Positions 1 to 64,000 of a DNA stretch of 64,000 nt are shown in pieces (positions within the stretch are counted from its first letter, which is position 1; every line of letters begins with the position of its first letter). Below the pieces are notes generated by a model. The model saw only the letters and a program-made list of their open reading frames with translations. It was not told the origin of the DNA and ran no database searches. The stretch is taken from NCBI RefSeq assembly GCF_004682015.1, contig NZ_SMLM01000003.1:496001-560000 (forward strand), written 5' to 3'. The position numbers and the translations under genes are program-made. This DNA comes from Ramlibacter henchirensis. GTDB taxonomy: Bacteria > Pseudomonadota > Gammaproteobacteria > Burkholderiales > Burkholderiaceae_C.

Positions 1-840
1 GTGCTGGACCGGCGTGTTCACGGTGAACACGTTGAACTGGTGGACCTTGCGGAATTCCGCGCTCAGCGGCGCGGGTGCCAGCACGTACCCGACCTTCCAG
101 CCCGTCACGTGAAAGGTCTTGCCGAAGCTGGACACGATGAAGGCGCGTGCGGCCAATCCGGGAAAGCTCGCGGCGCTCTGGTGCCGGTGGCCGTCGAACA
201 CCATGTGCTCGTAGACCTCGTCGCTGATCAGGAGCACGTCCGTCGGCGCCAGCAGGTCCTGCAGCCGCAGCATCTCCTCACGTGTCCAGACGGTGGCGCT
301 GGGGTTGTGCGGCGAGTTGATCAGGATCGCGCGGGTGCGCGGCGTCAGCGCCGCCGCGATCCGGTCGAAGTCGGGGCGGAAGGTGCCCGGCACCAGCGGA
401 ACGCGCACCACGGTGCCGCCGGCCAGCTCGATGTTCGGCACGTAGCTGTCGTAGCAGGGCTCCAGCACGATGACCTCGTCGCCCGGACGCACGACGGCGA
501 GGATGGCCGTGATGATGGCCTGCGTGGCGCCGGCCGTGATGGTCACTTCCGATCCCGAGTCGTACCGGCGTCCGTAGAGCGCCTCCACCTTGGAAGCGAC
601 TGCCTCGCGCAGCGAGGGCACGCCCGTCATCGGGGGGTACTGGTTCAGGCCGCGCGTCATAGCGTCGGTGACGGCCTGCACCAGCTTCGGATCGCATTCG
701 AAATCGGGGAATCCCTGTCCGAGATTCACGGCCCCCGTCTCGGTTGCGAGGGCGGACATGACGGTGAAGATGGTCGTGCCGACGTTGGGCAGCTTGGTCT
801 GCACGGACGGCGTCCGCACGGCGGTGGCATCAGAGCTCAT
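1..840 (-). CDS. PLP-dependent aminotransferase, class I/II (partial, C-terminus off window)
   Basis: Fold-type I aminotransferase, probably of the methionine/kynurenine (YbdL-like) group that transaminates amino acids with 2-oxo acids in the cytoplasm. The frame starts at ATG 840 and runs off the left edge, giving 280 of the roughly 390 residues expected. Visible signatures are the N-terminal NLGQGFPDF segment, the cofactor-binding stretch ITAGATQAI, the INSPHNPSA turn, the SDEVYEHM segment with the PLP-contacting Asp and Tyr, and SSFGKTFHVTGWK, which carries the Schiff-base lysine. The start overlaps the last 11 nt of the cysB-like gene, so the two are probably co-transcribed and translationally coupled. 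The family is secure; the substrate is not. Confidence 0.88.
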   Translation of the reverse strand, partial: MSSDATAVRTPSVQTKLPNVGTTIFTVMSALATETGAVNLGQGFPDFECDPKLVQAVTDAMTRGLNQYPPMTGVPSLREAVASKVEALYGRRYDSGSEVTITAGATQAIITAILAVVRPGDEVIVLEPCYDSYVPNIELAGGTVVRVPLVPGTFRPDFDRIAAALTPRTRAILINSPHNPSATVWTREEMLRLQDLLAPTDVLLISDEVYEHMVFDGHRHQSAASFPGLAARAFIVSSFGKTFHVTGWKVGYVLAPAPLSAEFRKVHQFNVFTVNTPVQH

Positions 841-1774
841 AGTCGTTCACGTGGCCGGTCATGGCCTTGGCGATCAGGTTCCGGTCGAGGCGGCTGGACA
901 GCAGCTCGGCGAACTGGAAGACGAAGTTGCGCAGGTATGCACCGCGCTTGAACGCGACACGGGCGACGTTCTGTCCGAACAGCGTCCCGAGCGGCCGCAC
1001 GGCGAGGTCCGCATTCTGGCCGTCGTCGCGCACCGCCATCTCCGCCACGATGCCGATGCCCAGGCCGAGGCGCACGTAGGTCTTGATCACGTCGGAGTCG
1101 ATCGCTTCCAGCGCGATGCGCGGCTCCAGCTTGCGATGCGCGAAGGCCGTGTCGATGCGGGTGCGGCCGGTGAAGGACGGGTGGTACGTGATGATCGGTT
1201 CGGACGCGAGGTCCTCGAGGCTGATGCGCTCCTTCTTGACCAGCGGATGGTCCAGCGGCATCACCAACACGTGCTGCCATTCGTAGCAGGGCAGGGTGAC
1301 CAGCTCCTGGTAGTCGGAAAGCGATTCGGTGGCGATGCCCACTTCCGCCGTCTCGTCGATCACCATCCGCGCCACCTGGTCGGGCGAGCCCTGGTGCAGG
1401 CTGATGTTGACCTTGGGGTAGGCCTCGCGCAGCTTGGCCACGGGCACCGGCAGCACGTAGCGCGCCTGCGTGTGCGTCGTCGCGATCGAGAGCGTGCCGC
1501 TGTCCTGCGCGCTGAACTGCTCGCCGATGCGTTTGAGGTTGCCGACCTCCCGCATGATCAGCTCGATGCTGCGCAGCACGTGCTGGCCGGGTTCGGTGAT
1601 GCGCTTCAGGCGCTTGCCATGCCGGGCGAAGATCTCCACCCCGAGTTCCTCTTCCAGTTCGATGATGGCCTTCGAGACCCCGGGCTGGGAGGTGTGGAGG
1701 GCCTTGGCCGCCTCGGTCAGGTTGAGGTTGCGGCGGGCGGCTTCCTGGACGAAACGGAACTGGTGCAGGTTCAT
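830..1774 (-). CDS. cysB: LysR-family transcriptional regulator, CysB type
   Basis: A 314-residue LysR-type activator. The N-terminal winged HTH (about residues 1-60, LTEAAKALHTSQPGVSKAI) is followed by a linker helix and a two-lobed effector domain. CysB/Cbl-group features include the start MNLHQFRFVQEAARRNLNLT and the effector-pocket residues TTHTQARYVLP. In enterobacteria CysB and Cbl respond to O- and N-acetylserine or adenosine phosphosulfate and control cysteine and sulfonate genes. The expected role here is sulfur-assimilation control, but no target gene other than the overlapping aminotransferase is in view. The length is normal for the family. The cysB versus cbl assignment is by resemblance only. 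Confidence 0.85.
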   Translation of the reverse strand: MNLHQFRFVQEAARRNLNLTEAAKALHTSQPGVSKAIIELEEELGVEIFARHGKRLKRITEPGQHVLRSIELIMREVGNLKRIGEQFSAQDSGTLSIATTHTQARYVLPVPVAKLREAYPKVNISLHQGSPDQVARMVIDETAEVGIATESLSDYQELVTLPCYEWQHVLVMPLDHPLVKKERISLEDLASEPIITYHPSFTGRTRIDTAFAHRKLEPRIALEAIDSDVIKTYVRLGLGIGIVAEMAVRDDGQNADLAVRPLGTLFGQNVARVAFKRGAYLRNFVFQFAELLSSRLDRNLIAKAMTGHVNDYEL

Positions 1775-1816
1775 GCCAGACGAATCTTAAGCAGGAACCT
1801 ATTATGCAGGATCAGT

Positions 1817-2188
1817 CTAAGGGTCGGCTTGCAGGACGGCATTTGCGAGCAAGTCGAGGACGTCCGCTCGCTCCCCAACCGATGGCAGCAGGTGGACCGA
1901 GACGCCGGGATGCGCGACCCGCGCCGCTTCCACCAGCCGCGGCAGGTCCTTGCGCGCGTGCTTGCCGACGCCCAGGAACATCGGCAGCACCGTGACGCGG
2001 TCCGCTCCGCCGCGCGCGAGTTCCGTCATGGCGGCGGCGAAATCGGGCGCCTGCAGTTCCAGGAACGCGCAAATCACCGCCGTGTCCGGCGAGAGCTCGC
2101 TGATACGAAGGGCGAGTGCGTCCATCGGCTCGCGCCACGCCGGGTCGCGCGACCCGTGCCCGAACAGGATGACCGCGGGCCGCGTCAT
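1817..2188 (-). CDS. cbiX: CbiX/sirohydrochlorin-chelatase-like protein
   Basis: A 123-residue single-domain protein of the small CbiX family. These proteins insert cobalt or iron into sirohydrochlorin, for cobalamin or siroheme. The fold-defining N-terminus PAVILFGHGSRDPAW carries the metal-ligand His of the GHGSRD motif, and VLPMFLGVGKHARKDLP carries the second conserved His. The length suits the short, homodimer-forming class rather than the two-domain CbiK/CbiX-long enzymes. ATG 2188 overlaps the lptG stop in ATGA, so it is read as the last gene of an lptF-lptG-cbiX transcript. Its pairing with LPS-export genes looks positional; proximity to a CysB-type regulator would fit siroheme for sulfite reductase. 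Confidence 0.85.
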   Translation of the reverse strand: MTRPAVILFGHGSRDPAWREPMDALALRISELSPDTAVICAFLELQAPDFAAAMTELARGGADRVTVLPMFLGVGKHARKDLPRLVEAARVAHPGVSVHLLPSVGERADVLDLLANAVLQADP

Positions 2189-3282
2189 CGTCGCAGGACC
2201 AGCCAACTGAAGGCGGCCAGCGACAGCAGCGAATAGAGCAACCCCGGCGCCGCGGCGGTCAGCCAAGGCCACCAGTTGCGCAGGTTGCCGACGTAGCCGA
2301 ACACGTTGTTCAGCAGGAAGAAGCTGATGCCGATCAGCACGCCGCCGAACACGTACGTCGTGATGCCGCCCGAGCGGAAATGCAGGTACGCGAAGGGAAG
2401 GGCCAGCACCACCATCACCAGGCAGCTGAGCGGATAGAACACTTTCCGCCAGAACTCGATCTCGTAGCGCTGCGAGGTCTGGCCGTTCTGCTCCAGGTGC
2501 TGGATGTAGTTGAACAGGTCGAGCGTGCTCATGCGATTGGGCCGCAGCAGCGCCACCGACACCATCTCCTGCGTGATCTCGGTCTTCCAGCGGACTTCCG
2601 CCTGCGTGCTGCGCTCCACCCGCGGCGCGCTCCCACGCGTGAGGAAGCGGGTGATCTCCGCGTCGTGCAGCAGCCAGCCGCCGCGGGCGAAGGTGGCCTT
2701 CCGCGCCGCGGTGATGCTCACGAGGAAGCCGCGCTCGTCGGCCTCGAACAGCCGCACGTTCTGCATCGAACCATCCGGCGCCAGCGCCGAGACGTTCACG
2801 TTGTACGTGGATTGCTGCTGCCGCTCCTTCAACCACGCGCCGGTCTGGCCGATGCTGATGCGGCCCTGGTAGCGGGCGCGCAGCAGCTGCGCGGCTTTGT
2901 CGGCGGCCGGCGCCAGGTAGTCGCCTGCCGCGAACGTCAGGCCGGTGAACACCAGTCCCAGCGCCAGCAACGTGCGAAGGGCCCGGCCCGGGCCCAGGCC
3001 GCTGGTGCGCAGGATCGTGTATTCGGAACTTTGCGCGAGACGCGCCATCACGAAGATCGTTCCGATCAGCACCGCGATGGGCATCAGCTCGTAGAGATGG
3101 CTGGGCAGCAGCAGCGTCACGTAAAGCAGCGCCTGCGTCAGCCGATAGGGGCTGACGCCACGGCCCACGTTGGGCAGTTCCTCGACGAAGTCGAAGAAGA
3201 AGAACAGCGCCAGGAAGCCGGCCGCCACGAACAGCACGGAGGCCAGCACCTCGCGGTAGACGAGGCGGCGGATCGTCTTCAA
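2185..3282 (-). CDS. lptG: LPS export ABC transporter permease LptG
   Basis: A 365-residue inner-membrane permease. With LptF and the ATPase LptB it extracts lipopolysaccharide from the inner membrane and passes it to the Lpt bridge. Family layout is visible: an N-terminal TM helix (TIRRLVYREVLASVLFVAAG), two further TM segments by about residue 130, a periplasmic beta-jellyroll region (about 140-260), and three C-terminal TM helices. The only start that fits is TTG at 3282, whose TTGA overlaps the lptF stop, so translation is probably coupled. It is immediately followed by cbiX with an ATGA overlap. Confidence 0.93.
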   Translation of the reverse strand: MKTIRRLVYREVLASVLFVAAGFLALFFFFDFVEELPNVGRGVSPYRLTQALLYVTLLLPSHLYELMPIAVLIGTIFVMARLAQSSEYTILRTSGLGPGRALRTLLALGLVFTGLTFAAGDYLAPAADKAAQLLRARYQGRISIGQTGAWLKERQQQSTYNVNVSALAPDGSMQNVRLFEADERGFLVSITAARKATFARGGWLLHDAEITRFLTRGSAPRVERSTQAEVRWKTEITQEMVSVALLRPNRMSTLDLFNYIQHLEQNGQTSQRYEIEFWRKVFYPLSCLVMVVLALPFAYLHFRSGGITTYVFGGVLIGISFFLLNNVFGYVGNLRNWWPWLTAAAPGLLYSLLSLAAFSWLVLRR

Positions 3283-4379
3283 GGCGCGGCCCTCGTCGCA
3301 GGCCGCTGGAGCCGCCGCAACGCCCAGTTGTTGTGCTGTTTCCCGAGCCACAGCGCCGCCAGCAGGAAGGCGCCTCCGTGCAGGCCCGCCATGAACGGGA
3401 CGAACCCGACGCGGCCCGACGCGATCCAGCTCTGGCCCAGGTTGAGCAGGTTGAAGTAGACGATGAAGGCGAACAGCGCGAACACCAGGTTGCCGCTGCG
3501 GCCCGCACGCGGATTCACGCTCGACACCGTGATGGCGATCACCACGAAGTTGAACGCGGCCAGCGCGAGGCCCACGCGCCAGGCCAGTTCGCCGAGGTTG
3601 CTCTGCGTGGGGTCCGAAACCAGGGCCATCGTCGAACGCGCCTTGGTCGGCAGGTTGTCCTGCGGGCCGAGCCGCGCGGCGCCGACCTGGTTGCCCAGCT
3701 CCTGGAACTCGCTCACCTTCAACTCGCCGCCTTCGACGGCCGTCTCCAGCCGCTGCCCGTCGGAGAGCAGCAGGAACTGCTGGTCGCCTTCGGCCACCAC
3801 GCGGCCGGTCCTCGCCGCCGTGACCGTCTGCTTTCCCTTCTCGACGGTGGAGATGAAGATGTTCTTCCCCGACTTGTTGTCCGGCGTGTCCTTGTCCAGG
3901 AAGAACACGCGCGTGCCGCTGGCCGATTCCTGGAACTGGCCGGGCGCCACCCGCTCCAGGTCGCCGCGGCTGCCGTAGCGCTCCTTCAGTTCCTGCGTCT
4001 GCCGGTTGGCCCAGGGCCAGACCAGGAGTGCGAGGACCGCCACGGCCGCGAGGATGGGCCATGCGAATCCGAGCAAGGGCCGCAGCAACGCGGAGAGGCC
4101 GCGTCCGGCGGAGAACCAGATCACCATCTCGCTGTCGCCGTACATGCGCGAGAGCGTGCCGACGATGGCGATGAACAGGCACAGCGTGAGGATGGGCGGC
4201 AGGTAACCGAGCACCGTGTAGCCCATGACCATCATGATTTCCTGCGGGTTGACGCTGCCGCGGTTGGCCTGGCCCAGCGTGCGGATCAGGGTCATCGTCA
4301 TGACGATCGTGACCAGCACCACCAGCGTCGCGCCGAAGCTCCGGGCCAGCTCTTTGCGCAGGGAGGAATGGAATAACAT
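3279..4379 (-). CDS. lptF: LPS export ABC transporter permease LptF
   Basis: A 366-residue partner of LptG in the LptB2FG lipopolysaccharide exporter. It opens with MLFHSSLRKELARSFGATL, the short amphipathic stretch typical of LptF, then TM helices around residues 15-35, 55-80 and 100-125, a periplasmic jellyroll domain (about 130-260, including RVFFLDKD) and three C-terminal TM segments. The start at 4379 is chosen because the longer in-frame extension runs through the divergent pepA gene and is not LptF-like. The divergent gap to pepA is only 43 bp, so the two promoters must sit close together or overlap. This lptF/pepA head-to-head arrangement is common in proteobacteria. Confidence 0.94.
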   Translation of the reverse strand: MLFHSSLRKELARSFGATLVVLVTIVMTMTLIRTLGQANRGSVNPQEIMMVMGYTVLGYLPPILTLCLFIAIVGTLSRMYGDSEMVIWFSAGRGLSALLRPLLGFAWPILAAVAVLALLVWPWANRQTQELKERYGSRGDLERVAPGQFQESASGTRVFFLDKDTPDNKSGKNIFISTVEKGKQTVTAARTGRVVAEGDQQFLLLSDGQRLETAVEGGELKVSEFQELGNQVGAARLGPQDNLPTKARSTMALVSDPTQSNLGELAWRVGLALAAFNFVVIAITVSSVNPRAGRSGNLVFALFAFIVYFNLLNLGQSWIASGRVGFVPFMAGLHGGAFLLAALWLGKQHNNWALRRLQRPATRAAP

Positions 4380-4422
4380 CGGCGCGGACCGCTGAACTCG
4401 CGAACGAAAAGACCCGTCGATT

Positions 4423-5934
4423 ATGGACTTCGAACTCAAGACCCTGGGGCTGGCCGAAGCGGCCGCACAGAAATGCGATGCCCTGGTGGTGGTGGTGCCG
4501 GAGGACTTCAAGGGATCGGGCGATCCGCTGTCGCGGCTGGCGCAGGACGCGCGCAAGGCCGGCGACTTCGAACCCAAGCCGGGCAAGCTGCTGCAGGCCT
4601 ATCGCATGCCGGGCGTGGCCGCCGGGCGTGTCGTGCTGGCCGGCGCGGGCGACGGCTCGGGCAAGCGCGTGCAGGCCGCGGTGCAGGCTGCGGTGTCGGG
4701 GCTGCGCTCCAAGTCGATCAAGCGGCTCGTCATCTGCCTGCCGCCGGACGCGGGCGACGATGCGGTTCGGGCCGCCGTCGCGGCCACGGCCGAGGCGAGC
4801 TACGTCTACGTCGCGACCAAGAGCAAGCCCGAAGGGCGGGAACTGGATCGCGTCACCATCGCCGTGGCGCAGGACGCCGCGCAACTGCGCGCCGCTTTCG
4901 ATTCGGCGCGCGCAGCGGCCAATGGCATCGAACTGGCGCGCGAACTCGGCAACCTGCCACCCAACCTGGCCACGCCCACCCGGCTCGGTGACGAGGCCAG
5001 GAAACTGGCGAAGGCCCACGGCTTCCAGTGCGAGGTGCTGGGCCCCAAGGAGGTCGCCCGCCTGGGCATGGGCTCCTTCATGGCCGTCGCGCGCGGTTCG
5101 GAAGAGCCACTGCGCTTCATCGTGCTGCGCTACCAGGGCGCAGCCGCCTCCGAATCGCCGGTGGTGCTGGTGGGCAAGGGCATCACCTTCGACAGCGGCG
5201 GCATCTCCATCAAGCCGGCCGGCGAGATGGACGAGATGAAGTTCGACATGGGCGGGGCCGCGAGCGTGCTGGGCACTTTCCGTGCGCTGGGCGACATCCG
5301 TCCCGCGGTCAACGTGATCGGGCTGATTCCCAGCTGCGAGAACCTGCCCGACGGGCGGGCGCTCAAGCCGGGGGACGTGGTCACCAGCATGAGCGGCCAG
5401 ACCATCGAGGTGCTGAACACCGACGCGGAAGGGCGGCTGATCCTGTGCGACGCGCTGACGTACGCGGAGAAGTTCAAGCCGCGCGCGGTAGTCGACATCG
5501 CCACGCTCACGGGCGCTTGCGTGATCGCGCTGGGCGGGGTGCGCAGCGGCCTGTTCTCCACCGACGACGGACTTGCCGGCGCGCTGCAGCAGGCCGGCGA
5601 CGCGGCCTTCGACCTGTGCTGGCGGATGCCGCTGGACGACGAATACGGCGAAGGGCTGAAGACCAATTTCGCCGATGTGGCCAACGTGGCCGGGCGGCCC
5701 GGCGGCGCGATCACGGCGGCCAAGTTCCTGCAGCGCTTCGCCGCCAAGTACCCGTGGGCGCACCTGGACATCGCGGGCACAGCGTGGAAGGGCGGTGCGG
5801 CCAAGGGTTCCACCGGCCGGCCCGTCGGCCTGCTGGTTCAATACCTCCTGTCGCAGTCGCAAGCCCGGGGTGGCGCGCGCGCAAGCAAGGCAGCGCCGCG
5901 GCCTGCTCGAAGGAAGGCAGCCGCGGCCCGGTGA
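4423..5934 (+). CDS. pepA: leucyl aminopeptidase (M17 family, PepA)
   Basis: A 503-residue cytosolic dimanganese/dizinc aminopeptidase that removes N-terminal residues from peptides. The N-terminal macro-like domain (about 1-165) precedes the M17 catalytic domain. Metal and catalytic residues are visible in VLVGKGITFDSGGISIKPA (metal-binding Lys and Asp), MKFDMGGAASV, and the family signature NTDAEGRLIL. The tail (about 480-503) is basic and Ala/Arg-rich. Start ATG 4423 gives MDFELKTLGL, typical of betaproteobacterial PepA. holC follows 4 nt after the stop, which is the usual pepA-holC order. In E. coli PepA also binds DNA at cer/carAB; that role is not shown here. Confidence 0.95.
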   Translation: MDFELKTLGLAEAAAQKCDALVVVVPEDFKGSGDPLSRLAQDARKAGDFEPKPGKLLQAYRMPGVAAGRVVLAGAGDGSGKRVQAAVQAAVSGLRSKSIKRLVICLPPDAGDDAVRAAVAATAEASYVYVATKSKPEGRELDRVTIAVAQDAAQLRAAFDSARAAANGIELARELGNLPPNLATPTRLGDEARKLAKAHGFQCEVLGPKEVARLGMGSFMAVARGSEEPLRFIVLRYQGAAASESPVVLVGKGITFDSGGISIKPAGEMDEMKFDMGGAASVLGTFRALGDIRPAVNVIGLIPSCENLPDGRALKPGDVVTSMSGQTIEVLNTDAEGRLILCDALTYAEKFKPRAVVDIATLTGACVIALGGVRSGLFSTDDGLAGALQQAGDAAFDLCWRMPLDDEYGEGLKTNFADVANVAGRPGGAITAAKFLQRFAAKYPWAHLDIAGTAWKGGAAKGSTGRPVGLLVQYLLSQSQARGGARASKAAPRPARRKAAAAR

Positions 5935-5938
5935 AGCC

Positions 5939-6370
5939 ATGACGGAAGTTGCGTTCCACTTCAACGCGCCGGACAAGCTGGGCTACGCGTGTCGCTTGCT
6001 GCGCAAGGCGTTCGGCGCCGGGTCGCAGGTCGTGGTGACGGGCAGCCCGGAGTTGCTGCGTGAGCTGGATACCAGCCTGTGGACTTTCGGTGCGCTCGAA
6101 TTCGTGCCGCACTGCCACGGCGACTCGCAGGGCCAGCGCGTGCAGGCACGCAGCCCCATCGTGCTCGCCGAAGCGCCGCGCACGGCGCCGCACCAGCAGG
6201 TGCTGGTCAACTTGGGCGAGGCCGTGCCCGACGGCTTCGAGCGTTTCGAGCGTCTCATCGAAGTGGTGACGCAGGACGACGCCGATCGCAACCAGGCGCG
6301 CCAGCGCTGGAAGCACTACGCCGACCGTGGCTACGCCATCGTGCGGCACGACCTGGGGCAGGCACGCTGA
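5939..6370 (+). CDS. holC: DNA polymerase III subunit chi (HolC)
   Basis: A 143-residue protein matching HolC, the clamp-loader accessory subunit that links the pol III holoenzyme to SSB through psi/HolD. The N-terminal TEVAFHFNAPDKLGYACRLLRKA, the central LWTFGALEFVPHC and the segment PIVLAEAP followed by LVNLGEAVPDGFERFERLIE are family features. ATG 5939 lies 4 nt after the pepA stop, so it is co-transcribed with pepA, its usual partner. The small downstream gene starts 1 nt after this stop, completing a tight three-gene operon. Confidence 0.9.
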   Translation: MTEVAFHFNAPDKLGYACRLLRKAFGAGSQVVVTGSPELLRELDTSLWTFGALEFVPHCHGDSQGQRVQARSPIVLAEAPRTAPHQQVLVNLGEAVPDGFERFERLIEVVTQDDADRNQARQRWKHYADRGYAIVRHDLGQAR

Positions 6371-6371
6371 G

Positions 6372-6674
6372 ATGGCCTCGCGCACTCCGCCCCGTTTCGT
6401 GCCCACGCTCACCGAAGTGGTGCCGGGCAGCGCCGCGCCGCCCGCAGGCGAGAAGCTGAACGAGGAGCAGCTGGTGCATCGCGTCATGCAGCGCGTCGAT
6501 CTCACCCTCGACAAGCGCCTGCGCGAGGCGATCGCCAGCGTGGTGCTCGAGCACAGTCGCCAGCTCGCGCCCGCACTGCGCGAGCAGATCGAGGCGGTGG
6601 TCGCGAAGGCCGTGTCCGAAGCGATCGCCGAGGAGCTCGGCGTCGAGGGCGGCGACCCCGAAACGCAGCGCTGA
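6372..6674 (+). CDS. conserved hypothetical protein downstream of holC
   Basis: A 100-residue soluble protein with no recognised catalytic motif. The first 25 residues are Pro/Ala-rich and probably disordered; residues 30-90 are predicted as helices with heptad-like spacing (QLVHRVMQRVDLTLDKRLREA, then ALREQIEAVVAKAVSEAIAEEL). That pattern suggests a small helical or coiled-coil adaptor. It starts one base after the holC stop and is clearly in the pepA-holC transcript. Small uncharacterised proteins at this locus recur in Burkholderiales, as best I recall. No function is assigned. Confidence 0.75.
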   Translation: MASRTPPRFVPTLTEVVPGSAAPPAGEKLNEEQLVHRVMQRVDLTLDKRLREAIASVVLEHSRQLAPALREQIEAVVAKAVSEAIAEELGVEGGDPETQR

Positions 6675-6847
6675 GCCACGCTGTTTTCTCGCGTCCGGAA
6701 GGCCGCGCAGCATCGCGCAACGCGCGACCCGCACGACCGGTTGTCCTGCGCTTTCCCCTATGGTTTGGGTCCGGAAATTGCGATATGTTCGCGCCCGTTG
6801 AGCTCACAACACATCTCAACCCTATCCCCACTTTCGGAGGTTTCCCC

Positions 6848-7972
6848 ATGCAAATGAAGATCAAGCTGACGGTTGCCGCCGCCGTCGCCGCCCTGTGCGG
6901 CGTCGCCGCCGCGCAGCAGGTGGTCAAGATTGGCCACGTCGCTCCCCTTTCCGGTCCGCAGGCGCACTACGGCAAGGACAATGAGAACGGCGTCCGCATG
7001 GCGATCGAGGAGCTGAACGCCCAGGGCGTCACCATCGGCGGCCAAAAGGTCAAGTTCGAGATCCAGGCCGAGGACGACGCCGCCGACCCGAAGCAGGGCA
7101 CGGCCGCCGCCCAGAAGCTGTGCGACTCCAAGGTCGCCGGCGTGGTGGGACACCTGAACTCGGGAACCACGATCCCCGCCTCCAAGATCTACAACGACTG
7201 CGGCATCCCGCACGTCACCGGCGCGGCCACCAATCCCGCCCTGACCAAGCCGGGCTACAACACCACCTACCGCATCATCGCCAACGACAACGCCCTGGGC
7301 GCCGCCCTGGCGCTGCACGCGGCCGACAAGCTCAAGCTGAAGAAGGTCGCCATCATCGACGACCGCACGGCTTACGGGCAGGGCGTGGCCGAGGTGTTCA
7401 AGAAGACTGCGCAGTCCAAGGGCATGCAAATCCTCGACGAGCAGTTCACGACCGCCCAGGCCACCGACTTCATGGCCATCCTGACCGCCATCAAGGCCAA
7501 GAACCCCGAAGCGATCTTCTTCGGCGGCATGGACCCGCAGGCCGGTCCGATGCTGCGCCAGATGGAACAGCTGGGCCTGTCGAACGTCAAGTACTTCGGC
7601 GGCGACGGTATCTGCACCAACGAGATCATCAAGCTGTCCGCCGGCGCCAAGACGCTGGAGAACGTCATCTGCGCCGAAGGCGGCGCCTCGCTGGACAAGA
7701 TGCCCGGCGGGAAGGCCTGGAAGGAGAAGTACGACAAGAAGTACCCCGGCCAGTTCCAGGTCTACAGCCCGTACACCTACGACGCCACCTTCGTGCTGGT
7801 CGACGCGATGAAGCGCGCCAACTCCACGGATCCCAAGAAGTACATCCCGGAGCTGAAGAAGGCCAACTACAAGGGCGTGACGGCCACCATCGCCTTCGAG
7901 CCCAACGGCGAGCTGAAGAACTCGGCGACCACCCTGTACACGTACAAGGGTGGCAAGAAGGCGCCGCTCTGA
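6848..7972 (+). CDS. branched-chain amino acid-type ABC transporter substrate-binding protein (LivK-like)
   Basis: A 374-residue periplasmic binding protein (type I fold) that presents ligands such as Leu, Ile or Val to a Liv-type importer. A Sec signal peptide covers about residues 1-23 (KLTVAAAVAALCGVAAAQQ), followed by VVKIGHVAPLSGPQAHYGKD, the typical opening of mature LivK. The start ATG 6848 is set by the ribosome-binding site CGGAGG at 6835-6840. No permease or ATPase gene is adjacent, so it is an orphan binding protein that must use a transporter encoded elsewhere. A strong intrinsic terminator follows. It has a 173-bp upstream gap and so is a single-gene unit. Confidence 0.92.
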   Translation: MQMKIKLTVAAAVAALCGVAAAQQVVKIGHVAPLSGPQAHYGKDNENGVRMAIEELNAQGVTIGGQKVKFEIQAEDDAADPKQGTAAAQKLCDSKVAGVVGHLNSGTTIPASKIYNDCGIPHVTGAATNPALTKPGYNTTYRIIANDNALGAALALHAADKLKLKKVAIIDDRTAYGQGVAEVFKKTAQSKGMQILDEQFTTAQATDFMAILTAIKAKNPEAIFFGGMDPQAGPMLRQMEQLGLSNVKYFGGDGICTNEIIKLSAGAKTLENVICAEGGASLDKMPGGKAWKEKYDKKYPGQFQVYSPYTYDATFVLVDAMKRANSTDPKKYIPELKKANYKGVTATIAFEPNGELKNSATTLYTYKGGKKAPL

Positions 7973-7994
7973 GCGAGTGCCTCATCCATGAGAG

Positions 7995-8019
7995 GGCCGC
8001 CGCAAGGCGGCCTTTTTTG
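7995..8019 (+). terminator. intrinsic terminator after the LivK-like gene
   Basis: A perfect 7-bp stem, GGCCGCC (7995-8001) and GGCGGCC (8006-8012), with a GCAA tetraloop, is followed directly by six T residues. It lies 22 nt after the stop codon of the binding-protein gene. This is a textbook rho-independent terminator. Confidence 0.95.
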
Positions 8020-8243
8020 TTGCATCCCTGGGTGCGCAGGGCACCTACTTTCACGTCTCTCGGGCTGCCTGCTGAACTGTAGTACCGCCTGCCCTCTTAC
8101 TGTAGGCGCGTTCCTACACCCCGCGCCAGTACTGGCTTTGCAGGCCATCGGTGCATGGACGAGGTTGCCTCATCCGTCAGAAATCACTACCCTGCGCCAC
8201 CTCCCGTCTCCGTGACGGGCGCTTACGTGTTGGGGACGAATCA
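8020..8243. other. intergenic region upstream of the HAMP-array kinase
   Basis: About 220 bp without a convincing gene. It presumably holds the promoter of the two-kinase operon, but I see no clear sigma-70 hexamer pair or operator repeat. A weak purine-rich GGGGA (8233-8237 region) precedes ATG 8244. Confidence 0.5.
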
Positions 8244-14281
<6,038 letters not shown>

Positions 14282-14285
<4 letters not shown>

Positions 14286-16360
14286 CCGCGCGACAGAACA
14301 CCGAAGCCCAGACCGCGTTCCAGGAGCGCGAGAAGGCCAACATCCTGGTCGTCGACGACCTCCAGGAGAAGCACATTGTTTTCCGGTCGATCCTGGACGA
14401 GCTGGGCGAGAACATCGTCAGCGCCCGGTCCGGCAAGGAGGCGCTGCGCTACATCCTCGAGATGGAGTTCGCGGTGATCCTGCTGGACGTCAACATGCCC
14501 GACATCGACGGGCTGGAGACGGCCAGCCTGATCCGGCACTACAAGAAGTCGGCCCAGACGCCGATCGTCTTCATCACCGCCTACGTCGACGAACTGCAGG
14601 CCAAGCGCGGCTACGCCCTGGGCGCGGTGGACTACATCCCGTCGCCCGTCGTGCCCGAGGTGCTGCGCTCCAAGGTGCGCGTGTTCGTCGAGCTCTGGCG
14701 CATGAACCGCCAGCTGCAGCTGCGGGCGGCCGAGCGCGAACAGCTCGCACGCTCGGAAGCGGCGCGCGCAGCGGCGGAGGAAGCCATCCACCGCGCGGAC
14801 TACCTGGCCGAAGTGAGCCAGGTGCTCTCGCGATCGCTGGAGCTGGAACACACCGTCCGCGCGCTGCTCGATGTATCCGTCCCGATGCTGTGCGACAAGG
14901 CGGTCGTGGCGCTGGTCGATTCCGAAGGCAACGTGGTGCGATCACACGGCACGGGCGGCGCCACCGCCGACGGCTTGCCCGAGGGCGCCCGCCAGGCGCT
15001 CTCTCGCGCCATCGCCACCCGCCACTTGCAGCTGTGGAAGGACGACGGGGAGGGCGCCGCGTTGTGTCCGTTGACCGCCGGCGAACGCGTGCGCGGCGTG
15101 CTGGTCCTGCAAGGCGACCCGCAGCAGTTCGACGGCGCACGGCTGGCGCTCGCGCGCGAAGTCGCGGGCCGCGCGTCCATCGCCATGGAGAACGCGCGCC
15201 TGTACAGCGCCGTGCAGGAGGCGGACCGGCGCAAGAACGAGTTCCTGGCCATGCTGGCCCACGAACTGCGCAACCCGCTCGCGCCCATCCGCAATGCGGT
15301 GCACATCATGCAGGGCACCGACGTCGACGGCCCCACCATGAACTGGGCACGCGACGTGATCAGCCGCCAGGCCGACCACATGGCGCGCCTGATCGACGAC
15401 CTGCTGGACGTCTCGCGCATCGTGCAGGGCAAGGTGGTGGTCAAGCCCGAGAAACTGAGCCTGGCCTCGCTGATCGAGCGCTCGGCGGAATCGAGCCTGC
15501 CGCGGCTGGAGGCGCGCAACCAGACGCTGGCGATGGAGCTGCCGCAGGAGTCCGTGCTGCTGGAAGGCGACTCGGTGCGGCTGTCGCAGGTGCTGTCCAA
15601 CCTGATCAACAACGCGTCGAAGTTCTCCCCGGCCGAAAGCCGCATCGCCGTCAAGGCGTCGTACACGGACGGCAAGGTCCGCATCTCGGTGAAGGACGAG
15701 GGAACGGGCATCGATCCGGCGTTCCTGCCTCACATCTTCGACCTCTTCGCGCAGGGCGACCAGTCGCTGGACCGCTCGCAGGGCGGCCTCGGCATCGGCC
15801 TCACACTGGTCAAGCACCTCGTGGAACTGCACGGCGGCACGGTCGACGCGCACAGCGAGGGCATCGGCAAGGGCACGGAAGTGTCCTTCACCCTGCCCGC
15901 GAAGCTGGGCCAGCTTGAGAAGTCGCAGCAGGTCGCGCCCATCACGCCCCGCAAGGCGGCGACCGAGCCGTCCACCGCGTCGCGCATCCTGGTCGTCGAC
16001 GACCTGATGGCATCGGCCGAGACGCTGATGACGCTGCTGGAAATGGAAGGCTTCCAGGTCAAGGTGGCCAACGAAGGCAAGGCGGCGCTGCAGATCGCGC
16101 AGGAGTTCCGGCCCGACGTCGTGCTGCTGGACATCGGACTGCCCGGCATGAACGGCTTCGAGGTGGCGCACCAGCTGCGCAGCCACCCTTCGTCGCAGGA
16201 CGCGCTGCTGATCGCGCTGACGGGCTACGGCGAAGCCGAAAGCCGCTCGCGCTCGGCCCAGGCCGGCTTCGACTTCCACATGGTCAAGCCGGCCGACGTG
16301 AACCTGCTGCTGTCGATGATCGCCAACCCGCAGGAAGCGCGCCGGGCCAAGGTCGCCTGA
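14282..16360 (+). CDS. hybrid histidine kinase with N-terminal receiver, GAF-like region and C-terminal receiver
   Basis: A 692-residue soluble REC-GAF-HisKA-HATPase-REC protein. Receiver 1 (about 20-140) has Asp69 in [14 protein letters not shown] linker helix rich in Arg, Glu and Ala and a GAF-like domain (about 175-310) precede HisKA, with His327 in [12 protein letters not shown], then an HATPase domain with [12 protein letters not shown]. The C-terminal receiver has Asp617 in [16 protein letters not shown] 14282 overlaps the preceding kinase stop (GTGA), so the two kinases are made together and probably form one phosphorelay: the third receiver of the large kinase could feed, or be fed by, this protein. 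There is no DNA-binding output domain and no membrane segment. TTG 14270 is an alternative start. Confidence 0.9.
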
Positions 16361-16371
16361 GCGGCGCCGCC

Positions 16372-16400
16372 TCTGACGAGCAGGGGCCCGCTGCTACAAT
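16372..16400 (+). promoter_or_regulatory. putative sigma-70 promoter of tRNA-Ser
   Basis: A good -10 box TACAAT (16395-16400) sits 12 nt before the tRNA 5' end. TCTGAC (16372-16377), 17 nt upstream, is a weak -35 candidate. The location between the kinase stop and the tRNA supports it. Confidence 0.6.
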
Positions 16401-16412
16401 CGCGGGCTCGCA

Positions 16413-16503
<91 letters not shown>

Positions 16504-16515
16504 CGCACAGTGAAC

Positions 16516-16538
16516 AGCCCCCGCCAGGGGGCTTTTTT
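16516..16538 (+). terminator. intrinsic terminator after tRNA-Ser
   Basis: The stem AGCCCCC (16516-16522) and GGGGGCT (16527-16533) with a GCCA loop is followed by T residues to 16538. It lies 13 nt after the tRNA CCA end. Confidence 0.93.
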
Positions 16539-16685
16539 CATTGGGAACCGCGGGGCGTTGATCCGCCAAGCCCTGCCACCGCGCGCGTTGATGAGCATCA
16601 GCGCTATGGTTCCCCCTGATTCCCCGTCGTCAGGATGCCCCTAGATTGAGGACCTTCGTCAGGTCGACGACAAGAAGGAGCCTCG

Positions 16686-17669
16686 ATGAAAGCCAGCAAG
16701 ATCCGCCGTGCGCTTGTCTCTGCAGCGCTTTTGAGCCTCGCATCAGCATGGGCCGCGCCCGCGCTTGCCCAAGCCTATCCGAGCCGGCCGATCACGCTGA
16801 TCGTGCCTTGGGGCGCGGGCGGCGGCACGGACGCCACGGCTCGCATCATCGGCTCGCTGCTGGAAAAGGAACTCGGCCAGCCCGTGAACGTCGTGAACCG
16901 CACGGGCGGCAGCGGCGTCGTGGGCCATGCGGCGATCGCGTCGGCTCCGCCCGATGGCTACACCATCGGCATGGCCACGGTGGAGATCGGCATGATGCAC
17001 TGGCAGGGCCTGACGGAACTCTCCGGTGCGTCGTACACGCCGATCGGCCTGGTGAACGCCGATCCGGCGGGGGTGCAGGTCCGCGCCGACGCCCCCTACA
17101 AGACCATCCAGGACCTGCTCACCGCCATCAAGGCCAATCCGGGGAAGTTCAAGGCGTCCGGCACCGGCCAGGGCGGCATCTGGCATCTCGCGCTGGCAGG
17201 ACTGCTGCGCGACCAGAAGATCGACCCGGCCGCGGTGCCCTGGGTGCCGAGCAACGGCGCTGCGCCCGGCCTTCAGGACATGGTGGCCGGTGGCATCGAG
17301 ATCGCCCCGGTGTCGCTGCCGGAAGCCCGTTCGCTCATAGACGCAGGCAAGGTGAAGAGCCTGGCCATCATGGCCGACAAGCCGGCGGCGCTCTATCCCA
17401 ACGTGCCGACCGTCAAGGCGGCACTCGGCAGCAACTGGACCATGGCCGCGTGGCGCGGCATCGTCGCGCCCAAGGGCATTCCGAAGGACGTCCAGGACAA
17501 GCTGGCCGCCGCCATCGGGAAGATCGCCGCCAGCAAGGAATACAACGAGTTCATGACCAGCCGCGGCTTCGGCGTCATCTACGCGCCCGCCGACGAGTTC
17601 GGCCGCTTCATGGCCAAGTCGGACGCCGAACTCGGCGCCACGATGAAGGCCGTCGGGCTGGCCAAGTAA
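16686..17669 (+). CDS. tctC: tripartite tricarboxylate transporter substrate-binding protein (Bug/TctC family)
   Basis: A 327-residue periplasmic receptor of the Bug family, greatly expanded in Burkholderiales; members bind carboxylates for TctAB-type secondary importers. A Sec signal peptide ends about residue 29 (ASAWAAPALAQA), and the mature protein begins YPSRPITLIVPWGAGGGTD, the Bug hallmark carrying ligand-carboxylate contacts. The ribosome-binding site AAGGAG at 16676-16681 fits ATG 16686. Unlike most Bug receptors, which are orphans, this one is followed immediately by tctB and tctA, so it belongs to a complete three-part importer. The ligand (citrate-like or aromatic acid) cannot be read from sequence. 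Confidence 0.93.
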   Translation: MKASKIRRALVSAALLSLASAWAAPALAQAYPSRPITLIVPWGAGGGTDATARIIGSLLEKELGQPVNVVNRTGGSGVVGHAAIASAPPDGYTIGMATVEIGMMHWQGLTELSGASYTPIGLVNADPAGVQVRADAPYKTIQDLLTAIKANPGKFKASGTGQGGIWHLALAGLLRDQKIDPAAVPWVPSNGAAPGLQDMVAGGIEIAPVSLPEARSLIDAGKVKSLAIMADKPAALYPNVPTVKAALGSNWTMAAWRGIVAPKGIPKDVQDKLAAAIGKIAASKEYNEFMTSRGFGVIYAPADEFGRFMAKSDAELGATMKAVGLAK

Positions 17670-17676
17670 GAGGCCG

Positions 17677-18153
17677 GTGAAACTCAACGACGCAGTCCTC
17701 GGCGCGCTCTTCATCGCGCTCGGGGCGGCGGTGCTCTTCGGGGTCCAGGGCTTCCCCAAGATCCCGGGGCAACCGGTCGGTCCGGCGCTCTTTCCGGGCC
17801 TGATCGCCACCGGCCTGTGCGTCGCGGGCGCCGTGTTGCTGGTGCAGGGCTGGCGCGGCCGCCGCAACGGCGAGCGGTGGCTCGCGTGGGAACCGTGGGT
17901 CCAGTCACCCCGGCACGTGGCCGCGCTCGCGGTGTTGCTCGGCTCCGTGCTCCTGTACATCTTCGCGGCCGGGAAGGTCGGCTTCCTGCCGCTTGCCGTC
18001 TTGATCCTGTCGGCTCTGTTCATGACGCTGCGCGTGCCTCCCGGCCGCGCCGTCCTCATCGCCGTCATTGCCGCACTGGTGGTGCACTTCGCCTTCTACA
18101 AGCTGCTTCGAGTGCCGCTTCCCTGGGGCGTGCTGACGCCCTATGCCTGGTAG
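17677..18153 (+). CDS. tctB: tripartite tricarboxylate transporter small membrane subunit TctB
   Basis: A 158-residue protein with four predicted TM helices (about 5-25, 38-58, 80-100 and 105-150), matching TctB, the small integral-membrane subunit of the sodium/proton-driven TTT importer. The segment GFPKIPGQPVGPALFPGLIA is typical of the family. The start is GTG 17677, 7 nt after the tctC stop. It is co-transcribed with tctC and tctA. Confidence 0.9.
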   Translation: MKLNDAVLGALFIALGAAVLFGVQGFPKIPGQPVGPALFPGLIATGLCVAGAVLLVQGWRGRRNGERWLAWEPWVQSPRHVAALAVLLGSVLLYIFAAGKVGFLPLAVLILSALFMTLRVPPGRAVLIAVIAALVVHFAFYKLLRVPLPWGVLTPYAW

Positions 18154-18160
18154 GTGACCC

Positions 18161-19678
18161 GTGTTCCAGGCAGTCGCCCAGGCCTTCGCGATGGTGTTCG
18201 AGCCGTACACCATCGCCGTGATGCTCGGTGCCTCGCTCTTCGGCTTGTTCGTGGGCGCGGTCCCCGGCCTCACGGCGACGATGGCCACGGCGCTGCTGGT
18301 GCCCGTCACCTTCTTCATGCCGCCGATCCCCGCCATCGCAGCGATGGTCACCGCCACTGCGATGGCGATCTTCTCGGGCGACATCCCGGGCTGCCTGCTG
18401 CGCATTCCGGGCACGCCCGCATCGGCCGCCTACACGGACGAAGCGTTCGCCATGACGCGCAAGGGCGAGGCCGAACTCGCGCTCGGCGCCGGCCTCGTCT
18501 TCTCCGCCGTGGGGGGACTTTTCGGGACGGTGGCGCTGATCGTTGCGGCCCCCGCGCTGGCGGAGTTCGCACTGAACTTCAGTTCGTTCGAGTATTTCTG
18601 GCTGGTCCTGTTGGGGCTTACCTGCGCCGTCCTCATCACCGGCGACCAGCCGCTCAAGGGCGTCGTGACGCTCCTGCTCGGACTGCTGGTCGCCTGCGTG
18701 GGCCTGGGCAACCCCGCGGGTTTCCCGCGCTTCACCTTCGGCAACGCGGAAATGACGGGCGGCATCGGGATGATCCCGATGATGATCGGCATGTTCGCCA
18801 TCTCCGAGGTGATCCGCTACGTCGTCGACACCAGCCCGCCGGCGGAAGTCGTGGTCGACAAGGTCGGCAATGTGATGCGCGGGCAATGGGCGCTGGCGAA
18901 GAAATACCCCGTGCAGATCCTGCGAGGGAGCACCCTGGGCACGGCCGTGGGCGCGCTGCCCGGAGCCGGCGCGGACATCGCCGCCTGGATGTCCTATGCG
19001 ATGAGCAAGAGGTTCTCGAAGGAGCCCGAGAAATTCGGCACCGGCCATGTCGAAGGCATCGTCGAGTCGGGCGCGGCGAACAACAGCGCGCTGGCGGGGG
19101 CGTGGATCCCGGCGCTGGTGTTCGGCATCCCGGGCGATTCGATCACGGCCATCGTGATCGGCGTGCTGTACATGAAGAACATGAACCCCGGGCCGACGCT
19201 GTTCACGACCAATCCGCAGAACATCTATGCCGTGTTCCTGCTCTTCATCATCGCGAACATCATCATGGTTCCGCTGGGCCTGCTCTGCATCAAGGTCGCC
19301 AAGCGCATCCTGCGGGTGCCGCGCAACGTGCTCATGCCGCTGATCCTGCTGTTCTGCATCGTGGGCACGTTCGCCATCAACAACACGCCGTTCGACGTGG
19401 CCGTGATGCTCGTCGCGGGCGTGGTGGCCTACGTGCTGGAAGCGAACCGTTACCCGATCGCGCCCGCGATCCTGGGCGTGGTGCTGGGCGGCATGCTGGA
19501 GGAAAACTTCATCACGTCGATGATCAAGTCCGAGGGCGATCTCTCCGCCTTCGTCGGACGGCCGATCGCGGCCGGGCTCGCGGCCCTCACGTTCCTCGTG
19601 TGGTTCGCGCTTCCCCTGCTGCGAGCGCTGCGCAGCAGGAGGCAGGCGGCGCTCCGGTCCTCGGCGTCGCCGCGCTGA
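18161..19678 (+). CDS. tctA: tripartite tricarboxylate transporter large permease TctA
   Basis: A 505-residue permease with about 11-12 hydrophobic helices, the transport channel of the TctABC importer. Family motifs are visible: FGLFVGAVPGLTATMATALL, then GDIPGCLLRIPGTPASAAYT, and GAANNSALAGAWIPALVFGIPGD as two short runs, the two Gly/Pro-rich inverted motifs thought to form the substrate path. GTG 18161 is used, 7 nt after the tctB stop. It ends just before a perfect palindrome that probably terminates the operon. Confidence 0.94.
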   Translation: MFQAVAQAFAMVFEPYTIAVMLGASLFGLFVGAVPGLTATMATALLVPVTFFMPPIPAIAAMVTATAMAIFSGDIPGCLLRIPGTPASAAYTDEAFAMTRKGEAELALGAGLVFSAVGGLFGTVALIVAAPALAEFALNFSSFEYFWLVLLGLTCAVLITGDQPLKGVVTLLLGLLVACVGLGNPAGFPRFTFGNAEMTGGIGMIPMMIGMFAISEVIRYVVDTSPPAEVVVDKVGNVMRGQWALAKKYPVQILRGSTLGTAVGALPGAGADIAAWMSYAMSKRFSKEPEKFGTGHVEGIVESGAANNSALAGAWIPALVFGIPGDSITAIVIGVLYMKNMNPGPTLFTTNPQNIYAVFLLFIIANIIMVPLGLLCIKVAKRILRVPRNVLMPLILLFCIVGTFAINNTPFDVAVMLVAGVVAYVLEANRYPIAPAILGVVLGGMLEENFITSMIKSEGDLSAFVGRPIAAGLAALTFLVWFALPLLRALRSRRQAALRSSASPR

Positions 19679-19679
19679 G

Positions 19680-19703
19680 GGCAGCTTCCGGCCGGAAGCT
19701 GCC
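19680..19703. terminator. perfect 24-nt palindrome between convergent genes
   Basis: Two 12-nt perfect inverted arms (19680-19691 and 19692-19703, core CCGGCCGG, outer GGCAGC/GCTGCC) lie 1 nt after the tctA stop and 8 nt before the stop of the convergent gene. It would form a strong hairpin on both strands but lacks a T tract. A bidirectional terminator or mRNA-stabilising hairpin is the best reading. Confidence 0.65.
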
Positions 19704-19711
19704 GTCCTCGC

Positions 19712-20599
19712 TTACTGTCGCTTGAGCATGGCGCCGATGACCGCGCCGAGGCCGAGCGCCACCACGGCGGACGTGACCGGCCGAGATGAAATCATGCCGC
19801 GCGGTTCGACATCGACCCGATCGCGCTGCCAGGCGGTCCCGTTGCCTTTTTCATCGACGGTGACGTACGCCATGCCGGTCTCCGGACGGCGGCGCTGCAG
19901 CCAGAGCGTCGTCAGCAGTGCGCCGGCGCCGAGCATCGCCCCGGCCCCGACGAGTGGACGGGCCTGCACTTCCGAGCGCGCCATGCTGCCGTACTCCTGC
20001 GACCTGGCCAGCAGGCGTTGCGTGGCCAGCCGCATCTGCAGAGGCACGGTACTGACCTTGCGCGCCAGCGTGGATGCCGTGGATTCGGCGCCCGCCAGGC
20101 CCAGGCTCGCGGCCGCCCCCGCTTTGCCCGCCGCTTCCTGCCCGGTCGCCCGCAGGCCCTGCATGTAGGAACCGGCCGTGTCCGTCCAGCGCCTGGCGGA
20201 TCGATCAGGTGACGGGCTCGCCTCCCACGTCGGCCGCGTATACGCAGGCACATTGACGACGCGCACCTTCGGCTTCCTGCGCGTGAACACCTTGTCGAGG
20301 ACCACGCCGGCGCCGACCGCAATGGCAGCGGACTGCAGCGGTTGGGCGTTGATGCGCTCGCGTACCTTGTCTCCATATTGCCGGGCCTGCTCGCCGTACT
20401 TGTCCCGGCTGGACATCACGCCCCGGCTCCTGGAATCCAGGCTCTGCTCGACGCTGTCGATGGCCCGGTGGACCGCGGCGGCGAAGCGGTGGATACGCTC
20501 ACGCGCATCGAACCCGCCCCGGGTGGACGCGTCGTAGCCGACGGGTTTGGCGAGCAAGGCTGCGGTAGTGGTCGAGTCTGAAGTCGTCTGGGTAATCAA
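19712..20599 (-). CDS. hypothetical protein with Gly-rich helices (ElaB/YqjD-like character)
   Basis: A 295-residue protein I do not recognise as a named family. It is rich in Ala, Arg and Ser and has two glycine-rich hydrophobic helices (about residues 95-112, AAIAVGAGVVLDKVF; and about 205-225, PLVGAGAMLGAGALLTTLW) plus a C-terminal VVALGLGAVIGAMLKRQ. This resembles the C-terminal anchor of ElaB/YqjD (DUF883) ribosome-associated membrane proteins, used twice or three times. TTG 20599 is the likely start because GGAGG lies 5 nt upstream; no ATG or GTG fits better. It is a single gene convergent with tctA. A role in envelope or stress physiology is only a guess. Confidence 0.7.
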   Translation of the reverse strand: MITQTTSDSTTTAALLAKPVGYDASTRGGFDARERIHRFAAAVHRAIDSVEQSLDSRSRGVMSSRDKYGEQARQYGDKVRERINAQPLQSAAIAVGAGVVLDKVFTRRKPKVRVVNVPAYTRPTWEASPSPDRSARRWTDTAGSYMQGLRATGQEAAGKAGAAASLGLAGAESTASTLARKVSTVPLQMRLATQRLLARSQEYGSMARSEVQARPLVGAGAMLGAGALLTTLWLQRRRPETGMAYVTVDEKGNGTAWQRDRVDVEPRGMISSRPVTSAVVALGLGAVIGAMLKRQ

Positions 20600-20841
20600 G
20601 ATTTCCTCCAAGATTTGAGAAAGGCGAGCAAGGCGTCATCCCGCTGGAAAAGATCCAGGGCCGGAGACGGAACACCCGTCGCGCGAGAGAGATGGCGGCA
20701 CCGATGGGTACCGCGATCCGGTGCCTTCAGAAGGCCGGGGTAGTGTCCCCGCAGCGAGCGGTCCGCTCCTCTCATCCGGGGGTATCAACTTGTCAATTAG
20801 ACGGTGGCCGACGCCATCCTTTGCAGCCGCGACGAAGCGAT
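20600..20841. other. intergenic region without a gene
   Basis: About 240 bp between two minus-strand genes. It must hold the promoter of the ElaB/YqjD-like gene and the 3' end of the MarR transcript. No convincing gene, terminator hairpin or operator repeat stands out. Confidence 0.5.
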
Positions 20842-21342
20842 TCAGGGCAGCTCTTCGTCGTCGGACGCGAAGGCCCCGCCTTCCTCGGCGAGGTTCTTGT
20901 GCAGCTCGATCATCTGCTTGAGCGTGGCCTTCAGTTCAGCGGACCGGGCCAGCCCGAAAGGCTCGAGCACGCGATGCTCGTGGACGAGTGCGAGATCGAT
21001 CAGGCCCGCGACCTGCCGTTCACCCGCTGCGGTGATCGAGATCAGCGTGATGCGCCGGTCGGTGTCGTGCGGAATCCGTTTGATGTGCCCGCGGCTTTCC
21101 ATGCGGTCCAGCACGCGGGTGAGGGTAGGCTGCTTGAGCACCGTGCGCCGGGCCAGGCTGCCGATGCTCATCGGCTCTGCGCCTGCCAGCGTCGCCAGCA
21201 CGCGCCATTCGGAAATCGTGAATCCCTTGGACGTGACGGTCCGGTGGAACTCGCCCGAGATCAGGTGGCTCGCCTGCGCCAGCAGCGCGGGCAGGTAGTC
21301 GTCCACGAAGGGGCGCTTGTGGGCTTTGGCGGCCTTGCTCAT
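20842..21342 (-). CDS. MarR-family transcriptional regulator
   Basis: A 166-residue winged-helix regulator. The DNA-binding core reads FTISEWRVLATLAGAEPMSIGSL, LKQPTLTRVLDRME and the wing DTDRRITLISIT; the helices at 15-40 and 120-155 form the dimer interface. MarR proteins usually repress divergent catabolic genes until an aromatic acid or its CoA ester binds. It is divergent from the opine-dehydrogenase-like operon with a 103-bp gap containing a TTGACA promoter and an operator candidate. A close paralogue sits at 25218-25747. ATG 21342 is chosen because a purine-rich GGGAGAA lies just upstream. The effector is unknown. Confidence 0.9.
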   Translation of the reverse strand: MSKAAKAHKRPFVDDYLPALLAQASHLISGEFHRTVTSKGFTISEWRVLATLAGAEPMSIGSLARRTVLKQPTLTRVLDRMESRGHIKRIPHDTDRRITLISITAAGERQVAGLIDLALVHEHRVLEPFGLARSAELKATLKQMIELHKNLAEEGGAFASDDEELP

Positions 21343-21381
21343 CCCGGAATTCTCCCTCGCGCCGAGGCAGCGCACACATCC

Positions 21382-21410
21382 TTGACAGATCAATATATGA
21401 AAAGTAATGT
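21382..21410 (+). promoter_or_regulatory. sigma-70 promoter with embedded MarR operator candidate
   Basis: TTGACA (21382-21387) and TAATGT (21405-21410) are spaced by 17 nt and point toward the plus-strand operon. The AT-rich motif ATATGAAAAGTAATG (21395-21409) fills the spacer and -10. The same motif, with one change, occurs at the other MarR gene (25735-25749), so it is a good operator candidate. Confidence 0.7.
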
Positions 21411-21445
21411 ACCCCGCCGGCGTTGCGCCGGGCAGGAGTACACAG

Positions 21446-22519
21446 ATGAGAATCGCCATCCTCGGCGGTGGCCACGGCTGCTACGCGGCCGCCGCCGACC
21501 TCGCCGAAGCCGGTCACCAGGTGAGCCTCTGGCGCCGTGACGCCAGGGCGCTGCAGCCCGTCATCGACAGCGGCTCGATCAAGCTCAAGGACGCCGACGG
21601 CGCGCGCGACGTGGCCATCGCCCGCGCGACGGCCGACATCCGCGATGCACTCTCCGGTGCCCAGCTTGTCCTGATCCCTTCGCCGGCGATCGCCCAGGCC
21701 GATATCGCGCGAGCCATGGCGCCGCACCTGGTGGACGGCCAGGTCGTGTTCCTGCCGCCGGGCACTTTCGGAAGCTTCGTGATGGCCCGCATCGTCCGTG
21801 AGAGCGGCAATCGCGCCGACGTCGCCTGGGCCGAGACGGGCACCTTGCCCTGGCTCGCGCGCAAGCATGGCGAGCGCGAGGTCAACGTCACGGTGCGAGC
21901 CGTGCGTTTGCCGACAGGCGTCTACCCGGCTCGCAAGGCCGAGCAGGCGCTCGCGGTGATCCGTGAAGCCTTCCCCAGCGTGCACGGATGCGGTGACGCG
22001 TTGTCCGGCGCGTTGATGAACGCGGGTCCGATCATCCACCCGCCCTTGATCGTGATGAACGCGGCCCCGCTGCAGCACTTCGAGCGCTGGGACATCCACA
22101 ACGAAGGCACGCAGCCCGCGGTGCGGGCCGTAACGGACCGGCTGGACCAGGAACGCATCGCGGTGCGCGAGGCGCTCGGTTATTCCGCGCCTCACTATCC
22201 GCTCGCCGACCACTACCTCAACGACCGCTGGATGTACGGCGACGCCCACAAGAAACTGGTGAAGTCCGGCGACTGGCGCGAGAACATCGACCTGCACACG
22301 CACCGCTACGTAACGGAAGACACGGAGCTGGGCCTCGCGTTCCTGGCGTCCGTGGCCCGTTGGACGGGAACGGACGCACCGATCGCCCAGGGGCTGCTGG
22401 CCGTCGTCGGCGGTTTCCTCGGCCGCGACCTGCGCCGCGGGCAGCGCACGCTGGAAGGCCTCGGGCTCGCCGGCATGCGCCGCGAAGACCTGCAGCAACT
22501 GCTTCACAAGGGCGAATGA
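21446..22519 (+). CDS. NAD/NADP octopine/nopaline dehydrogenase family protein
   Basis: A 357-residue two-domain oxidoreductase. The N-terminal Rossmann domain starts RIAILGGGHGCYAAAADLAE (GxGxxxA-type cofactor site). The C-terminal helical domain has the family stretch LMNAGPIIHPPLIVMNAAPL and the segment HYPLADHY. Family members oxidise or form opines (N-carboxyalkyl amino acids) or related secondary amines with NAD(P)H. ATG 21446 follows CAGGAG by 8 nt; the frame extends upstream but without a better site. It is the first gene of a four-gene operon divergent from MarR, with the next gene 1 nt after its stop. A catabolic direction is inferred from the operon; the substrate is unknown. Confidence 0.85.
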   Translation: MRIAILGGGHGCYAAAADLAEAGHQVSLWRRDARALQPVIDSGSIKLKDADGARDVAIARATADIRDALSGAQLVLIPSPAIAQADIARAMAPHLVDGQVVFLPPGTFGSFVMARIVRESGNRADVAWAETGTLPWLARKHGEREVNVTVRAVRLPTGVYPARKAEQALAVIREAFPSVHGCGDALSGALMNAGPIIHPPLIVMNAAPLQHFERWDIHNEGTQPAVRAVTDRLDQERIAVREALGYSAPHYPLADHYLNDRWMYGDAHKKLVKSGDWRENIDLHTHRYVTEDTELGLAFLASVARWTGTDAPIAQGLLAVVGGFLGRDLRRGQRTLEGLGLAGMRREDLQQLLHKGE

Positions 22520-22520
22520 C

Positions 22521-23507
22521 ATGGCGCGCTTCGTTGCCGTCGGTGCGGGGCGGATGGGCCGCGGCATCGCGATCAGTTTTGCTTACGCCGGCTACCGCAT
22601 CGCGCTCGTGGACCTGCGCCAGCGCAGCCCCGAGGCCTGGAGCAAGCTGCGGGAGGAGGCCATGGCCGAGGTCCGCGCGAGCCTGCAAGGCCTGGTGAAA
22701 CTCGGCGCGCTCCAGCCGGAGCAAGTGGAGCCCATCGCCAGCCGCGTGGAACTGGTCGACGCCGCCGGCGCAGCGGCGGCGCTTGCGCAAGCCGAGCTCG
22801 TGTTCGAGGGCGTACCCGAGACGATGGAGGCCAAGCGAGACGCCTTCGCGCAGATCAACCGGCTCTGCCGCGAGGACGCCATTCTCACTTCCACCACCAG
22901 CAGCATCCTGGTGACGCAGCTGGCGGAACTGGTGCACCGGCCGGAGCGCTTCCTCAACATGCACTGGCTCAATCCCGCGTACCTGATCCCGGTGGTGGAG
23001 CTGAGCACGCATGCGGGCACCAACGCGGAAGTCGTGGCTCGCACCCGTGCACTGATGGAAGGCATCGGCAAGCTGCCGGTCGTGTGCGGGCCGGCGCCCG
23101 GCTACATCGTGCCGCGCCTGCAGGCGCTGGTGATGAACGAGGCAGCGCGCATGGTGGAGGAGGGCGTCGCCACCGCCGAGGAAATCGACAAGGCCACTCG
23201 CTTCGGCATGGGCCTGCGCTTCGCAGCGCTGGGGGTCGTGGAGTTCATCGATTTCGGCGGCTGCGACATCCTGTTCCACGCCAGCCGCGAGATGGCCGGC
23301 ACCATCGACGCCTCCCGCTACGAGACGCCGGGCATCGTCACGAAGATGATGGAAGAGGGCCGGCTGGGGCTGAAGACCGGCAGCGGCTTCTACGAGTACG
23401 CAGGGAAAGACACGGGCGCTTACCGCGTGGACGTGCTGTCGCGAACGCTCGGCATGCTGCGGCACGCGGGCTTGTGGCGGCCGCCGGCCGACAAGACCCT
23501 CGCATGA
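22521..23507 (+). CDS. 3-hydroxyacyl-CoA dehydrogenase family protein
   Basis: A 328-residue NAD-dependent dehydrogenase. The Rossmann motif is FVAVGAGRMGRGIAISFAYAG, the catalytic His lies in MHWLNPAYLIPVVELS, and the C-terminal dimerisation domain carries GPAPGYIVPRLQA and GLKTGSGFYEY. The length fits stand-alone HADs and L-gulonate/carnitine-dehydrogenase-like relatives rather than the long FadB fusion. It overlaps the next gene in ATGA. In this operon it could oxidise a 3-hydroxy acid or its CoA ester made from the product of the opine-like dehydrogenase. The specific substrate is not visible. Confidence 0.88.
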   Translation: MARFVAVGAGRMGRGIAISFAYAGYRIALVDLRQRSPEAWSKLREEAMAEVRASLQGLVKLGALQPEQVEPIASRVELVDAAGAAAALAQAELVFEGVPETMEAKRDAFAQINRLCREDAILTSTTSSILVTQLAELVHRPERFLNMHWLNPAYLIPVVELSTHAGTNAEVVARTRALMEGIGKLPVVCGPAPGYIVPRLQALVMNEAARMVEEGVATAEEIDKATRFGMGLRFAALGVVEFIDFGGCDILFHASREMAGTIDASRYETPGIVTKMMEEGRLGLKTGSGFYEYAGKDTGAYRVDVLSRTLGMLRHAGLWRPPADKTLA

Positions 23508-24304
23508 AGGTCCGGCGCGCCTTCGCCGACCTGCCGCACGGGCAGGTCCACTACGCGGAGTGCGGTGACCCCCGCCGGCCCGCGGTGCTGCTGCTGCACC
23601 AGACCCCGCGCAGCTGGGCCGAGTACCGCGAGGTGCTGCCGCTGATCGGCGCCAGCTACCGGGCGATCGCCATGGACACGGCAGGCTTCGGCGACTCGGA
23701 GCCGCCCAGCGGCCCGGCCTCCATCGAGACCTGGGCGGCCGTCGCGGTGCAGTTGCTCGATGCCCTGGGGCTGCCGCGCGTGCATGTCGTGGGCCACCAC
23801 ACGGGCGGCGTCATCGCGGTGGAGCTCGCGGCCCGCCATGCGGAGCGGGTGGCCTCGCTGGTGCTGTCCTCCACGCCGTACACCGATGAAGCGTTCCGCC
23901 GCGCGCGTGCGCAGCGTCCGCCCATCGATGCGGTCGAGCCGGCGGACGACGGCAGCCATCTCGCCGAGTTGTGGCGCAAGCGCCAGTCGTTCTATCCGCC
24001 CGGCCGGCCCGAACTGCTCCTTGCCTTCGTGCAGGACGCAATGAAGGTGCGCGGCGACGTGGAAGGGGGCCATCGGGCGGTCGCTTCGTATCGCATGGAG
24101 GACTGCATCGCGCAGGTGCGGCAACCCACGCTGCTGATCAAGGCCATGGACGATCCCTTCGCGGCGCCTCACGCGCAGGAGCTGCACGAACGGCTGCCGC
24201 AGGCCCGCATCGAGGAGATCCCCGGCGGCATGGTGCCCTTGCCCGACCAGCTGCCGGCCGCCTTCGCGGACGCGGTCCTGCGCTTTCTGGACGAGCAGCC
24301 GTGA
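23504..24304 (+). CDS. alpha/beta-hydrolase-fold protein with altered catalytic triad
   Basis: A 266-residue alpha/beta-hydrolase fold: AVLLLHQTPRSWAEYREVLP (oxyanion strand), AIAMDTAGFGDSEPP, and the nucleophile elbow VVGHHTGGVIA. The elbow has His99 where Ser, Cys or Asp normally sits (G97-H-H-T-G101). The acid position is Asp216/217 (KAMDDPF). The usual C-terminal GxGH catalytic His is missing; the local sequence is EIPGGMVPLPDQ. So it keeps the fold but not a standard Ser-Asp-His triad. It overlaps both neighbours (ATGA upstream, GTGA downstream) and belongs to the MarR-divergent operon. It could be a non-hydrolytic lyase-like or C-C-bond enzyme, or may have lost activity. Confidence 0.85.
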   Translation: MKVRRAFADLPHGQVHYAECGDPRRPAVLLLHQTPRSWAEYREVLPLIGASYRAIAMDTAGFGDSEPPSGPASIETWAAVAVQLLDALGLPRVHVVGHHTGGVIAVELAARHAERVASLVLSSTPYTDEAFRRARAQRPPIDAVEPADDGSHLAELWRKRQSFYPPGRPELLLAFVQDAMKVRGDVEGGHRAVASYRMEDCIAQVRQPTLLIKAMDDPFAAPHAQELHERLPQARIEEIPGGMVPLPDQLPAAFADAVLRFLDEQP

Positions 24305-25221
24305 AGGCGCTGCGCGTGCACGCCTGGGGCGAACCGCCTCGCGTCGAAGAGCTCCCCGATCCGGCGCCGTCGCCCGGCCGCTCCATCGTCCGCATGCACG
24401 CGGCGACGGTCGGGCACATCGACCGCACGATCTGGAGCGGCGCCTTCCTGCGCCATCCGCCGCTGCCGTACATCCCGGGAGTGGAAGGCGCGGGCGTGGT
24501 CGTGCACAGCGAGCGCTTCGCCGCCGGCCAGCGCGTCTGGCTGCGCGGCGCCGGGCTCGGCACGGTTCGCAACGGAACCTGGTGCGAACTGGTCGACGCG
24601 CCCGACCATGCACTCGGCGCCTTGCCCGAGCAGGTGCCGATGGCGCTCGGCTCGGCCTTCTTTTCGCCGTCGACCTCGGCCTGGGTCGCGCTGCACGACG
24701 TGGGCCAGGTCCGCGAAGGCCAGCGTGTGCTGGTGACAGGCGCGACCGGCGCGGTGGGCTCGCTCGTCTTGCAACTGGCACGCGACGCGGGTGCGCAGGT
24801 CCGTGCGGTGTACTTCGATGAAGAGCAGCGCTCGCGCCTGCCGGCGCACTTCGATGCGGTGTCTGCGGACGCGCTGGCGCCGGAGGCCGACCTGCTGCTC
24901 GACACCGTGGGCGGCGACGCGCTGCCTGCCGCACTTCGCGGTGTCGCGCCCGGCGGCCGCGCGGTGCTCGTGGGCTATGCCGGCGGCACCGAAACCAGGC
25001 TGGACTTGCCCGAGCTATTGCAGCGCGACATCGCGCTGCTGCCGCTGAACATGTTCCGACGCGAGGCTTCCGGCCGCGCCGCCGCGCCGGCATTGCTGGA
25101 GCGGCTTGCGCAAGGCCGATTACAGCTCGAGGTCACGGAGTTTCCGTTCGAGCAGGCGGGCGCTGCGCTCGAGTGGATCACCCGCCGCGGTCACCGCGGC
25201 CGGGCGGTGCTGGTGCTCTAG
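24301..25221 (+). CDS. MDR-family quinone oxidoreductase / zinc-less alcohol dehydrogenase
   Basis: A 306-residue medium-chain dehydrogenase/reductase. The GroES-like N-terminal domain begins KALRVHAWGEPPRVEELPDP and runs to about residue 120; the cofactor domain has VLVTGATGAVGSLVLQLA, a GxxGxVG-type motif typical of NADPH-dependent quinone oxidoreductases. No structural or catalytic zinc-ligand cluster is seen. The start GTG 24301 overlaps the preceding stop (GTGA). The stop (TAG 25219-25221) overlaps by 3 nt the end of the convergent MarR pseudogene. It is the last gene of the four-gene operon; the substrate is unknown. Confidence 0.85.
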   Translation: MKALRVHAWGEPPRVEELPDPAPSPGRSIVRMHAATVGHIDRTIWSGAFLRHPPLPYIPGVEGAGVVVHSERFAAGQRVWLRGAGLGTVRNGTWCELVDAPDHALGALPEQVPMALGSAFFSPSTSAWVALHDVGQVREGQRVLVTGATGAVGSLVLQLARDAGAQVRAVYFDEEQRSRLPAHFDAVSADALAPEADLLLDTVGGDALPAALRGVAPGGRAVLVGYAGGTETRLDLPELLQRDIALLPLNMFRREASGRAAAPALLERLAQGRLQLEVTEFPFEQAGAALEWITRRGHRGRAVLVL

Positions 25222-25747
25222 CTGCCGCGCTGGGCCTGTTCGATCAGCCGCGCCAGCGTGTTCTTCAGCTCTGCTGCGCGTGATGCACCGAAGGGTGCGA
25301 GCACGCGACGCTCGTGCTCGCGCGCCAGCGGGATCAGCTGCGAAGCAGCCTTGCTCCCTGAGGGGTAATGCTTACCAGCGTGATGCGCCGGTCTCCCTGA
25401 TAAGGCAGGCGGCGCACATGCCCGCAGCCTTCCATGCGATCGAGAACCTTGGTCAGCGTGGGCTGCTTCATCACCACGATCTGCGCGAGGCGAGTGATGC
25501 TCAAGGGCTGCCCGTCGGCCAGCGTGGCCAGCACACGCCACTCCGACGGCGAGAAACCGCGCGCGCCGACCACGTCGTGGAACTCGCCCGCGATCACCTG
25601 ATGGGCCTGCGCGAGCAGGGCCGGCAGGTAGTCAGCGACGAAGTCCCCGCCCATCGAATCGGCCTGGCTGGATGAGCCGCGATGGTGCGCGCCCGAGCTT
25701 CCCGACCTAGGGAAATCACGGGGTTCAGAAATCGCATGACTTTTCAT
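25218..25747 (-). pseudogene. MarR-family regulator with a frameshift near its C-terminus
   Basis: A paralogue of the MarR gene at 20842-21342 (shared YLPALLAQA, ISGEFH-like, SEWRVLATL and LKQPTLT-like segments). The first frame stops at 25334-25336 after VSITPQGARLLRS. The missing C-terminal helix continues in another frame as QLIPLAREHERRVLAPFG and then RAAELKNTLARLIEQ, ending at 25218. Aligning to the intact paralogue places a single lost base near 25337-25350. The HTH and wing are intact, so a truncated 137-residue protein could still bind DNA, but the dimerisation helix is lost. ATG 25747 is used; an internal ATG near 25652 is possible. A sequencing error cannot be excluded. Confidence 0.75.
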
Positions 25748-25764
25748 ATGTTCCAGCTTAAACT
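25735..25764 (+). promoter_or_regulatory. MarR operator candidate and promoter-like elements upstream of iorA
   Basis: The reverse complement of 25735-25749 (ATATGAAAAGTCATG) matches 14 of 15 bases of the motif at 21395-21409. It overlaps the start codon region of the frameshifted MarR gene. Weak ATGACT (25736-25741) and TAAACT (25759-25764) boxes, 17 nt apart, could drive iorA. Confidence 0.5.
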
Positions 25765-25817
25765 AAATCCGCACGCAGGCAGTGCGAGGCGTTGCTTACC
25801 CGGGAAACAGGAAGGCC

Positions 25818-27956
25818 ATGGCTGAGAGATCGTTCGTCGAGGAAGTGAAGAAGCTGCGGCTGGGCGCCGGGGAAACGTTCCGCGGCGAGGGCATCCTGGC
25901 CGTGACCAAGGCGCTGCTGGAATCGGGCGTGGCGTACGTCGCCGGCTACCAGGGCGCGCCGATCTCGCACCTGATGGATGTGCTGGCCGACGCGCAGGAC
26001 ATCCTGGCCGAGCACGGCATCCGGTTCGAGAACAGCGCGAGCGAGGCCACGGCCGCAGCCACGCTGGCCGCGTCGGTGAACTATCCGTTGCGCGGCGCCG
26101 TGACCTTCAAGGCGACCGTCGGCACCAACGTGGCCTCGGACGCGCTGGCCAACCTGGCCTCGGGCGGCGTCACCGGCGGCGCGCTGATCGTGGTGGGCGA
26201 GGACTACGGCGAAGGCTCTTCGATCATGCAGGAGCGCAGCCACGCCTTCGCGATGAAGTCGCAGATCTGGATGCTCGACCCGCGTCCCAACCTCCCGTCC
26301 ATCGTCGCCGCGGTCAAGCAGGGCTTCGAGCTTTCGGAAGCCAGCAACACGCCGGTGATGCTGCAGCTGCGCATCCGCGCCTGCCACGTGCACGGCGAGT
26401 TCACCGCCTCCGACAACAAGCGCCCGGCCTTCACCATCGGCGACGCGCTGGACAACCCGCAGCGCGACGTCAGCCGCATCGTCCTGCCGCCCGCGAGCTT
26501 CCAGCACGAGCAGGAGAAGGTGCGCGACCGCTGGCCCGCCGCCGTGCGCTACATCGAGTCGCACGGGCTCAACGAATTCTTCGCCGAAGGCACGGACGAC
26601 ATCGGCATCGTCGTGCAGGGCGGCTGCTACAACACGCTGGTCCGCGTGCTCGAGCGGCTGGGCTTCGCCGACATCTACGGCAACAGCCGGGTGCCGCTGT
26701 ACGTGATGAACGTGGCCTATCCGGTGATCGACTCCGAAGTGCGGCGCTTCTGCGAAGGCAAGCGCGCGGTGCTCATGGTCGAGGAAGGCCAGCCCAACTT
26801 CGTCGAGCAGAACGTGGCTTCCATCCTGCGCCAGTCCGGTGCCGCGACCGCGCTGCACGGCAAGGACATGCTGCCGGTCGCGGGCGAATACACGGCCGCC
26901 GAGACGCTCAAGGGCGTGCGCGCGTTCCTCGAGCGCTACGGCCGCCTCCAGCCTGAACCGGCGCCGGTGAAGGTTCCCAAGGTGATCCCGCTCAAGCCGC
27001 TGGCCGAGGACGTGCAGGCCCGGCCGCCGGGCTTTTGCACCGGCTGCCCGGAGCGCCCCATCTTCTCGGCCATGAAGCTGGTCGAGCGCGAGCTCGGGCC
27101 GCACCACGTCAGCGCCGACATCGGCTGCCACCTGTTCTCCATCCTGCCGCCCTTCAACCTCGGCAACACGACGATGGGCTACGGCCTCGGCACGGCGGGC
27201 GCCGCGGCGCTGAACGCGCCGGACCACAAGCGCGCCATCAGCGTGATGGGTGACGGCGGCTTCTGGCACAACGGCCTGACCAGCGGCATCGCGAACGCGG
27301 TCTTCAACCGCAACGACAACCTGACGATCGTCGTCGACAACAACTACACCTCGGCCACCGGCGGCCAGGACATCCTGTCGTCGCAGGCCAGCAACCCGAC
27401 GCGCAGCACCCGCCACGAGATCGAACAGGCCGTGCGAGGCGTCGGCGTCAAGTGGGTCCGCACGATGCGGCGCACGTACGACGTGAAGGGCATGCGCGAC
27501 GCGCTGCGCGAGGCGCTCACGACCAGGGACAAGGGCCCCAAGGTCCTGATCGCGCAGTCCGAGTGCATGCTGAACAAGCAGCGCCGCGAGAAGCCTTTGG
27601 TGCGCAAGGCCGTGGCCGAGGGCAAGCGGGTCGTGCGCGAGCGTTTCGGCATCGATCCCGACACCTGCACGGGCGACCACTCCTGCATCCGCCTGAACGG
27701 CTGCCCCTCGCTGTCGATCAAGCCCAACCCCGACCCGCTGCGCACCGACCCGATCGCGACCGTGATCGATTCCTGCGTCGGCTGTGGACTTTGCGGCGAG
27801 GTCGCGCATGCCGCCGTGCTGTGCCCGTCCTTCTACAAGGCCCAGATCGTCACCAACCCCACGGGCTGGGACAAGTTCCGCCGCAAGGTGTCGGGCGCGG
27901 TGATCGGCTACCTCCAGCGCCGCGACGCGCGCGCCCGCCGCCAGTACGCGTTCTGA
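25818..27956 (+). CDS. iorA: indolepyruvate ferredoxin oxidoreductase alpha subunit-like protein
   Basis: A 712-residue TPP-dependent 2-oxoacid oxidoreductase subunit that oxidatively decarboxylates arylpyruvates to acyl-CoA with ferredoxin as acceptor. The N-terminal pyrimidine-binding domain starts near YVAGYQGAPISHLMDVL. The pyrophosphate domain has FCTGCPERP and the GDG...NN motif (VMGDGGFWHNGLTSG to VVDNNYTSATGGQ). The C-terminus has two 4Fe-4S-type clusters, CTGDHSCIRLNGC and CVGCGLCGEVAHAAVLC. ATG 25818 has AGGAAG 5 nt upstream. iorB follows 7 nt later. It is divergent from the frameshifted MarR gene. Phenylpyruvate, indolepyruvate or hydroxylated analogues are plausible substrates. 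Confidence 0.9.
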   Translation: MAERSFVEEVKKLRLGAGETFRGEGILAVTKALLESGVAYVAGYQGAPISHLMDVLADAQDILAEHGIRFENSASEATAAATLAASVNYPLRGAVTFKATVGTNVASDALANLASGGVTGGALIVVGEDYGEGSSIMQERSHAFAMKSQIWMLDPRPNLPSIVAAVKQGFELSEASNTPVMLQLRIRACHVHGEFTASDNKRPAFTIGDALDNPQRDVSRIVLPPASFQHEQEKVRDRWPAAVRYIESHGLNEFFAEGTDDIGIVVQGGCYNTLVRVLERLGFADIYGNSRVPLYVMNVAYPVIDSEVRRFCEGKRAVLMVEEGQPNFVEQNVASILRQSGAATALHGKDMLPVAGEYTAAETLKGVRAFLERYGRLQPEPAPVKVPKVIPLKPLAEDVQARPPGFCTGCPERPIFSAMKLVERELGPHHVSADIGCHLFSILPPFNLGNTTMGYGLGTAGAAALNAPDHKRAISVMGDGGFWHNGLTSGIANAVFNRNDNLTIVVDNNYTSATGGQDILSSQASNPTRSTRHEIEQAVRGVGVKWVRTMRRTYDVKGMRDALREALTTRDKGPKVLIAQSECMLNKQRREKPLVRKAVAEGKRVVRERFGIDPDTCTGDHSCIRLNGCPSLSIKPNPDPLRTDPIATVIDSCVGCGLCGEVAHAAVLCPSFYKAQIVTNPTGWDKFRRKVSGAVIGYLQRRDARARRQYAF

Positions 27957-27963
27957 GCGCGCC

Positions 27964-29481
27964 ATGAGCAGAGTGCAGCCGATCAAGATCGCGATCCTCG
28001 CCATGGGCGGCGAGGGCGGCGGCGTGCTGGCCGACTGGATCGTCGACCTGGCGGAGTTCAACGGCTTCATGGGCCAGAGCACTTCCGTGCCCGGGGTCGC
28101 GCAACGCACCGGCGCGACCATCTATTACGTCGAGCTGTACCCGAAGGCGCAGGCCGAGGCCGACGGCGGCACGCCCGTGCTGGCGCTGATGCCGCTGCCG
28201 GGCGATGTGGACGTGGTGATCGCTTCCGAGCTGATGGAAGCGGGCCGGGCGGTGGCGCGCGGACTGGTCACGCCGGACCGCACCACGCTGATCGCGTCGA
28301 CCCACCGCGTCTATTCCATCGTCGAGAAGACCGCGATGGGCGACGGCCGCGTGGACCCTTCCAATCTGCTCGCGCACGCGCAAGCCGCCGCCAAGCGTTT
28401 CGTGCACTTCGACATGGAGAAGGCCGCCGACGAGGCCGGCAGCGTGATCAGTGCCGTCCTGTTCGGCGCTCTCGCCGGCACCGGCGTGCTGCCGTTCAGC
28501 CGCGCGCAGTTCGAGGCGACCATCGAGCGCGGCGGCGTGGGCGTCAAGACGAGCCTGAAGGCCTTCGGCGCCGCCTTCGATCGCGCCAACGTGCCGGTCG
28601 AGCTCAAGCAGGTGGACGAGCCGTTCTCGATGCCCGCTCCGGCCGACCCGAAGCTCAAGGCGCTGGTCGACCGCATCGCGCGCGACTTCCCCGCGCAGGC
28701 TCACCCGGTGCTCGTGGAAGGCGTGCGTCGTCTCGTCGACTTCCAGGATCCCGCCTATGCCGGCCTCTACCTCGACCGGCTGCAGAAGGTGCGCGACCTG
28801 CCCGCCGGCGGCGATCCCCAGCTGCTGTTCGAGACGGCGCGCCACCTCGCGCTCTGGATGTCGTACGAGGACACGATCCGCGTGGCCGAACTCAAGACGC
28901 GCTCCTCGCGGTTCGAACGCGTGGAAGCCGAAGTGCGCCTCAAGCCCGACCAGCTGCTGGCCATCAACGAATTCATGCACCCGCGCTTGCAGGAGATTGC
29001 CGAGACGCTGCCCGCGGGGCTGGGCAACTGGCTGCTGCGCTCGGGCTGGCCGCGTCGCCTGGTCGAGCGCTTTACCCGCGAAGGGCGCGTGGTCCGCACC
29101 AGCTCGCTCGGCGGTTTCATGACGCTGTACCTCCTGTCGGGCATGAAGCGCTGGCGGCGCAGCACGCTGCGCTATGCCGCGGAGAACCGTCGCATCGAGG
29201 AATGGCTGGCGCACATCGCGGCCGCGGCCTCCCTCAATCCGCAACTGGCCACCGAAGTGGCGCAGTGCCAGCGGCTGGTCAAGGGGTACAGCGAGACGCA
29301 CGAGCGCGGCCTGCGCAACTACGAGACGCTGATGGCCGCCGTGCGTGAAGGCGGCGCCCGCCTGGCACCGGCCACGGTCCGCGAGCTGCGCGACGCCGCC
29401 CTGTCCGATGAACGCGGCGACAAGCTGCGCATCGCGCTCGGCCGGCATGCATTGACACCCCAGCTGCGAGAGGCCGCATGA
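27964..29481 (+). CDS. iorB: indolepyruvate oxidoreductase beta subunit-like protein
   Basis: A 505-residue partner of IorA. The N-terminal gamma-type domain (about 1-190), IAILAMGGEGGGVLADWIVD, binds the CoA/TPP interface, and STSVPGVAQRTGATIYYVE is the conserved IorB segment. Residues about 200-505 form an added helical domain rich in Arg and Leu, seen in proteobacterial IorB and absent from the 200-residue archaeal subunit. It lies 7 nt after iorA. The oxidoreductase probably makes aryl-acyl-CoA for the downstream region. The next gene begins 58 nt later on the same strand. Confidence 0.87.
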   Translation: MSRVQPIKIAILAMGGEGGGVLADWIVDLAEFNGFMGQSTSVPGVAQRTGATIYYVELYPKAQAEADGGTPVLALMPLPGDVDVVIASELMEAGRAVARGLVTPDRTTLIASTHRVYSIVEKTAMGDGRVDPSNLLAHAQAAAKRFVHFDMEKAADEAGSVISAVLFGALAGTGVLPFSRAQFEATIERGGVGVKTSLKAFGAAFDRANVPVELKQVDEPFSMPAPADPKLKALVDRIARDFPAQAHPVLVEGVRRLVDFQDPAYAGLYLDRLQKVRDLPAGGDPQLLFETARHLALWMSYEDTIRVAELKTRSSRFERVEAEVRLKPDQLLAINEFMHPRLQEIAETLPAGLGNWLLRSGWPRRLVERFTREGRVVRTSSLGGFMTLYLLSGMKRWRRSTLRYAAENRRIEEWLAHIAAAASLNPQLATEVAQCQRLVKGYSETHERGLRNYETLMAAVREGGARLAPATVRELRDAALSDERGDKLRIALGRHALTPQLREAA

Positions 29482-29539
29482 GCCGCCCGGCCGCTCCGAA
29501 GGCTCATAGCACCGCAGCCCGCAGGGCGAAGGTTGTCCA

Positions 29540-30532
29540 ATGACCACGGACGAGGGCCTGCTGCTCACGCTGCGCGTCGAGGAAGCGCGCACGTTGAAGC
29601 CGCTGATCCGGATGCTGCGGCTGCGCGCCGAAGACGGCGCCGTGCTGCCCCCGTTCACCGCCGGCTCCCACATCCGCGTCAAGGTGAAGCTGCCGGACGG
29701 AAGCGAGGACTGGCGGCACTATTCGCTGGTCAATCTCTCGGCCGGCGGCGACCTGCACACGCCGCACGAGTACACCATCGCCGTTCGCCGCGAAGACGAT
29801 GGCCGGGGCGGCTCGCGCTTCATGCACCAGGCGCTGCAGGCGGGGGACCGCGTCGTCGTCGAAGCGCCGCGCAACGAATTTCCGCTGCGGGACGGCCCCG
29901 GCTGCGCCGTCCTGCTGGCGGGAGGCATCGGCATCACGCCGATGACCAGCATGGCCGCGCAGCGCCGCGCCGACAAGCTGCCGGTGCGAATGGTGTACGC
30001 CGGCCGCAGCCGCGAGCTGATGGCCTTCCTGCCGCAATTGCAGGACCTGCTCGGCGAAGACCTCCAGGTGCACGCCGATGCCGAAGCCGGCGGTCCGCTG
30101 GACGTCGACCGCGTGCTCGATGCCTGCGGCGATGCCGACCAGCTCTATGTCTGCGGCCCGAAGGTGCTGCTGGACAAGGTCCTGGAGCGGACCCAGGCGC
30201 GCGGCTGGACGCATGACCGGGTCCACTTCGAACTGTTCACGACCCCGGTCGCCGAAGTGGGCGACCAGCCCTTTGAGGTGGTGCTGTCGCAAAGCGGCCA
30301 GAGCTTCCAGGTGCCCGTCGGGCAGACGGTGCTGGACTGCCTGATCGAGCATGGCTGCGATCCCCTGTTCGATTGCAAGCGAGGCGAATGCGGGGTCTGC
30401 TCCGCGTCCGTCCTCGAAGGCGACATCGACCACCGCGACTACTTCCTGAGCGATGCCGAGAAGGCGAGCGGGAAGGTCATGCAGATCTGCGTCTCGCGCG
30501 TGCGCGGGCCGCGACTCGTCCTGGACATGTGA
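29540..30532 (+). CDS. PDR/VanB-family oxidoreductase (FMN/NAD/2Fe-2S dioxygenase reductase)
   Basis: A 330-residue phthalate-dioxygenase-reductase-type electron-transfer protein. Domain order: flavin-binding barrel with WRHYSLVN (RxYS, about residues 59-65), NAD domain with LLAGGIGITPMTSM, and a C-terminal plant-type ferredoxin with CKRGECGVCSASV plus a final Cys in MQICVSR, giving the four 2Fe-2S ligands. It moves electrons from NADH to a Rieske oxygenase. The dioxygenase alpha gene follows 13 nt after its stop with its own ribosome-binding site. It is the only reductase near two oxygenase pairs, so it may serve both. Confidence 0.92.
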   Translation: MTTDEGLLLTLRVEEARTLKPLIRMLRLRAEDGAVLPPFTAGSHIRVKVKLPDGSEDWRHYSLVNLSAGGDLHTPHEYTIAVRREDDGRGGSRFMHQALQAGDRVVVEAPRNEFPLRDGPGCAVLLAGGIGITPMTSMAAQRRADKLPVRMVYAGRSRELMAFLPQLQDLLGEDLQVHADAEAGGPLDVDRVLDACGDADQLYVCGPKVLLDKVLERTQARGWTHDRVHFELFTTPVAEVGDQPFEVVLSQSGQSFQVPVGQTVLDCLIEHGCDPLFDCKRGECGVCSASVLEGDIDHRDYFLSDAEKASGKVMQICVSRVRGPRLVLDM

Positions 30533-30545
30533 AGGAGCCATTCCA

Positions 30546-31871
30546 GTGAAGACCACGCAAATGAACTACCGCGGCAACCCGGAGGCGCTGCGTGCGCTCG
30601 TCGAACCGGATCGCGTTCACCGCGACATCTACATCAACCAGGAAGTGTTCGAACTGGAGCAGGAACACTTCTTCGCCAACACCTGGAACTACGTCGGCCA
30701 CGACAGCCAGGTCCCCAAGCCCGGCGACTACATGACGAACGAAATCGGCGGCCGCCCGCTGATCGTCGTGCGCCACACGGACGGCAGCGTCAAGGTGATG
30801 ATGAACCGGTGCGCCCACAAGGGATCGCGCCTGGTCAACGACGGCTGCGGCAACACGGGCAAGTTCTTCCGCTGCCCCTACCACGCCTGGACCTTCAAGA
30901 CGGACGGTTCGCTGCTGGCCATCCCGCTGAAGCTGGGCTACGAAGGCACGCGGCTTTCGGAATGCGAGAGCGCCAAGGGCCTGGTGACGCTCAAGAACGT
31001 GCGCGTCTACCGCGGCTTCATCTTCGCCAAGATCAACGACGTCGGCCCCGATTTCGAGGCGTACTTCGGCGAATCGCTCAGCTCCATGGACAACATGGCC
31101 GACCGCTCGCCCGAGGGCGAACTGGAGATCGCGGGCGGGTGCCTGCGCTTCATGCACCAGTGCAACTGGAAGATGTTCGTCGAGAACCTGAACGACACCA
31201 TGCATCCGATGGTGGCGCACGAGTCGTCCGCCGGCACCGCCAAGAAGATGTGGGCCGACAAGCCCGCCGATGCGCCCAAGCCCATGGCCATCGAGCAGTT
31301 CGTGCCCTTCATGTCCGACTACAAGTTCTTCGAGGACATGGGCGTGCGGGTGTTCGACAACGGCCACAGCTTCTCGGGCGTCAACTTCAGCATCCACAGC
31401 AAGTACTCCGGCATCCCGGCCTACGAGCAGGCGATGAAGGCGAAGTACGGCGACGAACGCGCGGCGCAGATCCTGGGCCTGACGCGCCACAACACCGTCT
31501 ACTACCCGAACCTCACCATCAAGGGCGCCATCCAGGCCATCCGCGTCGTCAAGCCGATCGCGGCCGACAAGACGCTGGTGGAGAGCTGGACCTTCCGCTT
31601 GAAGGGCGCGCCGCCGGAGCTGCTGCAGCGCACCACCATGTACAGCCGGCTGATCAACTCGCCTTTCTCGGTCGTCGGCCACGACGACCTGCAGGCCTAC
31701 CGCGGCATCCAGGCCGGCCTGCAGGCGAGCGGCAACGACTGGGTCAGCCTGCATCGCAACTTCCACGAGAGCGAGATCGGCAAGGCGGAGGTGACCACCA
31801 ACGGCACCAGCGAGATCTCCATGCGCAACCAGTACCGGGCCTGGGCGCGGTACATGACGCTCGACATGTGA
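30546..31871 (+). CDS. Rieske aromatic ring-hydroxylating dioxygenase alpha subunit (copy 1)
   Basis: A 441-residue catalytic subunit adding O2 to an aromatic ring. The Rieske cluster ligands are Cys89 and His91 (NRCAHKG) with Cys110 and His113 (CPYHAW). The catalytic domain holds the mononuclear iron ligands His220 and His225 and the bridging Asp217 (LNDTMHPMVAHES), spaced as in naphthalene dioxygenase. GTG 30546 is supported by GAAGGAG 8 nt upstream; ATG 30561 is an alternative. The beta-subunit gene follows 10 nt later. It is paralogous to 40278-41594 (shared TWNYVGH, GKFFRCPYHAWT and FAKIND). The substrate is unknown; CoA-ligase neighbours suggest an aromatic acid or its CoA ester. Confidence 0.93.
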   Translation: MKTTQMNYRGNPEALRALVEPDRVHRDIYINQEVFELEQEHFFANTWNYVGHDSQVPKPGDYMTNEIGGRPLIVVRHTDGSVKVMMNRCAHKGSRLVNDGCGNTGKFFRCPYHAWTFKTDGSLLAIPLKLGYEGTRLSECESAKGLVTLKNVRVYRGFIFAKINDVGPDFEAYFGESLSSMDNMADRSPEGELEIAGGCLRFMHQCNWKMFVENLNDTMHPMVAHESSAGTAKKMWADKPADAPKPMAIEQFVPFMSDYKFFEDMGVRVFDNGHSFSGVNFSIHSKYSGIPAYEQAMKAKYGDERAAQILGLTRHNTVYYPNLTIKGAIQAIRVVKPIAADKTLVESWTFRLKGAPPELLQRTTMYSRLINSPFSVVGHDDLQAYRGIQAGLQASGNDWVSLHRNFHESEIGKAEVTTNGTSEISMRNQYRAWARYMTLDM

Positions 31872-31881
31872 AGGGGCGGCC

Positions 31882-32364
31882 ATGAGCGACATCACCCGCC
31901 AGGACCTGATCGATTTCGTCGTGCGCGAAGCGCGCCTGCTGGACGCCAAGCGCTACGAGGAGTGGAACGCGCTGTTCGCGGACGACGGCATCTACTGGGT
32001 GCCGCTGGTGCCCGACCAGCCGGACGGCATCAATCACACCTCGCACATGTACGAGGACAAGCTGCTGCGCGACCTGCGCATCGAGCGCCTCAAGAGCCCG
32101 CGCGCCTTTTCGCAGCAGCCGCCGAGCCGGCCGCACCACCTGCTGCAGACGCCCACCGTCGAGACGTTCGACGCGGCCGCGAACCGTTACGTGGTGCGCA
32201 CCGAATTCCATTACACCGAGTCGCAGGGCGACGAGCTGCACTTCTTCGTCGGCCACACCCTGCATGAGCTCACGGTGCAGGGCGGGGCGCTGCGAATCAC
32301 GCTCAAGCGCGTGAACCTGCTCAATCCCGACGCCGCGCTGCCCGCCGTCCAGCTGTTCATCTGA
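31882..32364 (+). CDS. aromatic ring-hydroxylating dioxygenase beta subunit (copy 1)
   Basis: A 160-residue NTF2-like small subunit that builds the alpha3beta3 oxygenase. Characteristic stretches are EARLLDAKRYEEWNALFADD and GIYWVPLVPDQPDG, then LRIERLKSPRAFSQQPPSRP. It has no metal ligands, as expected. ATG 31882 follows AAGGGGCGG. The gene sits between the alpha subunit and the acyl-CoA synthetase in one transcript and has a paralogue at 41591-42049. Confidence 0.9.
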   Translation: MSDITRQDLIDFVVREARLLDAKRYEEWNALFADDGIYWVPLVPDQPDGINHTSHMYEDKLLRDLRIERLKSPRAFSQQPPSRPHHLLQTPTVETFDAAANRYVVRTEFHYTESQGDELHFFVGHTLHELTVQGGALRITLKRVNLLNPDAALPAVQLFI

Positions 32365-32370
32365 GGCCGC

Positions 32371-33993
32371 ATGAGAACCGTCCACGACCGATTCACCGCC
32401 ACCGCCGCGCGGGATCCGGGTGGCGAATTCCTGTACATCGATGGGGTGACTGCGCAGGTCTATGGCATCGATGCTGCGCCCATCACCTGGGCGCAGGCCG
32501 CCGCGGAGGTCGAGCGCCTGCGCGCCGCCTATGCCGCCGCGGGCTACGGACACGGCCATCGCGCCGGCCTGCTGCTGGAGAACCGGCCGGCCTTCCTGTT
32601 CCACTGGCTCGCCCTCAACGCGCTCGGCGTCAGCGTGGTGCCGATCAACTCGGAGATGCGCTCGGCCGAACTGGAATACCTGATCGGCCACAGCGAGATC
32701 TGCCTGGCGGTCACGCTGCCGCAACGCGCGGACGATCTGAGGGCGGCGGCTGCCGCTGTCGGCGTCACGCTGCGCCTCTGGGATTCTTCGAGCGCGGCGC
32801 CCCCCGAGCGGGCGCCCAACGCCGCGCCCGCCGCCGGTTCGCCCGGGCTGGAGACCGAGTGCGCGCTGCTCTACACCTCCGGCACCACCGGCCGGCCCAA
32901 GGGCTGCCGGCTCTCGAACGAGTACTTCCTGCGGGCCGGTGAGTGGTATGCGGGGCTGGACGGCGTCTGCTCCGTCCGCCCGGGGCAGGAGCGGATCATC
33001 ACGCCGCTGCCGCTGAACCACGTGAACGCGATGGCGTTCTCCGCGATGGTGGTGATCACCGCGGGCGGTTGCCTCATCCAGCTCGACCGCTTCCATCCCA
33101 AGAGCTGGTGGCAGAGCGTGCGCGATAGCCGCGCGACGATCGTGCACTACCTCGGCGTGATGCCCGCGATGCTGCTGTCCGCGCCCGCGTCGCCGGCCGA
33201 CCGCCAGCATGCCGTGCGCTGGGGGTTCGGCGCCGGCGTCGATCGAAAGAACCACGCGGTGTTCGAGCAGCGCTTCGGTTTTCCGCTGGTGGAGGCCTGG
33301 GCCATGACCGAAACCGGTGCGGCCGCCTGCGTGATGGCGAACCACGAACCGCGCCACGTGGGCGCCAGCTGCTTCGGCCATCCCGAAGCCTTCGTGCAGA
33401 TCCGTCTGGTCGACGACGAAGGCCAGGACGTCGAACCCGGAGTGCCGGGCGAGCTGCTGGTGCGCTCCAGCGGCCCGGACCCGCGCCGTTATTTCTTCTC
33501 CGGCTACCTGAAGGACGAAGCCGCCACCGCGGAGGCGTGGGCCGGCGGCTGGTTCCACACCGGCGACATGGTGCGGCGCGACGCCGGCGGCCACCTGTAC
33601 TTCGTCGACCGCAAGAAGAACGTGATCCGCCGCAGCGGCGAGAACATCTCCGCGGTCGAGGTGGAGAGCATCCTCAACCAGCACCCGGCGGTGAAGAGTT
33701 CCGCCGTCGCCGCGGCGCCGGACGAGGTGCGCGGCGACGAGGTGCTGGCCTGCATCATCACGCGCCATCCGGTGCCGGAGGCCGAGCGCGCGGCGCTCGC
33801 GGCGAGCATCGTCGACCACGCGCTGGCGCAGCTCGCGTACTACAAGGCGCCCGGCTATGTCGCGTTCGTGGACGAAGTGCCGCTCACGATGTCGCAGAAG
33901 ATCCAGCGCGGCCAGCTTCGCGAGCTGGCCCGGTCCTTGCCAGGGAAGCCGCATTGCATCGACATGCGCGCCAGGAAGAAAAGGCAGGGGTGA
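32371..33993 (+). CDS. AMP-dependent acyl-CoA synthetase
   Basis: A 540-residue ANL-superfamily ligase that activates a carboxylic acid with ATP and CoA. The P-loop-like A3 motif is LLYTSGTTGRPKGC; the A5 region is AWAMTETGAA, A7 is GWFHTGDMVRRD, and A8 is VDRKKNVIRRSGENIS. The late catalytic Lys of motif A10 is likely in VPLTMSQKIQRGQLRE. It starts 7 nt after the beta-subunit stop and overlaps the thiolase-like gene by one base (TGATG). It probably makes the CoA ester used by the thiolase-like/DUF35 pair. Substrate choice cannot be inferred. Confidence 0.9.
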   Translation: MRTVHDRFTATAARDPGGEFLYIDGVTAQVYGIDAAPITWAQAAAEVERLRAAYAAAGYGHGHRAGLLLENRPAFLFHWLALNALGVSVVPINSEMRSAELEYLIGHSEICLAVTLPQRADDLRAAAAAVGVTLRLWDSSSAAPPERAPNAAPAAGSPGLETECALLYTSGTTGRPKGCRLSNEYFLRAGEWYAGLDGVCSVRPGQERIITPLPLNHVNAMAFSAMVVITAGGCLIQLDRFHPKSWWQSVRDSRATIVHYLGVMPAMLLSAPASPADRQHAVRWGFGAGVDRKNHAVFEQRFGFPLVEAWAMTETGAAACVMANHEPRHVGASCFGHPEAFVQIRLVDDEGQDVEPGVPGELLVRSSGPDPRRYFFSGYLKDEAATAEAWAGGWFHTGDMVRRDAGGHLYFVDRKKNVIRRSGENISAVEVESILNQHPAVKSSAVAAAPDEVRGDEVLACIITRHPVPEAERAALAASIVDHALAQLAYYKAPGYVAFVDEVPLTMSQKIQRGQLRELARSLPGKPHCIDMRARKKRQG

Positions 33994-35162
33994 TGGCCAG
34001 GCGGCTCTCCTATGAAGGCGTCGCGGTGGCCGTGCCGGTCACCGTGCCCTACGTGCGCTATTCCACCCGCGCCGCCCACTGGTTCATCGGCCAGGCGCTG
34101 GAGCGGCTGGTGAAGGCGTCGGGGCTGCGCAAGGACCAGATCGACGGCCTGACGGTGAGCAGCTTCTCGCTCGCGCCCGACACGGCCGTGGGCGTGACGC
34201 AGCACCTGGGCGTCACGCCGCGGTGGCTGGACCACATCCCCACCGGCGGCGCCTCGGGCGTGATGTCGCTGCGCCGCGCGGCGCGCGCGGTGCAGGCGGG
34301 GGACGCCGACGTCGTGGCCTGCATCGCGGCCGACACCAACCACGTCGAGTCCTTCCGCCTCACGCTGGGCGCCTTCAGCAACTTCGCGCGCGACGCCAGC
34401 TATCCCTACGGCTCGGGCGGGCCGAACTCGATCTTCGCGTTCATCACGTCCAACTACATGCGCACGTACGGGGCGACGCGCGAGGACTTCGGCCGCATCG
34501 CCGTGGCGCAACGCACGAATGCGCTGCAGAACCCCAATGCGCTGTTCAAGAAGCCGCTCACCATGGACGAGTACATGGGTGCGCGCTCGATCTCGGACCC
34601 GATCCACCTGTTCGACTGCGTGATGCCCTGCGCTGGCGCCGAAGCCTTCCTCGTGATGCGCGAGGAGCGGGCGCGAGACCTCGGCCTGCCTCATGTGCTG
34701 GTGCGCGGCGCGATCGAACGGCACAACGCCTATGCCGAGGACCCCGTCATGGTGCGCGGCGGCTGGCGGATGGACCGCGACGACCTCTATGCGCAGGCCG
34801 GGGCGAAGCCCGCCGACGTGGACTTCATCCAGACCTACGACGACTACCCCGTGATCGTGATGCTGCAGTTCGAGGACCTGGGCTTCTGCGAGAAGGGCGA
34901 GGGCCCGGCGTTCGTGCGCGAACAGTCGCTCACCTTCGACGGCAGCTTTCCCAACAACACCACCGGCGGGCAGCTGTCTTGCGGCCAGGCCGGTGCGGCC
35001 GGCGGATTCCTGGGCATGACCGAGGCGATTCGCCAGCTGACGGACCAGGCGGGCTCGCGAGCGGTTCGCGACGCGAAGCTGGGTCTCGTCACCGGATTCG
35101 GGATGGTCACGTACGACCGCTGCCTGTGCACCGGGGCGGTGCTGCTGGGGAGGTCGTCATGA
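33993..35162 (+). CDS. thiolase-like protein (SCP-x/Ltp2-like) lacking the canonical Cys and His
   Basis: A 389-residue thiolase fold of the group that pairs with DUF35 proteins. The nucleophile position reads PTGGASGVM (residues 84-91) with no Cys, and the GHP motif is replaced by TGGQLSCGQAGAAG (324-337), so His is Gln. Tyr-rich TYDDYP (281-286) precedes FEDLGFCEKGEG, recalling Ltp2, where tyrosines serve a retro-aldol C-C cleavage of CoA esters. A late Cys377/379 pair (YDRCLCTG) remains. It overlaps the upstream ligase by 1 nt and the DUF35-SDR gene in ATGA, so the two probably form a complex. Aldolase activity is inference; a non-catalytic role is also possible. Confidence 0.82.
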   Translation: MARRLSYEGVAVAVPVTVPYVRYSTRAAHWFIGQALERLVKASGLRKDQIDGLTVSSFSLAPDTAVGVTQHLGVTPRWLDHIPTGGASGVMSLRRAARAVQAGDADVVACIAADTNHVESFRLTLGAFSNFARDASYPYGSGGPNSIFAFITSNYMRTYGATREDFGRIAVAQRTNALQNPNALFKKPLTMDEYMGARSISDPIHLFDCVMPCAGAEAFLVMREERARDLGLPHVLVRGAIERHNAYAEDPVMVRGGWRMDRDDLYAQAGAKPADVDFIQTYDDYPVIVMLQFEDLGFCEKGEGPAFVREQSLTFDGSFPNNTTGGQLSCGQAGAAGGFLGMTEAIRQLTDQAGSRAVRDAKLGLVTGFGMVTYDRCLCTGAVLLGRSS

Positions 35163-36412
35163 CGATGCCGCTGATGAAGCCCAAGCGCAAGAACCCGGTT
35201 CTGCGCACGCGGCAGATGAACCTGCCGCCGTGGGCGCGCGGGCGTGTCGCCTTGGGCATGACGGCCGCGGCGGCGGAGGGGCGGTTCGAGCTCCAGGTCT
35301 GCAAGGATTGCCAGGCCGTGCAGTACCCGCCGCGCGATGCGTGCCACCGCTGCCTGTCGCCGCGCCTGCAGTGGCGCCCGCAATCCGGCCAGGGCGAGCT
35401 GCTGAGCGCGACCACGCTGCACCACAGCAACGACCTGTTCTTCCGCGAACGCCTGCCGTGGCGCCTGGGCCTGGTGAAACTGGATTCCGGACCGTCGGTG
35501 ATCGTGCACCTGCACGGCGAGGTGGGCGAGCCGCCGACGCGGGTGCACGTGGGCGCGCGGCTCGATCGCGCGGGGCAGGCGGTCTTGATTGGATTTCCCG
35601 AAAAAGGGGGCGAACACATGTCGGACGACAGCATGCTGCGCGAGATGACCAGCGATCCGAAGTACCGCAAGGTGCTGGTCACGGATGGCAAGACGGCGGT
35701 CGGCCAGGCGATGGTGCAGGCGCTGGTCAAGGCCGGGGCCGACATCGTCTGGGTCGGCCACGCCGAGCCGTGGAAGAAGCTGCCCGGCTTCTCCGACATC
35801 AGCGCGATGAAGGAAGTGACGCTGGTGCCGCTGGACCTGACGAACGGGCGCTCCGTCACCGAATTGGCCGGCGAGATCGGCGGCAAGGTCGACATCGTCA
35901 TCAACAACGCCGAGGTGCACCGGTCCTTCGGCATCTCCGGCCGCCGCGGCACCGACGTCGCCAAGATGGAGATGGACATCAACTACTTCGGCCTGCTGCG
36001 GCTGGCGCAGGAGTTCGGCCCGGCCCTCCGTGCCCGCTCGGCCGACGGCGTGACCCACGCCGCGGCCTGGGTGAACCTGCTGTCGATCTATTCGCTGAGC
36101 AATTTCCCGCCGCACGGGACGTTCTCGGCCTCGAAGGCCGCGGCGCTTTCGCTGTCGCAATGCCTGCGCGCGGAGATGCGGCCGGCGGGCATCCGCGTGA
36201 TCAACGTGTTCCCCGGCCCGATCGACGACGAGTGGAACCAGAACCTGCCGCCGCCGAAGGTGGCGCCCGCCGCGCTGGCCAGCGCCATCGTCAAGGCGCT
36301 GAAGGAAGGCATCGAGGATGTCTACCCGGGCGACGTGGCGCAGGAGTGGCTGGAGCGCTGGCGCGACAACCCCAAGGTGCTCGAGCGCGAACTCGCGGCC
36401 GGAGGAAGCTGA
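35159..36412 (+). CDS. fusion: DUF35 Zn-ribbon/OB-fold domain plus degenerate SDR domain
   Basis: A 417-residue uninterrupted frame. Residues 40-150 are a DUF35 protein: zinc ribbon Cys48, 51, 62 and 65 (CKDCQ, CHRC), then an OB-fold with GELLSATTLHHSND. Residues 154-417 are a short-chain dehydrogenase-like domain starting MSDDSMLREM. In the SDR part the Gly motif is VTDGKTAVGQ, NNAG is NNAE, and the catalytic Tyr is Phe322 (TFSASK, Lys326 and Ser309 kept). DUF35 proteins usually partner thiolase-like enzymes, and this one overlaps that gene in ATGA. An internal ATG 35618 has AAAAGGGGG upstream, so a separate SDR could also be made. The reductase activity is doubtful. Confidence 0.8.
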   Translation: MTMPLMKPKRKNPVLRTRQMNLPPWARGRVALGMTAAAAEGRFELQVCKDCQAVQYPPRDACHRCLSPRLQWRPQSGQGELLSATTLHHSNDLFFRERLPWRLGLVKLDSGPSVIVHLHGEVGEPPTRVHVGARLDRAGQAVLIGFPEKGGEHMSDDSMLREMTSDPKYRKVLVTDGKTAVGQAMVQALVKAGADIVWVGHAEPWKKLPGFSDISAMKEVTLVPLDLTNGRSVTELAGEIGGKVDIVINNAEVHRSFGISGRRGTDVAKMEMDINYFGLLRLAQEFGPALRARSADGVTHAAAWVNLLSIYSLSNFPPHGTFSASKAAALSLSQCLRAEMRPAGIRVINVFPGPIDDEWNQNLPPPKVAPAALASAIVKALKEGIEDVYPGDVAQEWLERWRDNPKVLERELAAGGS

Positions 36413-36413
36413 C

Positions 36414-37211
36414 ATGGAACAAGCAACGAGCAATGTCCTGGCCGGCGTGGCGCTGGGCCTCGCCACCGGCCGCATCCGCGTGGTCGACCTGACGCAGACC
36501 CTCACGCCGGACTTCCCGCAGATCGCGCTGCCGCCCGAGATGGGCCAGTGCTGGCCGTTCCGCATCGAGGAGGTGTCCAAGTACGACGAGCGCGGCCCGG
36601 GCTGGTACTGGAACAACTTCTCCTGCGGCGAGCACACGGGGACGCACTTCGACGCGCCCATCCACTGGATCTCCGGCCGCGACCTGGCCCACAACTCGGT
36701 CGACACGATCCCGGTGGAGCACTTCGTCGCACCGGCCTGCGTGATCGACTGCTCCGAACAGGTGAAGGCCGATCCCGACTACCTGCTGACGGTGGAGGAC
36801 ATCGAACGCTTCGAGAAGGCGCATGGCCGCATCCCGGCCGGCGCGTGGGTGCTGATGCGCACCGACTGGTCCAAGCGCACCGACCCCGAGGCCTACCAGA
36901 ACTTCGACGAAACCGGCCAGCACACGCCGGGCCCGAGCTCCGAGGCCGTGCAGTTCCTGGTCGAGCAGCGGCAGGTGCTCGGTTTCGGTTCGGAAGCCAT
37001 CGGCACGGATGCGGGGCAGGGCTACCACCTGCGTCCGCCGTACCCGTGCCACTACTTCATGCACGGCGCCGGCCGCTATGGCCTGCAGTGCCTGGCCAAC
37101 CTGGACAAGCTCCCGCCCACGGGATCGCTGCTGATCTGTCCGCCCCTGAAGATCGAGAAGGGCAGCGGCAGTCCCTTGCGCGTGCTAGCCCTGGTGGAGG
37201 ACGCGCGATGA
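36414..37211 (+). CDS. cyclase-family protein (kynurenine-formamidase-like metal hydrolase)
   Basis: A 265-residue protein of the cyclase/KynB superfamily, metal-dependent hydrolases acting on amides or on cyclic or CoA-type esters. The metal motif HTGTHFDAPIHW (His74 to Pro82, with His78 and Asp80) is complete, and a second His lies in HGAGRYGLQCL. There is no signal peptide. ATG 36414 is 1 nt after the DUF35-SDR stop. The SDR gene downstream overlaps it in ATGA. In aromatic pathways such enzymes open lactams or formyl anilides, so a ring-opening or deformylating step is plausible. The substrate is unknown. Confidence 0.87.
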   Translation: MEQATSNVLAGVALGLATGRIRVVDLTQTLTPDFPQIALPPEMGQCWPFRIEEVSKYDERGPGWYWNNFSCGEHTGTHFDAPIHWISGRDLAHNSVDTIPVEHFVAPACVIDCSEQVKADPDYLLTVEDIERFEKAHGRIPAGAWVLMRTDWSKRTDPEAYQNFDETGQHTPGPSSEAVQFLVEQRQVLGFGSEAIGTDAGQGYHLRPPYPCHYFMHGAGRYGLQCLANLDKLPPTGSLLICPPLKIEKGSGSPLRVLALVEDAR

Positions 37212-37936
37212 CCCCCCGGAAGATCGCCGCGGTCACCGGCGGCAGCGCCGGCATCGGCAAGAGCATCTGCGAGCAGCTGCTGGCCGAGGACTACGAGGTC
37301 GTTTCGCTGGCCCGGCGCCGCAGCGAAGCCTCGCATCCGCGGCTGCACAGCATCGAGGTCGACCTGATGGACCGCGCCGCCACCGCCCAGGCCGCGCAGG
37401 AACTGGTCCGCAAGTTCGAGGTGAACACGCTCATCCACAACGCGGGCGTCATCCGCCCCGCACTGCTGCCCGACGTGCAGCTCGAGGACCTCGACGCGCT
37501 GGTCAACCTGCACCTGGGCTGCGCCATCCAGCTGGTGCAGGCGGCGCTGCCCGCGATGCGCCAGCAGCGCTTCGGCCGCATCCTGCTGCTGTCCTCGCGC
37601 GCCGCGCTGGGCGCGCAGACACGCACCAGCTATTCCGCCACCAAGGCCGGCATGCTGGGCATGGCCCGCACCTGGGCGCTGGAGCTGGCGCCGCACGGGA
37701 TCACGGTGAACGTGGTGGCGCCGGGGCCGGTGCACACCGAGATGTTCTACGACGTGATCCCCGCCGGCAGCGAGCGCGAGCAGAAGCTCGCGGCCTCCAT
37801 CCCGGTCGGACGCATCGGCGAGCCGCAGGACGTCTCGCGCGCGGTTTCGTTCTTCATCAGCCCCGATGCCGGCTTCATCACCGGCCAGGTTCTGTACGTG
37901 TGCGGGGGCGCCAGCCTCGGCAGCCTTTCCCTCTGA
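37208..37936 (+). CDS. short-chain dehydrogenase/reductase
   Basis: A 242-residue classical SDR. The cofactor motif is AAVTGGSAGIGKSI, the structural motif is IHNAG (NNAG variant), and the catalytic tetrad is intact: Ser in LLSSRAALG and Tyr-x3-Lys in SYSATKAGM. LARRR after beta-2 suggests NADP preference. It has the intact active site that the upstream DUF35-SDR fusion lacks, so it may provide the actual hydroxy/oxo conversion. It overlaps the cyclase-family gene in ATGA. The first binding-protein gene follows after 11 nt. Confidence 0.9.
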   Translation: MTPRKIAAVTGGSAGIGKSICEQLLAEDYEVVSLARRRSEASHPRLHSIEVDLMDRAATAQAAQELVRKFEVNTLIHNAGVIRPALLPDVQLEDLDALVNLHLGCAIQLVQAALPAMRQQRFGRILLLSSRAALGAQTRTSYSATKAGMLGMARTWALELAPHGITVNVVAPGPVHTEMFYDVIPAGSEREQKLAASIPVGRIGEPQDVSRAVSFFISPDAGFITGQVLYVCGGASLGSLSL

Positions 37937-37947
37937 CAGGAGACTCC

Positions 37948-39096
37948 ATGAAAGCAATCAAAACAATAGCGGCCACCCTGCTGGGCGCCGGGCTCGCGCT
38001 GAACGCGCTGGCCGCCGACCTGAAGGTGGGCTTCATCACCTCGCAGTCCGGACCGGTCTCGTCGCTGGGCATCCCCTATGCGAAGGGCATCCAGGCCGCT
38101 GCCGCGTACAAGCCCGAAGTCGCCGGCCGCAAGGTGCAGCTGATCCAGCTGGACGACGGCTCCGATCCGTCCACGGCGGCGCGCAATGCACGCAAGCTGA
38201 TCGACGAGGACAAGGTCGACGTCATCATCGGCACGGCGGGCTCGCCGGGCGCCCTGGCGATCGCCGCCGTCGCTCGCGAAACGAAGACGCCGCTGATCTC
38301 CATCGCCAACGCCAACCTTCCGGGCGAGGACGGCGCCTGGATGGTCACGCTGCCCCAGCCCGCGCCGCTGATGATCAGCGCCATCGTCGACCGCATGAAG
38401 AAGAGCGGCATCAAGACGGTGGGCTACATCGGCTTCTCCGACGCCTGGGGCGACCTGGTCTACGACTCGCTCACGCAGGCCGCCGGCGCCGCCGGCATCA
38501 AGGTGCTGACCAACGAGCGATTCGCCCGCGCCGACAGCTCGGTCACCGGCCAGGTGCTCAAGATCGTGGCGGCCCGTCCCGACGCGGTGATCACCGGCAC
38601 CTCGGGCACGCCCGGTGCGCTGCCTTACCGCGCGCTGGCCGAGCGCGGCTACAAGGGCCCGATCTACGGCACGCATGCGCTGATCAACCCCGACTTCGTG
38701 CGCGTCGGCGGCGCTGCGGTCGAAGGCCTGCTGGCGCCCACCGGCCCGGTGATCGTGGCCGAGCAGCTGCCGGCCGACAACCCGATCCGAAAGGTGTCGA
38801 TGGACTTCCGCGCCGCCTACCAGAAGGCCAACGGCGCCGCGCCCACCGACGCTTTCTCCGCCTACTCGTTCGACGCCTGGCTGCTCTTCGCCGACGCGGC
38901 GCAGCGCGCGACCGCGAAGGCCGAACCCGGCACCCCGCAGTTCCGCGTGGCCCTGCGCGACGCGATCGTCAACACCAAGGAGCTGGTGGGCACGCATGGC
39001 GTCTACAACTTCAAGCCGGACAACCGGTACGGATCGGACGAGCGCTCGCGCGTGATCGTCAAGCTCGAAAAAGGTCAATGGAAACTGGTGCCGTGA
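37948..39096 (+). CDS. LivK-type ABC substrate-binding protein (paralogue A)
   Basis: A 382-residue periplasmic binding protein. A signal peptide ends near residue 23 (LALNALAADLK), followed by KVGFITSQSGPVSSLGIPYA. It belongs to the Liv family subgroup that binds aromatic and hydrophobic carboxylates. The closest relatives in view are the paralogues at 39096 and 42073, sharing YAKGIQA-like, AARNARKLI, GYIGFSDAWGDLVYDSL and THGVYNFK segments. ATG 37948 has CAGGAG upstream. Its stop overlaps the next start in TGATG. It presumably feeds the single LivHMGF importer downstream. Confidence 0.92.
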   Translation: MKAIKTIAATLLGAGLALNALAADLKVGFITSQSGPVSSLGIPYAKGIQAAAAYKPEVAGRKVQLIQLDDGSDPSTAARNARKLIDEDKVDVIIGTAGSPGALAIAAVARETKTPLISIANANLPGEDGAWMVTLPQPAPLMISAIVDRMKKSGIKTVGYIGFSDAWGDLVYDSLTQAAGAAGIKVLTNERFARADSSVTGQVLKIVAARPDAVITGTSGTPGALPYRALAERGYKGPIYGTHALINPDFVRVGGAAVEGLLAPTGPVIVAEQLPADNPIRKVSMDFRAAYQKANGAAPTDAFSAYSFDAWLLFADAAQRATAKAEPGTPQFRVALRDAIVNTKELVGTHGVYNFKPDNRYGSDERSRVIVKLEKGQWKLVP

Positions 39097-40247
39097 TGAA
39101 AACTTCCCTCACCCGATTCGCCATCGCGGCCCTGGGCGCCGCGCTCGCCGCGCCGGTGCTCGCCGCCGACATCAAGGTCGGCGTCATCACCTCGCTGTCG
39201 GGGCCCGTCTCGGCGCTGGGCATCCCGTACGCGAAGGGCATCGACGCCGCCAAGGCGTACAAGTCCACCGTGGGCAAGCACAACGTGCAGGTGATCGTGC
39301 TGGACGACGCCTCCGACCCCACGGTGGCGGCCCGCAACGCGCGCAAGCTCGCCACGGAGGACAAGGTGGACGTGCTGATCGGCACCTCCGGCGTCCCCGG
39401 CGCGCTGGCCATCTCGGGCGTTGCCCGTGAAAGCAAGACACCGCTGATCTCGCCCACGCCGCTGAGCGTGCCGGCCGACGACCAGGGCTGGACCGTCACG
39501 GTCTCGCAACCCTTCCCGCTGATGGTGGCGGCGGTGGTCGACAAGATGAAGGCGAGCGGGGTCAAGACGGTGGCCTTCATCGGCTTCTCCGACGCGCTGG
39601 GCGACCTGGCCTACGACTCGCTGGTGAAAGCGGCCGAGCCGGCCGGCATCAAGGTGACCGCCAACGAGCGCTATGCCCGCGGCGATTCCTCCGTGGCCGG
39701 CCAGATCCTCAAGATCGTCGCGTCCCGTCCGGACGCGGTGTTCGCCGGCAACTCCGGCACCCCGGGTGCGCTGCCGTACCTGGCGCTCGCCGAGCGCGGC
39801 TACAAGGGCCAGATCTACGGCACGCACGGCCTCATCACCGCCGACTTCGTGCGCGTCGGCGGCAATGCCGCCAATGGCCTGATGGTGCCCAGCGGCCCCG
39901 TGATGGTGGCCGACCAGCTGCCCGAGACGAACCCGGTGCGCAAGGTCGCGCTCGACTACCGTGCCGCCTACCAGAAGGTGCACGGGTCCGCGCCCGTCGA
40001 CGCCTTCTCGGCCTACACGTTCGACGCCTGGCTGGTGTTCGCCGACGCCGCGGCGCGCGCGGCGGCCAAGGCCGAACCGGGCACGCCGGAGTTCCGCGTC
40101 GCGCTGCGCGACGCGATCCATGAGACCAAGGAACTGCCCGGCACGCACGGCGTGTTCACCTTCAAGCCCAACGAGCCTTACGGGCTGGACAAGCGCTCGG
40201 CGGTGGTGATCCGGCTCGAAAAGGGCCAGTGGAAGCTGGCGCCCTGA
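39096..40247 (+). CDS. LivK-type ABC substrate-binding protein (paralogue B)
   Basis: A 383-residue periplasmic binding protein. The signal peptide is about residues 1-24 (ALAAPVLAADIK), and the mature start is KVGVITSLSGPVSALGIPYA. It differs from paralogue A mainly in the pocket-side loops (for example LSVPADDQG against IANANLPGED), which suggests a related but different ligand. It starts on the last base of the preceding stop, so the two are translated together. The second oxygenase alpha gene follows after 30 nt. Confidence 0.92.
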   Translation: MKTSLTRFAIAALGAALAAPVLAADIKVGVITSLSGPVSALGIPYAKGIDAAKAYKSTVGKHNVQVIVLDDASDPTVAARNARKLATEDKVDVLIGTSGVPGALAISGVARESKTPLISPTPLSVPADDQGWTVTVSQPFPLMVAAVVDKMKASGVKTVAFIGFSDALGDLAYDSLVKAAEPAGIKVTANERYARGDSSVAGQILKIVASRPDAVFAGNSGTPGALPYLALAERGYKGQIYGTHGLITADFVRVGGNAANGLMVPSGPVMVADQLPETNPVRKVALDYRAAYQKVHGSAPVDAFSAYTFDAWLVFADAAARAAAKAEPGTPEFRVALRDAIHETKELPGTHGVFTFKPNEPYGLDKRSAVVIRLEKGQWKLAP

Positions 40248-40277
40248 GGCGCGCCACGTGAAGGCGGGGAGCTGAGC

Positions 40278-41594
40278 ATGCGGCGCAAGGACATCCTGGC
40301 CCTGGTGCAGGAAGACCGGGTGCACCGGGACCTGTACCTCAGCGAAGAACTGTTCGCACTGGAGCAGCGCCACTTCTTCGCCAACACGTGGAACTACGTC
40401 GGGCACGCCAGCCAGGTGCCGGCCGCGGGCGACTACATCACCGTGGAGATCGCCGGCCAGCCGCTGCTGATGGTGCGGCAGGCCGACGGCGGCATCCGGG
40501 TCCTGAACAACCGCTGCGCCCACAAAGGGATGCCGCTGTCCACCGACGAATGCGGCAGCACCGGCAAGTTCTTCCGCTGCCCCTACCACGCCTGGACCTA
40601 CAAGCTGGACGGCTCGCCGCTCGCGGTGCCGATCAAGAACGGCTACGAGGGCACGCGCCTGAAGGAGTGCGAGTCGGGGCAGGGCATGGGCGCGCTGCAG
40701 AACGTGGCCGTGTACCGCGACTTCGTGTTCGCGAAGATCAACGACGGCGGCCCCGACTTCCACGCGTACTTCGGCGACGTGCTGGGCGCCATCGACAACC
40801 TGGCCGACCGTTCGCCGGTGGGGCGGCTGCGCGTGGAGGGCGGCGTCATCCGCAACATCATCCACTGCAACTGGAAGATGTACCTGGAGAACATCAACGA
40901 TACCGTGCATCCGCAGTCGGCGCACGAGTCCGCGACCCAGGCGGCGAACATCCTGTGGCAGGGACAGCCCGCCGACGTTGCCAAGCCGATGGCCATGGAG
41001 CAGATCCTGCCGTTCGGCGCGGGCTACGACTTCTTCGACCGCATGGGCGGCCGCGTCTACCCCAACGGCCACAGCATGCTGGGCGTGAACTTCAGCATCC
41101 ACTCCGGCTACGCCCAGGTGCCGGAGTACGAGGCCGCGCTGCGGGCGGCGCACGGCGAGGAGCGGGCCAGCGAGATCCTGCAGCGCTCACCGCAGAACTC
41201 CGTCTGCTTCCCCAGCCTGTCGGTCAAGGGTTCGCCGCAGGCGATCCGCGTGATCCGACCGCTGGCGGCGGACCGCACCCTGATCGAGGCCTGGAGCTTC
41301 CGTGCCGAAGGCGCCCCCGAACTGCTGTTCGAGCGGGCCATGACCTACAACCGGCTGGTGTTCTCGCCGATGTCCGTGGTGGCGCACGACGACGTGCACC
41401 TGTTCGAGAGCATCCAGCAGGGCCTGCGCGCCGGCCGCAACGAATGGGTGAGCCTGCACCGCGACTTCCAGCCGTCGGAGCTGGAAGGCGGCACGCGGGA
41501 GGTCAACGGCACGAACGAACTGCTGATGCGCAACCAGTTCCGCGCCTGGGCCCGGTTCATGACGGCCGACATGGCGATGGAGGAGGGGGCATGA
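40278..41594 (+). CDS. Rieske aromatic ring-hydroxylating dioxygenase alpha subunit (copy 2)
   Basis: A 438-residue catalytic subunit. Rieske ligands are Cys80, His82, Cys101 and His104 (NRCAHKG, CPYHAW). Mononuclear iron residues are Asp208, His211 and His216 (NDTVHPQSAHES). It is a clear paralogue of the 30546-31871 subunit, but its catalytic-domain loops differ, which fits a different ring substrate. ATG 40278 has GGGGAG upstream. Its stop overlaps the beta-subunit start (ATGA). No second reductase is nearby, so it probably shares the PDR-type reductase at 29540. Confidence 0.93.
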   Translation: MRRKDILALVQEDRVHRDLYLSEELFALEQRHFFANTWNYVGHASQVPAAGDYITVEIAGQPLLMVRQADGGIRVLNNRCAHKGMPLSTDECGSTGKFFRCPYHAWTYKLDGSPLAVPIKNGYEGTRLKECESGQGMGALQNVAVYRDFVFAKINDGGPDFHAYFGDVLGAIDNLADRSPVGRLRVEGGVIRNIIHCNWKMYLENINDTVHPQSAHESATQAANILWQGQPADVAKPMAMEQILPFGAGYDFFDRMGGRVYPNGHSMLGVNFSIHSGYAQVPEYEAALRAAHGEERASEILQRSPQNSVCFPSLSVKGSPQAIRVIRPLAADRTLIEAWSFRAEGAPELLFERAMTYNRLVFSPMSVVAHDDVHLFESIQQGLRAGRNEWVSLHRDFQPSELEGGTREVNGTNELLMRNQFRAWARFMTADMAMEEGA

Positions 41595-42049
41595 CCGCCC
41601 AGGAATTCATCGCCCACGAAGCGCACCTGCTGGACGCGCAGCGCTACGACGAGTGGCTGGCCCTCTTCGCCGAGGACGGCCGCTACTGGGTTCCGCTGCA
41701 GGGTGCCGCGCAGACGGAAGGCGCGCTGCACAACTCGCTCGCCGACGAGGACAGGCTGCTGCTGTCGCTGCGCATCGAGCGCCTGAAGAATCCGCGTGCG
41801 CATTCGCAGCATCCGGCCAGCCGCTGCCAGCACCTGCTGCAGGCGCCGGTGCAGGTCCAGGCCGACGAGGGGAATGCCTGGCGCACACCCTTCCTCTACA
41901 TCGAATCTCGCGGCGAGCGGCAGGTCCTGCTGGCCGGCAGCTACACCCACCGGCTCGCGCGCGTGGGCGGCGATTGGCGCATCCGACTCAAGCGGGTCGA
42001 CCTTCTGGACGCGGGCAAGCCCCTGCCGGCGATCCAGCTTTTTCCTTGA
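41591..42049 (+). CDS. aromatic ring-hydroxylating dioxygenase beta subunit (copy 2)
   Basis: A 152-residue NTF2-like small subunit. HEAHLLDAQRYDEWLALFAE and LRIERLKNPRAHSQHPASR match the copy-1 beta subunit. It overlaps the alpha gene in ATGA and is followed after 23 nt by the third binding-protein gene. It is expected to assemble only with its own alpha subunit, but cross-assembly is not excluded. Confidence 0.9.
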   Translation: MTAQEFIAHEAHLLDAQRYDEWLALFAEDGRYWVPLQGAAQTEGALHNSLADEDRLLLSLRIERLKNPRAHSQHPASRCQHLLQAPVQVQADEGNAWRTPFLYIESRGERQVLLAGSYTHRLARVGGDWRIRLKRVDLLDAGKPLPAIQLFP

Positions 42050-42072
42050 GCTTCACCCACCAGGAGACACCG

Positions 42073-43224
42073 ATGAAACGTCTTGTCCGCAGCGCCCTCG
42101 GGGCCGCAATTGCCTTCGCAATGGCCGGGGCCGCGCTGGCCGCCGACCTCAAGGTCGGCCTGAGCGTCTCGCTCTCCGGCCCGAACTCGTCGCTCGGCGT
42201 GCCCTACGCCAAGGGCATGCAGGCGGCCGTGGCCTACAAGCCCGAGATCAACGGCAAGAAGGTGCAGCTCATCGTGCTGGACGACGGCTCCGATCCCACG
42301 ACCGCCGGCCGCAACGCGCGCAAGCTGATCGAGGAAGAGAAGGTCGACGTCATCATGGGCACCTCCGGCGTGCCGGCGGCGATCGCGATGGCGCAGGTGG
42401 CCCGCGAGACCAAGACCCCGATGATCGGGCTGACGCCGATCTCGCTGCAGGGCGCCGACCTGGAGTGGACCGTCACGGTGGCCCAGCCGACCGACCTGAT
42501 GGTGGCCGCGGTGGTCGACCGCATGAAGAAGGACGGCGTGAAGACGGTGGGCTACATCGGCTTTTCCGACGCCTGGGGCGACCTGGTCTACAACGCGCTG
42601 ATGAAGGCGGCCGAGCCGGCCGGCATCAAGGTCGTGACCAACGAGCGCTATGCCCGTTCCGACGCTTCGGTCACCGGACAGGTGCTCAAGATCGTGGCCG
42701 CCCGTCCCGATGCCGTGATGACCGGCGGGGCCGGTACGCCCGGCGCGCTGCCGTACCTGGCCCTCAGCGAACGTGGCTTCAAGGGCCCAGTCTACGGCCA
42801 GCACGGCCTGATCAACGCGGACTTCGTGCGCGTCAGCGGCAAGGCAGCCAACGGCACCCAGATGCCGACCGGTCCCATCATCGTCGCGGAACAGCTGCCC
42901 AACAACTACCCGACCAAGAAGGTCGCGCTCGACTTCCGCGACGTCTTCCAGAAGGTGAACAACGCGCCGACCACGGATGCCTACTCCGCGTATTCGTTCG
43001 ACGGCTACATGGTGTTCGCCGATGCAGCCGCGCGCGCCATGCCGAAGGCCGAGCCGGGCACGCCCCAGTTCCGCGTGGCGCTTCGCGACGCGATCATGAG
43101 CGCCAAGGAAGTGGTGGGCACGCACGGCGTCTACAACTTCAAGCAGGGCCAGCTGTACGGGGTGGACGAGCGCGCGCGCGTGATCGTCAAGCTGGAAAAC
43201 GGCCAGTGGAAGCTGGTGCCCTGA
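42073..43224 (+). CDS. LivK-type ABC substrate-binding protein (paralogue C)
   Basis: A 383-residue periplasmic binding protein. The signal peptide (AFAMAGAALAADLK) ends near residue 24, and the mature start is KVGLSVSLSGPNSSLGVPYA. It is the third copy of the tandem family in this region and sits directly before the permease genes (1-nt gap), the usual livK position. ATG 42073 follows CAGGAG by 6 nt. The pocket loop reads LTPISLQGADLEW, different from both other copies. Confidence 0.93.
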   Translation: MKRLVRSALGAAIAFAMAGAALAADLKVGLSVSLSGPNSSLGVPYAKGMQAAVAYKPEINGKKVQLIVLDDGSDPTTAGRNARKLIEEEKVDVIMGTSGVPAAIAMAQVARETKTPMIGLTPISLQGADLEWTVTVAQPTDLMVAAVVDRMKKDGVKTVGYIGFSDAWGDLVYNALMKAAEPAGIKVVTNERYARSDASVTGQVLKIVAARPDAVMTGGAGTPGALPYLALSERGFKGPVYGQHGLINADFVRVSGKAANGTQMPTGPIIVAEQLPNNYPTKKVALDFRDVFQKVNNAPTTDAYSAYSFDGYMVFADAAARAMPKAEPGTPQFRVALRDAIMSAKEVVGTHGVYNFKQGQLYGVDERARVIVKLENGQWKLVP

Positions 43225-43225
43225 A

Positions 43226-44281
43226 ATGACCTGGGACGTCGCACTCATCCTGGGCATCGACGGCCTGGCCAACGGGGCGGTGTACCTGTTGGCCGGGCTC
43301 GGGCTGGTCCTGATCTTTTCCGTTACCCGGGTGGTGTTCGTCCCGTTCGGTGACGTCGCGGCTTTCGCCGCGCTCAGCCTGGCGGCCTTCGAGACCGGCC
43401 GCCAGCCCGCGACCATCGGGCTGGTGCTGACGCTGGCGTTGCTGGCGATGGTCGTCGAGATCGTCTCGCTGGTACGGCGCGGTGAAATGGCGGCCATCCC
43501 GCGGGCCGTGCTCGGCTGGGGCGTGTTGCCGGCCATCCCCTGCGCGCTGGCCTGGGCCGTTGCCGGCCAGCAAGGGTTGCCGCACGCCGTTTTCATCATC
43601 ACCGCGATCCTGCTGGTGGTGCCGATCACGCCGCTGGTGGCCCGCGTCGCGTTGCAGCCGATCGCCGACGCTTCGGTGCTGGTCCTGCTGATCGTCTCGC
43701 TCGCCCTGCATTTCCTGCTGTCCGGCCTGGGGCTGCTGTTCTTCGGTCCCGAGGGGTCGCGCACGCTGCCGCTGGCCAGCGGCGCGCTTTCGCTGGGGAC
43801 GTTCTCGGTGAGCGGGCAGGTGATCCTGATGGTGGCTTCCGCCATCGTGCTGAGCGCCATCTTCTTCCTGGCCTTCGAGCGGACCGTGGTCGGAAAAGCC
43901 CTGCGCGCCACGGCCGTCAACCGCGTCGGCGCGCGCCTCGTCGGCATCCGGCCGGCGCGCACCGCGCTGCTGGCTTATACCTTCGCATCGCTGCTGGCCG
44001 GCCTGATCGGCGTGCTGGTCGCGCCCGTCACGACCATGTACTACGACTCTGGCTTCCTGATCGGCCTGAAGGCCTTCGTCGCCGCGATCATCGGCGGGCT
44101 GGTGAGCTATCCGCTCACGGCGCTCGGCGCGCTCGCGGTCGGCGTGGTGGAGAGCTTCGGCTCGTTCTGGAGCGGCGCGCTGAAGGACGTGATCGTGTTC
44201 AGCCTGCTGATCCCGGTGCTGATGCTGCGCTCCGCCTTCACACGGCACCCCGAAGAGGAAGCCGAGGAGATCGACCAATGA
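43226..44281 (+). CDS. livH: branched-chain-type ABC transporter permease (LivH)
   Basis: A 351-residue membrane permease with about 8-9 TM helices. The N-terminal LILGIDGLANGAVYLLAGLG and the cytoplasmic coupling segment FERTVVGKALRATAVNRVGARLVG are LivH features. It is longer than the usual 290-310 residues because of an extra hydrophobic region around residues 70-140. It forms the channel with the LivM domain of the next gene, which it overlaps in ATGA. Given the neighbours, the cargo is more likely an aromatic carboxylate than leucine. Confidence 0.92.
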   Translation: MTWDVALILGIDGLANGAVYLLAGLGLVLIFSVTRVVFVPFGDVAAFAALSLAAFETGRQPATIGLVLTLALLAMVVEIVSLVRRGEMAAIPRAVLGWGVLPAIPCALAWAVAGQQGLPHAVFIITAILLVVPITPLVARVALQPIADASVLVLLIVSLALHFLLSGLGLLFFGPEGSRTLPLASGALSLGTFSVSGQVILMVASAIVLSAIFFLAFERTVVGKALRATAVNRVGARLVGIRPARTALLAYTFASLLAGLIGVLVAPVTTMYYDSGFLIGLKAFVAAIIGGLVSYPLTALGALAVGVVESFGSFWSGALKDVIVFSLLIPVLMLRSAFTRHPEEEAEEIDQ

Positions 44282-46122
44282 CGCAGCGCAGACGACATCT
44301 CGCCCTGGTCGCGGCCGTGGTCGCGTTGCTGGCGCTCGCGCCGATGGTGCTGGGCAACTTCGGCGTGAGCCTGCTCAACGACATCGGCATCGCGTCGCTG
44401 GTGGCGCTGGGCCTCGTGCTGCTCACGGGCGTGGGCGGCGCCACGTCGTTCGGCCAGGCGGCCTTCGTCGGCATCGCGGCCTACGCCAGCGCCTGGCTGT
44501 CCACGACGCAAGGCGTGTCGCCCTGGATCGGCCTGCTGTTCGCGCTGGCCCTCACCGGAACGGCGGCGCTGCTGATCGGCCTCTTGACGCTGCGGCTCGG
44601 CGGCCACTTCCTGCCGCTGTCCACCATCGCCTGGGGCCTGTCCATCGCGCTGCTGTTCGGCAACATGGACGCGCTGGGCCGCCACACGGGCATGTCCAAC
44701 ATTCCCGCGCTGAGGATCGGCGGCTTCTCGTTCGCGGACCCGCGTTCCATGTACTACCTGATCTGGGTGCTGGTCGGCCTGGTCTTCCTGTTCTCGTACA
44801 ACGTCCTGCAGTCCCGCAGCGGCCGCGCGATCCGCGGCCTGCGCGGCGGCAGCACGCTGCTGGCCAGCGTCGGCGCCGATGCCTTCAGGGTGCGCCTGGC
44901 GCTGTTCGTGATGGCGGCGTTGCTGGCCGGCCTGGCCGGCTGGCTCTATGCCCACATGAACCGCTTCGTCAGTCCGTCGCCCTTCGACGTGCGGGCCAGC
45001 ATCGAGTACCTGCTGATGGCAGTGGCGGGCGGCCTCGGCCACCTGAGCGGCGCGCTGGTCGGCGCGGCACTGGTGCTGGTCATGAAGAACGGGCTGCAGG
45101 ACGTGCTGCCGCTGCTCACGCAGCGCGCCGGGCAACTGGAAGCAGTCGCATTCGCGATGCTGTTCATCCTCCTGCTGCACTACGCGCGCGGCGGTTTGAT
45201 GGGCTTCATCGCGCGCTGGACGCGGGGGCGGTTCGCCGTTCCGGTCGGCGTGCCCGAGGCGTCCGCCGGCGCGCTGCCGCACCGCAGCCTGCCGCCGCGC
45301 GGCGAGCTGCTGCTGTCGGTGAAAGGCGCGGTCAAGCGGTTCGGCGGGCTGGTGGCGGTCAACGACGTGAGCTTCGACGTGCGGGCCGGCGAGATCGTCG
45401 GCCTGATCGGCCCGAACGGCGCCGGCAAGTCGACCATGTTCAACCTGCTCACGGGCACGCTGCCGATGACGAGCGGGCACGTGGAGTTCCTTGGCCACGA
45501 CGTGACCGGGCTGTCGCAACGCGCCATCGCGCTCAAGGGCATGGCGCGCACCTTCCAGCACGTGAAGCTTCGGCCGCACATGAGCCTGCTGGACAACGTC
45601 GCGCTCGGCGCCCATGGCCGCACGCGCGCCGGCATGGTGTCGGCCGGCCTGCGCCTGGACCGGCGCGAAGAGGCGCAGATCGTGGCCGAGGCCTACAAGC
45701 AGCTGGGGCGCATCGGCCTGGCCGAGCGCGCGCACGAACTGGCGGGCAGCCTGCCCCTGGGCACGCAGCGCATCCTGGAGATCGCCCGCGCCCTGGCGGC
45801 CGACCCGGTGCTGCTGGTGCTCGACGAGCCCGCGGCCGGTCTGCGCCGCAAGGAGAAGCACGAACTCGGCGACCTGCTGCGCAAGCTGCGGTCGGAAGGC
45901 GTGACCATCCTGATCGTGGAGCACGACATGGACTTCGTCATGAGACTCGTCGACCGCCTGGTGGTGATGAACTTCGGCTCCAAGCTGGTGGAGGGCGAGC
46001 CGGCTGCCGTGCGGGCCGACCCGGCCGTCCAGGCCGCATACCTTGGCGGCGCAGTCGCCAAACCCGGCACCATCCCCGCGGCGCAGGAGCCGCGGCAGGT
46101 GGCCGCAGGAGGCGTGCGATGA
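44278..46122 (+). CDS. LivM-LivG fusion: ABC permease plus ATPase
   Basis: A 614-residue fusion. Residues about 1-320 are the LivM permease (8-9 TM helices; [20 protein letters not shown] is the LivM signature). Residues about 341-600 are the LivG ATPase: Walker [10 protein letters not shown] at about 378-386, Q-loop region [10 protein letters not shown], signature variant [15 protein letters not shown], Walker B LLVLDEP, H-loop IVEHDMDFV. The fused order permease-ATPase means each transporter carries two LivG ends only if two fusions assemble; with LivF it still needs a LivH/LivM pair. It overlaps both neighbours in ATGA. Confidence 0.93.
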
Positions 46123-46850
46123 CGACCGCGATGCTCGAGATCGGCGACCTGCACGTCTCGTACGGCCAGGTCGATGCGGTGCGCGGCGTTTCGCTGTCGC
46201 TGCTGCCCGGCCAGATCGTCACTGTGATCGGCCCCAACGGCGCCGGCAAGACGACGCTGCTGGGCGCGGCGATGGGCCTGCTGCCTTCGAAGGGCACGCT
46301 TCGGTTCGAAGGCGAGGACGTCGGTGGACTGGACGTGGAGTCGCGCGTCGAACGCGGGCTCTGCCTGGTGCCGGAAAAGCGCGAGCTGTTCGGCGAACTG
46401 ACCGTGCTGGACAACCTGATGCTGGGCGCCTATTCGAAGCGCATGAACGGCAGCACGCTGCGAAGCCGGCTGGACGAGGTCTATGGCCGCTTCCCGCGCC
46501 TGGGCGAGCGGCGCTCGCAGCGCGCCGACACGCTCTCGGGGGGCGAGCGCCAGATGCTGGCGCTGGGCCGCGCGCTGATGTCGGCGCCGCGCCTCTTGAT
46601 GCTGGACGAGCCCAGCCTGGGCCTCGCGCCGCTGATCGTGCAGGAGATCCTGGGCATCATCCGCGGCCTGCGCAACGACGGCGTTTCCATCCTGCTGGTG
46701 GAGCAGAACGCGCTGGCGGCGCTGGAGAGCTCCGACTACGGCTACGTGCTGGAGACGGGCGAGATCGCGCTCAGCGGCGCTTCCAAGGAACTCGAGAACG
46801 ATCCGCGGGTGCAGGCCACCTACCTGGGCGGGGCGACGGATGAACACTGA
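46119..46850 (+). CDS. livF: branched-chain-type ABC transporter ATPase (LivF)
   Basis: A 243-residue ATPase: Walker A GPNGAGKTT, LivF-typical CLVPEKRELFGELTVLDNL, signature LSGGERQMLALGRAL, Walker B LLMLDEPSLGL, H-loop LVEQNALAAL. It partners the LivG half of the upstream fusion. The acyl-CoA ligase gene overlaps its end by 11 nt, so uptake and CoA activation are translated together. Confidence 0.94.
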   Translation: MTTAMLEIGDLHVSYGQVDAVRGVSLSLLPGQIVTVIGPNGAGKTTLLGAAMGLLPSKGTLRFEGEDVGGLDVESRVERGLCLVPEKRELFGELTVLDNLMLGAYSKRMNGSTLRSRLDEVYGRFPRLGERRSQRADTLSGGERQMLALGRALMSAPRLLMLDEPSLGLAPLIVQEILGIIRGLRNDGVSILLVEQNALAALESSDYGYVLETGEIALSGASKELENDPRVQATYLGGATDEH

Positions 46851-48414
46851 GTCGCCGCTGCGTCCGCAGGAGCGGACGCTGCCCGCGATGCTCGCGCGCC
46901 AGGCGCGCGAGTTCGGCGACCGTCCGTTCCTTTCCGTCCCCGGCGCGGAATGGCGCCACCGCGATGCGGCGCAGGTCGCGGCATCCCGGGGGGCGGCCTT
47001 GCGTGCGGCCGGCGTGGGCCGGGGCGACCGCGTGGCCGTGATGTGCTCCAACCGCGCCGAGTTCATCGAGACGGTGCTCGGATGCGGCTGGATCGGCGCA
47101 GCGGCCGTGCCGATCAACAGTGCGTCGATGGGGCCGCAGGTGCAGTATTTGCTGGCCGACAGCGGCGCGCGCCTGCTGGTGATCGAGGACCGCTTCGTCG
47201 AGCGCCTCGCCACCGCCGACCTGGGCCAGACGGCGCTGCAGCGCATCTGGGTCATCGGGGAGGGCGGTTCGATGTCCGGCCCACCGGCGCGCGAGCGTTG
47301 GCCCACGGCTGCCGAACCTGTCGAGCCGGAATCCGTCGAGCCGGGCGACACGCTCGCGGTCCTCTACACGTCGGGCACGACGGGCCCCGCCAAGGGCGTG
47401 CTGTGCCCGCATGCCCAGTACTACTGGTGGGGCGTGCACTCGGCCGACGTGCTGTCGATCACGCAAGCGGACGTGCTCTGCACGACGCTGCCCCTCTTCC
47501 ACATCAATGCCCTCAATACCGTCGCGCAGGCGGCGGTCACCGGCTGCCGGGCGGTATTGCTCGACAAGTTCTCCGCCTCCGGCTTCTGGCCGGCCATGCA
47601 GGGTTGCGGCGCGACGGTGGTCTACCTGCTCGGCGCCATGGTGCCCATCCTGCTGGCGCAACCGCCGGGACCCGCGGAACGCGAACACCGCGTGCGCACC
47701 GGCCTGGGCCCCGGCGTGCCGGCCACGGCCGGAGCGGCTTTCCTGGAGCGCACCGGCGTGACGCTGCTGGAAGGCTACGGGTCCACGGAGACCAACTTCG
47801 TGATCGCGACGGCACCGGATTCGCCACGCCGCGGCGTGATGGGCTGGCTGCGCCCCGGCTTCGATGCGCGCGTGGTCGACGAAGCTGACAACGAGCTGCC
47901 CGCGGGAACGGCCGGCGAACTGGTGCTGCGCGCGGACCAGCCTTTCGTCTTCGCGTCCGGCTACTTCGGCCGTCCGGAGAAGACCGTGGAGGCCTGGCGC
48001 AACCTCTGGTTCCACACGGGCGACAGGGTGGTGCGCGAGGCCGACGGTGCCTTCGTCTTCGTCGACCGCATCAAGGACGCGATCCGCCGGCGCGGCGAGA
48101 ACATCTCGTCCTGGGAAGTCGAGCAGGTGCTGATGAGCCATCCTTCTGTCGCGGCCGTGGCGGTCTATCCCGTCCGGTCGGAACTGGCCGAGGACGAGGT
48201 CATGGCCGCCGTGATCCCGCGCGAGGCGGGAGCGCTCCAGCCCGCCGAGCTGGCCGCCTTCTGCGAGTCGCGCCTCCCAAAATTCGCCATACCGCGTTTC
48301 ATCGACCTCGTGGCCGAGCTGCCGCGAACCGAGAACGGAAAGGTGCAGAAGTTCAAGCTGCGCGAGCGCGGCGTGCCGCCGGGCTGCTGGGATCGCGCGG
48401 CGCCAAGACCCTGA
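46840..48414 (+). CDS. AMP-dependent acyl-CoA ligase coupled to the importer
   Basis: A 524-residue ANL ligase. A3 motif LYTSGTTGPAKGV; A4/A5 region ALNTVAQ and LLEGYGSTETNF; A7 WFHTGDRVVR; A8 VDRIKDAIRRRGENISSWE; A10 region LPRTENGKVQKFKLRE with the catalytic Lys. RIKDAIRRRGENIS resembles crotonobetaine/carnitine and aryl-acid ligases (CaiC-like). It overlaps livF by 11 nt, so it likely activates the imported acid. It is a candidate 2-aminobenzoate- or salicylate-type CoA ligase for the operon that follows, but this is inference. Confidence 0.9.
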   Translation: MNTESPLRPQERTLPAMLARQAREFGDRPFLSVPGAEWRHRDAAQVAASRGAALRAAGVGRGDRVAVMCSNRAEFIETVLGCGWIGAAAVPINSASMGPQVQYLLADSGARLLVIEDRFVERLATADLGQTALQRIWVIGEGGSMSGPPARERWPTAAEPVEPESVEPGDTLAVLYTSGTTGPAKGVLCPHAQYYWWGVHSADVLSITQADVLCTTLPLFHINALNTVAQAAVTGCRAVLLDKFSASGFWPAMQGCGATVVYLLGAMVPILLAQPPGPAEREHRVRTGLGPGVPATAGAAFLERTGVTLLEGYGSTETNFVIATAPDSPRRGVMGWLRPGFDARVVDEADNELPAGTAGELVLRADQPFVFASGYFGRPEKTVEAWRNLWFHTGDRVVREADGAFVFVDRIKDAIRRRGENISSWEVEQVLMSHPSVAAVAVYPVRSELAEDEVMAAVIPREAGALQPAELAAFCESRLPKFAIPRFIDLVAELPRTENGKVQKFKLRERGVPPGCWDRAAPRP

Positions 48415-48449
48415 CGGCGTCCCGAAAGTTGCCAGGGGCGTTGCTGCGT

Positions 48450-48471
48450 CCTAAAATGCTTTAGGCCTAAA
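48450..48471. promoter_or_regulatory. alternating CCTAAA/TTTAGG operator candidate
   Basis: CCTAAA (48450-48455), TTTAGG (48460-48465) and CCTAAA (48466-48471) form a 6-bp inverted repeat with a 4-nt spacer and an overlapping perfect 12-bp palindrome TTTAGGCCTAAA (48460-48471). It lies 51 nt before the monooxygenase start in the only sizeable gap (107 bp) of the region. A dimeric regulator site is likely; the regulator is not identified. Confidence 0.65.
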
Positions 48472-48521
48472 CAAATGAGATTTCAACTATCTCGGTTCGC
48501 ACGGCTGGACAGGAGTCTCCC

Positions 48522-50879
48522 TTGAAGATCGTTTGCATCGGCGGCGGCCCCGCCGGCCTTTACTTCGCCCTGCTGATGAAGAAGCAGGATCCGCGGCACG
48601 ACATCAGCGTCGTGGAGCGAAACAAGCCCTATGACACCTTCGGCTGGGGCGTGGTCTTCTCCGACCAGACGCTGGGCAACTTGCAGCAGGCCGACGCGCC
48701 GACGGCCGGGAAGATCCTGGACGCGTTCAGCCACTGGGACGACATCGAGATCAACATCGACGGCCACAAGCTGCGATCCGGCGGCCACGGCTTCTGCGGC
48801 ATCGGCCGCAAGCGGCTGCTGAACATCCTGCAGGAGCGCTGCGAGGAACTGGGCGTCAAGCTCGTCTTCGAGACCGACGTGCAGGACGACACGCAGTACG
48901 CGGACGCGGACCTCATCATCGCCAGCGACGGCCTGAACAGCCGCATCCGCACCAAATACGCCGAAACCTTCGTACCGGACATCGACACGCGCCGCTGCCG
49001 CTTCGTCTGGCTCGGGACGCACAAGCTGTTCGACGCCTTCACCTTCGCTTTCGAGAAGACCGAATGGGGCTGGTTCCAGGCCCACGCCTACAAGTTCGAT
49101 GCGGACACGTCGACCTTCATCGTCGAGACGCCCGAAGAGGTCTGGCGCGCAGCGGGCCTGGACAGGATGGAGAAGGAAGAGTCCATCGAATTCTGCGAGC
49201 GCCTGTTCGCCAAGTACCTGGACGGCCACCGGCTCATGTCCAACGCCAGCCACCTGCGCGGATCGGCGCAGTGGATCCGGTTCCCGCGCGTGGTGTGCCA
49301 GCGCTGGGTGCACCACAACGGCCGCACGCCGGTCGTGCTGATGGGCGATGCCGCCCACACGGCGCATTTCTCCATCGGTTCCGGCACCAAGCTGGCCCTG
49401 GAGGACGCGATCGAACTGGCGCGCTGCATCCGCAACAAGCCGGGCGAGCTGAACGACGCGCTGCAGGCCTACGAGGCGGTGCGCAGCGTGGACGTGCTGC
49501 GCATCCAGAACGCCGCCCGCAACTCCACCGAGTGGTTCGAGAACGTCGACCGCTACGCCAGCCTGCCGCCGGCGCAGTTCGCATATTCATTGCTCACGCG
49601 CAGCCAGCGGATCAGCCATGAGAACCTTCGGCTTCGCGACAAGGCGTACGTGGAAGCCTACGAGGACTGGATGGCCGTCAAGGCAGGCGTGCAGCGCCAT
49701 CCGGAGAAGATGCCGATCCCGCCCATGTTCACGCCGTTCACGCTGCGCGGCACCACGCTGAAGAACCGCGTCGTGGTCTCGCCGATGGCGCAGTACTCCT
49801 GCGTCGACGGCGTACCCGGCGACTACCACCTGACGCACTTGGGCGCGCGCGCCATGGGCGGCGCCGGCATGGTGATGGTGGAGATGACCTGCGTATCGCC
49901 CGATGCCCGCATCACGCCCGGATGCCCTGGGCTGTGGAGCGACGGCCAGCGCGACGCATGGAAGCGCATCGTGGACTTCGTCCATTCAAATTCCGACGCG
50001 AAGATCGCGCTGCAGCTGGGACACGCCGGAGCGAAGGGCTCGACACGCGTGGCCTGGGAAGGCATCGACCAGCCGCTGGAAGACGGCAACTGGCCGCTGA
50101 TCTCGGCCTCGCCGCAGCAGTACATCGACGGCGTGAGCCAGTGGTCCCGCGCGATGACGCGCGCCGACATGGACCGCGTGCGCGACGACTTCGTGGCGGC
50201 GACGCACCGGGCCGTGGAGGCCGGGTTCGACTGGCTGGAGCTGCACTGCGCGCACGGCTACCTGCTGTCCTCGTTCATCTCGCCGCTGACCAACCAGCGC
50301 ACCGACGAATACGGCGGCTCGCTGGAGAACCGGCTGCGCTTCCCGCTGGAGGTGTTCCATGCGGTTCGGGCGGCCTGGCCGGGCCACCTGCCGATGTCGG
50401 TGCGGATCTCGGCGCACGACTGGGTCGAGGGCGGCATCACGCCGGACGACGCAGTGGCGATCGCCCGCGCCTTCAAGGCTGCCGGCGCCGACATGATCGA
50501 CTGCTCCTCGGGCCAGGTCAGCAAGCAGGAAAAGCCGGTGTTCGGCCGCATGTTCCAGACGCCGTTCTCCGACCGCGTCCGCAACGAAGCGGGCATCGCG
50601 ACGATCGCGGTCGGCGCCATCTCGGAGGCCGACCACGTCAACAGCATCATCGCGGCCGGCCGCGCCGACCTGTGCGCCGTGGCGCGCCCGCACCTGGCCA
50701 ACCCGGCCTGGACTTTGATGGAAGCGGCCCGCATCGGTTATCTCGACCTGGCCTGGCCGAAGCAGTACCGCTCGGCCAAGGTTCAGCTGGAACGCAACCT
50801 GGAGCGTGAACGCGCTGCCGCCAGCCAGGCCGCCGGCCTGTCGCCGCTGGCCCAGGCCAACCGCGCACTGGGGGTCTGA
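48522..50879 (+). CDS. bifunctional FAD monooxygenase / old yellow enzyme fusion (anthraniloyl-CoA or salicylyl-CoA type)
   Basis: A 785-residue fusion. Residues 1-395 are a UbiH/PHBH-like flavin monooxygenase ([47 protein letters not shown]). Residues about 396-770 are an old-yellow-enzyme flavin reductase ([37 protein letters not shown], the run [10 protein letters not shown], and VARPHLANP). The same layout is known in 2-aminobenzoyl-CoA monooxygenase/reductase of Azoarcus, which dearomatises the ring, and in salicylyl-CoA 5-hydroxylases. The TTG/ATG choice is settled by GGAG (48509-48514 region) before TTGAAGATC; the listed start at 48522 is TTG. The downstream RidA and glutaryl-CoA dehydrogenase favour the anthraniloyl-CoA reading. 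Confidence 0.88.
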
Positions 50880-51643
50880 TGCTGCACGGCAGGCATGCAC
50901 TGGTCACCGGCGCCGCCCGCGGCATCGGTGCCGCCATCGCGCGCACGCTGGCGCAAGAGGGCGCGGCGCTCACGCTGCTCGGACGCAACGAGCGCACGCT
51001 GCAGGAACTCGCGTCCTCGCTTCCTGGCCGCCATGGCATCGTGGTGGCGGACGTCTCGGACGCCGGGCAAGTCCATGCCGCGTTCGAGCGGGCGCGGGCC
51101 GAACGGGGCCCGCTCCACATCCTGGTGAACAACGCCGGCCAGGCCGAGAGCGCGCCCTTTACCCGCACCGGCCTGGACCTGTGGCAGCGGATGCTGGCCG
51201 TGAACCTGACCGGCACCTTCCTCTGTTCCCAGGCCGCCCTGCCGGACATGCTGGCGGCGGGCCGGGGCCGCATCGTGAACATCGCTAGCACCGCCGCCCA
51301 GAAGGGCTATGCCTACGTCAGCGCGTATGTCGCCGCCAAACATGGCGTGCTAGGCCTCACCCGTTCGCTGGCACTGGAAGTCGCCCGCAAGGGGATCACC
51401 GTCAATGCGGTCTGCCCGGGCTACACCGAAACCGACATCCTGCGCGAGAGCGTCGCCAACGTGGTGGCCAAGACCGGGCGCAGCGAGGCGGACGCCCGCA
51501 AGGAGTTCGCCAGCGGCAACCCGCAGCAGAGGATCGTGCAGCCGCAGGAAGTGGCGGACGCCGTGCGCTGGTTGTGCAGCGATGGCGCCGCCGCGATCAC
51601 GGGCCAAGCCATCTCCGTGTCCGGCGGCGAGGTGATGCAATGA
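50879..51643 (+). CDS. short-chain dehydrogenase (3-hydroxyacyl-CoA/3-oxoacyl type)
   Basis: A 254-residue classical SDR with [28 protein letters not shown], catalytic Ser in [10 protein letters not shown], and Tyr-x3-Lys in [10 protein letters not shown]. An acidic residue is absent after beta-2 (LLGRNERT), suggesting NADP use. It starts on the last base of the monooxygenase stop and overlaps the thioesterase gene in ATGA. In the anthraniloyl-CoA route it would oxidise the hydroxy-cyclohexane-carboxyl-CoA intermediate; relatives act as 3-hydroxybutyrate or 3-oxoacyl reductases. Confidence 0.9.
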
Positions 51644-52077
51644 GCGCCTTCGCCGTCGAGCGCCGCATCCGCTTCTCGGACTGCGATCCGGCCGGCATCG
51701 TCTTCTATCCCCAGTATTTCGTCATGTTCAACAGCGTGGTGGAAGACTGGTTCAACGGCCCGCTGGGCGTGGGTTACCAGCACCTCGTGGTGGAACGCCG
51801 CGTCGGGCTTCCCACCGTGCGGCTGGAAGCGGAATTCAAGGCGGTCAGCCGGTTCGGCGATCCGGTGGTCCTGACCCTGGACGTGGAGCGCCTGGGCCGC
51901 CGCTCCTTCACCCTGCTGCTGCGCTGCACCGGGGCGGCCGGCCAACTGCGGATGCAGATGCGGCAGGTGATAGTCACCACTTCGCTGGAGACGCACCAGG
52001 CGATCGACATCCCCCCGGACGTGCAGGCGGCCATCCAGCGGCGTGCTCCTCCCATCGTTCCAAAGGAATCCCCATGA
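51640..52077 (+). CDS. hot-dog-fold acyl-CoA thioesterase (4-hydroxybenzoyl-CoA thioesterase family)
   Basis: A 145-residue single hot-dog domain. [19 protein letters not shown] carries the catalytic Asp of the 4HBT/YbgC family. It hydrolyses an aromatic or ring-derived acyl-CoA, or acts as an overflow or repair thioesterase. ATG 51640 overlaps the SDR stop in ATGA; its own stop overlaps the RidA start in ATGA. If the first enzyme makes gentisyl-CoA, this protein could release gentisate instead, but no gentisate dioxygenase gene is present. Confidence 0.88.
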
Positions 52078-52466
52078 AAGTGCTTCTTCCTCCCGGCTGG
52101 CCCCGTCCGAAGGGTTATGCGAACGGCGTGACCGCCAGCGGCCGCCAGGTCTTCATCGCCGGCATGATCGGCTGGGATGCGCAGGGCGTGTTCCACACCG
52201 ACGACTTCGCCGGCCAGGTGCAGCAGGCGCTGCAGAACATCGTGGAGGTGCTGCGCGAGGCCGGCGGCAAGCCCGAGCACATCGTGCGCATGACCTGGTA
52301 CGTCACCGACAAGCGCGAGTACCTCGCCGCCGGCCGCGAGATCGGGCGCGCGTTCCGCGAGATCATCGGCAGCTACAACGCCGCGATGACGGCTGTCGAA
52401 GTCAAGGCGCTGATCGAGGACCGCGCCAAGGTCGAGATCGAAGCCACCGCGGTGATTCCGGAGTAA
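52074..52466 (+). CDS. RidA/YjgF-family enamine/imine deaminase
   Basis: A 130-residue RidA-family protein. The family signatures are [31 protein letters not shown] and VRMTWYVTD; the conserved active-site Arg would normally lie in the C-terminal segment, where here [14 protein letters not shown] is seen and the usual motif is not clear. Family members hydrolyse reactive enamines to ketones plus ammonia. An enamine is exactly what reductive dearomatisation of 2-aminobenzoyl-CoA should give, so this gene fits an ammonia-releasing step. It overlaps the thioesterase gene in ATGA. Confidence 0.87.
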
Positions 52467-52471
52467 GAGCC

Positions 52472-53656
52472 ATGGCCAAGACCACGAAAGCTGCTTTCCA
52501 CTGGGACGACCCGCTGCTGCTGGACCAGCAGCTCAGCTCCGACGAGCGACAGGTGCGGGACGCCGCGCGCGCGTATTGCCAGGAACGGCTGGCGCCGCGG
52601 GTGCTGGAAGCCTTCCGCCACGAGAAGACCGACACGTCCATCTTCACCGAGATGGGCGAGTTGGGCCTGCTGGGCCCGACCATCCCCGAGCAGTACGGCG
52701 GCGCCGGCCTCAACTACGTGTGCTACGGAATCGTGGCGCGCGAGGTGGAGCGCGTCGACTCCGGCTACCGCTCGATGATGAGCGTGCAGTCGTCGCTGGT
52801 GATGGTGCCGATCAACGAATTCGGCAACGAGGCGACGAAGCAGAAGTACCTGCCCAAGCTGGCGTCTGGCAAGTGGATCGGCTGCTTCGGCCTGACGGAG
52901 CCCAACCACGGCTCCGACCCGGGCAGCATGGTCACGCGGGCCCGGAAGGTCGCCGGCGGCTACAGCCTCACCGGCTCCAAGATGTGGATCACCAACAGCC
53001 CGGTGGCCGACGTGTTCGTGGTCTGGGCCAAGGACGATGAAGGCGCGATCCGCGGCTTCGTGCTGGAGAAGGGCTGGAAGGGCCTTTCCGCCCCGGCCAT
53101 CCACGGCAAGGTGGGCCTTCGCGCCTCGATCACCGGCGAGATCGTGATGGACGAAGTGTTCTGTCCCGAGGAGAACGCCTTCCCGGAAGTGCGCGGCCTC
53201 AAGGGCCCGTTCACCTGCCTCAACTCCGCCCGTTATGGCATCGCCTGGGGCGCGCTCGGCGCCGCCGAAGACTGCTGGCACCGCGCACGCCAGTACGTGC
53301 TGGACCGCAAGCAGTTCGGCAAGCCGCTCGCGGCCAACCAGCTGATCCAGAAGAAGCTGGCGGACATGCAGACCGAGATCACGCTGGGGCTGCAGGGCTG
53401 CCTGCGCCTGGGGCGCATGAAGGACGAGGGCACGGCTTCGGTGGAGATCACGTCCATCATGAAGCGCAACTCCTGCGGCAAGGCGCTGGACATCGCGCGC
53501 CTGGCACGTGACATGATGGGCGGCAACGGCATCAGCGACGAGTTCGGCGTGGCGCGTCACCTGGTCAACCTCGAAGTGGTCAACACCTACGAAGGCACGC
53601 ACGACATCCATGCCCTGATCCTGGGGCGGGCCCAGACCGGGATCGCGGCGTTCTGA
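52472..53656 (+). CDS. gcdH: glutaryl-CoA dehydrogenase
   Basis: A 394-residue acyl-CoA dehydrogenase of the glutaryl-CoA type, which oxidises and decarboxylates glutaryl-CoA to crotonyl-CoA with FAD. Family markers include [35 protein letters not shown], and [17 protein letters not shown], in which Glu is the catalytic base. RQFGKPLA-like QKQFG flavin contacts are also present. It starts 5 nt after the RidA stop. Glutaryl-CoA is the expected product of C7 dicarboxyl-CoA from cleaved benzoyl-type rings, so this links the operon to central metabolism. Confidence 0.95.
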
Positions 53657-53681
53657 CACGGCAGGCGCGAAAGGCAAGGCG

Positions 53682-54884
53682 ATGAGCAGAGCGGCACACA
53701 TTCCCTACGGCGCTTACTGGTGCACCCCGTTCGCCAAGTGGCAAGGCGCCTTCTCGCACCTGCACAGCCTCAAGTTCGCGGCGTGGCATGCTCGGCGGGA
53801 GCTCGCCGCGCGCGGGCTGCAGGAGATGCCGATCGACTTCGGCGTGCTCGGCACCACCGTTCCGCAGCAGGGCGTGTTCTATGGCCTGCCCTGGGCGGCG
53901 GGGCTGATGGGGCTGGAGCGGCTTTCCGGCCCCACGATCTCGCAGGCCTGCGCCACGTCCGCACGTTGCATCGCCCTCGCGGCCGATGCCGTGGTGGCGG
54001 GCAGCGCCGACTGCGCCTTCCTGCTGACGGCCGACCGGGTGAGCAACGGCCCGTCGCTGTACTACCCCGATCCCACCGGCCCCGGCGGCAACGGCACGAA
54101 CGAGAGCTGGGTGATGGACAACTTCCAGGGCGACCCGTTCGCGAAGCTGTCGATGATCGAGACGGCCGAGAACGTGGCCCGGCGCCATGGGATCACCACC
54201 GCGGAACAGAACGAGGTGACGCTGATGCGCTACGCCCAGTACGCGCAGGCGCTCGAGCAGGACCGCGCGTTCCAGAAGAAGTACATGCGCGTGCCCTTCG
54301 AAATCCCGGACAAGTCGTTCCGCAAAGTGCAGGCCACGCTCGAAGGCGACCAGGGCATCCACCCGACCACCGCGGCGGGACTGGCCGAACTCAAGCCGCT
54401 GATCCCGGGCGGAACCATCACCTACGGCGGCCAGACCCATCCCGCGGACGGCAATGCCGCCCTGTTCGTGACGACCGAGGCGCGGGCGCGTGAACTCTCG
54501 ACCCGGCCCGAGGTGAAGATCCGCATCCTGGCGACCGGCCAGGCGCGCGTGGAGAAGGGCTACATGCCCGCGGCCACCGTGCCGGCGGCTCGGGATGCGC
54601 TGGCCCGGGCCGCCCTGGCGGTTTCCGCCGTCACCCACGTCAAGACCCACAACCCCTTCGCCGTGGGCGACATCGTGGTGTCGCGCGAGCTCGGCTTCCC
54701 GGTCGAGAAGATGAACGGCTACGGCTGCTCGCTCGTGTGGGGCCATCCCCAGGGGCCGACCGGCATGCGGGCGGTGATCGAGATGATCGAGCAGATGGTG
54801 ATGGAAGGCGGCGGGGTGGGGCTCTTCACCGGCTGCGCGGCGGGCGACAGCGCCATGTCGGTCCTGGTTCGTGTGGACGTCTAG
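53682..54884 (+). CDS. thiolase (acetyl-CoA acetyltransferase family)
   Basis: A 400-residue thiolase with an intact active site: nucleophile Cys90 (SQACATSAR), HNPFAVGD and GHPQGPTGMRA supplying the His, and a C-terminal TGCAAGDSAM with the second Cys. This contrasts with the Cys-less protein at 33993. It would cleave a 3-oxoacyl-CoA (for example 3-oxopimelyl-CoA to glutaryl-CoA and acetyl-CoA), feeding the adjacent glutaryl-CoA dehydrogenase. It starts 25 nt after gcdH, and its last 14 nt overlap the ligase gene. Confidence 0.9.
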   Translation: MSRAAHIPYGAYWCTPFAKWQGAFSHLHSLKFAAWHARRELAARGLQEMPIDFGVLGTTVPQQGVFYGLPWAAGLMGLERLSGPTISQACATSARCIALAADAVVAGSADCAFLLTADRVSNGPSLYYPDPTGPGGNGTNESWVMDNFQGDPFAKLSMIETAENVARRHGITTAEQNEVTLMRYAQYAQALEQDRAFQKKYMRVPFEIPDKSFRKVQATLEGDQGIHPTTAAGLAELKPLIPGGTITYGGQTHPADGNAALFVTTEARARELSTRPEVKIRILATGQARVEKGYMPAATVPAARDALARAALAVSAVTHVKTHNPFAVGDIVVSRELGFPVEKMNGYGCSLVWGHPQGPTGMRAVIEMIEQMVMEGGGVGLFTGCAAGDSAMSVLVRVDV

Positions 54885-56454
54885 CATCGCGGGAACGGTC
54901 GCGGCCCTGCCGGCCGTGCACGACAGCGTGGTCACGATGCTGGACCACGCGGTGGCGGACTTCGGCGAGCGCCAGGCGCTGGTGCAGGACGACCAGGCGT
55001 TGACCTTCACCGAACTGCGGCGCTGCGTGTCCGGCCTGGCGATGCGCCTGCGTGAAGCTGCACCGAAGGGTGGGCGGATCGCGACGATCCTGGGCAATTC
55101 GATGGTGGCTGCGGTTGCGCCGTACGCCATCGCCGAGGCCGCCTGCGTGCACGTGCCGCTGAATCCGCTCTACACGCCGCGCGAGCTGGCGTACATGCTG
55201 GACGACTCCGCGCCGGTCCTCGTGATCCTCGATGACGCGCTCGTCCCCCTCGTGAAGCCGCTGCTGGCCGGCGCTCCGGGATGCGGGTTGCTGCCGGCCT
55301 CTGGGTTCGCCGAACAGTTTCCGGCCTGGCGTGCGGCCCCGGAGCGGCTGACGGACAAATCGCACCATCCTCGGCCGGACGAGATCGCCCTCGTGCAGTA
55401 CACGGGCGGGTCCACCGGCCGGCCCAAGGGCGTGCAGCTCACGCACCGCGCGATCAACACCAACATCGCGCAGCGCGAAGCCCTCCTGCCCGTCGCGCGC
55501 GGCCGGGAAAACGTCCTGTGCGTGATGCCGCTGTTCCATTCCTACGCGATGGCGATGGGGCTGTACCTCTGCGGCTACTCGGCGAACACGCTCGTGATCC
55601 TGCCCGGCTACCACCCGGAAAGGCTGCTGGAAGCGGTGGAGCGCCATGCGATCACCATCTTCCCGGGCAGCCCGACGATCTTCGTGGGACTGATGAATTG
55701 CGAACGCTTCGCCTCGACCCGGTGGAGCAGGGTGCACACCTGCTATTCCGGGTCCGCCGCGCTCTCGGAGCAGACGCTGCAGCAGTGGGAAGCCGCCACC
55801 GGATCGAGGATCTTCGAAGGCTACGGCCAGACCGAAGCAGGACCGGTCCTCACCTTCAACCCGGCGACAGGCAAGACCAAGATCGGCTCGGTGGGAATCC
55901 CCGTTCCCGCCACGCAGGTGGAGATCGTCGACGTCGAACAAGGCACGGACGTGCTGCCGCGGGGCGAACGCGGCGAGATCCGCGCCCGCGGCCCGCAGGT
56001 CATGTCCGGCTACCTCAACCTCGAAGAGGAAACGCGCGAGAGCCTGCGCGGCGGCTGGCTGTACACGGGCGACATCGGCGAGATCGACGCGGACGGCTAC
56101 CTCTTCATCCGTGACCGCAAGAAGGACCTGGTGATCGTCGGCGGCTACAACGTCTACCCGCGCGAGGTGGAGGAGGTGCTCTACGCGCATCCGGCGGTGC
56201 TGGAAGCCGCCGTCGTCGGCCAGCCGGACGCCTACCGCGGCGAGATCCTGCGCGCGTATGTGGCGTTGCGGCCGGAAGCCTTGCAGGTGACCGGGGACGA
56301 GCTGCAGGCCCACTGCAAGCTGCATCTCGCCAAGTACAAGGTGCCGGCGCTGTTCGAGTTCCTGCCGCAGCTGCCCAAGACCTCGGTGAACAAGATCGAC
56401 AAGAAGCCGCTGAAGCTGCGGGCGAGGGAAGCCGCCGGCGACGCTTCCGCTTGA
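54871..56454 (+). CDS. AMP-dependent acyl-CoA synthetase (long-chain/aryl acid type)
   Basis: A 527-residue ANL ligase. A3 is QYTGGSTGRPKGV, A5 is FEGYGQTEAG, A7 is GGWLYTGDIGE, A8 is DRKKDLVIVGGYNVYPREVE, and A10 is LPKTSVNKIDKK with the catalytic Lys. It resembles FadD-like and aryl-acid ligases. GTG 54871 overlaps the end of the thiolase gene by 14 nt. As last gene of the operon it may activate the original aromatic acid or rescue a product freed by the thioesterase. The substrate is unknown. Confidence 0.9.
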   Translation: MWTSSIAGTVAALPAVHDSVVTMLDHAVADFGERQALVQDDQALTFTELRRCVSGLAMRLREAAPKGGRIATILGNSMVAAVAPYAIAEAACVHVPLNPLYTPRELAYMLDDSAPVLVILDDALVPLVKPLLAGAPGCGLLPASGFAEQFPAWRAAPERLTDKSHHPRPDEIALVQYTGGSTGRPKGVQLTHRAINTNIAQREALLPVARGRENVLCVMPLFHSYAMAMGLYLCGYSANTLVILPGYHPERLLEAVERHAITIFPGSPTIFVGLMNCERFASTRWSRVHTCYSGSAALSEQTLQQWEAATGSRIFEGYGQTEAGPVLTFNPATGKTKIGSVGIPVPATQVEIVDVEQGTDVLPRGERGEIRARGPQVMSGYLNLEEETRESLRGGWLYTGDIGEIDADGYLFIRDRKKDLVIVGGYNVYPREVEEVLYAHPAVLEAAVVGQPDAYRGEILRAYVALRPEALQVTGDELQAHCKLHLAKYKVPALFEFLPQLPKTSVNKIDKKPLKLRAREAAGDASA

Positions 56455-56477
56455 TGCGAGCCCGTTGGGGCGGCCGA

Positions 56478-57455
56478 TCAGCGAGGCACCAGCGCGAAGA
56501 TGCGCACCGCCGAACCGGTGCCGCCCTTGACCTTCAGCGGCGGCACGATCACGGCGAACTCGTAGGCCCTGGCGGCCGCGAGCTCCTCCAGGTTCAGGTT
56601 CTCGACGATGTAGATGCCCGAATCGGCGATCAGGCGCATGTGCACCGGGAACAACTGGAACTTCGGCGCCGTGACCACGGGTGGACGCTTCTCGAAGGTG
56701 AGCGTGTCGTTGCCGACGATGCGCGCGCCCTGCTGGATCAGGAACTCCGCGGCATCGAGGCCCGGCCCGGGCGAGGACTCGCCGGCATAGAGCTTGGGAT
56801 CGCGGGTGAAGTGCGGGCCCCAGCCGGTGCGGATGAAGATGGTGTCGCCGCGCTGCAGCCGCACGTTCTGCCGCCGCGCCGCCTCCGCAAGGTGGGCGCC
56901 CGTGATCTCGAAATTGGCCGGCAAGGGCCCTGCGTTGCCCTGGACCATCGTCGCGACATCGAGCAGGACGCCGCGGTTGACCAGCAGGTCCGGCGGGAAC
57001 TGGTCGATCGCCAGGTTCGCGCCGACGCCGCCCGCGCCGATGCCGCCCGGCTGCGCGGTTGCTCCCGCGGCGTCGACGCCTCCGAAGAGCTTGCCGTCGC
57101 GTCCGATGTGCCCGATGGCATCGATGCTCGGCGCGCCGTGCTGGCCGCTCCAGTGCATTTCTTCGGCGGCGAAGGAAAGCTGGCCGCCGTCATTGAACGA
57201 GCCGCGCGTCTTGCCGTGCGTGGCGCTCAGGGCGAAGGAGTAGGACGGGTTCACCGAAGCCACCGGCGACTGGATCTCCCAGGTGTGCGAAAGATCGATG
57301 AGGCGCGCGTTCTTCAGCGCGGTGATCAGGGCTCCCGAGCCTTGCCCGGCGCCGCTGCCGGGCCCCGGCGCCGCGCAGCCGAGGGTGAGTGCGGTCACCG
57401 CCACGGCGACGCTGCCGCGGGTGAGTCGAGTGGCGTTCGTGAATGCTCGAATCAT
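56478..57455 (-). CDS. exported cyclase-family lipoprotein
   Basis: A 325-residue cyclase-superfamily protein with an N-terminal lipobox (TALTLGCAAPG; Cys lipidation site about residue 28), so it is anchored in the periplasm. The rest is like the soluble cyclase at 36414: RLIDLSHTWEIQSP at the start of the domain and HWSGQHGAPSIDAIGHIG in the metal-motif position, where the usual HxGTHxD is changed to a longer-spaced version. It ends LPPLKVKGG-like and FALVPR, as in the family. ATG 57455 has GGAG upstream. It is convergent with the ligase operon and likely works on a substrate outside the cytoplasm. Confidence 0.8.
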   Translation of the reverse strand: MIRAFTNATRLTRGSVAVAVTALTLGCAAPGPGSGAGQGSGALITALKNARLIDLSHTWEIQSPVASVNPSYSFALSATHGKTRGSFNDGGQLSFAAEEMHWSGQHGAPSIDAIGHIGRDGKLFGGVDAAGATAQPGGIGAGGVGANLAIDQFPPDLLVNRGVLLDVATMVQGNAGPLPANFEITGAHLAEAARRQNVRLQRGDTIFIRTGWGPHFTRDPKLYAGESSPGPGLDAAEFLIQQGARIVGNDTLTFEKRPPVVTAPKFQLFPVHMRLIADSGIYIVENLNLEELAAARAYEFAVIVPPLKVKGGTGSAVRIFALVPR

Positions 57456-57508
57456 CTTGCGCTCCTTGTTGGGCCGCCTGATCGCGCTCTCGCCAGACTC
57501 TAAAAGCA

Positions 57509-57531
57509 AAAGGACCGCGTGGCGGTCCTTT
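57509..57531 (-). terminator. intrinsic terminator of the wecG-like gene
   Basis: A perfect 10-bp stem AAAGGACCGC (57509-57518) and GCGGTCCTTT (57522-57531) with a GTG loop is followed on the minus strand by TTTTGCTTTTA. It lies 21 nt past the stop of the minus-strand glycosyltransferase gene. The cyclase lipoprotein transcript starts on its far side. Confidence 0.85.
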
Positions 57532-57551
57532 CGTTGGTGCGGAGCGGGTGT

Positions 57552-58343
57552 TCAGGTGCCCGGCCGGTGGGCAGGTGCCGCGAGCCTCGCGGCCACGGCC
57601 CGGCTGAACAGCACGGCGGCGAAGGGCAGGTCCTCCAGCACGTAGCGCCGGAACAGGCGCTTGGGCTCCTGCCAGAGGCGGTGCACCCACTCGAGGCCCA
57701 GCTTCTGCACCAGCACCGGCGCGCGGCGCAGATGGCCCGAAATGAAACTCAGGCTCGCGCCCACGCCGATCCAGCAAACATGCGGCATCCGCTCGCGCAA
57801 AGCGCGGATCAAGAGCTCCTGCTTGGGCGAGCCCAACGCCACCAGCACCACGTCGGGACGGGACTGCTCGAGCGTCGCGGTCACGTCGTCCAGCTCGGCC
57901 TGCGTCGGCGGTGCACCGACCCAGGGGGAACTCAACCCCGCAAGCTGCAGCTTCGGGAATTCCGCCACCAGCTTGTCGGCAGCGGCCTTTGCGGCCACCG
58001 GCTCGCCCCCCAGCAGATAGACACGCCAGCCACCTTCCGCCGCGCGCCGGCACAGCGGACGGATCAGCGACGCACCGGCGACGCGCTCGGGGAGGGGCGT
58101 TCCCTGCAGATGACTGGCCCAAACGAGCGGCATGCCATCGGCAACGCGCACATCGGCGTCCGAATAGAGACTGCGCGCGGCCGGGTCCTTGACGAAGCGG
58201 CGCACGAAGTCCAGGTTCGCGGTTACCACCCACAATCCCTTGCCGCGCGACAGACTCGCGAAGACGTGATCGAGGAGCTTGTCGGCACCGACGCTGTCGA
58301 GCGTCATGCCGCAGAGATCGACTTGAGGAAGGTTCTGGTTCAC
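57552..58343 (-). CDS. WecG/TagA/CpsF-family glycosyltransferase
   Basis: A 263-residue member of the WecG/TagA/CpsF family (GT26), enzymes that transfer N-acetylmannosaminuronic acid or similar sugars to lipid carriers for polysaccharide or teichoic-acid-like assembly. The domain reads VVTANLDFVRRF, DADVRVADGMPLVWASHL, VYLLGGEPVAAKAA, and LVALGSPKQELLI, then WIGVGASLSFISG; ADGMP and GxPxQE are the family's key motifs. It acts at the inner membrane. The start is uncertain: GTG 58343 is preferred on length, but an in-frame ATG at 58424 would add 27 residues. No sugar-pathway neighbours are in the window. Confidence 0.87.
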   Translation of the reverse strand: MNQNLPQVDLCGMTLDSVGADKLLDHVFASLSRGKGLWVVTANLDFVRRFVKDPAARSLYSDADVRVADGMPLVWASHLQGTPLPERVAGASLIRPLCRRAAEGGWRVYLLGGEPVAAKAAADKLVAEFPKLQLAGLSSPWVGAPPTQAELDDVTATLEQSRPDVVLVALGSPKQELLIRALRERMPHVCWIGVGASLSFISGHLRRAPVLVQKLGLEWVHRLWQEPKRLFRRYVLEDLPFAAVLFSRAVAARLAAPAHRPGT

Positions 58344-58517
58344 GCGAAGGATGCTATGAATCAGAGAGCAAGCAAGGCGTGCGTTTGCGTTCGCTTCTTT
58401 GCAATCTGCATCATGCCCATCCATGGGAAACGAGCCGCGCGGGCGACACCAACCCCAACAGATGGATTACATCCAGAAATACTCAGTCGAGCTATCCACC
58501 AACACGCACTCAGACGA
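58344..58517. other. divergent intergenic region
   Basis: About 170 bp between the glycosyltransferase gene and the VanZ-like gene. It must carry both promoters, but no clear hexamer pair or operator stands out. Part may belong to an N-terminal extension of the glycosyltransferase. Confidence 0.45.
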
Positions 58518-58871
58518 ATGAACCTGCCTGTCCATCGCATGGCCCGCCTGGCGTTCTGGATCGCCGCGCTCGCCGTCCTGTATTTCTCGGTCGCGCCGGT
58601 TGGCGATCGGGAGCCGCTGACCGGCTGGGACAAGGGAAATCACATTGCAGCGTTCGCCGCGCTGACGATCTCGGGACTGCTGGGGTGGACCAGGTGGGTG
58701 CCGCTGGTGCTCGCCGGCCTGCTGGGCTATGGCTTGTTCATCGAGCTGCTGCAATTGCTCGTGCCCGACCACTACTTCGACCTGCGCGACCTCGCAGCGG
58801 ATTTCATCGGCATTGCAGCCGGCTGGTGCGCACTGGAAGCAGCACGGCTCGCGGCCGCGCGCTTGAGATGA
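58518..58871 (+). CDS. VanZ-like membrane protein
   Basis: A 117-residue membrane protein with three predicted TM helices (about 8-27, 45-55 with 62-80, and 92-112). GWDKGNHIAAFAALT and VPDHYFDLRDLAADFIGIAAG, the latter with conserved Asp and Asn-like positions, match the VanZ family. VanZ itself confers low-level teicoplanin resistance, but most family members have no known role. ATG 58518 is used; there is no strong ribosome-binding site. Confidence 0.8.
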   Translation: MNLPVHRMARLAFWIAALAVLYFSVAPVGDREPLTGWDKGNHIAAFAALTISGLLGWTRWVPLVLAGLLGYGLFIELLQLLVPDHYFDLRDLAADFIGIAAGWCALEAARLAAARLR

Positions 58872-58899
58872 GCCTCCCCGGCGACGCCGCGAGCCCTGC

Positions 58900-59271
58900 T
58901 CAATACCTTCCGAGCGGACTCGGGCGCGACCGCAGCCCTTCCGGCAGCAGCTCGTCGAACATCTCGCTGACGCTCGCCACCAGCTCCAGCGCCACCGCCT
59001 CGCCATGCGTGTGCGCGAGCACCGCCATCAGCTCCCCGCGCATGAACCACAGCGACTCGACGCTGTCGGCGTAGCGGATGCGGCGGACCACCATGGACGC
59101 GCGGTCGTCGGTGTGCGCCCAAAGCAGCTCGGCCATCCGGTCGCGGATGTCCTCGAGGCTGATGATCGTGCCCTGCCGCTCCTCTTCCTCCTGGCGGCGG
59201 CGGGGTGAGGTCAGGCCTGCGCTGAAGATCGCATGAAGGCTGTTGCGGAGATTGGGCTTGAACCAACGCAT
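58900..59271 (-). CDS. hypothetical protein
   Basis: A 123-residue soluble protein without a recognised domain. Residues 22-35 are basic and Glu-rich (SPRRRQEEEERQ) and 38-115 are predicted helical, with two Met/Leu-rich segments (EDIRDRMAELLWAH, RGELMAVLAHTHGEAVALEL). It lies 22 nt downstream of the MerR-cyclase gene on the same strand, so the two are probably co-transcribed and may share function. No database resemblance could be checked here. Confidence 0.65.
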   Translation of the reverse strand: MRWFKPNLRNSLHAIFSAGLTSPRRRQEEEERQGTIISLEDIRDRMAELLWAHTDDRASMVVRRIRYADSVESLWFMRGELMAVLAHTHGEAVALELVASVSEMFDELLPEGLRSRPSPLGRY

Positions 59272-59293
59272 GGTCGTGTCCTTCGTCGTGTCC

Positions 59294-60382
59294 TCAGGCC
59301 TCGGGCCTGACCGGAGAGTGGGGAGCGGGCGGGACCGTGGAGAGGTCCAGCAGTTCGGTAACGGGGAGGTCGGCCAGCGCCGCGGGCACTGCGGGCGAGC
59401 CTTCGATCAGTGCTGCCAGGTCGGCCAGGCGCGAGAAGCTGGATAGCACGCGACGATCCGCGCGCGGCACGCCGAAGGTGATGCGACCGCGCTCCTGCGC
59501 CGACAGCTTTCCGACCAGGTTGCGGGTGATCCAGATGGCGCCTTCGCGGGCCGACCGCGACAGCTGCGCCGCATGGTCCGCCGCGCCGCCCACCACGGTG
59601 AGCTCCAGCGGGTCGGACAGTCGCAGCGCGCCGAGCCACTCCTGGCCCTCGTCGACGCCGGTGTTCATGGACAGTTCGAAGTCCCAGCCCTTGCGGGCCT
59701 GCCAGCGGCTGCTGATCTGGCGCATGGCCTCGCGCGTCTGGTGCGCGGCGACCAGCGCGTTCCACAGGTGGCTGACGGCCGGCTGCGGCAGGAAGTGGCA
59801 GACCATGCCTTCACCCGGGTGCTTGCCGTGGCGGCCGCCATGGCGAACGAAGATGCCGTCCAGCGCCAGCCAGACTTCGTTGACCAGCTCGAAGTACTCG
59901 CCCGCGGGCAGCTGCAGCCACAGCTCGCCGGCGTCCTGCAGCGTACTGACCAGGACAGCGACGGGCGTGAGGATCGGGGCGGGGATGCGGCGTGCCGCGG
60001 ATTCGGTGACCGGCGCGGCTGCGGGGGAAGGCGCGGGCAGGACGGCGGGACGGGCGGCCACCGGCTGGACCGGTGCTGCCGCGGTCTGCGCGGCCCGGAC
60101 CTGGGCCGGCGCTTGCGGCGCGGGCGCAGCGGTCTGCGCTTGGGCGCCGCCCGCCAGGTGGGCCGCGATGCGCGAGATGCTCCAGCCCTGCTGCTTGAGG
60201 CGCTGGATCTCCTCGATGCGTTCGACGGTGTCGTCCGGGAAGTAGCCGATGCGGGGCGCCGCGCCGTGTTCAGGGCCGGGCGGCAGCACCTCGGGGCGCG
60301 GCAACAAGCCGCTCCCGATGTAGTTGTTCAGGGTCGCCCGGGAGATCCCGGTGCGCTCCAGAACTTCCTTGCTGCTCAACAC
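59294..60382 (-). CDS. MerR-type HTH fused to a class III nucleotide-cyclase-like domain
   Basis: A 362-residue fusion. Residues about 2-75 form a MerR-type winged HTH (SSKEVLERTGISRATLNNYI, then RIEEIQRLKQQGWSISRIAAHL). A Pro/Ala/Gln-rich linker spans about 80-145. Residues about 150-320 resemble a class III adenylate/guanylate cyclase catalytic homology domain: EYFELVNEVWLALDGIFVRH, the run GGRHGKHPGEGMVCHFLP, and a late FELSMNTGVDEGQEWLG. The two metal-binding Asp positions of true cyclases are not clearly both present, so activity is uncertain. GTG 60382 is chosen because AAAGG lies 6 nt upstream; TTG 60415 would overlap an operator repeat. The upstream repeats suggest autoregulation. Confidence 0.75.
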   Translation of the reverse strand: MLSSKEVLERTGISRATLNNYIGSGLLPRPEVLPPGPEHGAAPRIGYFPDDTVERIEEIQRLKQQGWSISRIAAHLAGGAQAQTAAPAPQAPAQVRAAQTAAAPVQPVAARPAVLPAPSPAAAPVTESAARRIPAPILTPVAVLVSTLQDAGELWLQLPAGEYFELVNEVWLALDGIFVRHGGRHGKHPGEGMVCHFLPQPAVSHLWNALVAAHQTREAMRQISSRWQARKGWDFELSMNTGVDEGQEWLGALRLSDPLELTVVGGAADHAAQLSRSAREGAIWITRNLVGKLSAQERGRITFGVPRADRRVLSSFSRLADLAALIEGSPAVPAALADLPVTELLDLSTVPPAPHSPVRPEA

Positions 60383-60392
60383 ATTCAGCCTT

Positions 60393-60553
60393 TGTCCAAA
60401 CACTGTTGGACACAAGCTTGAACTGTCTTAGGTCACGTGTCAAGACAGACTAAACAGCTGTGTAGTTTGAGAGCCACGACAGCGCTCTGTCCAAGCAACT
60501 GTCTAGTTCAATCTAGACAGATATCTCGAGCATTTGGACAGTTGCCTGGACAG
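60393..60553. promoter_or_regulatory. operator array upstream of the MerR-cyclase gene
   Basis: The region holds several inverted repeats built on TTGGACAG/CTGTCCAA and CTGTCTA-type half-sites. They are TGTCCAA-n6-TTGGACA (60393-60412), CTGTCTT-n12-AAGACAG (60423-60448), GACAG-n4-CTGTC (60478-60491), CTGTCTAG-n6-CTAGACAG (60499-60520), and single half-sites at 60487-60494, 60534-60541 and 60546-60553. This matches the MerR-type gene's promoter position. Confidence 0.75.
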
Positions 60554-60557
60554 TGAC

Positions 60558-61475
60558 TCAGGCGACCGGCTTGCCGGCCTGCACCATCCGCATCGCCGAC
60601 GCGATCAGCGCCGAGACCTCGCTCATGTTGCCCGGGATGATCAGGGTGGTCTGCGACTCGTTGGCCACGTTGCGGAAGGCGTCCACCGCCCGTTCCGCCA
60701 CGTTCAGCTGCACGGCCTGCTCGCCACCCGGCTGGCGGATGGCTTCGGCCACCTTGCGGATGGCTTCGGCCTTGGCTTCGGCCACGGCCAGGATCGCGGC
60801 CGCCTCGCCCTGGGCCTGGTTGATCTCGGCCTGCTTCTCGCCTTCGGAGCGGGCGATGAATGCCTCGCGCTCCCCGGTGGCGATGTTGATCTGCTCCTGC
60901 CGGCGGCCTTCCGAAGCGGCGATCAGGGCCCGCTTTTCCCGTTCGGCGGTGATCTGCGACTGCATGGCCAGCAGGATCTCCTTGGGCGGCGTCAGGTCCT
61001 TGATCTCGTAGCGCAGCACCTTGACCCCCCAGTTCAGGGCGGCCTCGTCGATCGCCTGCACCACCTGCGCGTTGATGATGTCGCGCTCCTCGAAGGTCTT
61101 GTCCAGCTCGAGCTTGCCGATCACGCTGCGCAGCGACGTCTGGGCCAGCTGGGTGACCGCCACGATGTAGTTGGACGAGCCGTAGCTGGCCCGCATTGGG
61201 TCGGTGACCTGGAAATACAGGATGCCGTCCACCTGCAGCTGGGTGTTGTCGCGGGTGATGCAGACCTGGCTGGGCACGTCCAGCGGGATCTCCTTGAGGC
61301 TGTGCTTGTAGGCCACCCGGTCGATGAACGGGATCAGGAAGTTCAGGCCCGGCGTCAGCGTGCCGTGGTATTTGCCCAGCCGCTCCACCACCCAGGCGTG
61401 CTGCTGCGGGACGACCTTGACCACCCGCACCACGAACACCACGGCCACGACCAACAGGACGATTGCGATTTCCAT
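60558..61475 (-). CDS. SPFH/Band7 domain protein (stomatin/paraslipin, QmcA-like)
   Basis: A 305-residue membrane-anchored SPFH protein. An N-terminal TM helix (residues 2-20, EIAIVLLVVAVVFVVRVVKV) is followed by the SPFH domain (about 20-180: GLNFLIPFIDRVAYKHSLKE, VDGILYFQVTDPMRASYG) and a long Ala/Glu-rich coiled coil (about 185-265). Stomatin-like proteins scaffold membrane microdomains and control FtsH-type proteases. It is next to an NfeD-like partner, 24 nt apart on the same strand, the classical pairing. The stop is 5 nt past the last operator half-site of the MerR-cyclase gene. Confidence 0.92.
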   Translation of the reverse strand: MEIAIVLLVVAVVFVVRVVKVVPQQHAWVVERLGKYHGTLTPGLNFLIPFIDRVAYKHSLKEIPLDVPSQVCITRDNTQLQVDGILYFQVTDPMRASYGSSNYIVAVTQLAQTSLRSVIGKLELDKTFEERDIINAQVVQAIDEAALNWGVKVLRYEIKDLTPPKEILLAMQSQITAEREKRALIAASEGRRQEQINIATGEREAFIARSEGEKQAEINQAQGEAAAILAVAEAKAEAIRKVAEAIRQPGGEQAVQLNVAERAVDAFRNVANESQTTLIIPGNMSEVSALIASAMRMVQAGKPVA

Positions 61476-61499
61476 GTGTTTGCCCCTCCAGGCTCGTTG

Positions 61500-61928
61500 C
61501 TAGACCTTTTCGACCACCAGACGGCTGCCGACCACCTCGCGGACGCGATGCGGGCCGGGCGCGGGCAGGGTGCCCGCGGCCGCGTGCACGGCCGTCCAGG
61601 TGGCGCCGCGATAGCGAACCTGCGCCGTGCCGTCCGGCCGCCAGGCCTCCACGACGACCGTTTCGCCGACGTCGAGGTTCACGTTAGGGTCGGCCCCGGA
61701 TTCCGGGCCGCGGGGCCGGCGGCTGCGCCAGAAGTGCAGGGCGCCGACTGCGCCGCCGCCCACCAGGGCCGCCGCCACGAGCTGGGCGGTGACGCTGGCG
61801 CCCAGGTGCGCCGCCAGCGCGCCGGCGGCCATGCCGAAGGCGATCATGAGCAGGTAGAAGCTGCCGGTCATCATCTCGACGGCCACCGAGCCGCCCGCCA
61901 GCAGCCACCAAATCGTTGAATCCGACAT
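61500..61928 (-). CDS. NfeD-like membrane protein
   Basis: A 142-residue short NfeD protein. Three TM helices (about 5-70, WWLLAGGSVAVEMMTGSFYLL with two following) precede a C-terminal OB-fold domain (about 80-140: LDVGETVVVEAW, then VRYRGATWTAVHA). These proteins assemble with SPFH proteins to organise membrane domains. It lies upstream of the paraslipin gene in one operon. ATG 61928 is the natural start, with GGAGG in the leader. Confidence 0.9.
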   Translation of the reverse strand: MSDSTIWWLLAGGSVAVEMMTGSFYLLMIAFGMAAGALAAHLGASVTAQLVAAALVGGGAVGALHFWRSRRPRGPESGADPNVNLDVGETVVVEAWRPDGTAQVRYRGATWTAVHAAAGTLPAPGPHRVREVVGSRLVVEKV

Positions 61929-62047
61929 GCCACCTCCTGTTGACGTTGGACCCATTGTGGGCTCGGCGCGAGGGCGGCCCCGGCATGCCGCGCGTTTTTC
62001 ATACACTTCGCGGCTTCCCTTCCGACCGCCCCTCCAGCAGGCACTGA

Positions 62048-64000
62048 ATGAAATTCCGCTTTCCCATCGTCATCATCGACGAAGACTACCGGTCCGAGAA
62101 CATGTCGGGCCTGGGCATCCGCGCCCTGGCGCAGGCGATCGAGACCGAGGGCATGGAGGTCCTGGGCGTCACCAGTTACGGCGACCTGGCCCAGTTCGCG
62201 CAGCAGCAGAGCCGCGCCAGCGCCTTCATCCTGTCGATCGACGACGAGGAGTTCTCGCCGGGCCCGGACCTGGACCCGGCGGTGCTGAACCTGCGCAACT
62301 TCATCGTGGAGGTGCGGCGCAAGAACAGCGACGTGCCGATCTACATCTACGGCGAGACCAAGACCTCCCAGCACCTGCCCAACGACGTGCTGCGCGAGCT
62401 CCATGGCTTCATCCACATGTACGAAGACACGCCGGAGTTCATGGCGCGCCACATCATCCGGGAGGCCAAGTCCTACCTGGAGGGCATCCAGCCGCCGTTC
62501 TTCAAGGCGCTGCTGGATTACGCGGAGGACGGCTCCTATTCCTGGCACTGCCCTGGGCATTCGGGCGGCGTGGCCTTCCTGAAAAGCCCGATCGGCCAGA
62601 TGTTCCACCAGTTCTTCGGCGAGAACATGCTGCGCGCCGACGTCTGCAACGCGGTGGACGAACTCGGGCAGCTGCTGGACCACACCGGTCCGGTGGCGGC
62701 CAGCGAGCGCAACGCGGCGCGGATCTTCAACGCCGACCATTGCTTCTTCGTGACGAACGGAACGTCCACGTCCAACAAGATGGTCTGGCACCACACCGTG
62801 GCGCCGGGCGACGTGGTGGTGGTGGACCGCAACTGCCACAAGTCGATCCTGCACTCGATCATCATGACCGGGGCGATCCCCGTGTTCATGAAGCCGACGC
62901 GCAACCACTTCGGCATCATCGGGCCGATCCCCCAGAGCGAATTCACGCCCGAGGCGATCAAGGCCAAGATCCGCGCCAACCCGCTGCTGGCGGGCATCGA
63001 CCCGGACCAGGTCAAGCCGCGGATCATGACGCTGACCCAGTCCACCTACGACGGCGTCCTCTACAACACCGAAACGATCAAGGGCATGCTGGACGGCTAC
63101 GTCGACGCGCTGCACTTCGACGAGGCCTGGCTGCCGCACGCGGCCTTCCACCCGTTCTACGGGCCGTTCCATGCCATGGGCAAGAAGCGGGCGCGGCCGG
63201 AGAAGTCGCTGGTCTACGCGACGCAGTCCATCCACAAGCTGCTGGCCGGCATCAGCCAGGCCAGCCACGTGCTGGTGCAGGACGCCAAGAACAACAAGCT
63301 GGACCGCCACCTGTTCAACGAGGCGTTCCTGATGCACACCTCGACCAGCCCGCAGTACTCGATCATCGCCAGCTGCGACGTGGCCGCCGCGATGATGGAG
63401 CCGCCCGGCGGCACGGCGCTGGTCGAAGAAAGCATCCAGGAGGCGCTGGACTTCCGCCGGGCCATGCGCAAGGTGGACCAGGAGTACGGCAAGGACTGGT
63501 GGTTCAAGGTCTGGGGCCCGGACCGCCTGGCCGAGGATGGCATCGGCCGTGCCGACGACTGGATCATCAAGGGCGAGGCGCGCACCGCCAAGTGGCACGG
63601 CTTCGGCAACCTGGCCGAGGGCTTCAACATGCTGGACCCGATCAAGTCCACCGTGGTCACGCCCGGCCTGGACCTGAACGGCAAGTTCGCCAAGACCGGC
63701 ATCCCGGCCTCGATCGTCACCCGCTTCCTGGCCGAGCACGGGATCATCGTGGAGAAGACCGGCCTCTACAGCTTCTTCATCATGTTCACCATCGGCATCA
63801 CCAAGGGCCGGTGGAACACGCTGCTGACGGCGCTGCAGCAGTTCAAGGACGACTACGCGCGCAACCAGCCGATGTGGCGGATCCTGCCGGAGTTCTGCGC
63901 CCAGTACCCGCGCTATGAACGCATGGGCCTTGCCGACCTGTGCCAGCACGTGCACGAGCTCTACGCCAAGTACGACATCGCCCGGCTCACCACCGACATG
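62048..64000 (+). CDS. Orn/Lys/Arg decarboxylase, major domain (partial, C-terminus off window)
   Basis: A fold-type I PLP decarboxylase of the AdiA/CadA/SpeC family, 651 residues visible with no stop. The N-terminal wing domain (about 1-130) resembles the response-regulator fold (FPIVIIDEDYRSENMSGLG). The PLP core shows WHCPGHSGGVAFLKSP, FFVTNGTSTSNKMVWHH, VVVDRNCHKSILHS, LHFDEAWLPHAAFHP and the Schiff-base lysine in QSIHKLLAGISQ. These acid-stress or polyamine enzymes remove CO2 from ornithine, lysine or arginine. ATG 62048 is used. Substrate needs the missing C-terminal half; arginine or ornithine is a guess. Confidence 0.93.
   Translation, partial: MKFRFPIVIIDEDYRSENMSGLGIRALAQAIETEGMEVLGVTSYGDLAQFAQQQSRASAFILSIDDEEFSPGPDLDPAVLNLRNFIVEVRRKNSDVPIYIYGETKTSQHLPNDVLRELHGFIHMYEDTPEFMARHIIREAKSYLEGIQPPFFKALLDYAEDGSYSWHCPGHSGGVAFLKSPIGQMFHQFFGENMLRADVCNAVDELGQLLDHTGPVAASERNAARIFNADHCFFVTNGTSTSNKMVWHHTVAPGDVVVVDRNCHKSILHSIIMTGAIPVFMKPTRNHFGIIGPIPQSEFTPEAIKAKIRANPLLAGIDPDQVKPRIMTLTQSTYDGVLYNTETIKGMLDGYVDALHFDEAWLPHAAFHPFYGPFHAMGKKRARPEKSLVYATQSIHKLLAGISQASHVLVQDAKNNKLDRHLFNEAFLMHTSTSPQYSIIASCDVAAAMMEPPGGTALVEESIQEALDFRRAMRKVDQEYGKDWWFKVWGPDRLAEDGIGRADDWIIKGEARTAKWHGFGNLAEGFNMLDPIKSTVVTPGLDLNGKFAKTGIPASIVTRFLAEHGIIVEKTGLYSFFIMFTIGITKGRWNTLLTALQQFKDDYARNQPMWRILPEFCAQYPRYERMGLADLCQHVHELYAKYDIARLTTDM

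Follow-up and report, generated by a model that had tools for sequence, protein, structure and literature searches.

An iad auxin-degradation locus in Ramlibacter henchirensis with a putative retro-aldol side-chain cleavage step and a predicted isatin hydrolase

The stretch of DNA analyzed here, termed the window, comprises 64,000 nucleotides of the Ramlibacter henchirensis contig NZ_SMLM01000003.1, and its central gene cluster raises the question of whether a Rieske oxygenase, a CoA ligase, a thiolase-like protein and a DUF35-SDR fusion constitute an undescribed module and a new pathway, as an earlier note had proposed, or belong to a system already characterized. The genes at 29540-37936 are iadC-iadJ, part of the known auxin-degradation locus (iadR-A-B-C-D-E-F-G-H-I-J-K2 and onwards), which has been characterized for indole-3-acetate degradation in Variovorax paradoxus CL14 (PMC9613470, PMC10374108, PMC12633357), and the claim of novelty is therefore given up, a characterized homologous cluster being among the outcomes that the earlier note itself had named as refuting it. 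Although the pathway is known, the sequences suggest that two of its poorly understood steps run differently from the published account. The best joint explanation, to which we assign a probability of roughly 0.85, is that of an iad locus in which IadG and IadH would split the side chain by a retro-aldol reaction, the SDR part of IadH would be abnormal and IadI would hydrolyze isatin.

Open reading frames and Pfam domains confirmed the eight genes, closely packed and all on the forward strand (Table 1). All the genes named in the earlier note were found, while the reductase and the Rieske beta subunit, which lie within the same coordinates, had been absent from its title. The intergenic gaps from iadC to iadJ are 13, 10, 6, -1, -4, 1 and -4 bases, so that its limit of ten bases holds for six of the seven; the exception, the 13-base gap before the alpha subunit, results from the GTG start at 30546 assumed for iadD, for which an ATG at 30561 is possible too.

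The identity as iad is drawn from the near-exclusive PDB matches of the alpha subunit, the beta subunit and the substrate-binding protein together with the best match of the MarR regulator. For IadD the next best entry after 9o71 and 7yls is 8k0a (E 1.8e-43), and for both oxygenase subunits the following matches are many orders weaker, as looked for in an iad-like locus. The entries matched by these four proteins, listed in the PDB table without organism, are taken by us, on reading the papers, to be Variovorax iad proteins. The gene order iadR/iadA-B-C-D-E-F-G-H-I-J-K2 is present in the window, and iadA (iotA) and iadB (iorB), published as exclusive markers of iad-like loci, both stand immediately upstream of iadC. 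In Variovorax, IadCDE oxidizes indole-3-acetate, and iadD with iadE is necessary and sufficient for its loss. The alignment of iadR with 7kfo/7kki stops at query residue 134 of 137 and chain residue 133 of 182, and the reading frame closes short of the C-terminal portion, which continues in another frame. It is thus no intact MarR gene. This break, possibly a sequencing artefact, may alter regulation; the catabolic genes are all uninterrupted.

Table 1 Features of the iad region and of the genes downstream of it in the window
Feature	Coordinates	Strand	Basis
iadR, MarR-family regulator, divergent from iadA	25334..25747	-	Pfam MarR; PDB 7kfo/7kki E 2e-35
iadA, TPP-dependent 2-oxoacid:ferredoxin oxidoreductase subunit (IorA-like), proposed isatinate oxidoreductase	25782..27956	+	motifs, IOR_alpha
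iadB, IorB-like subunit (POR + DUF6537)	27964..29481	+	NF006179
iadC, reductase, FAD/NAD domains and C-terminal 2Fe-2S	29540..30532	+	Pfam FNR/2Fe-2S; position and order as in published iad
iadD, Rieske oxygenase alpha	~30546..31871	+	9o71_A E 1.8e-258, 7yls_B E 2.4e-258
iadE, Rieske oxygenase beta	31882..32364	+	7yls_A E 3.5e-84; next best 1.9e-12
iadF, acyl-CoA ligase, proposed dioxindole-3-acetate:CoA ligase	32371..33993	+	domains; Variovorax mutant phenotype, PMC12633357
iadG, Cys-less thiolase-fold protein, proposed retro-aldolase	33993..35162	+	active-site residues
iadH, DUF35 (zinc ribbon + OB fold) fused to SDR-like domain, proposed IadG partner/scaffold	35159..36412	+	Pfam
iadI, Cyclase-family hydrolase, isatin hydrolase by sequence	36414..37211	+	PDB 5nmp E 2.1e-112; motifs
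iadJ, SDR	37208..37936	+	intact TGxxxGxG, Ser, Tyr142, Lys146
iadK2, auxin-binding periplasmic protein	37948..39096	+	7ylt_B E 2.2e-207
Second periplasmic binding protein, iadK3-like by position	39096..40247	+	position
Second Rieske alpha, 59% identical to IadD	40278..41594	+	sequence comparison
Second Rieske beta, overlaps end of second alpha gene	41591..42049	+	Ring_hydroxyl_B E 1.5e-25
Third periplasmic binding protein (3' part of ORF 41653-43224) and branched-chain-type ABC permeases/ATPases	41653..46850	+	
Second acyl-CoA ligase	46840..48414	+	NF004808, 809.5 bits, cut-off 722
FAD monooxygenase-OYE fusion (ACMR-like)	48522..50879	+	NF006101, 1444 bits, cut-off 1078
SDR, 4HBT thioesterase (51640-52077), acyl-CoA dehydrogenase, thiolase, acyl-CoA ligase	50879..56454	+	

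Conservation was surveyed in 80 loci retrieved by way of the DUF35-SDR protein IadH, some of them cut by contig ends. In these, iadC-J was complete in 66 of the 80, in 65 of these in the order of the window and on one strand; with iadA and iadB included, 61 loci were complete and 60 of them in order. The MarR gene was detected in 63, on the opposite strand every time. The shared clustering of iadC-J is far beyond chance. Because the IadH proteins of the 80 loci are 81-92% identical and come from close relatives, their agreement taken alone is weak evidence, and more weight is carried by the six distant members (59-65% identical) of ten further sequences, one of the ten (L089) duplicating the contig of L025 in the first set. 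The compared loci included Variovorax other than CL14, whose own locus is absent from the set.

IadG is a thiolase-fold protein in which Gly85-Gly86-Ala87 occupies the site of the thiolase nucleophilic Cys. Among 78 rows, made up of the window together with 77 relatives, this GGA recurs in 77, the other row having a gap, and Tyr282-Asp-Asp-Tyr285 (YDDY), Gln327 and Gln332 recur in all 78; the ten extra sequences all read YDDY and GGQLSxGQ, with GGA in the nine that cover the site. The earlier description of the protein as Cys-less is therefore upheld, and an ordinary thiolase was not found. Its best PDB match is 9myr (CtSal, E 6.7e-53), followed by 6ok1 (E 1.5e-45), which we take to be Ltp2, and by 4u4e (E 2.8e-45), named 'Thiolase' by its depositors yet devoid of Cys at the aligned site. 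The nearest NCBI families are an acetyl-CoA acetyltransferase and a lipid-transfer protein, neither above its cut-off. In CtSal and TcLtp2 the Tyr equivalent to that of IadG acts as catalytic base (PMC12329534), and IadG retains this residue of the YDxF/Y motif of Ltp2/Sal aldolases; since the third motif residue is Asp284 in 78/78 rows in place of the His of Ltp2 or the Cys of Sal, the protein is likened to these aldolases but filed as neither.

IadH carries the zinc cysteines Cys48/51/62/65 in 81/81 rows, as looked for in a DUF35 partner of the Ltp2/Sal kind, and its DUF35 part is a putative docking partner of IadG. The SDR part reads TDGKTxxG in the close rows rather than TGxxxGxG, and both Tyr and Lys of YxxxK are present in just 3 of the 81 close rows and in none of nine further sequences (one a duplicate); it falls outside the classical SDRs and is presumably not a normal dehydrogenase, although the three close sequences that retain both residues count against a lost SDR. 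Reduction of isatin to dioxindole by this domain was considered and dropped, as the YxxxK motif is not maintained. The catalytic Tyr and Lys of IadJ are kept in 77/77 rows, window included, and this SDR has been assigned the dehydrogenation yielding dioxindole-3-acetate (preprint PMC12633357). AlphaFold models of IadG and IadH, built from 16- and 17-row alignments of too little diversity (77-92% identity with the window), reached a mean pLDDT of 49.5 and 59.4, too low to judge the complex by.

The motifs of IadI (WYW at 64-66, H74/H78/D80/H84 and GLQC at 223-226) correspond to those given for isatin hydrolases in PMC6117287, and by sequence this 'cyclase' is an isatin hydrolase; the preprint annotated it as kynurenine formamidase and suggested a broad amidase (PMC12633357).

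Taken together, these features are consistent with a route in which IadF would form dioxindole-3-acetyl-CoA, a beta-hydroxyacyl-CoA whose alcohol is tertiary, and IadG, seated on the DUF35 portion of IadH, would split it by retro-aldol reaction with Tyr282 as base into isatin and acetyl-CoA, after which IadI would convert isatin into isatinate, to be decarboxylated toward anthranilate or anthraniloyl-CoA. Thiolysis requires a beta-keto group, which dioxindole-acetyl-CoA does not have. Variovorax has been found to contain isatin, dioxindole, isatinic acid and anthranilic acid. In its mutants, IadF, IadG, IadH and IadI prove to be required for normal anthranilate production and deletion of any of the four genes leads to accumulation of C10H9NO4 (PMC12633357), so that IadG with IadH is not singled out as a single step. 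The succession of ring oxidation, CoA activation and retro-aldol cleavage put forward in the earlier note agrees with these mutants and metabolites and with the active-site residues, the retro-aldol step itself being one that we infer.

The published view is that IadG as a ketothiolase and IadH as an alcohol dehydrogenase reductively strip the acetyl side chain to give dioxindole. It draws on the annotations and metabolites of the preprint, on the score of the C-terminal part of IadH as an SDR, on the acetyltransferase and lipid-transfer names nearest IadG, and on the iadI mutant, which accumulates C8H7NO2 (dioxindole by formula) and not isatin (PMC12633357); under retro-aldol cleavage dioxindole must accordingly count as the product of isatin reduction by another enzyme. 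Set against this are the missing nucleophilic Cys of IadG, the Tyr of YDDY in place of the thiolase His motif, a substrate with a tertiary alcohol and no ketone, and an IadH whose YxxxK motif is incomplete at Tyr or Lys in 78 of the 81 close rows as well as all nine others (one duplicate). Retro-aldol splitting would fit the sequences better, and the published annotation of the step appears improbable. Far more improbable still is the new aromatic-acid pathway of the earlier note, acting on another substrate: Rieske, ligase and aldolase-like genes would suit several aromatic acids and another full Rieske alpha/beta pair is encoded downstream, but the components match those of the auxin locus one by one, with auxin-binding IadK2 and isatin hydrolase among them.

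The second step concerns IadAB, which may turn isatinate into anthraniloyl-CoA. With its TPP-binding GDG motif (490-521), CxxC (419-422) and Fe-S-type cysteines (665/668/671/681), IadA belongs by sequence to the 2-oxoacid:ferredoxin oxidoreductase superfamily; it scores 287.5 bits against IOR_alpha, under the cut-off of 650.9. IadB reaches 727 bits (cut-off 348) against NF006179, 'indolepyruvate oxidoreductase subunit beta family protein', and 27 bits (cut-off 206) against IOR_beta itself.

Among the Pseudomonadota sample, IadA homologues occur in 23 of 25 isatin hydrolase carriers against 0 of 35 controls, which were every tenth handle of the phylum sample minus IadI-positives, unmatched for genome size, quality and lineage, several being small or incomplete and thereby sharpening the contrast; three have a 28-30% IadA match. 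The carriers often have a 2-aminobenzoyl-CoA-monooxygenase-like (ACMR-like) gene adjacent. As genera were unevenly sampled (one supplies 8 of the 25 genomes), the counts were also collapsed to genera, giving IadA in 14/16, the ACMR-like gene in 15/16 and IadI within 10 kb of IadA in 10/16, the limits of 10, 15 and 30 kb having been picked once distances were known and gene positions and genome lists hand-transcribed from search tables. In genomes without IadH, homologues of at least 60% identity to IadA co-occur with an isatin hydrolase in 7/7 cases of the family set, one of which (G101) is probably a broken-up iad locus, and in 15/17 of the phylum set, the 60% cut being set after viewing the family data and left unchanged for the later phylum run; no isatin hydrolase match was found in the 29 family genomes having only 51-58% homologues. 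Two loci with IadA and isatin hydrolase (L106, L113) resemble indole-degradation clusters. That IadAB always accompanies iad is refuted by the iad locus of one genome (G146, locus L090), where the ACMR-like gene is present, iadAB is not adjacent, and the IadA homologue (65%) adjoins a second isatin hydrolase on a separate contig.

It is conceivable, though on balance unlikely, that IadAB is instead a true indolepyruvate oxidoreductase supplying indole-3-acetyl-CoA or reduced ferredoxin. The family names and the NF006179 score of IadB point that way, indolepyruvate is related to auxin, and the pathway oxygenases need electrons; moreover, a Variovorax strain given just iadC-K2 forms anthranilate (PMC12633357), and as anthranilate is made there without iadAB, the isatinate role is advanced as a hypothesis. 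Conversely, IadA falls far under the IOR_alpha cut-off, its closer homologues accompany isatin hydrolase even without IadH, unlike the 51-58% homologues of the family genomes, and the indole-type clusters give indolepyruvate no obvious role.

Further downstream, the ACMR-like gene belongs by NCBI name to a bifunctional salicylyl-CoA 5-hydroxylase/oxidoreductase family (NF006101) and, by its domain make-up, presumably resembles 2-aminobenzoyl-CoA monooxygenase/reductase. An enzyme of the latter name appears in PMC6221969. Relatives (57%) of the ligase at 46840-48414 occupy the iadF position in two loci (L090, L094), which weighs on its reading as an anthranilate-CoA ligase, and the genes at 50879-56454 are probably beta-oxidation-like later steps. 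As a marker of iad genomes the ACMR-like gene fails, since 106 of 150 family genomes match at E <=1e-80, some over one half only. All nine family genomes with IadH have it in full length, within 30 kb of iadH on the same contig in four (G000, G090, G097, G146) and on a separate contig in five.

A combined reading, which we offer tentatively at somewhat below even odds, is that IadG with IadH would be a third type of thiolase-fold retro-aldolase (YDDY), non-steroid and with a pseudo-enzyme SDR, and IadAB an isatinate (2-aminophenylglyoxylate):ferredoxin oxidoreductase leading directly to anthraniloyl-CoA. In that case a portable module made up of isatin hydrolase, IadAB and 2-aminobenzoyl-CoA monooxygenase/reductase would connect central metabolism with auxin, indole and further sources of isatin while bypassing free anthranilate. 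A retro-aldolase IadGH would extend the aldolase chemistry of steroid breakdown to auxin; an IadAB that makes anthraniloyl-CoA would give the two marker genes a function and imply that the nine-gene construct iadC-K2 omits one step. Bacteria with iad can avert root growth inhibition caused by auxin-producing bacteria, and the genes are already being used in strain engineering (PMC12633357).

Compared with known systems, IadAB shares with indolepyruvate ferredoxin oxidoreductase (IorAB) the TPP motif, CxxC, Fe-S-type cysteines and two subunits, but differs in its IOR_alpha score and in being linked with isatin hydrolase, not with a source of indolepyruvate. The ACMR-like protein has the FAD monooxygenase fused to an OYE-like domain of 2-aminobenzoyl-CoA monooxygenase/reductase, whereas the NCBI model carries the salicylyl-CoA name. 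IadI shows the WxW pocket, metal His/His/Asp and GLQC known for isatin hydrolase A from Ralstonia and Labrenzia (5nmp, 5nna; PMC6117287), and no sequence difference from it was found. With the Sal/Ltp2 steroid side-chain aldolases (9myr, 6ok1; PMC12329534), IadG and IadH have in common the thiolase fold without Cys, the conserved catalytic Tyr, the two glutamines of Sal, which align with Gln327 and Gln332, and a DUF35 partner that, like ChsH2, has four zinc cysteines; they depart in YDDY rather than YDHF or YDCY, in a proposed non-steroid substrate and in a DUF35 fused to an SDR-like domain rather than a hydratase. Overall, the closest counterpart is the iad locus of Variovorax paradoxus CL14, with identical genes in identical order, the iadA/iadB markers and structure-level matches for IadD, IadE, IadK2 and IadR, from which the window is set apart by its genus, its broken iadR frame and an ACMR-like module about 11 kb after iadI.

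The stretch carries a locus of known kind, an iad auxin-degradation locus of the Variovorax type. Every gene that the earlier note had listed was recovered, by ORFs and domains, on a single strand, in the order reductase (iadC), Rieske alpha and beta (iadD, iadE), acyl-CoA ligase (iadF), Cys-less thiolase-like protein (iadG), DUF35-SDR fusion (iadH), Cyclase-family hydrolase (iadI) and SDR (iadJ), with intergenic distances of 13, 10, 6, -1, -4, 1 and -4 bases. Upstream of iadC lies an IorA/IorB-like two-gene pair (iadA, iadB) and, 34 bases from the pair on the opposite strand, the MarR gene iadR. Periplasmic binding proteins, a second Rieske alpha/beta pair and ABC transporter genes are found downstream of iadJ, as is a second catabolic block of ligase, FAD-monooxygenase/OYE fusion resembling 2-aminobenzoyl-CoA monooxygenase/reductase (ACMR-like), SDR, thioesterase, acyl-CoA dehydrogenase, thiolase and ligase.

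The module had been taken for undescribed; however, the same genes appear in the available portions of papers on the Variovorax auxin locus (PMC9613470, PMC10374108, PMC11630574 and the preprint PMC12633357), namely iadA/iadB, iadC reductase, iadD/iadE Rieske subunits, iadF acyl-CoA synthase, iadG 'ketothiolase', iadH 'alcohol dehydrogenase', iadI 'kynurenine formamidase', iadJ dehydrogenase, iadK2/K3 binding proteins and a MarR regulator. There, iadA/iadB (= iotA/iorB) are named exclusive markers of iad-like loci (excerpts of PMC9613470). Against the PDB, the window's Rieske alpha matched 9o71/7yls at E 2e-258 (runner-up 2e-43), Rieske beta 7yls at 3.5e-84, the binding protein 7ylt at 2e-207 and the MarR protein 7kfo at 2e-35. 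The PDB tables carry no organism, and from the papers' content we take these entries to be Variovorax proteins.

Eighty relative loci were fetched with IadH, whose identity was 86-92% in five Ramlibacter records and 81-85% in Variovorax. With presence defined by coverage of at least half and identity thresholds of 45-60% depending on the gene, iadC-J was complete in 66/80 and accompanied by iadA and iadB in 61/80, some of the loci missing a gene being cut by contig ends. The window's order on one strand was retained in 65 of the 66 and 60 of the 61; in the exception (L088) the best iadD match falls on a second Rieske gene.

Coordinates of features in the window and of related features elsewhere (L, fetched relative locus; G, searched genome, G000 being the window's own)
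Feature	Location	Strand	Observation
iadC-iadJ	window 29540-37936	+	
iadR	window 25334-25747	-	frame stops early, C-terminal part continues in another frame; either a genuine break or a sequencing error
Octopine-dehydrogenase-like gene, 3-hydroxyacyl-CoA dehydrogenase	window 21407-23507		before the locus; the latter gene also precedes iadA in G097 (84%, L092)
Second Rieske pair	window 40278-42049		complete; alpha 59% identical to IadD, with a homologue of at least 65% identity in 64/80 relatives' loci; beta gene overlaps alpha's end
ACMR-like gene	window 48522-50879	+	
Further ACMR-like gene	G000:C3:276387-278741		83%
IadA paralogue	G000:C1:24067-26217		53%
4HBT-type thioesterase	window 51640-52077; L110 5.9-6.3 kb; L112 5.7-6.2 kb		near iadAB or ACMR-like gene; may hydrolyse the CoA ester to free anthranilate
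Same thioesterase type, by similarity only	L103 8.3-8.8 kb		
RidA-type (Ribonuc_L-PSP) gene	L123 13969-14367		adjoins ACMR-like gene; would suit an enamine product
Amine-oxidase-like flavoprotein	L106, L113, L121, L125		accompanies isatin hydrolase and iadAB, both in clusters of indole type and in more distant loci
Candidate second iad subtype	L090 3.8-16 kb (G146); L094 0-13.5 kb (G044)		IadD only 58-59% identical; iadF position held by a ligase resembling window 46840-48414 (57%); in L090 ACMR-like gene next in line, iadAB not adjoining the operon

By its sequence IadI is a predicted isatin hydrolase. Its PDB matches 5nmp (E 2.1e-112), 5nna and 5nnb (~4e-109) and 4j0n (1.2e-83) are all titled isatin hydrolase, the next protein being 8f9x at 3.6e-36, and it carries WxW, His/His/Asp and GLQC, given as isatin hydrolase diagnostics in excerpts of PMC6117287. 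IadI would convert isatin to isatinate, an expected product of formula C8H7NO3; this formula is reported in part of the preprint, and its assignment to isatinate is our own. Isatin, dioxindole, isatinic acid and anthranilic acid have all been detected in Variovorax cultures (excerpts of PMC9613470).

It is proposed that IadAB acts on isatinate, which with CoA would give anthraniloyl-CoA and CO2, on the grounds that IadAB is one of the 2-oxoacid:ferredoxin oxidoreductases and isatinate an aromatic 2-oxo acid. Among 150 family genomes, IadA (homologues of at least 60% identity) was present in 19 and IadI in 16, all within the 19 (Fisher 7e-19); co-occurrence was 7/7 without the nine IadH genomes (6e-10) and 6/6 (9e-9) once G101, whose iad genes are apparently split over contigs, was also removed. 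No IadI match was obtained in three of the 19 IadA genomes (G016, G099, G114), nor in any of 29 family genomes whose only IadA homologues are 51-58% identical. Several IadA-IadI loci lack the rest of the iad genes. L106 and L113 combine isatin hydrolase and iadAB with a styrene-monooxygenase-like oxygenase, flavin reductase, SDR-like gene and amine-oxidase-like flavoprotein, gene sets resembling indole-degradation clusters in portions of PMC12538310 and PMC6221969. L103 runs iadA-iadB-thioesterase-like-ACMR-like.

A phylum sample of 398 genomes held 25 with IadI, which were set against 35 unmatched controls: IadA (at least 60%) occurred in 23/25 versus 0/35 and a full-length ACMR-like protein in 24/25 versus 4/35. 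IadI and IadA lay within 10 kb in 17/25, and the ACMR-like gene within 15 kb of either in 17/25; of the 17 IadI genomes devoid of IadH, 15 had IadA, 13 of them within 10 kb of IadI. G381 had neither partner, and G470 had no IadA, its ACMR-like gene lying 130 bases from IadI. All these sets share ancestry, and gene positions were entered by hand in the co-occurrence scripts. At least partial ACMR-like matches were found in 106/150 family genomes, so the evidence on this gene that counts is its linkage and the contrast seen in the phylum sample.

Counter to the IadAB proposal, a Variovorax strain with iadC-K2 alone still produces anthranilate (excerpts of PMC12633357), and IadB scores above the NCBI cut-off for an indolepyruvate oxidoreductase beta subfamily. 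Strong build-up of C8H7NO3 and C7H7NO is described in part of PMC9613470 for strains overexpressing the iadC-K2 region, without iadAB judging by the published gene numbers; overexpression alone could explain it. The two acyl-CoA ligases near the window's ACMR-like gene would be required if free anthranilate were the intermediate.

Within the top-listed open-access results, neither a retro-aldolase role for IadG/IadH nor a substrate for IadAB was found, subscription papers such as the cited Bradyrhizobium enzymology being outside this scope. One paper among these results, a metabolic engineering review (PMC6390333), mentions all three of retro-aldol, indole-3-acetic acid and isatin, once each; in the portions of PMC8383072 and PMC11434297 covered, the side-chain and IadAB steps are not assigned, and the 'iad' names of PMC8383072 denote a cluster of different make-up.

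As to the side chain, excerpts of the preprint PMC12633357 report that C10H9NO4 (dioxindole-3-acetate) builds up on deletion of iadF, iadG, iadH or iadI, and C8H7NO2 in the absence of iadI; its ketothiolase and alcohol dehydrogenase roles were inferred by its authors from annotation. The sequences argue against that assignment. In IadH all four zinc cysteines are kept (81/81 rows), while its SDR half reads TDGKTxxG where TGxxxGxG is expected, and the YxxxK motif has both Tyr and Lys in only 3/81 (L014, L066, L085), Lys being present in 81/81 and Phe replacing Tyr in 78/81. None of nine further IadH sequences (L089 is a duplicate) has the intact pair (F/K three times, Y/Q three times, H/C, H/H, A/A). 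IadJ, the true SDR next door, has Tyr and Lys in 77/77 rows. Since the zinc cysteines are kept and the SDR motifs mostly lost where those of IadJ are kept, the best reading of IadH is as IadG's probable DUF35 partner, one whose SDR domain has degenerated.

IadG's best PDB relatives are 9myr, 6ok1, which we take to be Ltp2, and 4u4e, titled Thiolase, yet Cys-less at the aligned site; Cys-bearing thiolases, e.g. 7yvy and 7pxp, score lower. The Cys-less character noticed earlier is borne out by Gly at the thiolase Cys position in 77/78 aligned rows, the remaining row being a gap. Y282-D-D-Y285, Gln327 and Gln332 are present in 78/78, both glutamines aligned with those of Sal. A further ten sequences include six that belong to other families (59-65% identity) and L089, whose contig is also that of L025 in the first set; YDDY and GGQLSxGQ occur in 10/10 of them and GGA in all 9 covering it. 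For thiolysis, the beta-keto group is missing from dioxindole-3-acetyl-CoA. Retro-aldol cleavage of this ester would yield isatin and acetyl-CoA; like every mechanism put forward here, this draws on sequence, gene neighbourhood and the published mutants of others.

The comparison is with Sal and Ltp2, thiolase-fold steroid side-chain aldolases with DUF35 partners. According to parts of PMC12329534, 9myr is CtSal with its DUF35 partner, CtSal using Tyr302 and Cys304 (YDCY), Gln347 and Gln352, and TcLtp2 using Tyr294 (YDHF) and Tyr344. IadG has Asp at the site of His in Ltp2 and Cys in Sal, and is therefore not classed as either; nevertheless we infer that it may work like them. Dioxindole-3-acetyl-CoA would bear its tertiary alcohol on a beta-hydroxyacyl-CoA, an arrangement shared with the Ltp2 reaction.
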